Below, in pieces: positions 1 to 64,000 of a DNA stretch of 64,000 bases (the stretch's first letter is position 1; every line of letters begins with the position of its first letter). Location of the stretch: positions 5,001-69,000 of the forward strand of contig JAWQEG010004826.1 of NCBI GenBank assembly GCA_033782935.1, read 5' to 3'. This DNA comes from Petrolisthes cinctipes (Eukaryota > Arthropoda > Malacostraca > Decapoda > Porcellanidae). Position numbers and translations under genes: made by a program. A model generated the notes under the pieces. The model did not search any database. It was not told where the DNA came from and saw only the letters and a list, made by a program, of their open reading frames with translations.

Positions 1-44
1 AATGAATGAGTTATTTGTTGTATTAATTGCAGCTGTAATCATAG

Positions 45-226
45 GTACAGCCACAATCAAATATCCACCGACACTTTCCTTCCATCGTAGTAAATATCTT
101 GGTAATAAAGAACATTTTGAGGGGGTTGAGTTGATGTAAGGTGTTGTATGAATATAGTTTGATATGATACTGATTTATTTACATGATGGAAGGAAGGTGT
201 CGGCGGTTATTTGATTGTGGCTGTAC
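45..226. mobile_element. MITE, family with CCACAATCAAATA terminal inverted repeats
   Basis: Starts GTACAGCCACAATCAAATA and ends TATTTGATTGTGGCTGTAC, inverted copies; inner TTCCTTCCATC / GATGGAAGGAA also pair. Two relatives lie at 54041 and 57064. No coding capacity. Confidence 0.8.
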
Positions 227-310
227 AGTTTGGTAACTTGGCTAAATGTATAGTAATGAGGGATTTCTGTGTTTATATGCAAATTTGGAACTGCTATGGC
301 TTTTTGTACG

Positions 311-521
311 TGTAATACCACTTATTGTCTCTCTCATATATGTGTAATACCACTTATTGACTCTCCTGTACATATAATACCACTTATTAACTCTGCTGTA
401 CATATAATACCACTTACTGACTCTCCTTTACATATAACACCACTTACTGACTCTCCTTTACATATAACACCACTTACTGACTCTCCTTTACATGTAATAC
501 CACTTACTGACTCTCCTGCTA
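311..521. repeat. 30-bp tandem repeat, about 7 copies, upstream of exon 1
   Basis: Unit like TAATACCACTTACTGACTCT plus CCTTTACATA. It ends about 30 bp before the exon 1 acceptor. It produces an artefactual open frame. Confidence 0.85.
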
Positions 522-551
522 ACCTTCCTCCACATCTGCTACTCCTTCCAG

Positions 552-722
552 ATCGTGGTGTCTCTGCTCAACAACCGACCGTCAGCCAACAGTTTCTTCA
601 GTTCATCGGTGCTTCAGGAGTTCACCAGGGCCACCAACGTCCGTCTCCGCCTCCTCAGGACCAAGACTCTCCTCGGTCACCTCATGTCTGTAGAGCGAAG
701 GGACCCCACAGTCACCAGAAGG
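552..722 (+). CDS. LanA: Laminin alpha exon 1 of window: LN domain C-terminal part
   Basis: Acceptor ..ccttccag at 551, 57 codons, phase 0 out. Contains the LN hallmark residues [26 protein letters not shown] and DPTVTRR. Earlier LN exons are outside the window. The true donor GTACGT at 723 is followed by four more tandem copies of the exon end plus donor. Confidence 0.94.
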
Positions 723-3700
723 GTACGTCATAAACAGTCACAGTCACCAGAAGGGTACGTCATAAACAGTCACAGTCACCAGAAGGGTACGTCATAAACA
801 GTCACAGTCACCAGAAGGGTATGTCATAAACAGTCACAGTCACCAGAAGGGTACGTCATAAACAGTCACAGTCACATCTGGGTTTACTGTTCCTCATCTC
901 TCTCCAATACTTACCTGGCTCATGTGATAAAGGAGAACAGTTGTTGACTTGGATAGGTTTATACCAGTATTGACAGGATAACACAAGAGACCAACATTGG
1001 ATAATAGTCATTGATCAGCTGCACCAGAGAGCTCTTTGGATATAGGATTGTGAATAATGAAAAATGCTTCATCTTTCCACATGTTTTCATATACTGTAGC
1101 CTACACATGTCTGAAGCTCCCTACCTCTAGGAAGAAGAGGAATGGAGTCTAATGAGGGTTTTTGTTTACAAGATGTTATATTTTTCTTTTCCAGTACTTC
1201 TATTCCATCAAAGACATCAGCATCGGGGGTCGGTGTGTGTGTAATGGCCACGCTGACGTCTGTGACATTGTTGATCCCAGTGATGAGTACAAACTACATT
1301 GTCGGTGTCAACACAGAACTTGTGGCGCCCAGTGTGAGACGTGCTGCCCGGGATTTATTCAGAAGAAGTGGAGACCAGCCGGATACCAAGACTTCTTTGA
1401 TTGTGAACGTGAGTGTGTGACAACAAACTCTCATTACAAACATACAGTACAGATATAAAGAGTACTGTAATATTGATTTTTTATTAATATATATTTCTAT
1501 CTTTCCAGCATGTAACTGTCACGGCCACACCCAGGAATGTGTATTTGATGATGAGGTGAATGAAAAGAGACTCTCCATTGATATACATGGTAACTATGAA
1601 GGAGGAGGTCGATGCCTTAACTGTCAACACAACACCCAAGGCATTAACTGTGATAAATGTATACCCGGCTACTACCGACCCTTTGACAAGTACCTCAATG
1701 ATACCGATGTTTGTCAACCCTGTAACTGTAACTATTATTACTCCACTGGTAATTGTGAGGACGGTACTGGTCAGTGTGAGTGTACACCTGCATTCCTCCC
1801 ACCCAACTGTGATGCTTGTAGTGAAGGTTACTATGACTACCCAGACTGTAAACCCTGTGACTGTCATCGGGAAGGTACTGTGGATGCCATCTGTGAGGTT
1901 GGAGGAGGACAATGCCCATGTAAGGACAACTATCAAGGCATCAACTGTGATCAATGTGCCCCCAACTACTACAATTTCCCTGAGTGTCTTCCATGTAACT
2001 GCAGTGACCTTGGCTCTCAGAACACCACCTCCTGTGACCCAATGACTGGACAGTGTCATTGTGAGAGTCAGTTTGGTGGACGAACCTGTGATGAGTGTGA
2101 CGATGGCTACTATGACTACCCAACTTGCATGTGTAAGTTACTTTGAATAGTTAACGTCACACCAAATAGTAGAGTAAAATTTGGATATAAAACACAAAGC
2201 ATGTTTAATCAATGCCATGTAATGTTAAAACTTATAGATTATTATTATTTTTTGCTTTAAATGCAATAAAAAATGAACATTTGGTCAAATGTGTACAATA
2301 TATTTCCTGAATGATGTTACCATACAGTATCTGTTGAAATCCATAGTTAAATGTGTATTTTATTTAGTTTATCCAACACCAACACAATGATGTTCTGTAT
2401 AATTATATTAAATTTTACATTATATTCACTCTTCAGTCTGCAACTGTGACAATCAGGGAACCGTTGAAGAGATCTGTAACAAGGAGACTGGTGAGTGCCT
2501 ATGTGCTCTTGGGTTTGGTGGTGAGAGGTGTGACAGTAATGCACCAGGTTTCTGGAGTTATCCTTATGTAAGGAGTTGTGACTGTCATGAGAGAGGGTCG
2601 TCCAACTCCATCTGTGATGCTGGTGGTCTGTGTGCCTGCCTACCTGGGTTCTCTGGAAGGGCGTGTGACAAGTGTAGCCCCGGTTACTATGACTTCCCCA
2701 ACTGTGCCCCATGTGACTGTGACAGCTCTGGCAATATTGGCATCTCCTGCAATGATGACGGCCTCTGCAAGTGCAAGGACAGCTATGATGGGGCCAAGTG
2801 CAACATGTGTCGTGAAGGGTTTTATAACTTCCCTCTCTGTGAAGGTTAGTTGGCACCATCTTCTTTATAAGTCTTCACATTCTTCAGTGTTTGATTCCTG
2901 ATTTTCTTCTTCCTTATTGTCACACTCTTATCTTGCCTTACATTGTCTTTCCTCTACTTTGTCTCAGTGGATTCCCTTTGATTATTATTAGCTTCTTGTC
3001 ATATAATATTGTAATTATACCAGTTATAAAAGTACAAATTAGATTTATACTTTAGTTTTGTATTACATTTGTAACTACCTGTATTGTATATCTGTATTGG
3101 TAAGAACTTTCGGCACAAAAAGTTTTTAGAGGAATAAGATGAAACAGTGCCAAATTTTTATGTAATGTTTGATTTGTTGCTCCCAGAATGCTGCTACTGA
3201 ACTGGATAAGTTATATAGTGGTGGGTTGTATCAGTCATTATGAACACATCAATTTACAGAATCCATATAAACTTGAAGATCATCTGTACATAAAAGTTCT
3301 CATTAGTATGACCCATGTGAGTCACCTGGGCTTGAATATGTTACTGAATATATTACCTTTGTGTTGCAGAGTGTAATTGTAACCCAGCAGGTGTACCTGT
3401 AACCTTTGGTGGATGTGGTGATGCACCTGTGGGTGAGTTGTGTCAGTGTAAGGAACTTGTTACTGGTCGCATCTGTGACCGCTGCCGTCCATTGTTCTGG
3501 AACCTGAGGCCTGAGAACCGTCTGGGATGTGAAGACTGTGGTTGTTACCTTCCTGGAACTGTTGGAGGTTTGGCCACTTGTCACACCAACTCTGGTCAGT
3601 GTCAGTGTAAGCCGGCCGTCACTTCACGTACTTGTAACCGTTGCCGTGATGGAACCTTTAACCTGCAGGAGAATAACCTCTTTGGATGTTCAGACTGTGG

Positions 3701-6700
3701 TTGTAACTCTGGTGGTTCAGTGGACAATGTATGTGATAAGGAAACAGGTCAGTGTCGTTGTCGTCCACGTGTAGCTGGACTACAATGTGACCAACCTCTA
3801 CAACTTCATTACTTCCCAACATTGTACCAACTCAAATATGAGGCTGAGGATGGACACACTCCTTATAACTCTCCCGTCAGGTTTGTTAGCACTCTACATT
3901 AGGCTGTTTGTTTTAATACGAGAAGTTACATGTGTTGCGCTGCAGAAATGACCATTCAACCCTTCTCAATGGCTCACTGGTAATATGTATTTGGAGTTCT
4001 TTCATTTCAAACTGTTTATATCAGTCATAATATTTGCCTGTGTCATATTGCAGATTCATTATATCAGTTTTAAAGCCTTTTTCATACTGAAGTATCATAA
4101 GCCATTGTATAGAAGAGTCATGTGTGAGTGATCAGTATGTTTACATATATGTTTTTAATGGCAAATATAAATTTATGTATGTGAAAACAAATCACCATCC
4201 ATCTGTAACTCTGTGTGTTTTCACTCCTCAATGCTCTAGATTTGGCTATGATGAAGAGGTTTTCCCTGGATACTCGTGGCGTGGCTATGCCGTGTTCTCA
4301 GACATCCAGAGGGAGATCATCCAGGAGGTGTACATAGAAAAACCATCCGCATACCGTATGATTGTCAGTTACCACAACCCAGCAACCAAGACCATCGTTG
4401 GTAGGATTAGAATCACACCGGAAGACCCTGCATCTACTGAACAGGTAACATTATGCTCACCTCTATTGTCTCATTGTTCATTAAAGTAGACATTGTTTGG
4501 ATATAACTGTGTTGGTCTACTGAACAGGTAACATTATGCTCACCTCTATTGTCTTATTGTTCATTAAAGTAGACATTGTTTGGACATAACTGTGTTGGTC
4601 TTTGATACCTTTACAGTGAAGATGATAATATACACTTTATTGTTTACCGTTTTTCTTAAGGAAGTTGTGGAAGCCTACTCTGGTTATTATTGTTTCTTTT
4701 GGAAATTAAGTTGTCCTGAAGTTGTCATTTTATTCCGAGAGTAAGAAATGTTTATCACTAATTGCAGTATAAGGATATTTATGTGCTGAGAAGTATATAG
4801 TATTTTTAGGAAGTAGAGAGAGTGATTAATGCTCATCACTAATTATGAGAGTAATTAATGCTCATCACTAATTATGAGAGAGTAATTAATGCTCATCACT
4901 AAATATGAGAGAGTAATTAATGCTCATCACTAATTATGAGAGAGTAATTAATGCTCATCACTAATTATGAGAGAGTAATTAATGCTCATCACTAATTATG
5001 AGAGAGTAATTAACACTCATCACTAATTATGAGAGTAATTAATGCTCATCACTAATTATGAGAGTAATTAGTGCTCATCACTAATTATGAGAGAGTAATT
5101 AGTGCTCATCACTAATTATGAGAGAGTAATTAATGCTCATCACAAATTATGAGAGAGTAATTAATGCTCATCACTAATTATCAGAAGGTCATGTGGTGAG
5201 TCAGAAGTGTATAATTTTTTCAGGAAGTAGAGGTTCACTTGACGCCGACAACATCCCCTCGTCTTATGACCGTTGAGGCCGTCCCTGGCAACTTCCCTCA
5301 ACCTCTGGTCATGGATCCCGGCCGCTGGTCTGTGTCCTTCGAGAACAATCAGAACTTTTTCTTGGTATGTAAAGCAATCACAATCATATTTTCATACAGT
5401 ACATATAAATATTAAAGTGTTCAGATCATTTTTCTTGGTATGTAAAGCAATCACAATCATATTTTCATACAGTACATATAAATATTAAAGTGTTCAGATC
5501 ATTTTCCTGGTATAAGTAGCAGTCAGAAATTTTGCCTCATTCTGCAAACATAAAATAAAGAATTTAAAACTTGCTTTATACAGTAGGGCCTCAGTATAAC
5601 TCTTGACATATTTCACAAATCTCTGTTTAACACCGACCCAAAAGATTATTTAGTCTATATGGTAAAAGGACGACAGAAGGCCGGGAATATATTCGTGGAA
5701 ATGATACGAAGGACAAAACAAAAAGATGGATTGAAATATTGATGATTATTAAGGGGTAGTATACTGTTGGTAAATCTGGAGTGACTGATTCCTCCAAACT
5801 ATTCCAAGCAACATGCTGCCATTAGTTTTGTTAATTTGGTCCTGTTTCCTGGCATACTTAGGAGTAATCAAGGCACTTTAATGTACCATAAGTATATTAC
5901 CCCCTTAGAAGAACAACAAAAGGATAACCCCAGTATTCATACCCCCAGGATTACTTTGTGTTGCTACCCCTGGCGTACTATGAAGGCAGCATCCTGACTC
6001 GCAACACCTCCATCCCTTGCCTGGCCGAGGGGAATTCAGACCTCTGCCTCCACTACGCTTATCCTGACGTCTTCCAGTACGACTACATCTATGGGTCTGC
6101 CGGCTACCGCAGCTTCGGGGAGGAACGACAACAGGTGGAGCTCTATCTTGACTACGAGGTGAGTCCCTTTTATGTCTCATGAATCTCTCTTTGTTCATGC
6201 TTAATTGTGGGTGGACATGTGGGGTAAAAATGAGGTTCTATGTGTGGGTTGTGTTGCCTGGGAACATACAGGATTGCGATTAAGGGGAAAGTCTTTTGTT
6301 AGTGAATTGAAAGGTCTCTGATTCCTCTAAACTATGCCACAAAACAAATCCCCTATTACAGTACCATTAAAAGGGTATCTGTTTTCTGGCATAGTTAAGA
6401 GAAATCAGTAGCCTTCTAATTTACCTGCAGGAGAATCTACCCTTAATTCCAAGTTGTTGAAGTCTCCATATAGGAATTTTAGAGTTTCAATCAGGAAAAT
6501 ATGACGTTAAACAGAAAGATGAAGATTATGATATCCAGGAATGTACTCAGACTGTATATAATATGGTATTGTATATAGAAATCTCTTTTATATTGGCTGT
6601 TGAGCTTATAACCTTACCTTGTTTTCCTTAAGGGAGTATATGTAATGTTAGTGGTGGTAAATCTGGAGCAACTGATTCCTCCAAACTATTCCAAGCAACA

Positions 6701-9700
6701 ATAGGATACCATTATATTTATTCATTGGTGCTGTGTCCTGACATACTTTGGAGGAATTATGGTGCTCCAATATACCAAAAGTATACTGTATTATTACCTC
6801 CTTAATTATGGGGCTGCTCGGCCAGACAGCTTGAGGAACTTCAACAACAACCACCTCCTTAATTAAAGTGATCACCTTACACCTACCTTTTCCCCTTCAG
6901 GTGTTGAATCTCCTGGGTACTCAACCAATGGCTTACCTCAACCACAACCAACCAGTAGTACAATATGACCTGCGTCTGTCTCGTCCTGGCCGGTACGTGC
7001 TGCTCCTTAACTACTTCACCCCAGAGCCGACCACAACGACCAATGTTGTCCTTGAGACGTCAACAAGAAAGGGTCGAGAGAAGGGCCGAGCCATACTCTA
7101 TAACTGCCAGTACTCTACTGTATGTCGGCAAGTGGTGACGGATCTGAGAGGCAGAGTTGGCATCTTCCACTTTGACAGCAACTACATCAGTCTTGACATA
7201 CAGGTCTGGAGATGGATTGCTTCTTTATTATATATTATAGGCTCAAATTGCCTAAGTCTTAACTCCTTTATAAACTAAAATTAATGAGTACAATATTATG
7301 TATAATGGATAAAATATTTTCTAAGGCCAATACTGTATATATATAATTTTTGTATGTGACTGTTACATCCCAGACTTACAGTAGGTATGGAGATGATATA
7401 AGTAACCTGGGACACTGAAAATCCCCTCTAGGTACAGCCATGGGTGATAGTGCTGGACCAGGGTCCAAGGAGTGTTGGCACTGTTGGAGAAGAACTGAAC
7501 AGAGTTAGAAAAAGTGAGTCTTCTAAACCTCTCTCAACCATGAGAATGGTTTGGAAAATTCTCTTGTTCGAACTCTGTTCAGTTGCTCTCCAACACTTTT
7601 TGGACCCTGGTCCAGCACTATCAGCCATGGCTGTACATTACTGATTCCAACAATAGTTTGTGATCAGGTAGACACAGCTCAGGGAAAATGATGGAGAGAT
7701 TGAAGAACAGAGGAAAAGAAACTTGCAAATCTTGAAATAAATTTTTGACTTATTTCCAAACCTAATTGTCTCCCTTTAGTTTCCTTGTATTTACTCTACA
7801 TTACCGAACTAAATTGCATCCCTTTATTTGTGGATCTTCTTCATAGCTTTATTTGTTTACCATCTTCATACCAAATGTCATACAGTACATGGCTTGGTTC
7901 TAATTTTACGTAGTATTGAATTGAATTGTTTCTGTTATAATAGTTTCCTTCAACAGGGTGAGACCAACACCAACATCGCTATAGACTCGATCATTGCTGT
8001 GCCATACGACCAGTGGCACCAAGACCTCATACAACCCCAGGGAGTATGTACCAGAGAAAATGAAGAGTGTGTCCAAGCCTTCTACCTCACTCCACCAGAC
8101 ACCACCAAGGTAAGGCTCACCACACGAATTCTTACACTGACCACACGAATTCTTACACTGACCACACGAATCCTTACACTGACCACACGAATTCTTACAC
8201 TGACCACACGAATTCTTACACTGACCACACGAATTCTTACACTGACCACAGGAATTCTTACACTGACCACAGGAATTCTTACACTGACCACACGAATTCT
8301 TACACTAATCACAGGAATTCTTACACTGACCACAGGAATTCTTACACTGACCACACGAATTCTTACACTAATCACAGGAATTCTTACACTGACCACAGGA
8401 ATTCTTACACTGACCACAGGAATTCTTACACTGACCACACGAATTCTTACACTGACCACAGGAATTCTTACACTGACCACAGGAATTCTTACACTGACCA
8501 CACGAATTCTTACACTAATCACAGGAATTCTTACACTGACCACAGGAATTCTTACACTGACCACAGGAATTCTTACTCAGGCTATATGGAAAGAGAGGAC
8601 ATTCATTATTCCGAGAGTACTACAATGAATGGTCTACCAAGTGACTCGGTGATTAGCATAACAACAAAACTAATATTAATGTTGTTGTATTTCAAGTTAC
8701 ATAGTCTGACATTTTCTATATGTTGTAAAGCCTCGAGAACAACAGTGTGTGTACCAATTCTTGTGGCCAATAGTACAGTTCTGCATCATGGCTTAATTAA
8801 GGGGAGATTCTTTTGTTGGTGAATTGGAACGTTTCTGATGATTTTGAAATCATGTCGTGTAATATCCTCCTTCACTTCGTCCCATACCAGGTTGAGTTTG
8901 AGTCCAACATTGAGGGTAAGATGGCAGGAGAGGGGCCGCCAGGAGTATCCAACACAACAGTCCTGGTGTACCTCAACCACTCTGACCCAATGGTGGATGT
9001 GACTGGCAAACTCAGGAAGGCTGGACAGTATGTGTTTGTTGTACACTATTTCCAGCCACACTACCCAGGTGAGTCTGTGGTGAGGTGCTGTCAACACTTT
9101 ATATACTTTTTACATAAATTATTACAGTACGGTATTATACATTGGTTTTATTCAGACATACTCCTGGACAAGCTGGTGATAAGAGTGAGTAAGTACAGTA
9201 CAATTTTTTAAAGTTGCAGGGTTTTAGTTCTGGTATCTATCTCTGATGAGACATTCTCCAGAATGTCAGCCAGGCAAGCCCAACTCCCCACCATGGTGCC
9301 CAGCCATGGCAGTAACCCCCCAGTAAACAGTTTTAAACTCTCGGGCCTGGGTGAGGCTCGATCTGCCAACCTCACGGATGCGAGGCAGGCGCTTTACCAC
9401 TGTACTAGCCAGGGGCTAATATGGATCACAGTCATGACTACAGTTGTATTGAATGTTACAAGTGATTGTTGTATAGATAAATAAAGGAGTGAATGGAATA
9501 TCAGAGAAAATTGTGAGTGAACTACATTAGGTGTTTGCTGTATAAATCTTTAATATAAATATCTGTTAGTGTTAATATTCAAAGTTGTTTTAAATCAGTA
9601 TGATGAGTGTATGACTTAGGCAGTTTAAGGCTTTTGACTGTAATGAAAATTGATTGCTTTAGCTTACAGATGAAACTTCCAACAGGCATTTCAAAGATGA

Positions 9701-12700
9701 TACAGTTTCCTTAAGGTGGATAATTTCTCTTCATTCACATCACTAGTACTTGTGAAAACAGTACACAACTTATGGAGGAACACAACTATATACTGTATAG
9801 GACTACACTTGTTATTTTTTCAGTTGATCCAGAATTATAGATGTAACACTTGCAACACTTACCTAGTACTGTACTGTTCACCAAGTGAGCTTGTCCCATT
9901 TAACTCACTGTGATCTTGCAGGCTACCCATGAAAAACATTAAAAACAAAATGACTTAAACATCATACTACATTGATTATATTTACAAAGAATATAGCCAG
10001 AGAGATCAAAGTGAGTGAGATTGGACAATGTCACTTACTTCACAGTTTTGTGTTGGTGCCACACCTGCCATGCTGGATTATCTGGTGAAAATACACAGTA
10101 GTGTGAGTTTACTACAATATATTGTAAATGAATACAAGTTTCCATAATGCAGTAAAACATGTGAAGGAGAATTGTATTTTAGTGAAGGCTTGTAGTACTG
10201 TACCTTCTTAGATATAACTTGGAGTGTAAATTTGTCAACAGAAAATGAAGTGTACGTGAAGGTGTCTAGCACCAGGGAGAAAGGTTAGCTTTATTGGCTT
10301 GTGCTTGCTGAATGGTGCCTGTCTTTCTTCAGGGGTATTTATATCTACAGTAGTGAACAAAATTGAACAAGCTTTGTGAAAAAATGTGAGCAAGTTATAG
10401 GACAGTACTGTACTTCAAACAGTACAGTACTGTACTGTAAAACAAAGCCAAAGTCATAAGTATGTAATCCAGTTGTAGTGCTTTTCCATTGTGTGTTTAT
10501 TCATTGTAGCAAACCACAGGATCAAAATGAGAATTAAATACAACCATTAACTGCCACCTGGAGTTACAGTATATACAGTATCTTAAACTCACATTTATAC
10601 AACCCAAGCTTGTTCAGGTGTATCTTGGGTTCAAATAAGAACTAATATTGTCTTTATAATAACATGATATAGTTGGTAGTACTCTTTGTATCCTATTGAT
10701 ATTGGATTTAATTCATTAGTAGTTTAACATCAGTTGGTAATATAACCGGTATTCAGATGGTATTGTGTGTTGATTGGATTTGTTCATATTCATTTGCTTT
10801 TGTTAAGCCTATTTAATTACCTGTCATATACCCGGTACTTTAATTTTCATAATTATCATCATAATCATCATCACTCTTTGTCCAGGAATATGACTCATAG
10901 ATAAACAAACCCCTTTGATTACAATGGCACATCATAATATTATATATCCTGTCCTTTCACTTCAGTCTTTGATAACTGTATAGGTGTTTGAATCCCGAAT
11001 AATGAACTTCAGTTTTCAAACAACTGCATTTATATTGAAGAATCTTGTTTCATTTCATACTAAGGAGGAATCAGAAGTCAGTTCAGTAGTTTACAGTTTA
11101 TCAACAATGTCTGATACCTGTGAAGTCCTTTGGTAATCTTGTTGGGGTTGGTACATTTGTTGACCATAGAATCCTGCCCCCCTTAGTTAAAGCCTGATAT
11201 CTGGAGCAGGCGGTTTCTTGATGACAGCCCACACAAAGCCTCCCTAGGTTAGAGATGTGTGTGTGTGTGGCCTCGTAATGGTTTGAGTGGGCTGTCGTCC
11301 AGAAATTGCCTGCTTCAGATCTTGGGTTTTGACTCAGGGTGGCTAGATTCTGTGGTCAGTGAGTGTACCTTTGACTATTGACATTATCTCTTTCTTAAAT
11401 GTATAATATTTGTGTAGTCGTAGCTTTGTTTAAACCTTGTGTTGTGTCATGATTTGTTTATTGTAGTAACAGTATATAGTATCTTATACTGTATAATAGA
11501 ATTTATACATTTTCTGATAAGATTATAGTACCAATTACTGTACAGTACTGTACTCTGTATGGCCTGACATTTGTTTTTTGCAATTTTGTATTGTAATGTA
11601 CGTACATCCTGTAGTAGATAGTTTGTAGTTTTGTTGTAATATATAGTTAGTTATATATGTATAATGTATATATTGATATACAGTACTTTGCTTTGTGTTC
11701 ATAAAAGTTAACCCCTTCACTGGGCTTCAGTATTAAGTACAATTTAAAAAGTTATTGATAATTGTGGAACATATCCTGTTTACCCCAAGCAAAATAATCT
11801 TATTTGTTTTCTCTGACCAACAGAGTTTGATGTGAATGTATTGATCCAGAATGGTCAATTCTATGAGGCAAGTTTACCTGTCCAACATTGTCCCAGCGTG
11901 TCAGGTTGTCGTGCACTCCTCCAACAAGACGATGGACAGTTTGTGTTTGACATTCAGGAAAACTTTGTCCTCTCTCTTAAGGTGGGTTTTGTGTGATAGC
12001 ACTAAAGGAAAAGTTGTTCTCTCGTTTAAGATACATTTTGTGTTTGACAGTCTGAAAAACTTTGTTCTCTCACTTAAGATTGCTTTTTATTTAGAATTCA
12101 GGTAATCTTTGTTCTCTCACTGAAGTTAGTTGTTGGTGTTTGTGTACAATATATTGTTATTAGTCAGTTTCTAATTTTTGGTTAACAGTGACAGTAGGAA
12201 AAGCTATACTTGTTCATAGACTGACAAGGATAAAATGAGTAAACTATGCTTGTTTTATTTGTGAATAGACTGACGAAGACAAATTGTCTTTGTTCATAGA
12301 ATGATGAGAGAAAGAGAAATATATCATATTCCAATATTTACCACAGGAGCCAAACCATAAGAGCCTGTGGGTGGACTATGTGTTAGTGGTGCCAGCTGTT
12401 CACTACACCACTGAGGTCCTACATGAACTTCCTCTGGATCGCACTGCTCGCTTCATTAGTCTCTGTGGCCAAGACAACTTCAATCTTAACGTCAGTGACA
12501 CAGGTTAGATCTTGTAAAACTTTTCTGGTCCAGTCTTGTACTATTACTCAGTGTAGGTCTATTTCACAGTAAATAATGTCCCTTAGTCTACCCTTGCCTT
12601 GCATTCTATTTACTGTACTGTACTTTATCTGTACTTGAAGCCCCTCACTCCATAGAAGAAGAAGAAGTACAATGTATATTTTACTGATAATGTTGTGTTG

Positions 12701-15700
12701 TGTTGTGTTGTCCATGTAGGGTTCTGTCGTGATGCAGCGTTTGAGGTGACAACAGATCATAATGGTGGAGCAGTACCATGCCAGTGTGACTACTATGGCT
12801 CAAACAGCTTTGAATGTGCTCCCTTTGGTGGCCAGTGTCCCTGCCGTCCCAACATCATCGGCCGCAGGTGTAACCGTTGTAAGACTGGCTACTATGGCTT
12901 CCCTGAGTGTCGACCCTGTTCCTGCCCCTCCACCGCTCTCTGTGATCCTGCCACTGGTATGTCATTTATATAGCATACGGCCAGGTGCAGGAAATGTAAT
13001 GGATTAAGGGGAGATTCTCTTGTTGATAAATTGGAAGGCTCTTGATTTCTCCTCCTAACTATACCAGAAAAACAGACGCCCTCAATAATATTAATAGGGG
13101 ATCTCTTTTGTGGCATAGTTTGGGTTTTTTCATGGCATTGTTTGGGGGAATCATAGACCTTCCAATTTACCAACCAGAAAATCTCTCCTTAAGCAATGTC
13201 AATAACTAACTAAATAGCTCCACAATAACTCAACCCTATGCTTATGTTACCAGAATGTGGTTTTTAGTTTGGCCCGTGCTTTTCCCCCAGGCGAGTGCAT
13301 CTGTCCGCCACAGGTTGAGGGGAACAGATGTGACAGATGTGCTCCCTACACCTATGGCTATGACCCCATTATTGGCTGTGAGGAATGCCAGTGTTCACGG
13401 CTTGGTGTACGTGCAGGCAACCTCCAGTGTGACCTACAGACCGGACAGTGTGATTGTAAGAACTCAGTGGTTGGGCGCAGGTAAGACAATTTTCCCTTCT
13501 CACTTTATCCTTTTTTATTTATGGTCTGATTTAGCATTTAGACTCCATTTAAAAACTCAGTGGTGGGATGCAGGTGAGGCAATCTTCTCTTCTCACTTTA
13601 TCCTTTTTATTTATACTTTTATAGTCTGTTTTTGTGGACAAGGAGGTAAACAACAGGTGGGAGGTAAACAACAGGTGGGAGGTAAACAACAGGTGGGAGG
13701 TAAACAACAGGTGGGAGGTAAACAACAGGTGGGAGGTAAACACAGGTGGGAGGTAAACAACAGGTGGGAGGTAAACAACAGGTGGGAGGTAAACAACAGG
13801 TGGGAGGTAAACAACAGGTGGGAGGTAAACAACAGGTGGGAGGTAAACACAGGCAAAAACTTGAGCTCAGTGTTTCTCTTTGGGTTTGAATTAAGTACAA
13901 TCCATATGATTTTCCTTTGTAGTATAAATTGTTCTAATGCCAGTTAAAGTACATAATCTAACATGAAAGTAATTGTTTATAGAATAAGTGAAATTAATTT
14001 TATTGATTGTCAGCAGCTATTCCCCTCTGAAATTCATCCACACTTTGGTTTAACTACTTTGTAACATTTCACTACAATTTTCTGTTATAGTATTCAGTTA
14101 CAATACTCAGTTGAGGTGAATTTTTGTTTGAGTGTAGCTTTAAGGACCCTGTGATCGTGTATGAAAATTGGAGGCTTCTGATTCCTCCTGACCATGCCAC
14201 GAAATGAGCTCCTTCCTTATACTGTAGGTGGTGTTTCATGATAATATATGAAGGACTCATTTAACTCCAATTTTCTGACTACAACATAGGATCCCTTAAA
14301 GAAAGTAATGTGTTGTGGACAAACTGAAGTGTAGTTATTAGTTAAACCCTCCAAACTCAGCTCTGAATCACATCTTTTAGTCTCGTGTGGAGGGATTGTG
14401 TTTCCTGGCATAGTTTGGAGGAATCAGTAGCCCCCATTTTCGTATGGTGGATTACAGACTGACCTTAATGTATTCCTTTGCTGTTATTCCACAAGGTGTG
14501 AGCGTTGTGCTGCAGGTTACTGGTCCTTCCCCTTCTGTCAGCTGTGTAACTGTGATGTGAGAGGGACTGAGGCTGACATTTGTAGTCAGGTCAGTACATT
14601 ACCATTCAGTCAAGTTTGTGTAGTGTCTTATTAAGTACTAAGTCACTAAGGTGTTACTGGCAAATTGGAAGAGGCTAAAACCAATTAACTTTGCCTAGAA
14701 ATTTGGTTACGTTGATAAAGGGAATTTGTTATGTGTACGGTTTGAAATTGTCATACAGGTGTACCTCCAATTTACCAGTAATAATTATCCCTTTGGCACT
14801 TTCAGGTTCTTAGACGTAATATATTAATGATGTCTGTTGTGTTCTGTACTTCAGCATACAGTAGTTCAGCCAGCTAGGGCTTCATATTTGCTTAAGCTAT
14901 ACTGTTCTAAAAATGTTGTAGAAACTCTGTACTGTATTTAATCCACTATCTGCCTCATAATTATTGCATATATTTTCCACAGGAGGACGCCAGCTGCTTC
15001 TGCAAACTCAACGTACAAGGCCGGTCATGTGACTCTTGTCGGACGGGAGCATACAACCTGGAGGAGAGTAATCCCGACGGTTGTACCAAGTGTTTCTGTT
15101 TCGGCAAGTCAGAGTATTGCTCCTCAGCCGATGTATACTGGAAAGTGCGTGAGGTGTGTATGTAGGTACAGTTGTAGTATACTGGTGTGTGTGTGTGTGT
15201 CAGGGTTTGCAGTTTAGTCTTTTCACTGTGGCTGACTTTATAAAGGTTTTGTATGTTTTGTTTTTAGCAGTATGAAGTAAATGAAGTACTGTACTGCATT
15301 TTCTTTATTACAAAACTCTGAATACAGCACTTGGAGCAATTACTGCAAGTCACAGATTCAGAGAGTGACCAGTAATTTGTGAGCGAGTTGAATTGACTGT
15401 TGGTTAAAAAGTAAGTTTGTCTTTCGTGGTATTCAGCTCATTATGATGCAGATCGTGATCACTTAACCAAGTACAGTACTGTACACTCTGAAACAATTAC
15501 AGTATTATGCTCATTTGTACATAAAATTAACTAACCCTACTCTTGTCATTCTTCAGTAAGTTGCATACTATTTTATATAATCATGGTATGTATTATTCAC
15601 ATATTTTTACACAGTTTAATGAGTAGAGACTTTGGTTTGACTCCAGGTGGACGACATGTCAACGTGGAGTGTTGTGGTGATAATTGAAGTGGAGCAGCAG

Positions 15701-18700
15701 CAACAGTTGGGTTACTCAGAGCCAACCCTCACCCTCTCCTCACTGACTCAGGCCCCAGAGTATTACCAGAACCTCATACAGCAAGACCTTGATGGCTCGG
15801 AGGATTTCCACCCCGAGGGACAGGTGTTCTTTGCCGCTCCCTCGTCCTACATCGGGAATCACGTCACTTCCTACGGGGGATACTTGACCTATTCCCTCGT
15901 CTTTGTGAGGGGCGATGGTGGTCAGTTTACTTCACTAGTTATCTATGGAAACCACTTTCATACTTTCAATGTACTATAGTGATTGATTCTATTTCTTTTC
16001 ATATTCAACAAGTGTAAAATCTTATTAACTAATCCCCACACTTCTGGATACACAGCAACAAGCATGTCGAGTTCACAGTAGCTAATAAACACATACTTCT
16101 ATTTTTTTCTTTTTTAAGGTTCTGAGGTGTCTGGTCCGGATGTAGTGTTGTCTGGAGGTAACATCATCGCTCAGTACTTCTCATCCTTCAGGCCAGACTC
16201 ACCAGAAGTGTTCAACAACGAAGTCAGACTCACAGAACACAACTTTAGAACTCTGTCAGGTGAGTATATCATCTTGGTTCAATATAAAGTGTTTTTTGTC
16301 ATTATATATCCTATGAAGTGTTGTAGCTCATTGTTGTTGTTGTTCCTCAAGCTGTCTGGCCAAGCAGCCCCATGTAGCTCATTGTGAAGTGTTGTAGTTC
16401 ATTTCAAAGTGTTACATACAATACAGTACTGTACTTGTGAAGTGTTCTAACCCTTTGTGAGGAATCAGTGGCCTCCAATTCAGCAGCAAAATTAATGAAC
16501 TCCACAAAGGGAAGTTTATTTGCTTCTGATTCTTTATTCACATTTCACTTGTTACATTTTTCCTGCCAGAACTGTGATGATATTTGTGACTTACTCTTCT
16601 TCATCAGAGTTGCCACTTGAGCGTGACCAGTTCATGATGCTGCTGTACCACCTTGATGGTATTTTCATCAGGGCAAACTACTGGAGTAATTCTGTTGAGG
16701 CCAGGTAAGATGGAAAGTTTGTCCATAATGTGAAAGGTGAGAACTAAAGTAAAAAATCCCATTAAATGTCCTCACCTGTAAAATGAAGAAAGATTGAGAG
16801 TGGTGTAAAATCATGTCATGTTATATTATAAGACATAAGAATTAATGTGTTTATTAAGGGAATAATACAGTGGAGGTAAATCTGGAGCAACTGATTTCTC
16901 CAAACTATTCCAGGCAACAGGCCACCATTACTTTTGTTAACCTGGTCCTGTTTCCTGGCATGCTTTGGAGGAATCAAGGTGCTCCAATGTATCAAAAGTA
17001 TAGTACTGTACTGTATCTCCTTACTGCCATTACAGATTGTTCAACGTGAGTATTGACATGCCTTCATCTGACTGGCCAACACCAAACTCAATACCTGCCT
17101 TGTCTGTTGAACTCTGTCAGTGTCCTATTAACTATCAAGGTAAGGAAGACTGAATGTTAACTATTATGGTAATAAAAACTGACTATTAACTATCAAGGAA
17201 AGGAAAACTGACTATTAACTATTATGGTAAGGAAAACTGACTATTAACTATCAAGGTAAGGAAGACTGACTGTTAACTATTATGGTAATACAAACTGACT
17301 ATTAACTATCAAGGAAAGGAAAACTGACTAGTAACTATTATGGTAAGGAAAACTGACTATTAACTATCAAGGAAAGGAAAACTAACTAGTAACTATTATG
17401 GTAAGGAAAACTGACTGTTAAATATTATGGTAAGAAGGATATGAAAGGATATAAAAGCTGACAAGTTCTACACATCTGTTGATAGTCAAACAAAATTAAT
17501 GATGTTTATGCTGCCCCCTACTGTATAAAAGCTGATGATTTCTGCACATACTGGACCCAATAATGACATCCCTTCCCTTACTAATACCACAGGGTCATCG
17601 TGTGAGAGCTGTGCCAAGGGGTATTACAGAGCACAGAGAGGTCCCTACGGTGGCTATTGCATTGCCTGTCAGTGTAACGGCCACTCAGACACCTGCGACC
17701 CTGACACTGGCATATGTTTGGTGAGTTGACCCTGTGATTAATATGATGGAGGGAGTGTTCAGTAAACCCTTTGCTATTCATCAGTTCAATAATGTTCATA
17801 GATTTTGTTCGGGAGACCATTCTCAGTATTTTGTTTATTTGCTGAATTGAATGGGAAAGATACCTGTACTGTATTAATGTACAATAGAAATAGACACTAA
17901 TACTGCATATAATACATTTTTACAGATGTAGGAATTATTAAGACAGTACAATATTGATATAAAAATTGATTATATAAGGTTTTGACATGGTGTTTCATTG
18001 TTAATATGTGTCCCTATCTCTGTGTGTCAGAACTGTCAACACAACACAGTGGGTGATCATTGTGAGATGTGTGGTGCCGGATATCATGGTGATGCCACAC
18101 AAGGAACAATATATGACTGTCTGATCTGTGCTTGTCCTCTCCCATCCATCACCAACAAGTAAGTTCATTACCATACATACATGTACACTTCTCACACTTG
18201 CTTTGGAGGACCATCGGTTGTGGGTGAAATGGAGGCTCACAGATTACCGAGCTAATCCCTTTCCTCTCTTCAAATGTCCCTTCTTTCCTTCATTTTTCCT
18301 TTGTCCCTCCTCTCTGTCTCCTTCTCCTGTGGTATAACAAAATTTTGGCCTAACTCAGCCTTCTTTCCTTCCCTTTTCAATCAATGTCTCTGTCTTGTAC
18401 AACAGTTTTGCCGAGAGCTGTGACTTTTTGGATGGTGGCCTCTCAATAAGATGTGACTGTCGGGGTGGCTACACTGGTGAGAGGTGTGAGCGTTGTGCAT
18501 CAGGATATTATGGCCAGCCAGAAGTTTTAGGTAAGGAAACAATTAATGAAAGGCTTATACTGTAATACTTTTGAAGCAATGCAGAAAATTAAACTTTGTT
18601 GAGTTATATATTTTGCATAACCAAAGTTGACCAACATTTTATTTTGTATGCAAGATATAAAATTACCTACCATTTCTGACTTTTGTCCTCATGTAGACTA

Positions 18701-19868
18701 AATAGAGTCAATGCTTCGGGCCTTAGATCATACAAAGGTTTTTCTGTATAAGGAGTTGCCCTTGATATGTTGCCTTAAATAATGATAATGATAACAATGA
18801 TTATTTGTGACTGTATTTTAGAAATGATTAAGCGTATGTATCATTGTCCATCCCTTGTCTCAGGTGACGAGTGCCTTCCATGTGAGTGTAACAACAACAT
18901 CAACCCTTGGGAACAATACAGTTGTGATGACATTACTGGCCGCTGCCTTGACTGTCTCAACAACACGTTTGGTAACTCGTGTGAACGCTGTGCACCGGGA
19001 TACTACGGAGACGCCATTATGCTCAAGAACTGCGAGAGTGAGTCATTAATATTATGTTCTTAAGGAAGTTATAATATATGATTGTGTTGGTATAATGGAG
19101 ACTGATATATCTTGTGAATTATGCTACAGAACTGGGAGAGTGAGTCAATTATATTATGTTCTTAAGGGAATTATAATATATGATTGTGTTGATATAATGG
19201 AGACTGATATATCTTGTGAACTATGCTATAGAAACAACCTATACAGGATATATATATTGAAGGAGTCTACTGTATGGTTTGGTTTGAATGAATGAGATGG
19301 ATTGAGGATGAAAGAAGACCGACCTCAGCCTTGAAGAATGTGTATGTACTCACTCACTCACTCACCCACCCACCCACCCACCCACTCACTCGCTCACCTA
19401 CTCACCTACCCACCCACTCACTCACCCACCCACCCACCCACCCACCCACTCACTCACTCACTCACTCACTCACTCACTCACTCACTCACTCACTCACTCA
19501 CTCTCCAACTCACTCACTCACTCACACCCCCCAACTCACTCACACACCCACCAACTCACTCACTCACCCACCAACTCACTCACTCACACATACACTCCCA
19601 CTCACTCTCCTACTCACTCACTCACTCACTCACTGAGAAGGAGGAAGGAGGAAGAGGAGGAAGGAGAAAGAGGAGGAAGGAGAAAGAGGAGGAAGGAGAA
19701 AGAGGAGAAAGGAGAAAGAGGAGGAAGGAGAAAGAGGAGGAAAGAGGAAGAGGAGGAAGGAGGAAGAGGAGGAAGGAGAAAGAGGAGGAAGAGGAGGAAG
19801 GAGGAAGAGGAGGAAGGAGGAAGAGGAGGAAGGAGAAAGAGGAGGAAGGAGGAGGAGGAAGAGGAGGA

Positions 19869-19901
<33 letters not shown>

Positions 19902-20059
19902 GAGAAAGAGGAGGAAGGAGGAAGAGGAGGAAGGAGGAAGAAGGAGGAAGAGGAGGAAGGAGGAAGAGGAAGAGGAGGAAGGAGAAAGAGGAGGAAGGAG
20001 GAAGAGGAGGAGGAGAAAGAGGAGGAAGGAGAAAGAGGAGGAAGGAGAAAGAGGAGGAA

Positions 20060-20090
<31 letters not shown>

Positions 20091-21370
20091 GAGAAAGAGG
20101 AGGAAGGAGGAAGAGGAGGAAGGAGGAAGGAGAAAGAGGAGGAAGGAGAAAGAGGAGGAAGAGGAAAGAGGAGGAGGAGGAAGAGGAGGAAGGAGAAAGA
20201 GGAGGAAGGAGAAAGAGGAAGAGGAGGAAGGAGAAAGAGGAGGAAGGAGAAAGAGGAAGAAGGAGGAAGAGGAAGAAGGAGGAAGAGGAGGAAGGAGGAA
20301 GGAGAAAGAGGAGGAAGGAGGAAGAGGAGGAAAGAGGAAGAGGAGGAAGGAGAAAGAGGAGGAAGGAGAAAGAGGAGGAAGGAGGAAGAGGAAGAGGAGG
20401 AAGGAGGAAGAGGAAGAAGGAGGAAGAGGAGGAAGGAGGGAGGAGGAAGGAGAAAGAGGAGGAAGGAGAAAGAGGAGGAAGGAGGAAGAGGAAGAGGAGG
20501 AAGAGGAAGAAGGAGGAAGAGGAGGAAGGAGGAAGAGGAGGAAGGAGAAAGAGGAGGAGGAAGAAGAAGAAGGAGAAAGAGTAGGAAGGAGAAAGAGGAG
20601 GAAGGAGGAAGAAGAGGAGGAGGAAGAGGAGGAGGAAGAGGAGGAAGGAGAAAGAGGAGGGAGAAAGAGGAGGAAGGAGAAAGAGGAGGGAGAAAGAGGA
20701 GGAAGGAGAAAGAGGAGAAGGAAGGAGAAAGAGAAAGAGGAGGAAAGAGAAAGAGGAGGAAGGAGAAAGAGGAAGAAGGAGAAAGAGGAGGAGGAGGAAG
20801 AGGAAGAGGAGAAAGAGGAGGAGGAAGGAGAGTCGGGGAGGCGCTGTCGGCGCGCGGAGCTTCGTCCCGTCTGGCATCTCTCGTCCTGCGGCACCCTTCG
20901 GCTTCGGGGACTCGGATACTCTATACACTGTATTATTTTTGGCACCAATAGTGCGAGTGTGCCAAGTGAGTGTCTCCCTCATTTACTTACTCTACTATGT
21001 ACATATTATTACTTACTACCTCCTACTTACTTACTTACTGTTTACTCTATTCATATTATTACCTCTTACTTACTTACTCTATTCATATTATTACTTACTT
21101 ACTTACTGTTTACTCTATTCATATTATTACTTACTTACCTCCTACTTACTTACTTACTGTTTACTCTTCATATTATTACCTCCTACTTACTTACTTACTT
21201 ACTTACTTTCTGTTTACTCTATTCATATTATTACTTTCTACTTACTTACTTACTTACTATTTACTCTATTCATATTATTACCTCCTACTTACTTACTTAC
21301 TGTTTACTCTATTCATATTATTACTTACTTACTTACTTACTGTTTACTCTGTTCATATTATTACCTCCTA

Positions 21371-21404
<34 letters not shown>

Positions 21405-22165
21405 ATTTACTCTATTCATATTATTACCTCCCACTTACTTACTTACTTACATACTTACTGTACCTCTAGTGTTTTCTTTTATCACTTTATTTACTTTTAT
21501 TTGTAATACTGGACCACATCTCATATTTTGAATGTATAATATGTGTTCATACTTCACTTCTCCAATTCTCTTTTTTTTTTTTAATCTGTTACCTTTTGTG
21601 CTTACTGTCCCATTTCTCAATCATCTTTTTCCTCTGGTGCCATATGACTTTGCTGTTGTGGCGCCTAATATCATTCAATCAATCAATCCATGCAACATTT
21701 TATTCCATCTTTTCAAGGAATTTTGGCTACTGAGTCACAGATAGAAAATTAGATCAGAATAAAGGATGAAAGAACAGAATTACAGGTACTCCATTATCTT
21801 AGAACACTTTCCTCTACACATTGATCCAATGATTTATTCATATCACAACTTCAATCATTTTATTTATAATTTAAAACTTCATTCACTTTAATGTTTAATT
21901 TATAAATCCAACATGTAATTATTATTTATTTTACTGTATGATGTATTTTACAAGTGAAATAACAAAATAGATTCATGTATGTCTATCCCGTAAAAGTAAA
22001 TAAACAAGTTAAGAATAGCAGTCATAAATTAAGATTAGGAACTAAGGCGAGGCTGGCTGTGTGGGTGGCTGTGTGACTGTGTGTGTGTGTGTGTGTGGCT
22101 GGGTGACTGTGTGTGTGTGTGTGGGTGGCTGGGTGACTGTGGGTGACTGTGTGGGTGGCTGGGTG

Positions 22166-22204
<39 letters not shown>

Positions 22205-25200
22205 CTGACTACCTGTCTGGCTCACTGTGTTGCCAAGCTTAGTATGTGAACAGCAGCAGCAGGAAAAGGGTGGCATGTTGACTTCTTACAGTGTGTTGTT
22301 GTGGCTTCTCATTGAGGCAGTCTCTTGTCAACATCATGATGCTGCAACAACCACAACCCAGTATAGAGCTTCCAATACTCAACAACGTTCTGGATCTGGT
22401 GGATCTGTTTGGTCTAGGCCTGATGCAGTAAACTATGCTCAGCCATATACCCATCTCTCATACCCCAGTCAACAGTACCGTCCAGGGTATGATGTTTGCT
22501 GTGTAGTTTACACCCAGTCCCGTACTCCTCAATCCTCCTCCAGTACACAACATCGGTCTATGTATGATACATCTCTGTGGTCTCGAGCACAGTCACACAC
22601 TCCTCCATCAAGATATGATGTCTATAGGCCCCTTGATACCTACAGGAGGCAGTATGGACCCGTTGCCAACCGGACAAGGGAAAGCCATGTTGGTGTGTAT
22701 ACATCTTCAGGTTCACAGAGAACTCATTCTGGAGCTTCCACCGGGACTTCAGCCACTCGTGTTTATAGCACACCAAGGCGGCAACAACAGGTGCAGAGGC
22801 ATCATAGCCAACAGAACCTTGCATGGAGAGACAGACAAGAGATTTCACAGCGACAAAGAAATTATGGCCAGAATTTTTTGTCTGCATCGGTACACACAAC
22901 GACGGCACCACAACCAACTGAAGCCTCCGTCCGCCTCACCCATTACGACACTTTGCAGCAACGGATTGCCATTAATGGTGGAGGGAGAAGGAGAGAAGGT
23001 GTAGGAAATCAAGGAGAAAGAGGAGGGAGGGGACAACACATCAGGCCTACCAGTACCAGCTCTGTGACCCAAGGGAGAGGGAGAGGGAGAGGGGAAGGAA
23101 GGGCTGGGTCTCAAGTGTCAGGGGAGGGTTATGGTGAGGCATATCTCAGGAGGTCTGAGTTTGGCAAAGGTGAGCTCCAGTTTTATACAGGCATTTCTTT
23201 CTTATTATCTTGGTTAACAATATTTAGTTTGCAATTCTGATTATGGAGTTCATACCAGCAAATTTAATTCCTTCCTATCCTTCTCCTGTAGCAAATCAAA
23301 AGCACTGAAGAGTACTTAATATTATCTCCTTTGTATTTAACCAAACAACAATGACTACTCTGTGTTATTGTTCACCTTCCAGGCTGTACATGTGATGAGT
23401 GTGGTACCCGTAACTGTCAACACTTCACTGGGGTGTGTGAATGTTTTGACAACGTGGTGGGTGAACATTGCCATCGCTGTGCACGAGACCACTGGGGATT
23501 TGCTTCTTGTCAGGTTAGTATGGGGGGCAACATTACCTACTGTACCACTCACTCACTTCACTTCACTTCACTTCACTTCACTTCACTTCACTTCACTTCA
23601 CTTCACTTCACTTCACTCACTCACTTCACTTCACTTCACTTCACTTCACTTCACTCACTCACTCACTCACTCACTCACTCACTCACTCACTCACTCACTC
23701 ACTCACTCACTCACTCACTCACTTCACTCGCTCGCTCGCTCACTCACTCACTCACTCACTCACTGGGCCATATGCAAGAACATTGTGGTGTTGACGATGA
23801 CATGACACCAGTACGATGGATGTGTTGTTTATCTATGGATTCAGTACAGTACCACACCTTCGTAAATACCACGAGTGTTCTTGAATACAATATTGCCCAT
23901 TTATTTACCTTCTCATCACCACATATGACTGACTGACTGACTGATGCAATCGCTGAGTCACTTGGTAGACTATTCATTACAGAATAATAACTTTCAGAAT
24001 AATAACCTTTCTTTTTATATATCCTGTGTAAGAATTCCTTTGGCCAACTGTACATTCCAAACCCATACATCTGGTGAATACTGAGTTTTTTTCCTCTGTT
24101 ACACCTGCAACATTACCGACCTCATATAAGTGCATTAATGATATAAATAAAATTAATACAGTATGATGAATAGTAAGTGGGTAATTCACTTTTGTTACAT
24201 TGGAGTGCCATGATTCCTTCAAAGTATGCCAGGAAACAGGACCAAATGAACAAAAATAATGGTGTTTGTTCTGTTGCTTGGAATAGTTTGGAGGAATCAG
24301 TTGCTCCAGATTTACCAACACTGCACTACCACATTAACCGCTGTGAATTGGTTACCAGGGATGCCAACCATGTCAGTGTGGCTTTGCATCGGTGAGCAGC
24401 CAGTGTGATGAAGAGACGGGTCAGTGTCAATGCCAACCTGGTGTGATGGGACAACGATGTGACCAATGTCTACCCAGCTACTGGAACTACACACAATATG
24501 GATGTCAGGGTAAACAGAAAAAACATATAGATTAATGTACAGTTCGTAAAAAAGTATTGGAATTCCTGTATGGATAATCATAGTTAATTTCAATGTAAGG
24601 GAGGTTCCAATACTTTTTTTGCCGACTGTCATTCACCTTTAGTTTTAATTAATCTGTACAGTATTCTAATTTAAGGGGAGATTCTCATGTTGGTGAATTA
24701 TAGTGCTACTGATTCCTCCAAACTATGCCAGGAAACAGCAGATCCCTTATTAGTAACAAAGAAGGGATTTGTTTCCTGGTATACTTTGGAGGAATCCCAG
24801 ACTTTCCAATTCACCAATATGAGAATCTCCCCATAAAGTGTTATAAAATTTTCTCCAGTATGCTCTAAGCTCAAACACACTTCTTCTTGTACATTGTTAT
24901 ATTGGTACAGTAGACCTTGATATAATGTTAATACATACTTATATTCACCACATTATTTTACACTCGGTACCTCATTGAACACCACCAAATGTTTTCCCAG
25001 GCTTGTGTTATTTATTACCATACAAGTTATGTTCTACTGGGTGTCTAACATTATTAAATTATGACATATTATCAAGACCGTACTGTATTTCTACCTGTAT
25101 TATGAAAACAAACACTTCTTCTTGTACTTACTAACTTATATTATCATCCTGACAGAGTGTTCGTGTCGTGAAGGGTTCAGTGTTGGTGTTGGATGTGACC

Positions 25201-28200
25201 CACTGACTGGACAGTGTCGATGCCTTCCCGGAGTCATTGGTGCAAACTGTGATCGATGTCCTTACAGGTCAGTCTCAAGCAACGATGGAAAATGTAACCT
25301 CATCAGCCATTCTTATTATTGTACAGCCGGCAACAGAAATTCGTATCCATCTCATGTACTTCATAATGCTAATATGACCTGATAAAGTTACATTCTGAAC
25401 CAGTTTCTGTTCTAACGGTGTATGTAATTTATCATATGAGAAGTATATCTGTCATCTCAGTATTCAAATTGTGTTACAACATCACTATAGCTTATACATA
25501 CAAAGGTGGAATTTTATCACCACTTTTCATTTTACTGTACATCATTTGTTTTCATATTCTTGGTTATGAGGTTAGATATATTTAATGACCTTCCACCAAC
25601 TGTGTCTATCTATCAAGTGTTTCCTCCTCTTCAACTCCCACCTAGAACAGCCCTTGTCCTCCTTCACACTTGTCCTCCAGGTCTTCCTTGATCCACCTCT
25701 GACACTCCACTTGTCTCACTTTCGTCTCTTTACAAGGACGAAAAATATTTGTCCCCTGAAACCTAATTTGACTCCACACGCCTTTACATGACCTGCTCTG
25801 TCCCTCCTCCACTCAATCTAACCCAACCTGACCTTGTTACCTTTACATGACCTACTCCGTCCCTTTACTCAGTCTAACCCAACCTGACATGACTTCACAC
25901 TTCCTTTTCACCTTTACATGACCTACTCCATCCCTCCTAAACTCGGTCTAACCCAACCTGACCTAACTCCACACTTCCTTGTCACCTTTGCATGACCTAC
26001 TCCATCCCTCCTCCACTCACTAACCCAACCCAACCTGACCTGACCCAAGACAAAAAATCTCTTTCTCCAGGTGGGTGTTGCTTGATGGTCGTGGCTGCCG
26101 TGAGTGTGACGACTGTGTTCACGCTTTACTCGACACAACAGATGAACTCTCCATGCTCATCCTACCAACCATTGAAGAGTTTGAGGTAATGAAAACATCT
26201 CACTTGTAACCTTTTGATGAGTGAAAAGTTTGAGGTACCGGTAATGAAAACATCTCACTTGTAACCTTTTGACGAGTGAAAAGTTTGAGGTACCGGTAAT
26301 GAAAACATCTCGCTTGTAACCTTTTGATGAGTGGAAAGTTTGAGGTACGGTAATGAAAACATCTCACTTGTAACCTTTTGATGAGTGGAAAGTTGAGAAG
26401 ATTGTTTCATGTGATCATGTTTCCAGAATAGTGTTGCATATTTCTAATAACGTTTATTTATAATCTGCTAATTGTATAGTTTGCCTACTGTACTAAGGTA
26501 AATTATGTTTATACAGTGTGCCTACAATATAATATGGTACAATCATATATTTAACATGCCTCATATAACACAGGCCCAGTCATAATAAGAGAAGTGTGGG
26601 AAAGTATTTGGTTGGTCTTCAATGAGGAACTTGGTGTAAAAATGGAATAATGTATACAAGTTTGTTTCTCTGGTGGTGTTATTAAAGGGGAGATTATTAT
26701 GTTTGTAAAGTGGAAGGCTACTGATTCCTCCTAACTATACCAGGAAACAGATATCTCATAAAAGTAACATTAGGGTGATCTGTTTCCTGGCATAGTTTGG
26801 AGGAATCACAGACCTTCCAATTCACCAACAAGAGAATCTCCCCTTATTGGTCTTTTGTAATGAGTTTGTAATGGTTTGTGTGTGTTTGTGTATATCAGTC
26901 AGCAGCATTTGGGTTCTTCCTTCACCAACGTCTGGGTGTGATCAACTCGACCGTGGCTGACCTCCGCCCTCGAATCAGGAACATGGACTTCTCCCAGACT
27001 GAGGACCTTCCCTTGGACAATGAACTGGAGAAACTGGCTACTGATGCTCAGGTTCTGTTGACGGAGGTAAGTTCTGTTGACTGAGGAGGTGGTGAATGAA
27101 GATAGGTACCAACTGTATGCCTAAACCTGACCAAAATACAGTATAGATTTGTGTATCGATCTACTGTATATCTCTGACTCCTCACTATCTTTCTGTATCT
27201 GTCATTACTGGAACTTACTGTATCTACTTTTCTGTATCTATCATTAGTAACAATCTGTAACTTACTGTACCTACCTTTCTGTATCTATCATTAGTAAACG
27301 CCCTGAAAAATATTGTATCGACCAACATCAAACTTTTGTTGTACTGTATAGTTGTTGACCCAGAGTGGAAGAATCAAAAGCCTCTAATTCCCTGATGGAT
27401 GATGATGATGTTGGCAGTGATTTGTGAGATTAGTTCTTCCTCCAAACTGTACCACAAAGCAGCACCTATAAATATACTGAAGAAGTTAGTTAGGTTTCTG
27501 ACATAGTGTGGATGAACCAGTAACCTCCTCCAGTTCCTAAAAGAGGGAGTAACCTGATGGGGACAAATTAATTGGAGCACATGTAGCCCTCCAAACTCTG
27601 ACATAAAACACATCTCTGTAGTCTCATAGGGAGGGATTGTGTTTCCTGGCATAGTTTGGAGGAATCAGAACCTCCTAATTTTCTGACAACACGTTACTAC
27701 TCCCTTTAATAAGTTTACAACCCCAATAACAATTCATCAACCCCAGACTGGGATAGTGGGCGACCACGCTGATGAGGCGGCCAACGAAGGCCTCAAGGTA
27801 CACGTGGAGGCCCTCAGGGTACAGGAGGATGTGGATGCGGCCTTCCAGCGGGCACGCCAGATCACCGATGAGATCAACAAGCTTGTCATAGGCCTGGAGA
27901 CTGGCTCAGGTAAAGATAATTATACTCTTTATGGACGGAAGGGACTGTGTTTATTATTGGCCTGAATACTGGTACTGTACTGGGGAGAGAATATTATGTT
28001 GATTAGTGAACTCCCATTGACACAGAAGCTGGCAATTTTTAGAAGAGGAAAACTGTGCTTAAAAATTATAAGTCTGGTCAGTGGCAATGTTGGATAAGGG
28101 AGGAATGTGATTAATAAATGCCCATCTCACAGCCTTAATATTTGTAGCCTTCTTTTATTATCATCTACAACACTATTCCAAGTTGTTGTACAGTTGGCCT

Positions 28201-28589
28201 CGTGAATTCGTATACACCTCTGTGACATCAAGGGCTTGTAACAACTAGAAATATGTAGTTAAATAAATTCCTAACACCAAACTTATCTAGTAGTGTCATT
28301 AGATTAATACTTGAATCAGTCAGCAGAACAATTATTATGAGTAGAATAAAGACCCCATATAACCAATGCTCTGTGTATAAATTCCTGAGGCCGACTGTAT
28401 ATCCTTGCCAGGTGCACAGTTAGAACAGGCCATCAATGAGGCTGAGGACGTGGTGGAGGAGATGGAACGCAGGAACTTCAACCCTGACGAGGACATGGCC
28501 GAGGTGGAACTTGAAGTCTCCAAGGAAATGCTGGAGAATCTCAACATGTTATACTTTCCCATTAATGTGAGACTGTCTATTTGATTACT

Positions 28590-28620
<31 letters not shown>

Positions 28621-31600
28621 TTGTAATGGTATTATTTTTGTTATTACAGTATTATTATTGTTACCCGTATTATTATTATAGTATTGTTATTATTATTGTT
28701 ATAATTATTAATATCATTTTTACTGTTATTGTTATTATTATTATATATTATTATTACAATATTATTATTATATTTTGCTTCATTCAACACCACACAGACC
28801 CAACAGAATGCCACGATGGAATACGAGAATCAGCTCAAGAAGTTTGCTGACAAGATTGATGAAATGAAAGAGTTCATAGAGAACGGTCAAGAGCAGACCA
28901 GGGAGGCCCAGGAGATGATACGCAACAGTGAACTCTATGGGTAATATCTCTATCTTCATATTCTTCATTCTCCTCTTCATCTTCTTTCTCATCTTTGTTA
29001 TTGTTGGTATTACTTTGCATTTATCCCTCTCTTCCTATTCTTCTGATTCCCTGTGTCTGTTTAGTCTTCTTTCCGTTCATATACAACTGGAATCATATAC
29101 ATTATCACAGATTTAACAACTTATTTCCACTTGTAAAATGTTCATATACTTTATGTACAGTCGGCAAAAAAAGTTTCGTTACCATCCCTAAAACAGTGTG
29201 ATGTAATGCTGGTACGCCTGACTGGTGAGTGTCGTACCTCCGCCACCCTCCGGCCTTCATAAGTTCGTGCCCCTGGCCAATGCCCCTCAGTGTGTCATGT
29301 GCAGCCAAGTAGGAATGACGTTCTTTCAGCCAGTGCTATTTTTTCTGGGTATTTCACGGTTATTCTTGTTCTAAAATACTCAAACGCATTTCCTTATGTT
29401 TAATAATGAATAGTTAAATAGTAAGAGTTCTTCAACACTCAAAATTTAATTTAAAATCAGCTAAACTGCCGGGGCATTGACGATTCCCGTCCAGCATGTC
29501 CTGGATGACACGAGTCACAGCTGCATGTCGGCGGAGTACTAACCCTACCGGGCTTACCCATGTTAAAATTAACGTAGGGGGTGGTAACGAAACTTTTTTT
29601 GCCGACTGTACACTCGCTGAACATAAAATCTAGCCCACCTGAGTTGAAGCCCGAGATCTGAAGCAGGCAGTTTCTGGACGACAGCCCACCCAAAGCCTCC
29701 ATTGGTTCAAGATGTGTGTGTGTATGTGTGGCCTTATGATGGTTTGAGATGTGTGTGTGTATGTGTGGCCTTGTGATGGTTTGAGATGTGTGTGTGTATG
29801 TGTGGCCTTGTGATGGTTTGAGATGTGTGTGTGTATGTGTGGCCTTGTGATGGTTCAAGATGTGTGTGTGTGTGTGGCCTTGTGATGGTTTGAGATGTGT
29901 GTGTGTATGTGTGGCCTTGTGATGGTTCAAGATGTGTGTGTATGTGTGGCCTTGTGATGGTTTGAGATGTGTGTGTGTATGTGTGGCCTTGTGATGGTTT
30001 GAGATGTGTGTGTGTATGTGTGGCCTTATGATGGTTTGAGATGTGTGTGTGTATGTGTGGTCTTATGATGGTTTGAGATGTGTGTGTGTGTGTGTATGTG
30101 TGGCCTTATGATGGTTTGAGATGTGTGTGTGTGTGTGTATGGCCTTGTGATGGTTTGAGATGTGTGTGTGTGTGTGTGTATGTGTGGCCTTGTGATGGTT
30201 TGAGATGTGTGTGTGTGTGTGTGTATGGCCTTGTGATGGTTTGGGTGGGCTGTCGTCCAGAAACCACCTGCTTGAGATCTCGGGCTTCGACTCAGGTGGG
30301 CTAGATTTTTTGGTCAGTGGGTGTACTTATCATAAGGAATTCAAAGTTGCCTTAGAAGTAAATTGATATTGCCGTATGAAAGACATAAAAGCCAGCCAGT
30401 AGCTTGAAGAATATTTATGTACTGATAATTATTGTACAGTCGGCAAAATATTATTGGAACCATCCTTACATTGAAATTAAATGTAAGTATCCATAGAGGA
30501 GTTCCAATACTTTTTTTGCCAACTGTACATGCAACTTGTAGGCCCAGGTAAATTATCCAAATACCAATACTTAAGGGGATATTCTTTGGTTGGTGAATTG
30601 AAAGGTCTTTGATTCCTCCAAACTATGACACAAAACACATCCCCGGTTTGTACCATTGAGGGAGTCCATTTTCTGGCATGGTTAAGAGGAATCAGTGAGA
30701 CCTACCAACTTACCCATTAAAGAACACTGCTTCATTATATTGACATTACATAATATATATTCTAATACTGTTATCTTCCTCTGTTTGGCAGGTACGAGCC
30801 ACTGAAGAAGAAGTTGGAACGGATCAATGTGTTGTCAGATGAGGTGGAGGATGACCTACAGGAGGCTCAATATATGAAACAACAAGCCCGAGAGAGCTAC
30901 AGAAATTCCTCGGCCAACTTTGATATGCTGTGTGAGTAGTGTTCTGACTTTATACTTAGTAGCATTAAGGGGAGATTCTATTTGTTGGTGAATTGGAAGG
31001 TCTCTGATTCCTCCAAACTATGCCATGAAGCAGATCGATCCCTATTAGTACCATTGAAGGAGTCTGTTTTCTGATATAGTTAGGAGGAATCAGTAGCCTT
31101 CCTATTTACCAACATGAGAATCTCCCCTTAAGTTTAATTAATATCTCCGGGTGATTTAATTCAGTTGAGGAAAAATCCCAACATTCAAAAGTTTGTTGTG
31201 AGCTGAAAATGTTGTTGACTTGAAGGGTGAGTGGATGTGAGTGTGACCCATTGTACTGTCTCATCCTTCTGTATTCTGCTTTCATTATTCCAGACCGAGT
31301 GTTAGAAAATAAAAGTGAAATGAGTTATTGATCATAATAATGAATTAATCTTTTTCCGAGCAGTGACATCTTTTGACGTACATTATGACTAACTCTAGGT
31401 ATTTTTTTTATTTATTAAAGAGAAGCTGCCTTGAATCTACAGGTTAACCAATAAAATGTTTCCTTTCAGTGGTGGAAATGGTACGTCTGCAGGATGAAAG
31501 AGCAGCACTGAATGAGACGGTGGAAACTACAAAGGAAAAACTGCAGCAAGTCTTGGAGCCGGCACAACAAGCACAGGACCATGCTTACCAACTTGGCCAA

Positions 31601-33291
31601 AGGGTTTGTATTTCATTATTTTATTTATTATTTTATTTATTATTTTATGAGAAAGTTTTTTTTGCGTCAGTATTTGCGACCTGTCCAGCCAAATACAGAA
31701 TTGTATATCCATGTATGTTGTTTGGTATTATTTATATCAACTTGTATTTTGGTCATACTTTCTGCTGTACATTAGCACTTTATTATTAGAGTTTGATATT
31801 TCATACAACTTTTATCTTTTCTTCTGTTTCTCTCAGTTCCTCTCAGATCACCTCTGTTTGCCAGGAATTTTAACTGACACACCCTTTAAGGGGAGATTCT
31901 CTTGTTGGCAAATTGGAAGGCTACTGATTCCTCCTAACTATGCCATAAAACAGACTCCCTCAACGATACTAACCGTGGATTTGTTTCTTGGCACAGTTTG
32001 GAGGAATCTGAGACCTTCCAATTCACCAACACAAAAAGTTCCCCTTTAATTAAAATGAATGTGTAATAATCCAAATCAATCAAGCAAGGAAGAATCAAAT
32101 CAACCAAGTCAGTCAGACCCAGAAATTGATCCATTTAAATTCTAGTCGTACCCACGGGGAATCGAACCCCGGACCAGAGAAATCTCAGGCAGTGCTTCTA
32201 CCGGGTAAGCCATAAGAGTACTCCGCTGACGTAGCTTTCAAATTCTGCCTTTAACTCTCAGGTCCGGCTATTACAAATGTGTGCCACCTCATGATTGTAT
32301 TGGTAACTGTTTCCCCATCACCAGGCAATACAACTGGACAGCCTACTAGCAGACACAAGGGAGGTGGCTGGGAATGCACTCAAAGCTGCCAACGCCTACT
32401 TGGATATCGTCAATGCCATCGATGATGCGTATAATGCTTCACTCTCGGCTAGTATGTCGGCAGGACAGGTACGATTTGTCAACACTTCTATCTAGTTTTA
32501 TATCAATCTTTGTGTGTCTATGTATATTGATCTTTTTTTTTCCTATCTATGTATGTGATTTGTATATTTGTGTTTATCCATCTGTATGTGTGTCTGTATA
32601 TTTATCTGTCTATCCATCTGTGTGTATGTATTCTGTATATTTATCTGTTTATCCATATGTGTGTATGTATTCTGTATATTTATGTGTTTATCCATCTGTG
32701 TGTATATGTATTCTGTATATTTATCTAATTATCCATCTGTATGTGTGTGTATATTTATCTATTTATCCATCTGTATGTGTGTGTATATTTATCTATTTAT
32801 CCATCTGTATGTGTGTATATTTATCTATTTATCCATCTGTATGTGTGTATATTTATCTATTTATCCATCTGTATGTGTGTATATTTATCTATTTATCCAT
32901 CTGTATGTGTGTGTATATTTATGAGTCTGTCCATATATCCGTCACTTCTACAGGCAGTTGGTATGTCTGAGGGTGTGAGTGAAAAGGCAGGCCAGTCCCA
33001 GGAAGTGTCAGAGGAAAAGCACCAAGCAGCGGAGGTCAAAGTACAGCAAGTAGAGGATGACCTACAACCACAACTTGACCTGGCCAAGGATAACGTCAAC
33101 ACACTGAGGGACATGAACCGTTACATCAGCGATACACTCACCGTCATTGACAGGTGTGTGTGTGTATGTGTGTGTGTGTGTAGTAAGAATAGTGATTGTA
33201 TAAATGCAGAGGGGAGTGTACCTGTGTGTGTGTGTTTGTCTGTGTGTGTGTGTAGTAAGAATAGTGGTTGTATAAATGTGGAGGGGAGTGT

Positions 33292-33329
<38 letters not shown>

Positions 33330-33372
33330 TAAGAATAGTGATTGTATAAATGTGGAGGGGAGTGTACCTGTG

Positions 33373-33415
<43 letters not shown>

Positions 33416-36400
33416 ATAGTAAGAATAGTGATTGTATAAATTTGGAGGGGAGTGTGTGTGTAGTAAGAATAGTGAGTGTATGAATGTGGAGGAGAGTGTA
33501 CTGTACCTCTGTGTGTGTGTGTAGTGAGAATAGTGAGTGTATGAATGTGGAGGAGAGTGTACCTGTGTATGTATGCAACTGTGGGTAATTGTTACTGAAT
33601 GGGATGGGGGTTTATAGTGATGTCTGTCAGTTGAAGACTATCGATTCACCCAAACTAACGGTACACAAAATTTAACAACTTAACCACAGAGAGAAAAAAA
33701 AAAAACATTGTCCCTCAAAGCATTCACTCCCACTCAAAACAACGACTTTTCATCCTTTTTTTTTACAGTGGACTGAACGACCTGGAGCAGCAGAGGTTTT
33801 CCGAGGAGGCGCAGCGACTGACCAACGACGCCGTGAGTTCTCAGAGGGAGGCTGATGAGGCCATTGGTAAGGTCAATACAGTGCAGGAGCAATTGCCTGT
33901 AAGTGCCAACGAAGCCAGAGAAGTGTTGAAGAATGTAGCTGACGGAAACAGAGATATTAACCGAGCCAGGGAACAGGGTGAGTACAGACCAGGGAGTGGG
34001 TTGGAGGAGTAGATATGAGTGGGTTGGAGGAGTATATATGTGTGGGTTGGAGGAGTAGACAAGACCAGGGAGTGGGTTGGAGGAGTAGACAAGACCAGGG
34101 AGTGGGTTGGGGGAGTAGACAAGACCAGGGAGTAGATTGGAGGAGTAGATATGAGTGGGTTGGAGGAGTAGACAAGACCAGGGAGTGGGTTGGGGGAGTA
34201 GACAAGACCAGGGAGTGGGTTGGAGGAGTATATATGAGTGGGTTGTGGGAGTAGACAAGACCAGGGAGTGGGTTGGGGGAGTATACAGGACCAGGGAGTG
34301 GGTTGCGGGAGTAGACAGGGGTTAATTGGGGAATGGGTGGGTTGGAGGAGTGGGCAAAAGTTGGTTGGTAAGTGGGCTGAGGGAGTGGATGAGAGTTAGT
34401 TGGTGAGTGAGTGAGTGAGTGAGTGAGTGAGTGGGCATCACAGTTGTTGATGTAAAGTTTCATTCCCAGGTGAGGTACAGTAACTTTCTCATAGTTTTTA
34501 ATACGGCATTATGGTATGTGATTGTTGAGTCAAAATAGATACTGTATTATATTATTAATTTATATATTTAGTTAGTAATATACAGTATAAATAATTATTT
34601 ATTTATAATATTGAAAGTAAAGGAAGATAATTGCATATAGTACCACATTTGTGTACTGTATTATAATATTATTTATTATATTTTACAGTGTTGAAAGTGG
34701 AACAGGACATTCCCAGAATCCTGCAGGATGCGTCTGAGCTCCACCAACAGAAGGAGCAACTACAGGAGCGTGGCCTTGACCTGAGGGAGAGACTGGACCA
34801 ACTGAGACGTACCATCCAGAACACACGGCAACTGGCTAACAAGATCAAGGTTGGCGTGGCATTCCAACCAAGTACCTCACTGGAACTCAAGAACCCAGAA
34901 GACCTCACCAAGGCATCCACATCCACCAAGGTTAGTTTAAGGGAAATGGATAAACTGGATGTAAGTATGTGTGTGTGTATGTATGTGTGTATCCAGATGA
35001 GGTGGTACAGTAAGCCAAAAGGATAGAGAGGAACTGAATTTATCTGTGTTTGTGCTTAGTGTTATATTGTAGTAATTACTGTACTTCAATTGGACTTGGT
35101 AATCCAGAAGGCAGGTGGATTTATCTGTGTTTGTGTTATATGTTTTATTAATTAACTAATCCAAGTAAACAATGAAAGTCGCTAGTCCAATGGGAGTTTT
35201 GTATGCGGTACTTCATAACAAATGAAGAAGTCCGAGAAGTGTTATTGACCTTCAGATGATGGGAGATTACTGATGTCGTTGTGAATGGTGTTGACATATT
35301 ACAAGTGTGTTGTCTGAAGCTTGAGTTGTTGTATAAGGTTTATTGAAATAGTTTTTTAACCTTTGATTATTAGGAGGGCTTCATGGTTCCCCCCCAAAAA
35401 TATCAGTAGGTCATCAGAGAAACTGGGTAAGTTGTTAAAGAGGTTAAGAATTTATTAATGTATGTGTGACTTTTTCTCTTTTTCTGTATTTAGTGGTTGA
35501 ATTGGGTTAAATATATCCTACGTGCAAATAAATTAGTTGACTGTTGTTTGTGGTGTTGCAGGTGTCACTGTTCACCCGGACCCAGGAGCCTAATGGTTTG
35601 TTGATGTTCCTGGGTACACCAACGGGAGGAAGTCAACAGATGCGTCACACCACCAGCGATGACTTCATGGCCCTGGAGCTGGACGGGGGATATGTACGAC
35701 TCACCATGAACCTTGGAGCAGGACCTCATTCAGTAGAGTACAACAGACTCTTTGTGGCCGATGGAGAATGGACCAAGATCACAGTCGAGAGGTGACAACA
35801 CTCTGCTCTGACTTTATGGAGTGATGAATATTATGGATTTATGGACTGATGGATATTAATTGATAGATTTATTAATTTATGAATTGTAACTGTGAGTGAT
35901 GATGCATTCACTACTAAATTCTGGACACATACAGGACGGGGAAGGTGGTGCTGCTGCTGGTGGAACGAGAGGGTATGGAAACAGAACCCATTGAGAAGGT
36001 CCTGCCTGGCCGTTACTCTGTCTTCAACCTCCATCCCACCGTCACCAAGATCTTCGCCGGGGGTATACCTCCTGGGGTGGAAGTGGACAATGCCGTGCGC
36101 AGTACTTCCTTCATCGGTGACATGGAGGATCTGCGCATCAATGACCGGCCCATCGGACTCTGGAATTTCATGCAGGACGGAACTAACAACAATAGACAAC
36201 AGGGGGCCATGGCAAGGTGAGTCATTGATCTATGTTGTAACTAGATAAGATGTTAATGATATCTAACTAGACTACATGTATTTTTGGTAAAGTTATACTG
36301 ACTCGTTCATATGAGTTCTTGGCTTATATGATTAATGTACAGTAATGCAATCCAAGGCTTTACACAACTTACACAATTAGTTATCTCTGTGCAACTTATA

Positions 36401-39400
36401 AACCCTAGAATATATCCAAAACCTGTATCTAAGATCATTTCACTTGGAAGGGAATTGAGTGTATCTTTGCCAGGATTTAAAAGACTGAACTATACTGTAC
36501 TATACCTAACCTAACCTTTACATGTGGTTAAGGGGAGATTCTCTTGTTGGTGAATTGGAAGGTTTCTGATATCCCCCCAAACTATGCCACTAAAAAGATC
36601 CCTGATGAATACCATTGAGGGTGTCTGTTTTCTGACATAGTTTGGGGGAAATCAGAGACCTTCCCATCTGCCAACGAAAGAATCTCCCCTTAATTGATAA
36701 TGGTAACCTAACCTAACCTAACCTAACCTAACCTAACCTAACCTAACCTGACAGGGACAAGCTGGTTGACCTAGCACCAGTAACAGGTCTGAGGTTCAGC
36801 GGTGATGGTTACGCTGCCATGAACACAAGTGGTGGTTATCGACTCACTAACCAGTTCTACCTCCAGATGGACTTCAAGACCTACGCTGAGGACGGCATCT
36901 TGTTTATGGTTACCGGTGCACAGGTCAGGCAGCGAGGGTTGTTTTGTTATGCCACTGTTGACTTTGTGGTTAAGGGGGTGCCGGAATAAGGGGACAGACT
37001 TGGGGGGGGGGGGGTTTAGGGGTGTGTGGGAATAAGGGGACAGACTTGGGGGGGGGGGGTTTAGGGGGGTGCGGGAATAAGGGAGAGGCTTGGGGGGGTT
37101 TTAGAGGGGTGCGGGAGTAGGGGACAGGCTTGGGGGGGTTTTAGGGGGGTGCGGGAGTAGGGGGACAGGCTTGGGGAGGGTTAGGGGGGTGTGGGAATAA
37201 GGGGACAGACTTGGGGGGGGGGGGGTTAGGGGTGTGTGGGAGTAGGGGACAGGCTTGAGGGGGGGGTTTGGGGGGTGCGGGAATAGGGGGACAGGCTTGA
37301 GAGGGGGTTAGGGGGGTGTGGGAATAGGGGGACAGGCTTGGGGGGGTTTTAGGGGGGTGCAGGAGTAGGGGGACAGGTTTGGGGGGGTTTTAGGGGGGTG
37401 CGGGAGTAGGGGGACAGGCTTGGGGGGGGGGGGTTAGAGGGGTGTGGGAATAGGGGACAGGCTTTCTACCCACCCCAAGCCTGTCCCCCTATTCCTGCAC
37501 CCCCCCAAACCCCCCCCCCCTCAAGCCTGTCCCCCTATTCCCACACCCCCCAAACCTGTCCCCCTATTCCCACACCCCCCCAAACCCCCCCCTCAAGCCT
37601 GTCCCCCTATTCCCACACACCCCAAACCCCCCCTCAAGCCTGTCCCCCTATTCCCACACCCAACTAAAACCCCCCCAAGCCTGTCCCCCTATTCCCACAC
37701 CCCCCAAACCCCCCCTCAAGCCTGTCCCCCTATTCCCACACCCCCCCAAACCCCCCCTCAAGCCTGTCCCCTAACCTCTCACCCCTTTAAATGAAGTGAT
37801 GGATGCAAATATTTACTAAGGGGATATTCTATTGTTGTTGACTTTGAAGGCTAATGATTCCTCCTAACTAGCCTTACACTGGAATACAGATGCCCTCATT
37901 GGTACTAAGAGGGAATCTATTTCATGGCATAGATTAATTGAAGGAATCAGACTTTCCAATTCACAAACAAAAGAATCTTTCCTTAATGTTATAATTATGA
38001 AGATTCTCTTTGATGGGTTTTCATATGTGTTATTTTAAATTGTTAACTTATCAAATGAATACTGGAAGAACTCTTTAACTTCATATATATGACATGCTTC
38101 TCCAGTGTGAAAATTGATCAAGTGTCATAATCAGCAACTACTGTATTGTATATGGATTGAATATTGATTAATAAGTTTGTTGGTATAGTCAGCATCTTAC
38201 TAAACACATATAACTCCCAACTGAACCACATTTCTACAATTGTCATGTTTTTTCATCTGTTACCTTTTTTGCTTACTGTCTCACCTCTTAATCATCTTCT
38301 TTCTCGGGCGCATTATGACCTCGCTGTTGCAGTGCCTAATTTCAATGAATTAATGGACCAACAGAACCAGTACATGACATTGGCCGTGGAGAACGGTGGC
38401 ATTGTATTCCGATATGACTTGGGGTCTGGTGTTGCTGTGATGTATTCCAGACAGACTTATAATGATGGGGACTGGCATTCTGTGGAGGTTACCAGACATG
38501 AAAACCAAGGACTCCTCAAGGTTAGTTATTTTACTCATTATTGGAAGGTGTTAATACCGCCATGAAATATATACTGTACATCAATGTGTTTTAAATTTGT
38601 ACATGTATGTAGGTGTAAATATTAGGTATCCTGGATCTGGTATAGTACAGGCATGCAATCCATAATTTTAGCCTCTGATTTACATGGGAATATAATGACC
38701 AAGGAATTATATACAATTTCACCTCACACTCCGGTGTAAATTTGATCTAATCTGTTTTTGTGGTGCCCAGATTGGTTCGGAGGCAGTGCCAGGAGAATCT
38801 AGTGCTGACAACAAGGTGCTCTACTTGGTATCAGACACAATGTACTTTGGAGGCTATCCTGGTGAGCACGAGTTCCCAGACATGACCAACGAGGACTTCC
38901 ACGGCTGTATTGACAATGTTGTCGTCTCATCCATCTCTGTGGACCTCTCACTGAGCAAAGAGACCCAAGGCACTGTCCCTGGATGTCCTATAGAGGTATG
39001 GTTGGCCCCGGTGAAACTGATATTATTTACTTTAGTTAATGTTATGACCAAAGCTGTGTGTCATCATGGACTCAGAAGCCCATTAAGTGATGTTATGAGG
39101 AGGGAGCAATGGAAACAAATATTGGCAATAATGTTAAATTTCAACAACATTAGCATACAACATTTACAACTGAAAGAAATCCTGAATAACAATGGCATTT
39201 CTCTGTCCAAGGTTGCCAGCCTGGTATCGTTTGAGCCTCCCATCCCAGGGTACGTGAGACTCAGCAGCCCCCAGGGTAGTGGTCTGCAGCTGGTGTTCAA
39301 GTTCAAGACAGACCAGACTGATGGGTTGATCTTCTATGCATCAACACAGAGTCTCACCAGTTACCTTTCCCTATCTCTGGCTGACAGCGCTCTCATCCTC

Positions 39401-42400
39401 CGAGCTGCACCTGGTGGAGAACTTACCACTGGTACTGTACAAGTCTCACTCTCCTTGTGTCTTATCTATACTGTACATTGCACTTTAGTTCTTTACATTA
39501 TTATTTAATCCTTGGTAATAAAGTTTTCATTATTGTATTGTGTTATCATCACAATCTTCTCGGAGCCAGTTGTCTTACTTGAATTGTTTTCCTCAGGTCG
39601 ATATGATAAGTTCAATGACAGTGAGTGGCATGTGGTTATTGCTTCCCGAGAAGGCAATGAACTGCGTTTAGATATAGACGACTTCAGATCTTACAAGTGA
39701 GTGATGGTTTCGTTATTCGTTGAAATATGTTTTGTGGACAAGGATATATTAATTTTTTCTGTTGTAAATCTCTTATTTTGTTTTCAGTTTTGATTAAATG
39801 ATTTCTTTTCTAGTCTGAGTATCTTGTTATGTGTAGATGCATTGATTTTGTTATTGTTGTTTGTGAATGTGTCTCTTTAACCAATTCAGTCATTCTTTCT
39901 GTCTCGTGCCTCTATCCTGTACTTGTTTATTTAACCAGAATTAGTGCTCCTTCATTCCTGGACCTGCTGTGCCAATTTATCTGTCAATATTGGCCTTGCA
40001 TATAATTATGTACAGTATTTATTTTTCCAACAACTTTCAATATCTTCATTCAGTAACTCATGTTTCCTTAACATCTCATTCATTCATTCATGCTACCTTA
40101 ACAACTCCAGTTAATTCATTCTGAACTTTAATAACTCCAGGTAATTATTCATTCCCATAACCTATAAATCTCCTGGTTTTTACTGACTCATCATACAGTT
40201 CTTTTAGAAAATCATATCATCATCCTTTATTCTCTATGATTATTTTATATATATATATTTTTATTTTTTAGAGCGGTGGTGGTAGAACAAGCGGTGCCCT
40301 TTGACGGCCCTGTGTTCTTTGGTGGTGTTCCCGACTCCCTCGTGTCAGCGGCAGTCTCGTCCACCAACGCCACAAGCAACTTCTTTGGGTGTCTGGGAGA
40401 CGCAACGCTCAATGGTCAGGTGGTCAACTTCGCCCAGACGGTGGAGACGGTCGGAGCACAGCTACAGAAGTGTCCACTCCTCAGGGCCTCATCCGTCATA
40501 TATGAACGTGACAGAGGTAAGCAGTGGAGTGCAGTATAAATGGAGTGTTAGTCTATGTGTTTGTAGAGCCACTCCAATATTATAAAAATGAGATGGAGGT
40601 GAGCAGCGGAACGAATAATATTTATTTGTGTTTATAGAGCCACTCCGATAATATACAAATAAGAAAGGTGAGCAGCGGAATGAAAAGTCTTTGTTCATGT
40701 TTATAGAATACCTTCTGTCACATACAAAGGCAACAAAGGTGAGTGTTTGAATAGGAAATTGTAAATTTTTTTATGTAGAATTGCTTCCAACCAATACAGT
40801 CACAAGAGCTGATCATTAGAGTGGAAAGATTATATTTTTATTTTGTGAAATTGTAACCTTTGCTTTCTTACAAACTGGATAGAGGATTGCTTGTGTTTTT
40901 GTCAAAGATTAATTTTTTATGTAGGGATATTTTTTCTTGCCATAACTTTAAGTTGGATCTGTTTTTAATATGCATGATTACCATTTATTTTTTAGTGTTA
41001 ATTTGCAGTGTGATATATTTTCATTTAAGGAGGGTAACAGATTACTAGCAGAGACAAGTACTGTAGATTCCTCCAAGCATTAACCAGTACCAAAAATAAT
41101 AATATACCATCTAAACTAAGAAAATATGTACAGTTGCCTAAAGGTTCTTCTTTATCCCCTGTTTTGTGTCTGGCATAGATGTGGCAGCATAACAATATTC
41201 GAATTGCACTTATGAAGGAGACCAATCTCCCTGCTGAATCATCCTATACTGTATCAGATGTGATCCGAACGTGTCCAGCGCTGCCACATGTACCCCACAG
41301 CCACTACAGGGGGTAAAGAACCACCTTAAGGCACTGTACCTTATATAAAGACAACCCTTTGTTGTCCCTCTGCCCTCAAACACACCACAACACAACACAA
41401 CACAACACCTTATACCTCCACACAACACAACACACCATACAAACACAACACACCACTCCACTCTATAACTCCACACAAACACAACACACCACTTTACAAC
41501 TCCACACAAACCCAACACAACACAACACACCAACCTATAACTCTACACAAACACAACACATCACACCACTCCACTCCACTGTATAACTCCACACCAACAC
41601 CTCATTAGGCTGTTTATGTAATTCTTACCCATCTGTCATTAGATTTGCTTTTCTTGTGCTTTGTTTTGTTTGTTAACCGTGGTGCGTTTGTGTGTGTGTT
41701 TGCGTGTGTAATGAACAGAAGCGACCAACACCAGTGACTTCCTAGACCGACCCATCTTTGTGGAGCCAGAGCCGGAGGCGGAGGAGCAAGAACCACGCAC
41801 CACCTTTGGTATTCCACTTCCAACCACCACCACTACTACTACCACTACCACTACCACCACAACTACTACCACTCCTACAACAGGTAACAAACATGGAGAG
41901 TATTGAACAGATTGAGCCTCTTTTTAAAACTTTTATATATGGTAGGGCCTCGCATTTGGCGTATCTCAATTTGGCAGTTTCAGGTTTGGCCACCAGATGG
42001 AAAAGATTCGCGTTTTGGGTTTTGGCGATCCACCCCTCTGACCACTCATTCATCTCACATATATTAATGTTTATACTTGATTCCCCTATGTATGTCATTC
42101 TCTCTCTAGTGACTAAAAGTAATTATAAATCCAAGTATTGAATGAGGATAGTCAAATCAATGTAAATTCATAAAATAGATAATGTCAATAGCTGTGAAGG
42201 CACATACAAATGATCATATCATGAGACATTTTGTGGAAAAATCCTTCTCTCTCCACCATCCATCCCCATCCCCATCACCTCACCTCACCCATTACTTTCA
42301 GTTACTGTAAATGGAGCTTGTACTGTACTAATGTGGAAGGAGAGGCATTTATGTTGGGTTGAATAGAGGAAATGGATCGAGTTCAGGCTGATCAGTCTTA

Positions 42401-45400
42401 TCACCTAATGTTTGCCATTTAAGCTTTGCCCATCATTTGGCGGTTTCAGGTTTGGCGAGGTTTTCAAAGTCTACTAAGATCACCAAATGTGAGGCCCCAC
42501 AGTATACTGACTGTGTTACATTAGTGGGCTATGTATAGATGACTTTTGTTCATGTACACTCGCAATCCAAAATTTGTATCCAGGTCTTGTTGAAGTTTCT
42601 TATCATTTGACATACTAGTAAACCAATTACAATGCTTATTCTGTTTCATATTTACTTGAACTTGCTTAATATTCGATCAGGCTATTCGAAGCAAGCCTGG
42701 ATACTTATTTTGGATTGTTCCTGTACCAATAACTTAGTTATACCAACATTATAAATACAATATAGCAATGCAAAACTTAGCACCAGTCCATATTGGGCAT
42801 TTGGTTCTAAGACAATATGTACAAATAAACGAACAAATTATAAAGTTACTTTCATTGGCTGTATTTTTGTTGCATGTTAGTCGTGTACCTGGAGACAACC
42901 GAGATGCCACAATTGGACAGCTGTGTTCTTCCCCTCAACCCAGCCAAGGAAGAGGTTGACCCAAACTTAGGCTTCAGATTTGGTGAGTCATACAACTAAA
43001 ATAATTCTCTGCTCCCACAAGTTCTATTGACATCAACAATTTGTACACACACTGTTGTTTTCAGGGGTTTACAACTTATAATAAATGTCAGACTATGTAA
43101 CTGCAATACAACAACATTATTACAGTATTATGTTTGTTGTTTTGTAATCACAGAGTCACTTGGTAGACCATTCATTGCAATACTTCCAGAATAATGAATG
43201 ACCTCTTTTTCCATATAGCCTGTGTAAAAATTCCTGTGGCCAACTGTACAGCCGCGAACCAAAGTTTTGCCACCCCCTAGGCTGGCAGGAAAGTGAAGAC
43301 AATGTTAAATATATTCTGAACGATTGGACAAACTGGTGTATGGGGTTGGTAATGAGACAGGGTGAGCTTCATTTTCCATGACTTCCAGTTTGTGGTTTGT
43401 GAAAATGAACCTCGCACTGTTCCATTACCAACTCAATACAGCAGTTTGTCCGATCGTTCAGCATATCTTTAACACTGTCTTCGCCTTCCTGTCAGCCAAG
43501 GGGGTAACGAAACTTTGGTTCGCGACTGTACACCTCCACACTGCAGCACTCCTCTTTGTACACACACACACGCACTTGGGGATTCTATTTATGAGAAGTC
43601 TGTGTCTGTTACTGAATGTAAAAATACACACATACACACACACACACACACTTTGGGATTCTATTTATGAGAAGACTGTGTCTGTTACTGAATGTAAAAA
43701 TGAAATCCATATTATCATGGATGAATTCTGTTGGGACTTGTACGATGTAAACAGAATTAATGGAAGTCCATAAATCAATGATGTACAAAATTAACATTCC
43801 TGAAAATTGACTCCATAGATGAATGGAATCCAGCTGGCTATATGTTTGGTAAGTAAAATAAAGATGTCAGCTGTGTGGCTTATGCTCTAAAAATATTACT
43901 AGACTTTCTGTAACTTAAGGAGAGATAATTTTGTTGGTGAAATGGAAGGTTTATGATTCCTCCAAACAATGCCGGAAATCAGTGGTACTAATATGGGATT
44001 TGTTTTGTGGCCTAGTTTGGAGGAATAACCAGACCTTCCAATTTACCAACAAGAGAACCTTCCCTTCACCCTTGAACAATGGAGTCTTTCTACTGACATT
44101 TTACACCAAGTAGCATTAACCCAACACACTCTATGAGACATCAGCTATTGTCAAACGGTTAAGGGGGGATATTCTCTTTTTGGTAAATTGGAGGGCTACT
44201 GATTCCTCCAAACTATGCCAGGAAACAAATTAATCACCTCAATGTTGTTTTGTGTCATAGTTTGGAGGATTCACCAGCCCTCCGATTTACCGTCAAGAAA
44301 ATCTTTTCCATAGGAACCCTGTGATGTAGTTAAAAAAAAAATTGGAGGTAAACGAGTCCTTCAAATATTGCCACAAAACACCGCCTACAGGGAAGGAGCT
44401 TGTTTCATGGCATAGTCTGGAGAAATCAGAAGCCTCCAGTTATCATTAATGAACACAGGGTCCTTAATTGAGGTTAAGAGAATAATAATGTGTTGTAAAG
44501 TCTAATTATTTCTGTCAACCATTGTTTGTGTTAATAATATAGGACTTAGATTGCCACATATTGAATGCTCTCAAAACAATGAAGTAGTTTGTGTGTTTTT
44601 TTTTATATAATATCTAACAACAAAAATACTAATAGAGTTGTACTTAGTTTAACCCAAAGAAATAACTCCTCATGGGATATTTATAATTATACTGTACTCC
44701 CAGAAATTTTGTAGGACTGGGCATTGTATTTTGTGGGAGGCAGAGGTTGGTGTGGTTGTTACTGTCTGTCAGTCACATAACCACATTGTCAGGGGGTTGA
44801 GGTGAGGTCGTGTTCGTGTGTGTATGTACATTCGTCTGAGGTTATGTGTACTTCGTGTTCGTGTGTGCTAGTGTGTTTGTGTGTGTATGTGTGTAAAAGG
44901 TCTTCCTACACCAGACAAGTTTGTGGGAAAAGGTAGTGAGTGTTGTGTAAACCCAGCTGCAGTTACAGTATAGAATAATTCAGTCCTTTAAGGGGAGATT
45001 CTCTTTCTGGTGAATTGGAGCACCTTAATTCCTCCAAAGTATGTTAGGAAACAGAACCAGACAAACAAAAATAACGGTGTCCTGTTGCTTGTAATAGTTT
45101 GGAGAAATCAGTTGCTCCAGATTTGCCAACAAGAGAATCTCCCCTTAATGCAAAAACTAGTACCAGGTCAAATAGGGCAGGGGTAAATAAAAGGAAAATT
45201 GCACGTGGAATGAAATACCAACATAATAATAATAATAATAATGTTGTGAGGATATAATTATGTACTGTATATACATAATAAGTACAGTTAAGAAGGTTAC
45301 TTGGAGCCAATGTAAAATAAGGAGAGAGACTCATAACTAATACCGTAATATTAAAATGAGTGTCTTTCATTTACATACATACATACACGTTACACCCACA

Positions 45401-48400
45401 ACACATCCTTATTAATACACTCCTCAAATAGAATGCTAAATATTTTTTTTTTTTAGTGTACAGAATTATAGTACAGGATATATGACTGTATATAGTTAAC
45501 ATATTGACTTCTTAGATCATCTTTAACATTTAAATATATAATACTGTACAGTTTATTTAACCAACTTTGCAAGATGATACTTACCTCATAATCTAACCAC
45601 CAATGTTAGTTGTTGAAAGTCCACATGTTTATAAGTTAAATATTTGGCATTAGTCAGAGTAAAATCTGTCGAGTGGAGTTAATATTACAAAGGGACTACA
45701 GTATTGTGATATTTGAATTATTACTATCAATTTGTTCATACCTTTAATCATGTGTTATATTTATTCATTATTTACTTTTACTTGGTATTCCTGCTTTTTC
45801 TACCTGGAGTTTCCTAATGTTGTTCACAGGAAGCAAAAGAAACAGTCGTATTGAGTTTGAGTCGCTGCCAGGGAGTGCCAGAGCTGACTTTACATTTACC
45901 TTTGACTTCAAGACAGTATCCAACAACAGCATCATCTTCTATGCCTCCAGTTCAAACCATAGAGACTTTGTCACCTTCTACATTAAGGATGGCATGGTAA
46001 GTAGTCTTATTTGGAAGTTTGTGTCGTCATTTTAGGAACTGTTATTAGAATTTTACTTTATAACATATTTTTTCTTTTTTTTTTTTATTATTTTTCAGGT
46101 CATATATTTCTTGTTCTGTAAATTCCAGTTGTAATGAAATGAATATAGAAAACTTGCCTGGTTGTGTAAATATGTGTGTATAATAATCTTGTCTTCCATT
46201 GCAACTACCAAAATTAGAGCTGCTAGGAAAATGAACGTGTGATCCGATACATTTACATAGATGGAAGATTGGTCAGCGGTGAGAGGCTGCATCAATTTAC
46301 ACACACAACATGTATAAAGTATATTAGGTTCTAAAAAAAGACGATACAGTATAATGTTTCAACCAGTAAGTCTAAATATATATCATCCATTCACTCAGTC
46401 AAAGACACATTCAGAAAATCAGTCACCCAGTCAGCCAAATAATCTTAATCAACTAGTCAGCCAATCAGTCAAAGAAACACTCAGTAAATCAGTCAACCAG
46501 TCTATAACATAACTCAGTTTCTTACACAACCAGTCAACCAGTCAGCAAATCAATTTGTCCACCAACCAGCCAATCATTTGACAAAAAAGAAAGAAAAAAA
46601 CTCGGTCACCTAACCAGTCGGTAAGTCAATCCCACAATCAATCAGTCACTGAATCCTACAAGCAACCAATCAATCAGTGAATCCCACAATCAATCAATCA
46701 GGGAATCCCACAACCAGCAATCAGCCAATCAATGAGTTAATCCCACAATCAATCAACCCCTGAATCCCACAACCCATCAATCAATCAGCAAATCCTACAA
46801 GCAACCAATCAATCAATGAATCCCACAACCAATTAATCAATCAGTGCATCCCACAATCAATCAATGAATCCCACAACAATCCAACAAATGCATCCTTCCT
46901 CCCAGTTGGTGTTCAGCTTTGAGCCCGGTACCGGCATGGCACTGATGCGTACAGAGCAGACTTTCAATGACGACATGTGGCATACGGTCATCCTGGAGCG
47001 ACAAAGTAATGAAGGCCGCCTCAGCATCGACGGTTACCTACTGGAGACGAGCCAGGCCGAGGGCAACGGTCGCTTCATTGATCTAGGGGTGAGTCAGGAG
47101 GTGGAACACATACCTAACCATCTACAGTAGTCCATTCAGTACAGTAAACACTCGATATATAATGAATAAATACTTGTATCCACCACTTCATTTTACACTC
47201 AGTCACTCATTGAAGACCACCAAATGTTTTCCCAGGCTTCTGTTATTCATTACCATACAGACCAAGTGATTTATTGAGCCTGTGTTCAAAGGAAAGTGCT
47301 AAGTTTACTCATCCTATATCGAGGGAATACAGTAATGCAAAACCTGGGACACAACATGTATTTCTACCAACTTCACATCCCACTCCTCCTGAATAACTTC
47401 ATTTGGTATAGATTCATATTGTATCACTGATCAGGAAACAATTTACCTCCAGTGTACCAGGCCATGTTGGGCATTTGGTAGTAACTGGCAGACACTCATT
47501 CAAATTTTTTTTTGTTCTTCTGTCTGTCCATCTGTATTGCTTTCTATTATATACTCGTTCATCAGTCTATTTATCTATCTGGCAACTGAGGCATGCTTGT
47601 ATTAAATTTTGTACTGTACTATCTTTCATTCTATCTATTATTCTATCTTGTATTTGTTCTTCTGAAAGACATTTTACCTAATCTATCGACATCTGCCAGT
47701 CTATATATCTAGCTACACTCTTATTTTGTTCTGAATACCATTCTCTCTCCACCTATCTTTATTGATCTACCTGCCTGTACGTTAGTACCAAGATGTTACA
47801 AGAAATGTAACACACTATAGAAGTGATAAATAAATGAATCCCACTCTTTGTTACCAGCCTCCCTATTACTACGGTGGAATTGACCCTGAAGTGGTGGAGA
47901 TGGTCCGTGCCAACACAGAACAGACGGAGTTGTCCTTCAACGGCTGCCTCAGGAACCTTCGCCTTAACTCCCAACGTATGGGGGGAGCACACCAGGCCTT
48001 TACAGTCATTCCTTGCTCAGACAACACAGAGCCTGGTGTGTTCTTTGGTACCGGACCACGAGCTCACGGCATCTTAAGTACGTCTTCTGTTGTCATTTCT
48101 GTATGATGAAAATTTTCCCCTTGTATCTATTCTTTTTTATTATGGGGGGTTTGTTTAGTACAGGCTGCCCTCATGGTATAATAATGGAGTCCCTTGATTG
48201 TTTTACTGTTTCCTATTTGGGTTGTCTTCTGTCATGTAATTTTTAATCTTTGTTTTCACAGCTTCTTTGTAACAGACTGTTCCCCTTATGTCGTGAATTA
48301 TTTCTTCTGCTTACGTAGAAGACTCCTAACATTTTCAATCCCCACTCCTACAGGGCAACAGTCCAATATAGGCCAAATGCCTGTGATAATACTTGTCATG

Positions 48401-50718: not shown

Positions 50719-51154
50719 AAAACTTTTTCATCCTTCATGATGTACCACAGGAGAAGGACCATGGTAGATTAGTAACATGTGAGCTGCATAAGTAGTATTG
50801 CTATCAACTCTACTCACATTTTGTTCAGTACCAGTGTGAATGTTGAACCATACACCACCACCACCACCTAATCATAACCTACCATACAAACAATTACAAT
50901 GCAACAGTGACGATGGAAACAATGATGATATTAAGGACGTCACCAACATTTCCTTCACCAAGCTCAATGACACATTGGATGTTTAGTCAACGTGTCCCTA
51001 CACATAATTTTATAAAGTGGTTTGTACTACAACAGTGACAAACAACACTGCTGATGACATAAGTACAATTATTTTGACACCCCAGGGAGACCCAGTGCAG
51101 TACACCTAACACAACACCACAGGATAATTTTTAACAGTCTGATTAACAAAGAAA

Positions 51155-51160
51155 AATAAA
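51155..51160 (+). promoter_or_regulatory. Poly(A) signal AATAAA, proximal candidate
   Basis: Canonical hexamer about 440 nt after the stop codon. Confidence 0.4.
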
Positions 51161-51427
51161 ATAATTGATGATAAAACTTTGACCAGCAGAATATTTTGAT
51201 CTGAAGAAATAACTTTGCTCCAAGACATAAAACTATTTTTTTTAGTTAATTTTTAAACACTTGAATTTTTGTATTTTGGTATTTGGTAAATTTCACATTT
51301 ATCCAAAAGCTAAATTTGCTTTTATTCAGCTTCATAACATTAATTGGCAATCCTCTTTTTTGGTTATACAGTAGTTATATTAATTTTTGGTTTCGGCAGA
51401 TATTTAACATCACCAAATTGGTCTTGT

Positions 51428-51433
51428 AATAAA
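51428..51433 (+). promoter_or_regulatory. Poly(A) signal AATAAA, distal candidate
   Basis: Canonical hexamer about 710 nt after the stop, with T/GT-rich sequence downstream. Confidence 0.5.
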
Positions 51434-51460
51434 ATTTTGCGATAATTTTGTGTCTGAAAT

Positions 51461-51749
51461 GTATTCCCCAAAACCTCATCTAGAGTGTCATAAATAGTCA
51501 ATGGAAACTGCATCCAAGGTAAGTCCCTCACTCAGCTGACTGTCCTGTGTATTATTCTACTGCATTGTTTATCAGTTCGCCAATAACAACACTAATTCAA
51601 TAGTTTTTTAATTTCTCCATCCCATCTTTTTCCATCCATCCTACCACCCCTCTAACAAAATCAACATTAATATTCTTTCACTGTGTTCAATTTTCACATT
51701 ACACACATACAGCTTGGTACTCCAATCTAATCTCCCGTTACACAAAATG
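51461..51749. other. Intergenic spacer after laminin alpha, nothing recognised
   Basis: AT-rich. Confidence 0.5.
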
Positions 51750-51880
51750 CTGTATGCAAGAACATCCGTAGTGTTGACGATGGTGTGGCACCGGTATGTT
51801 GATTCTGTAGTTTGTCTATGGAGCCGTCGTATCAGTACCATGCCATCGTATGCACCACGAATGTCCTCGAATATGGCCCA
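51750..51880. mobile_element. 'GGGCCATATGCAAGAAC' palindromic MITE, copy 2
   Basis: TGTATGCAAGAACATCCGTA ... CGAATGTCCTCGAATATGGCCC; arms with ACGATGG / CCATCGT. Confidence 0.8.
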
Positions 51881-52032
51881 AAGACATGAAGTCACTGATA
51901 AGCAAACATACATATTTCATTTTACAGCCATTTTTCCTAATAGACAGAGTACAGATGATGAAATGCCAACAAGCACATTTGCAGAATATGTCAACTATAA
52001 ACAGAATCTGAAGTAATCAAAGTATGAACATT

Positions 52033-52206
52033 TTAAGGGGAGATTCTCTTGTCGGTAAACAGGAGGGCTTGCGATTCCTCCAAACTAGGATACAAAACAA
52101 CAGACAGATCCCCTATTAGTAACACTGAAATGATTTAGTTTCCTGGCATAGTTTGGACAAATCAGTAGCCCTCCAATTTCCCCAAATGAGAATATCCCCT
52201 CCTTAA
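52033..52206. mobile_element. TTAA palindromic MITE
   Basis: TTAAGGGGAGATTCTCTTG ... GAGAATATCCCCTCCTTAA. Confidence 0.88.
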
Positions 52207-52350
52207 TAACTACAACTCACTAAAACATATAATTGAAAAGCTCTTTGCTATTGGTGAAAAGGCTACTACTGTATTTTGAAAGTTACTTTGTTATGTGGAC
52301 AACGATATTGTGTGAGAAACAGAAGTATTGGACTCGCTTTACATAATGAG

Positions 52351-52462
52351 TTATATTTGAGAACATTCGTGGTGCATACGACGACTCCATAGGCAAACAA
52401 CAGAGCCGTCGCATCATTGCCAAGTCGTCGTATGCACCACAAACGTTCTTGAATACGGCCCA
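52351..52462. mobile_element. 'GGGCCATATGCAAGAAC' palindromic MITE, copy 3
   Basis: GAGAACATTCGTGGTGCATA ... CAAACGTTCTTGAATACGGCCC. Confidence 0.8.
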
Positions 52463-52926
52463 ATGTCACAACACAACACACATGAGTATCTCTGATGTAC
52501 AGTACAGTGCAATTTTCTTCTTTATCCTGGTGAAATTTCCCAATCGCCTTCTTAGTAATGTAACCTTAAATGCATGCCTTTGAATACATACAAGTGTTTA
52601 TTACAAGTTGCAGATAAAAACATAATGTGTAAATATTTGGTGGAATTTGTCTCAGAATACATTACAAAGAAACAAAAAGAAAGTATATAAATGAGACAGA
52701 TAGTATGGGACATTCATTTTTCACCAGGTTAAAAATACAGTATAATGGGAGTATAGTTTAGTGAGGCAAAAGTCAAAATTTCTGCTCAAACACTAACAAT
52801 GAAAGGGAAGGAAAATCCAGAAAGAGATAATAGGGGGATACCTGGGGCAGCGGAAGTGTGTTACGTGGCAGTGTGGAGGATTCAGTAGCCTCCGAGGCAC
52901 TGAAAGCTCCTTACTCCACTATAAAG

Positions 52927-53082
52927 GTACAGTCACGGTCAAAAGCCCTGCAACGGGTGAATGGAAGTGTGCCGTGAGAGACAAACATAAGAACCAATGA
53001 GAAATCAACAACTACAATCTTACACCATTTTTCTGCTTAGTTTCATTGGAAGGTATTACATGACTATTGGCCGTGACTGTAC
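52927..53082. mobile_element. MITE with GTACAGTCACGG ends
   Basis: GTACAGTCACGGTCAAAAG ... CTATTGGCCGTGACTGTAC, about 156 bp. Confidence 0.85.
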
Positions 53083-53272
53083 AGGTGGATACACTACTCT
53101 GGATGGGACAGTCAACAGTGAATAATTATCACACTTTCACATTCATCACACTGTGGAGGGAAGGTCAGTATTTTCAAAGCTAGCCAGGTGCTGATTACTC
53201 TTACTACAGTTTGTCAGGGAGATGGCAGAGTTTATTTTGTTGGAATACAGTGAAACTCTCCTTGTACATTCG

Positions 53273-53461
53273 GATACCATAGTCTCTAGCCCACCTGAGT
53301 CGAAGCAGGCTGTTTCTGGACGACAGCTCACCCAAAGCCTCCATTAGCTCGAGATGTGTGTAGCCTCGTGATGGTTTGGGTGGGCTGTCGTCCAGAAACC
53401 GCCTGCTTCAGATCTCGGGCTTCGACTCAGGTGGGCTAGAGACTATGGTATACGAGTGTAC
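53273..53461. mobile_element. Hairpin MITE 'GACGACAGCCCAC' family, compact copy
   Basis: GCCCACCTGAGTCGAAGC ... GCTTCGACTCAGGTGGGC, near-perfect long hairpin; shows the unexpanded loop compared with 29608-30326. Confidence 0.88.
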
Positions 53462-53640
53462 ACTGGAATTATAGGTGTGAAATAATGTAGAGTAATGAAA
53501 CTGTGTACAGAAAACTTGCATTGTACAGCACACTGGAATTTTGGGTGTGAAATGTAATGTGTAATGAACCTGTGTACAGAAAACTCTCATTGTATGTACA
53601 CGACACTGATATTATGGGTGTGAAATAGTGTAGAGTAAGT
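53460..53640. repeat. About 62-bp tandem repeat, 3 copies
   Basis: ACACTGGAATTATAGGTGTG, TGTGTACAGAAAACTTGCAT units. Confidence 0.8.
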
Positions 53641-53652
53641 GTTTACAGTAAT

Positions 53653-53795
53653 GTACACTGGCTCAAAAAAGTATCGCGCAGGTGGGGTCCGATTGTTCGG
53701 TAAATGATCGCTACAGCTCGTTTTCAGTAGCCATCGTCTTAGGTGTCAGAATGTTTCACAAGGGAAATGCGCGATACTTTTTTGATCGAGTGTAC
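53653..53795. mobile_element. Mariner-like MITE (AAAAAAGTATCGCGCA ends)
   Basis: GTACACTGGCTCAAAAAAGT ... ACTTTTTTGATCGAGTGTAC; ATCGCGCA / TGCGCGAT pair. Confidence 0.85.
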
Positions 53796-54040
53796 ATACA
53801 TACATTCTTTACACACACACACACACACACACTATTTCACATACATAATGCCAGTGTAAAATGAGAGTTTATTGTATAGCAGCTCCAACTTACAAACATA
53901 TGAACAGATCCCTTCCTTCACTCTAGAGGCTGTATAGTCACAAGGATATACTGTATTATATGATTGGTAAGACTGATTCATTATGTAAAACAAATAAACG
54001 AGATCAGGAAAATACAGATAAGACAGATTCGACACATGTT

Positions 54041-54253
54041 CAACCACAATCAAATAACCACGAACACTTTCCTTCCATCGTGCAAATAAATCAGTATCAT
54101 ATTAAAATATAATCATACAACACCTTACGTCAACTCAACCCCCTCAATAATTTTTATGAGGTGCTGCAAAATCATACATGTGTTGTTCTTTATTACCAAG
54201 ATATTTACTATGATGGAAGGAGTGTGTCGGTGCATATTTGATTGAGGCTGTAC
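54041..54253. mobile_element. MITE, 'CCACAATCAAATA' family, copy 2
   Basis: ACCACAATCAAATAACCACG ... TATTTGATTGAGGCTGTAC. Confidence 0.82.
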
Positions 54254-54345
54254 AGTCAGCTAAAAAAGTATTGCAACTTCCCTATAAATAATTATAGTTA
54301 ATTTCAATGTAATGGTGGTTCCAATATTTTTTTTGCTGTCTGTAC
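54250..54345. mobile_element. Short mariner-like MITE adjoining the previous element
   Basis: GTACAGTCAGCTAAAAAAGT ... TTTTTTTTGCTGTCTGTAC; shares the GTAC with the element at 54041. Confidence 0.83.
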
Positions 54346-54497
54346 TTTAGATGAATTATATGTACACACTTACAGGAGAAAATACTCTTGGGTGTGACGT
54401 GTGATAGATAAGATTTATTCAATTCCGTTCAGTAATGCAGTGACTAGTTCAGCATTCCAGACCATAATTATAGAGTATCTGATATTATGACAGTAAT

Positions 54498-54715
54498 GTA
54501 CAGTCGGTCATAGGAATTTGTATACAACACAGTGGAATCAAGGGTTCGTAACAAGTAGAAAATTTCGTACATTAATTTCCCAACGCCAAATTTTTCTATT
54601 AATATTATTTGGCTAATACTTGAATCAGTCAGCAGAATAATACCTACAGTATGTGTAAAATAAAGACCACCTTTTTACCAATGCTCTGTGTATGAATTCC
54701 TGAAGCAGACTGTAC
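54498..54715. mobile_element. MITE with GTACAGTCGGTCATAGGAAT ends, copy 2
   Basis: Body AATACTTGAATCAGTCAGCAG and right end TGAATTCCTGAAGCAGACTGTAC match 28188 and 57900. Confidence 0.85.
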
Positions 54716-54780
54716 GAGGATATGGACAAAATAAATACAAGGGAATTGGCACATGAAAGCAAATATAAAAGTGAGATATT

Positions 54781-54912
54781 GGGCCTTATGCAAGAACGTC
54801 CATGGTCTACACGATGGCTTTAACCGGTATGATGGCTCTGTTGTCTGTCTATGGAGTCATCGTACCGGTACCACGCCATCGTCAACACCACGGATGTTCT
54901 TGAATATGGCCC
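54781..54912. mobile_element. 'GGGCCATATGCAAGAAC' palindromic MITE, best copy
   Basis: GGGCCTTATGCAAGAACGTCC ... GATGTTCTTGAATATGGCCC; near-complete 132-bp palindrome. Confidence 0.85.
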
Positions 54913-55040
54913 ATTATACGATGAGTCGACTACAGTACCGTACATATATCCTCCGAGTGAAGAGGTTTGTAAACACTGATTGTCCCGTGTAGTAAGGTTC
55001 CCTCGTATACAAAGTTCACTCATCATCATACAATTCTGCC

Positions 55041-55200
55041 TTAAGGGACCCTGTGATGTAGTCAGAAAATTGGAGTTATAGGAGTCCTTCAAATATTGCC
55101 ACGGAACACCACCTACAGTATATGGAAGGAGCTTGTTTCGTGGCATGTTCTGGAGGAATCAGAAGCCTCCAGTTTTCATACACGATCACAGGGTCCTTAA
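55041..55200. mobile_element. TTAA MITE, 'GGACCCTGTGAT' subfamily
   Basis: TTAAGGGACCCTGTGATG ... GATCACAGGGTCCTTAA. Confidence 0.9.
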
Positions 55201-55364
55201 CGGGAGATGTTTTTTTAAGGTAAATTGGCGGGCAATGGATTCCTCTAAACTATGCCACGAAACATATCACCTATTAGTAGCACTGAGGGCATCTGGCTGC
55301 TTTCTGGCATAGTTTGGAGGATTCACAGACCTTCCAATTCACCAACAAGAGAATCTTCCCTTAA
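55197..55364. mobile_element. TTAA palindromic MITE, shares TTAA with the previous copy
   Basis: TTAACGGGAGATGTTTTTT ... AAGAGAATCTTCCCTTAA. Confidence 0.85.
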
Positions 55365-55530
55365 CTGCGAGATTCTTTTGAAGGTAACTTGGCGGTCAAC
55401 GGATTCCTCCAAACTATACCAGGAAACAGGTCCCTCGTTAAAGCAGCAGTAAGGTTGTCTGAGATCTGGCATAGTTTGGAGAAATCACAGACCTTCCAAT
55501 TCACCAACAAGAGAATCAATTTCCCCTTAA
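55361..55530. mobile_element. TTAA palindromic MITE, third in a row
   Basis: TTAACTGCGAGATTCTTTTG ... GAGAATCAATTTCCCCTTAA. Confidence 0.85.
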
Positions 55531-55930
55531 CTCTTCTTTTGCCATAACTTACGTCACAGAAGTAACTGAACAGTATAAAATCATATTATAAATCTTAATA
55601 TTATGGCCTCAACCTACAGCTGTTCATTCAATACATAATATACAGCAAGCAATACCTAATACAGTAGAAATTTTTTGTTTGTGTACAGTAGAATTCACTA
55701 ATGCAGTACTGTATCTATCAATATACTGTATGTATATAGATGTGGGAGAAAGCAAACAAAAAATATAAAATCTAATAAAACTACAATTATTCAGTTATTC
55801 ATTAGCTTTGGTTTTGCAAAAGGAAACATTTACAGATTAAACAATATAATAATCACACTGCATCTCCAGCCTAAATTATATAAAACATTATAAAGATAAT
55901 TAGTATAGATAAGGAACTAATTTGCCTCCA

Positions 55931-56004
55931 GTACAGTCACGGCACATAGTCCTTGACCAGGGTGTAAGGGGGAGTCTGATCAAGGACTATATGCCGTGAC
56001 TGTA
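55931..56004. mobile_element. 74-bp hairpin element, GTACAGTCACGGC ends
   Basis: GTACAGTCACGGCACATAGT .. ACTATATGCCGTGACTGTA; CCTTGACCAG / CTGATCAAGG also pair. It is little more than two arms. Confidence 0.85.
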
Positions 56005-56098
56005 GATAAATGAATTACAACTGAACCTCAACAATATATAAACTCCATCCAGGCAACAACACCAATGACAATGTAAGGTTGGTTGGCCACAGGAATTC

Positions 56099-56262
56099 TT
56101 AAGGGGGTAATTCACTTTTGTTACATTGGAGCTCCTTGATTCCTCCAAAGTATGCCAGGAAACAGGGCCAGATGAACAAAAAAATTAATGATGTTCTGTT
56201 ACTTGGAATAGTTTGGAGGAATCATTTGCTCCAGATTTACCAACATCGAACTTCTCCCTTAA
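56099..56262. mobile_element. TTAA MITE nested in the GGCCACAGG element
   Basis: TTAAGGGGGTAATTCACTTT ... CGAACTTCTCCCTTAA; inserted at GAATTCTTAA of the host element. Confidence 0.9.
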
Positions 56263-56265
56263 TAC

Positions 56266-56402
56266 AGTATTCGTAAACATTTGTGGTGTATACGATGGCG
56301 TAGTACCGATACGACGGCTCCATAGACAAACAACTGAGCCATCGTACCGGTACCACACCATCGTATACACTATACACCATGGAGGTTCTTGAATATGGTC
56401 CT
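56266..56402. mobile_element. 'GGGCCATATGCAAGAAC' palindromic MITE, copy 5 (nested)
   Basis: CGTAAACATTTGTGGTGTAT ... GAGGTTCTTGAATATGGTCC. Confidence 0.78.
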
Positions 56403-57003
56403 GTATCTCATCTTTCATTAGGGGTATAGATTTTTGTCCTATCAATAAATCTTTGAAAATATTACGAGAGACATGGAAACCTAATAAGTCATTCATTAAT
56501 TTCAGATTACTGTACTGTAATGAATGGTCTACCAAGTTCTTTGAAAATATTAAGAGACATATGGAAACCTAAAAAGTTATTTGTTAATCTCGGAATACTG
56601 TAATGAATGGTTTACCAAGTGACTCAGTGACTGCAAAACAACAAACCTTATAATAATGTTGTTGTATTGCAGTTACATAGTCTTACATTTTCTCAGTGTG
56701 TGTGTGTGTGTGTGTTTACGGATTCTTGTGGCCAATAGTACAACTCGGTGTGTTTTGTCAGTGCAAAGTTATTACAGTAAAAGTGTGTTATTGTTTTATT
56801 TTTATCTGGGCAAAAAAAAAAATGCACCGATTCCCTTCCATGACCTCAGTGATGTATTTAAGTCGGACACATTCCACTGCTGAAGAGTTGTAGGTAAGTA
56901 ACTAGTTGTACATATTTTTTTTGGTGTGTTGTGTCTTGGATTGCATTACATTTACCGCAAAAGACGAAAACATAAATGAGGGAGTCGTTGCAATGTTGCC
57001 CGG

Positions 57004-57006
<3 letters not shown>

Positions 57007-57044
<38 letters not shown>
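57007..57044. repeat. Poly(A) tract, about 38 nt
   Basis: Uninterrupted A run, then ATGTATTGTAATTG; directly before a MITE. Confidence 0.9.
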
Positions 57045-57046
<2 letters not shown>

Positions 57047-57063
57047 TATTGTAATTGTGTAAA

Positions 57064-57274
57064 GTCACAATTAAATATCCACCGACACTTTCCTTCCATC
57101 GTAGTAAATATCTTGGTAATAAAGAACAACACATGTATGATTTTGCAGCACCTCATACTAGTAATTGAGGGGGTTGAGTTGACATAAGGTGTTGTATGAT
57201 TATATTTTGATATGATACTGATTTATTTGCGTGATAGAAGTATGGTGTCGGTGGTTATTTGATTGTGGCTGTAC
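57064..57274. mobile_element. MITE, 'CCACAATCAAATA' family, copy 3
   Basis: TCACAATTAAATATCCACCG ... TATTTGATTGTGGCTGTAC. Confidence 0.85.
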
Positions 57275-57562
57275 ATAATCATAATCTACCCACATTTTTT
57301 CTATTCCCAAGGTTTTTGTCAGAATTTTGATATTTCATTTTTGTCACACATACAGTATGGCATCGCGACTAACAAAATCCATAATAAATTTTGTGCACTC
57401 TCTTTTGCTTTTACATGTTCACATTATCCAGAAACTACAAAAATAATTAATGATTAGTAGTTTGATGTCATTTTAAATTGAGGAAAAAATATGTCAACTG
57501 GAACTGGGTAGCAGTAAGTGACATAAGTGAATATTTCTAACCTCTGCAAAGATGGTACCACT

Positions 57563-57737
57563 TTAAGGAGAGATTCTTATGTTGGTGATTATTATGTAGG
57601 TCTCTGATTACTCCAAACTGTAGCACGAAACAGATAGATCCCTTATTAGTACCGTAGAGGGCATCTGTTTTCTGGTATAGTTTGGAGGAATCGGCAGTGG
57701 CCTTCCAATTTACCAACAAGATAAGCTCCCCATAATC
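57563..57737. mobile_element. TTAA palindromic MITE
   Basis: TTAAGGAGAGATTCTTATG ... AAGATAAGCTCCCCATAA. Confidence 0.85.
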
Positions 57738-57899
57738 AGGTTTTTGTCGCTGTGATTCTTTCGGTTTCTTCCGTGATCCCTCAGAAAATTATTTGTGGCA
57801 CAGAATACTCTCCTAAACATGCCACAAAGTTCTGTTGGCATATTGGAGGTTAGCAATTACTTTATATATTGTGATAAGCGACAGTATAGTTACCATAAT

Positions 57900-58115
57900 G
57901 TACAGTCAACCTCAGGAATTCGTATACACCACTGTGACATCAAGGCTTCCTAACAACTAGAAAACTTAGTACATTAATTTCCCAACACCAACCTGTCTAG
58001 TAATGTTGTTTGGCTAATACTTGAATCAGTCAGCAGAAAAACCCCTACAGTATGTGTAGAATAAAGACCATTTTTAACCAATGCTATGTGTACGAATTCC
58101 TGAGGCCGACAGTAC
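57900..58115. mobile_element. MITE with GTACAGTCAACCTCAGGAAT ends, copy 3
   Basis: Left CTCAGGAATTCGTATACACC, right GTGTACGAATTCCTGAGGCC; best-preserved copy. Confidence 0.88.
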
Positions 58116-58289
58116 TTATAGTGTAATGATTAGATTTTAAAGAGGAAATAAGAAGACTGTGTTAGGCCAGGGAGACCTTGTACCATGGAGGAAAAAGAAG
58201 CAGGGACAGCTGAAGAGAGAAAAAGGATTGGCTTGGGTCTAAAGGGGTGCCAAAACCCCATAAAGTATTGAGTGGGTTGCTTCTTCTGG

Positions 58290-58464
58290 GGAGATTCTTT
58301 TTGTTGGTGAATTGGAAGGTTTTTGACTCCCCCAAACTATGCCAAGAAACAGATCCCCTATTTGTACCAATGAGGGTGTCTCTTTTTCTGACACACAGTA
58401 CAGTACAGTAGTTAGGAGGAATCAGTGACTTTCCAATTTACCAAGAAGAGAATTTTCCATTATT
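58290..58464. mobile_element. TTAA-family MITE
   Basis: GGGGAGATTCTTTTTGTTGG ... AAGAGAATTTTCCATTATTC, with CAGTACAGTACAGTA inserted in the right arm. Confidence 0.82.
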
Positions 58465-59750
58465 CAATACAGGCTGCAAGAATCACTACCGGGTAACTTT
58501 CTATTTTTCAACCTGACCACAAATCCCTCAGTACTGTAGTGTTATTATAATGTTTTCTTACAAGGACTAATTGAACCCCAGTGGTGGCACAATTTCCACA
58601 AAAAACAGTAATTTACTTGAACATAATATTAATACATAACCCAAATGCAAATCACCATCATTCCATATTACTAGAATATTTTGTGCCAGTTAAGGTCTTG
58701 GATTAAGCTTATATCTTACTATGATTACTATTATTATTATTATTATTATTATTATTGTTTTTTATCATTACTATTGCTTTTCTGTATTATTACAGGACTT
58801 TAAAGCTAACACAACCGCAGAAAATACTTGGATTCCTTTGCATAGCAAAAACATACACACACACGATATATTTACATTATACAACAGCAATACTCATTAT
58901 TAAATATATTTGTCATGCTAATTATACAATTACTGGTATCAATACTGTGTATTACAATATGGATATAGACTGAAAGATCAACACCACTTCCATATACTTG
59001 AATCAACACACTGGCCTTGGTACACACAGTTTGGGCCACAGATACAAATATGTACTGTACTGTACTCTTAAGAACTTGGTCTTTTCGTAAACAGTATGAT
59101 ACACAACTCTTTCTCAAAATTTGTTTACACATACACAACTCTTTCTTAAAAAAATTTTACACATACCCATAATTATGTGTAATAGAAATACTGTATAACA
59201 TTATCTCTTCCAACTAAATCGAGAAAAAAACAAAAGCTGAAAATAATGATCTTAGGGACAATATGGAAGAAATATTCAGTGGCTGTGGTGAGAGTGACTG
59301 ACACACACCAAGTCATTATATTGATCATTCTCGTTACCTACTCAGTAAGTACACAGGGTAATAAAAATAACTACCGAGCATGATGGGGTCTGATGGTTGT
59401 ATAAATGATTGGCACAGCTCTCAATGATACCCTGGGATTAAATGCACACACACACACACACAAATACGTCAGAACAAACAGGTAAGCAAGGTAAGGACAC
59501 ACACACATACACAAATAGGTAAGAAAATACAGATAAACAAGAACACACACACACACACACACACACAAGCTATTTTTAAATTTTTCAGCATCCATCGTCT
59601 GAGGTGTCTCAATGTTTTACACGAGAATTACACCCATGTTTTTTTTTTTTTTACCTTGTGTACTTTTCTTTTCTCACCTGACCCTTGGAGTGCCTGGGAA
59701 GCGACACACCACACTGGCCTCATCTCTGGTTTGATTACAAGAGACTTCCT
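58465..59750. other. Intergenic, no gene; (ATT)n at 58725-58755 and CA-rich runs at 59440-59570
   Basis: AT-rich; no element recognised beyond simple repeats. Confidence 0.5.
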
Positions 59751-59753
59751 CCT

Positions 59754-59932
59754 TAAAGGGATACTACAGTGTTGGTAAATCTGGAGTAATACTGATTCCT
59801 TCATACTAGTCTAAGCAACGGGCCAATATTATTTTTGTTAATCTGGTTTTGTTTCCCACCATAATTATATACTTTGAAGAAATCAAGATGCTCCAATGTA
59901 CCATAAGTAATACATACTATCCCCTTTAAGCA
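59754..59932. mobile_element. TTAA MITE, 'GTAAATCTGG' subfamily
   Basis: TTAAAGGGATACTACAGTG ... CATACTATCCCCTTTAA. Confidence 0.85.
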
Positions 59933-59999
59933 CAGTATTATCCAGGTGTCTATATACTGTACATAACTGGAACTATATGCCGAAGAAACAGATAAGATT

Positions 60000-60430
60000 T
60001 TTACATCAATCTTTGCAAGGGTTAGGCAGAGTAGGAGTGCATCAACAGTAGGAAGTGCATGCTAAATAAACAGGGAGGAATTTTACATCCAAACATTGCA
60101 AATATTTAGCACGGACTGAGTCTATGAGCAGCTACAAGTGCATGCTAAAGAAACAGAGATGAAATTTATGGTAAGCATTGCAAATATTTAGCATTGTACA
60201 GGATGAGGCTATGAACGAACAGCTACGAGTGCATGCTTTATAAAGAAAGAGGTGTGTTGTGAAGTAATGTTGTGAGTGTAACAGTTATGAGTGCAGGCTA
60301 AGGAAAGAGGTGTACAGTACAGTATTTATAAAGTAATGTTGTGAGTGTAATGGTTATGAGTACATGCCAAAGAAAGAGGTGTACAGTACAGTATTTATAA
60401 AGTAATGTTGTGAGTGTAAGAGTTACAAGT
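60000..60430. repeat. Degenerate about 60-bp tandem repeat
   Basis: AAGTGCATGCTAAAGAAACAG and AAAGTAATGTTGTGAGTGTA recur four to six times. Confidence 0.7.
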
Positions 60431-60594
60431 CGGTCGTGAGTTAATATGATGAGGGACCCGTGCCACTATCCATCTGGTTGGTTGGCTCATTACACACGTC
60501 TATTTCAGAGGTACGGAAGCATTATCTCACTACTCTACTTGGAAGCCTGTCTATTATTATTCTATACGCACTAATATTAGCACAGTGTAACACA

Positions 60595-60715
60595 TCATCA
60601 TCATCATCATCATATACTTGAGGGAGGGAGGGAAGGAGGAGTGAAAGAGGGAGGGAGTGAAGGAGAGAAGGGTGAAGGTGGGAGGGAGGGAGGGGGGGAA
60701 GGGAAAGGGGGAATA
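60595..60715. repeat. (ATC)n and (GGGA)n simple repeats
   Basis: ATCATCATCATCATC then GGGAGGGAGGGAGGG-type purine run. Confidence 0.85.
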
Positions 60716-60747
60716 TAATAAAAAGTGGGATTACAGTATCTACATAG

Positions 60748-60875
60748 TTTGGGTAAATTGGAAGACTACTGATTCCTCCAATCTATACTGTACTACAAAA
60801 CAGGTCCCCTTCTCTCGTATACCAATGTAATAGTTTGTTTCTTGGCGTTGTTAAGAGGAAGTAGCAGCCCTCCAA
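60748..60875. mobile_element. TTAA-family element, degenerate
   Basis: GGGTAAATTGGAAGACTACT, GATTCCTCC, right arm GAGGAAGTAGCAGCCCTCC. Confidence 0.6.
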
Positions 60876-60889
60876 TATGACTCACACAC

Positions 60890-61205
60890 ACACAGATAAA
60901 CTCACACACACACATTGGGGTGACAGTATTCCATCAATTAATAATAAACTTACACACATTACGCCTTATTCCATTAACAAATTATTTAACTAACAATAAA
61001 CAAACCGACACACACTGTGGGTTATTCCATCAACAAATGATTTAACTAATAATAAACAAACTGACACACATTACGCCTTATTCCATTAACAAATGATTTA
61101 ACTAATAATAAACAAACTGACACACACTGGGGGTTATTCCATCACCAAATTATTTAACTAACAATAAATAAACTGACACACATTGAGGCTACAGTATTCC
61201 ATTAG
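60890..61205. repeat. About 60-bp tandem repeat, about 5 copies
   Basis: Unit TAATAAACAAACTGACACAC plus ATT..TATTCCATTAACAAATGATTTAAC. Confidence 0.9.
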
Positions 61206-61409
61206 CTATTAACACCATGGGGGTTAGAATGATGACGTCTGTGAATGTGTGTGAGGCTGTGAACTCCCAAAACCTGTAGTGTAAGTACTGTACCAGGAAC
61301 AAACTATAGTGCAAGGATTGTTTTGTTTTTAATTTAGCACGGAAAAACTGCACCGATTCCCTTCAGAGTGATATGACTTTAGATAAATGTTCTGCAAGCA
61401 TTCCAATAT

Positions 61410-61845
61410 TTCTGTCTTTGTGTAAGTAACCTGTGTATGTCCTTGTGTAAGTAACCTGTGTATGTCCTTGTGTAAGTATTCTGTGTGTATGTCCTTGTGT
61501 AGGTATCATGTGTGTATGTCCTTTTTTAACCTGTGTATGTCCTTGTGTAAGTAACCTGTGTGTATGTCCTTGTGTATGTCCTTGTGTAAGTATCCTGTGT
61601 GTATGTCCTTTTTTAACCTGTGTATGTCCTTGTGTAAGTAACCTGTGTGTATGTCCTTGTGTATGTCCTTGTGTAAGTATCCTGTGTGTATGTCCTTTTT
61701 TAACCTGTGTATGTCCTTGTGTAAGTAATCTGCGTGTATGTCCTTGTGTAAGTAATCTGCGTGTATGTCCTTGTGTAAGTAACCTGTGTGTATGCCCTTG
61801 TGTAAGTAACCTGTGTGTATGCCCTTTTTTAACCTATGTATGGGA
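61410..61845. repeat. About 24-bp minisatellite TGTGTATGTCCTTGTGTAAG
   Basis: About 18 units with two unit types (GTAAGTAACC and TTTTTTAACC); makes a false Cys-rich frame. Confidence 0.93.
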
Positions 61846-62218
61846 AGGATTTACACATACAACTCATGAGGCCACTCCCTTTTAACACTGCCAACACAGA
61901 CACAGACAGGTTAGGTAACTTAAGTTATTATTACCTTACCTTAATTACATGGTCTGTTGTCAGTGTGGAGGAGTCAGTAGCTTCCAATTAATTAGAGAAG
62001 GTTAAGGAAGGATTTTTATCACATTGCTGCTGTAGGATGCACTTTAAAAATCAGGCAAGCCCCCTTTCCTTCACATGAGCGTTATTTTGCCATTTAACTT
62101 CACTGACTTCGGAACCGCATGGCAAAAAAAACGCTCGGGTGAATATAATTACCTATAGTACTTGATAAAAATAATAAATAACAAAGGCCATAAAAACTGT
62201 AATTTGTTGACCTATACA

Positions 62219-62390
62219 TGTACTATCAAAGACAAAACTCGTGTCGTGAAACCTGGTGAAAATATATGGTAGAAGGCTAAACATACTGGGCATGAATGAA
62301 CGTTACTGTGGTGGAGTTTTCATTATGTTTCACAAGTTTTATTAAATCATTGGACATGACAGCGACACGAGTTTTGTCTTTGATAGTACA
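62219..62390. mobile_element. MITE with GTACTATCAAAGACAAAACT ends
   Basis: TACTATCAAAGACAAAACTC ... GAGTTTTGTCTTTGATAGTAC, about 30-bp near-perfect inverted repeats including GTGTCG / CGACAC. Confidence 0.88.
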
Positions 62391-62599
62391 GAATTCATAC
62401 ATACTGTACAGAGAAACTGACCATTCATGTGAGCCTGTCCCCTTTATACCGAGGATATAATTTAAGAGGTCTTTTTTATGGTGTACAGACAGTGTAATTT
62501 TTTTTATATTTGTAAGATCTTCTAGGAGGAAATCAGACAGTCCGGTGGTGATAACTCCAGGCCTACAGACAGACTATCACAATCAGCTGTAACGCTCTA

Positions 62600-62640
62600 C
62601 AAAGGTACTGTACTGTTGTAACGCTCTACAAAGGTACTGT
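62600..62640. repeat. About 33-bp tandem duplication
   Basis: GTAACGCTCTACAAAGGTAC occurs twice. Confidence 0.8.
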
Positions 62641-62668
62641 ACTGTACTTCCAAAACACTGGATATTAA

Positions 62669-62830
62669 TTAAGAGGGTAGTATAGTGTTGGTAAATCTGG
62701 ACCAACTGATTCCACCAAACTATTCCAAGCAACAGGTCATCATTATTTTTGCTAATTTGGTCCTGTTTCCAGGCATACTTTGGAGGAATCAAGGTTTTCT
62801 AATGTATTAAAAGTATACTATTCCCTCAAC
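62669..62830. mobile_element. TTAA MITE, 'GTAAATCTGG' subfamily
   Basis: TTAAGAGGGTAGTATAGTG ... AAGTATACTATTCCCTCAAC. Confidence 0.85.
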
Positions 62831-63240
62831 AACTTCACCCATAGAAAAACCTCTAAACCGGTAAATATGTCGCATAAAATAACAATAAAACCAAAGAGAG
62901 AGAGAGAGAGAGAGGGAACGTCATTGGCTCAATATAGTATACAGGTACAAATAAAATAGCATTGAATAAAGAAAGTAAAATTGACCGGGGAAATACTATT
63001 CAGGAACGACAAAACCCTCTCCTGGAACAAGACTGGACTGAAAACAGTAACGATGGCAGCACAATACCAAGGGATATAATTATAATGCTAAGCAGAGGAA
63101 GGAATACAGTACATAAAATGAGGAGGGACATTCGGCTTTGAAAGAAAAACAAGAAAAGAAGATGGAAGAACTGAATCTGAACCAGGTGGCCAGGAGACGA
63201 AGAGGAAAAATGCAATTACAGATACAGTATAACAATGTAT

Positions 63241-63694
63241 GGTTGGCCACAGGAATTCTTACACAGGCTACCGTATATGGAAAAAGGGTCATTCATTATT
63301 CTGGAAATACTGCAATGAATGGTCTACCAAGTGACTCGGTGATTGCAAAACAACAAACCCAATAATAATGTTGTTGTATTGCAGTTATATAGTCTGACAT
63401 TTTCTATATGTTGCAAACCCTCAAAAATAACTGTGTGTGTGTGTGTAAGAAAATAAAGGTGTGTGTGTGTGTAAGAAAATAACTGTGTGTGTGTGTAAGA
63501 AAATAACTGTGTGTGTGTGTAAGAAAATAACTGTGTGTGTGTTTAAGAAAATAAATGTGTGTGTGTGTGTGTAAGAAAATAACTGTGTGTGTGTGTAAGA
63601 AAATAACTCTGTGTGTGTGTGTGTGTGTGTGTGTAAGAAAATAACTGTGTGTGTGTGTGTGTGTGTGTGTAAGAATTCTTGTGGCCAATAGTAC
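63241..63694. mobile_element. 'GGCCACAGGAATTCTTAC' MITE, most complete copy
   Basis: GGTTGGCCACAGGAATTCTT ... AAGAATTCTTGTGGCCAATAGTAC; the right half carries an expanded (GT)n AAGAAAATAACT array (63430-63670). Confidence 0.85.
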
Positions 63695-64000
63695 AATGTT
63701 AGTACCAAATGCCCTACTGTACTGTATATGGATTGGTAATGTTATTTTTTCTGATGTTACTGTATTGTTTTACTCTTCCTATTTCCAGGGAGGTTAAATG
63801 ATCCTTCTCAAATAGGTTTTCCATAATCATTCTACTGTATCTATAGTCCACTATTCTCTAGCTGATTGTAAATGCCACAAATGCCATCAGCATTACTTTG
63901 TTTACTCTAGGACTGAAGTGGTGTTGTTCGTTACCACCAGATGTCACTGTAAGCACAAGGTTGGTTGGTGGAGTTTTTATCGACTCTTAAATAAATAACA
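63695..64000. other. End of window, nothing recognised
   Basis: AT-rich; AGTACCAAATGCCC at 63700 echoes the 'GGGCATTTGGT' repeat. Confidence 0.4.

Follow-up and report, generated by a model that had tools for sequence, protein, structure and literature searches.

Laminin chains without an LN domain are, to our knowledge, known only from vertebrates (alpha3A, alpha4 and gamma2). LAMA4 is a separate gene whose product is always short, and alpha3A, which carries a head of about 30 residues, begins at the same upstream LE repeat as vertebrate alpha4. The available part of the source (PMC9788559) describes an N-terminally truncated alpha3A that is made from a second promoter of LAMA3, and states that trimers of alpha3A or alpha4, which have no alpha LN domain, do not polymerise independently under the three-arm hypothesis. 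No description of an arthropod short laminin alpha was recognised in the open-licence literature, as judged from titles and abstract openings among the matches listed. This analysis deals with a 298-codon frame in the porcelain crab Petrolisthes cinctipes, which fairly likely serves a laminin alpha gene as an alternative first exon. The predicted splice from 23169 to 23383 would yield a short, secreted alpha chain that lacks the LN arm.

The window, meaning the whole stretch of 64,000 nucleotides that was analyzed, contains the greater part of a laminin alpha gene, encoded on the plus strand (Table 1). Residues 204-3725 of the Homarus americanus laminin alpha (P0049) were found at 549-50715 in order, so that the LE, IV/L4, coiled-coil and LG regions are collinear with this reference, and Pfam EGF_laminin and Laminin_G domains were found on three sample ORFs of the window. 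The chain is represented in the window only from P0049 residue 204 onward, and P0049 residues 1-280 had no match in the preceding 5.1 kb of the contig (positions 1-5100). The beginning of the long chain may be on a different contig, missing from the assembly or too diverged. In a tree of 15 laminin alphas, in which the window is represented by an approximate protein, the window chain sits on a long branch and groups with two true crabs, Scylla and Eriocheir (98/98). P0049 residues 1905-1971 lie at 18839-19039, and at the canonical junction residue 1971, which ends at 19039, is followed directly by residue 1972, which starts at 23385.

Three other observations were made along the gene. Antisense ORFs of 191 and 170 codons on the minus strand (1487-2059 and 2350-2859) lie opposite LE exons and are perhaps by-products of Cys-rich codon composition. 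A repetitive stretch at 8064-8822 adjoins the exon at 7957-8112; several of its frames are open on both strands, and its translations carry the seven-residue repeats ILTLTTR and TNSYTDH. A 102-bp tandem duplication (19016-19233) starts within the end of the upstream LE exon, and a near copy of the last bases of that exon and its donor (AACTGGGAGAGTGAGT) occurs about 100 bp downstream, where it is a possible decoy donor.

Table 1. Features of the laminin alpha locus and of the predicted short-chain exon, in window positions.
Feature	Position	Strand	Remarks
Upstream exons of the full-length chain	549..18532	+	P0049 residues 204-1913; approximate; missing from the predicted short chain
Canonical upstream LE exon	18864..19037	+	Start read by eye; donor AACTGCGAGA followed by GTGAGT, phase 1
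In-frame stop TGA upstream of the ATG	22206..22208	+	Bounds the frame
Predicted alternative first coding exon	22275..23169	+	298 codons and one base; basic Q/S/R/T/G/Y-rich head
Signal-peptide-like N-terminus	22275..22331	+	19 residues, hydrophobic; cleavage site is an assumption; crude scorer 2.32
GA/GGA microsatellite-like part of the head	22974..23105	+	Encodes a GR/GE-rich stretch; blastn to array at 19.6-20.8 kb
Tail of the head	23127..23165	+	13 residues; 8/13 identical to P0004 GFGDAYLYQSEYG, before the same LE repeat
Donor GTGAGC	23170..23175	+	Phase 1; score 11.0
First shared LE exon (LE1)	23383..23513	+	Acceptor phase 1; P0049 residues 1972-2014
Second and third shared LE repeats, coiled-coil entry	24359..26185	+	Exons about 24359-24509, 25156-25267 and 26071-26185
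Coiled-coil exons common to both predicted chains	26893..34939	+	P0049 residues 2139-2709; approximate
LG-domain exons to the laminin alpha C-terminus	35559..50715	+	P0049 residues 2706-3725; approximate

The frame lies in the intron between the LE exon that ends at 19037 and the LE exon that starts at 23383. The sequence-only reading had reported a 298-codon open exon with an ATG, a strong phase-1 donor and a phase-1 LE acceptor, and these points were confirmed: 22275-23169 is open, with an in-frame TGA upstream at 22206, and the donor and acceptor score 11.0 and 8.7 with phases that agree. Because the donors at 19037 and 23169 are both phase 1, either can join 23383. The donor at 23169 (GTGAGC) is one of six sites, itself included, that score as high among the 2171 GT sites in 19037-50715. 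The same reading had called the N-terminus a textbook signal peptide. A signal-like start is present, and the AlphaFold2 model of the head places a helix at residues 4-17 within it, but its crude score is unremarkable. Since 14 of 101 ATG ORFs of at least 60 aa reach at least 2.0 on this scorer, the signal-like start by itself is weak evidence. Core-promoter consensus matches occur upstream (TATA at 21901; Inr at 21671, 21855 and 21879; DPE at 22020), each being a short consensus taken without a chance control. Nine ATGs lie in 21701-22274, the nearest of which (22244) is followed immediately by a stop.

The head would be basic: with cleavage after residue 19, the remaining 279 residues would carry a net charge of +20. 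AlphaFold2 applied to the head alone, without an alignment, returned a mean pLDDT of 46.8, and on this model the head is probably disordered. A head-only protein search, whose length limits left out full laminin chains, gave no matches at E<=1 among 1239 candidates; nothing was found in the PDB at E<=10 or in Pfam at E<=1. When the head was compared by BLASTP with 163 retrieved proteins, six matches appeared, all with E of at least 1.1, and the amphipod protein P0004 described below was one of them at 9.6.

The arrangement can be compared with several described laminins. Like alpha3A, the locus has a predicted internal start with its own signal peptide and a unique head, and this head is joined to LE repeats, a coiled coil and LG domains without the LN arm, so that the chain is predicted not to polymerise alone. 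The features of an alpha3A-type chain that were found are an intronic ATG frame, a signal-like start by the crude scorer and a donor matched in phase to an LE exon. Unlike alpha3A, the locus belongs to a different lineage, its transcript is a predicted one and its head has about 280 residues. The LAMA4 of Labrus mixtus (P0027) likewise has a signal-like start, a short head, LE repeats, a coiled coil and LG domains with no LN domain. However, the junction here is shared with neither: alpha4 keeps three LE repeats upstream of the equivalent of LE1 (read by eye in P0027), and the alpha3A junction also lies three LE repeats upstream. The frame also differs from the separate short gene LAMA4 in that it lies within an intron of a gene with long-chain exons. 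Thus, the earlier proposal of an alpha3A equivalent holds as an analogy, but the junction is three LE repeats downstream of the vertebrate alpha4 start. The short chain would work like alpha3A and alpha4 from another junction, and its origin would be independent. LaNt alpha31 of LAMA3 is a further non-canonical laminin alpha product that uses intronic coding sequence; as given in the available part of the source, it is made up of LN, LE repeats and a C-terminus derived from an intron, and so covers the opposite chain end from the short chain proposed here (PMC9788559).

A search with the predicted short chain gave 44 matches, among them a laminin alpha model of 1962 aa from the amphipod Trinorchestia longiramus (P0004). 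Like the locus in P. cinctipes, this laminin alpha has a non-LE segment at the same place with a similar 13-residue tail. The segment, of 173 residues, lies between LE repeats ending YYGDAIVRKDC and beginning CECNLCG, which are the same two that flank the P. cinctipes intron, and it ends GFGDAYLYQSEYG-I-A. Three of the five non-identical tail positions are conservative, and the match ends two residues before LE1 in the amphipod as here. The tail 13-mer had a local score of 49 against P0004, and the best score in the other 162 retrieved proteins was 31. The junction-anchored score of 46 was reached by 0 of 20000 shuffles of the last 14 head residues and by 2 of 45600 14-mer placements. The tail match is persuasive because of its position, the same in both before LE1; without that anchor it is weak, with a BLASTP E of 9.6 in the comparison with the 163 retrieved proteins. 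The head and the amphipod segment do not align beyond about 20 residues. An origin of the tail from the end of an LE repeat (YYGDA..) is a speculation, and it is likewise a guess that the tail caps the first LE repeat.

At the level of sequence, the similar amphipod segment, which occupies the corresponding place in its protein, supports the frame as a genuine coding exon that is spliced to 23383. Of the 12 named malacostracan proteins that cross the junction, 11 join the two LE repeats directly, with no head annotated. These 11 comprise ten other named malacostracans and Hyalella, taken from named entries up to P0104 among the best 120 of 646 matches. The protein entries are representatives of clusters at 90% identity, and annotated short isoforms may stand within the clusters or among the other 526 matches.

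The placement of this coding exon at the start of a transcript is the best reading for two reasons. First, the first exon is favoured because no acceptor scoring above 2 precedes the ATG, the region covered being 21901 to 22275. Secondly, it is favoured over a cassette exon because use of the acceptors at 22711 or 22753 would discard the signal sequence and the periodic 5' half of the frame. The sole relative found is, however, annotated as internal. Thus, of the alternative first exon proposed from the sequence, the coding exon joined to 23383 is borne out by the amphipod segment, while the annotation of that segment as internal counts against its position as a first exon.

If the frame belonged to a cassette exon, part of it (for example 22711-23169, 153 codons, phase 1 to 1) would be inserted in the full-length chain, where the product would be a disordered linker between two LE repeats. 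This is unlikely, and the case for it comes mostly from the amphipod. There the segment is internal and has no signal peptide, unlike the predicted head, and its 173 aa are near the 153 aa obtained from acceptor 22711. This comparison is with a protein model alone and says nothing of splice phase. According to the available part of the source, the T. longiramus gene set combines BRAKER predictions, with RNA-seq intron hints and Iso-seq-derived protein hints, and homology predictions, so RNA intron hints were used for it (PMC7062882). In addition, acceptor 22711 scores 6.0, within the 3.6-10.4 range of the 22 acceptors of the gene model. However, the cassette leaves the 5' half unexplained, with its ATG, signal sequence and three-base periodicity (p 1.7e-4). 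Nine acceptors scoring at least 4.7 lie in the frame, and two of them fit phase 1 (22711, and 22753 with a score of 4.7), which does not exceed the one in three that chance alone would give. A gene finder that has no start at this place will merge the region into internal exons; an ab initio model that divided the head region into four internal exons was discounted for this reason, the program being unable to start transcripts.

A chance open frame without a product, in a locally GC-richer and partly repetitive stretch of intron, is a good deal less credible than the coding exon and can be called quite improbable. Among 2000 dinucleotide shuffles of the frame, one had a fully open forward frame, and the median longest run was 90 codons. 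The composition by codon position is uneven (chi2 37.1, p 1.7e-6), and a periodicity as strong was seen in 0 of 118 control windows, which were overlapping, non-coding, of the same length and drawn from three long regions. The signal is weaker in the 3' half (p 0.028) than in the 5' half, and it survives removal of the GA-rich part (p 2.8e-6). The longest other ATG ORF has 131 codons versus 321 for the unspliced head frame, in a comparison of ORFs outside laminin exons, with 6-mer complexity of at least 0.75 and no overlap with the head. The tail that resembles the amphipod's, in the same position ahead of the same LE repeat, also argues against chance.

Several results point the other way. 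Synonymous codon usage of the frame, scored after training on laminin exons (three with stops dropped), does not resemble that of those exons; it scores -37.0 bits and is intron-like, which counts against coding; the other two forward frames score +20.4 and +13.5 bits. GC at codon positions 1, 2 and 3 is 0.52, 0.57 and 0.40, with position 3 near the window mean of 0.398. The negative codon score is taken to reflect an exon of weak codon bias whose third positions stay close to the genome background, yet it remains a genuine negative result. Another, overlapping frame in the head region stays open for 165 codons, and the unanchored amphipod match is non-significant. The head also contains a GA-rich, microsatellite-like part of about 130 nt. 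A GGA/GA microsatellite in the same intron (19646-20822) yields spurious ORFs of 537 codons on the plus strand and 450 codons on the minus strand, both longer than the head. The earlier claim that an open frame of this size is very unlikely by chance fits the shuffles but has to be qualified by these longer ORFs in nearby simple repeats. The possibility that the segment is a piece of an unrelated repeat had also been raised. The frame has one match in the 1.48 Gb assembly, and besides the GA-like stretch, blastn within the window gave three matches of 18-29 nt (E 0.12). Apart from the microsatellite-like part, a repeat origin of the head was rejected on these results.

A separate nested intronic gene, in which the unspliced frame would run on for a further 23 residues to the stop at 23238-23240 and encode a 321-aa secreted protein with a hydrophobic tail, is very improbable, given the rank of the donor among the six strongest GT sites, the lack of AATAAA or ATTAAA in 23170-23600, and the amphipod similarity, which stops two residues before LE1 and resumes in LE1, not in the unspliced tail.

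As an alternative first exon, the frame would require transcription to start within the intron, between 19037 and the ATG at 22275. The signal peptide would send the short chain to the ER, and the chain would consist of the head, three LE repeats, the coiled coil and the LG domains. Through its coiled coil it would be able to assemble with beta and gamma chains, and its LG domains would still bind cell receptors. By analogy with the vertebrate chains, a trimer without the LN domain would join the laminin network without cross-linking it and would dilute the cross-links, so that the ratio of short to long chains may tune the stiffness of the basement membrane. One guess is that the basic head binds acidic glycans or becomes cross-linked.

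The balance tips slightly towards an ancient intronic first exon in laminin alpha that is shared by malacostracans and predates the amphipod-decapod split. It would encode a short chain without LN whose disordered head evolves fast but keeps a conserved GxGxAYLxxSExG tail, and would be a second, independent origin of the alpha3A trick. Of the 12 named malacostracan chains examined among the best 120 of 646 matches, 11 carry no annotation of the proposed exon. If the reading is true, alternative first exons with unalignable, low-complexity heads can evade both protein search and annotation, and such hidden first exons could be found through a conserved tail on the splice side. A crustacean lineage would then have reached an LN-less laminin independently, with a different head and a different junction, and would offer a natural replicate in which to study the purpose of LN-less laminins.
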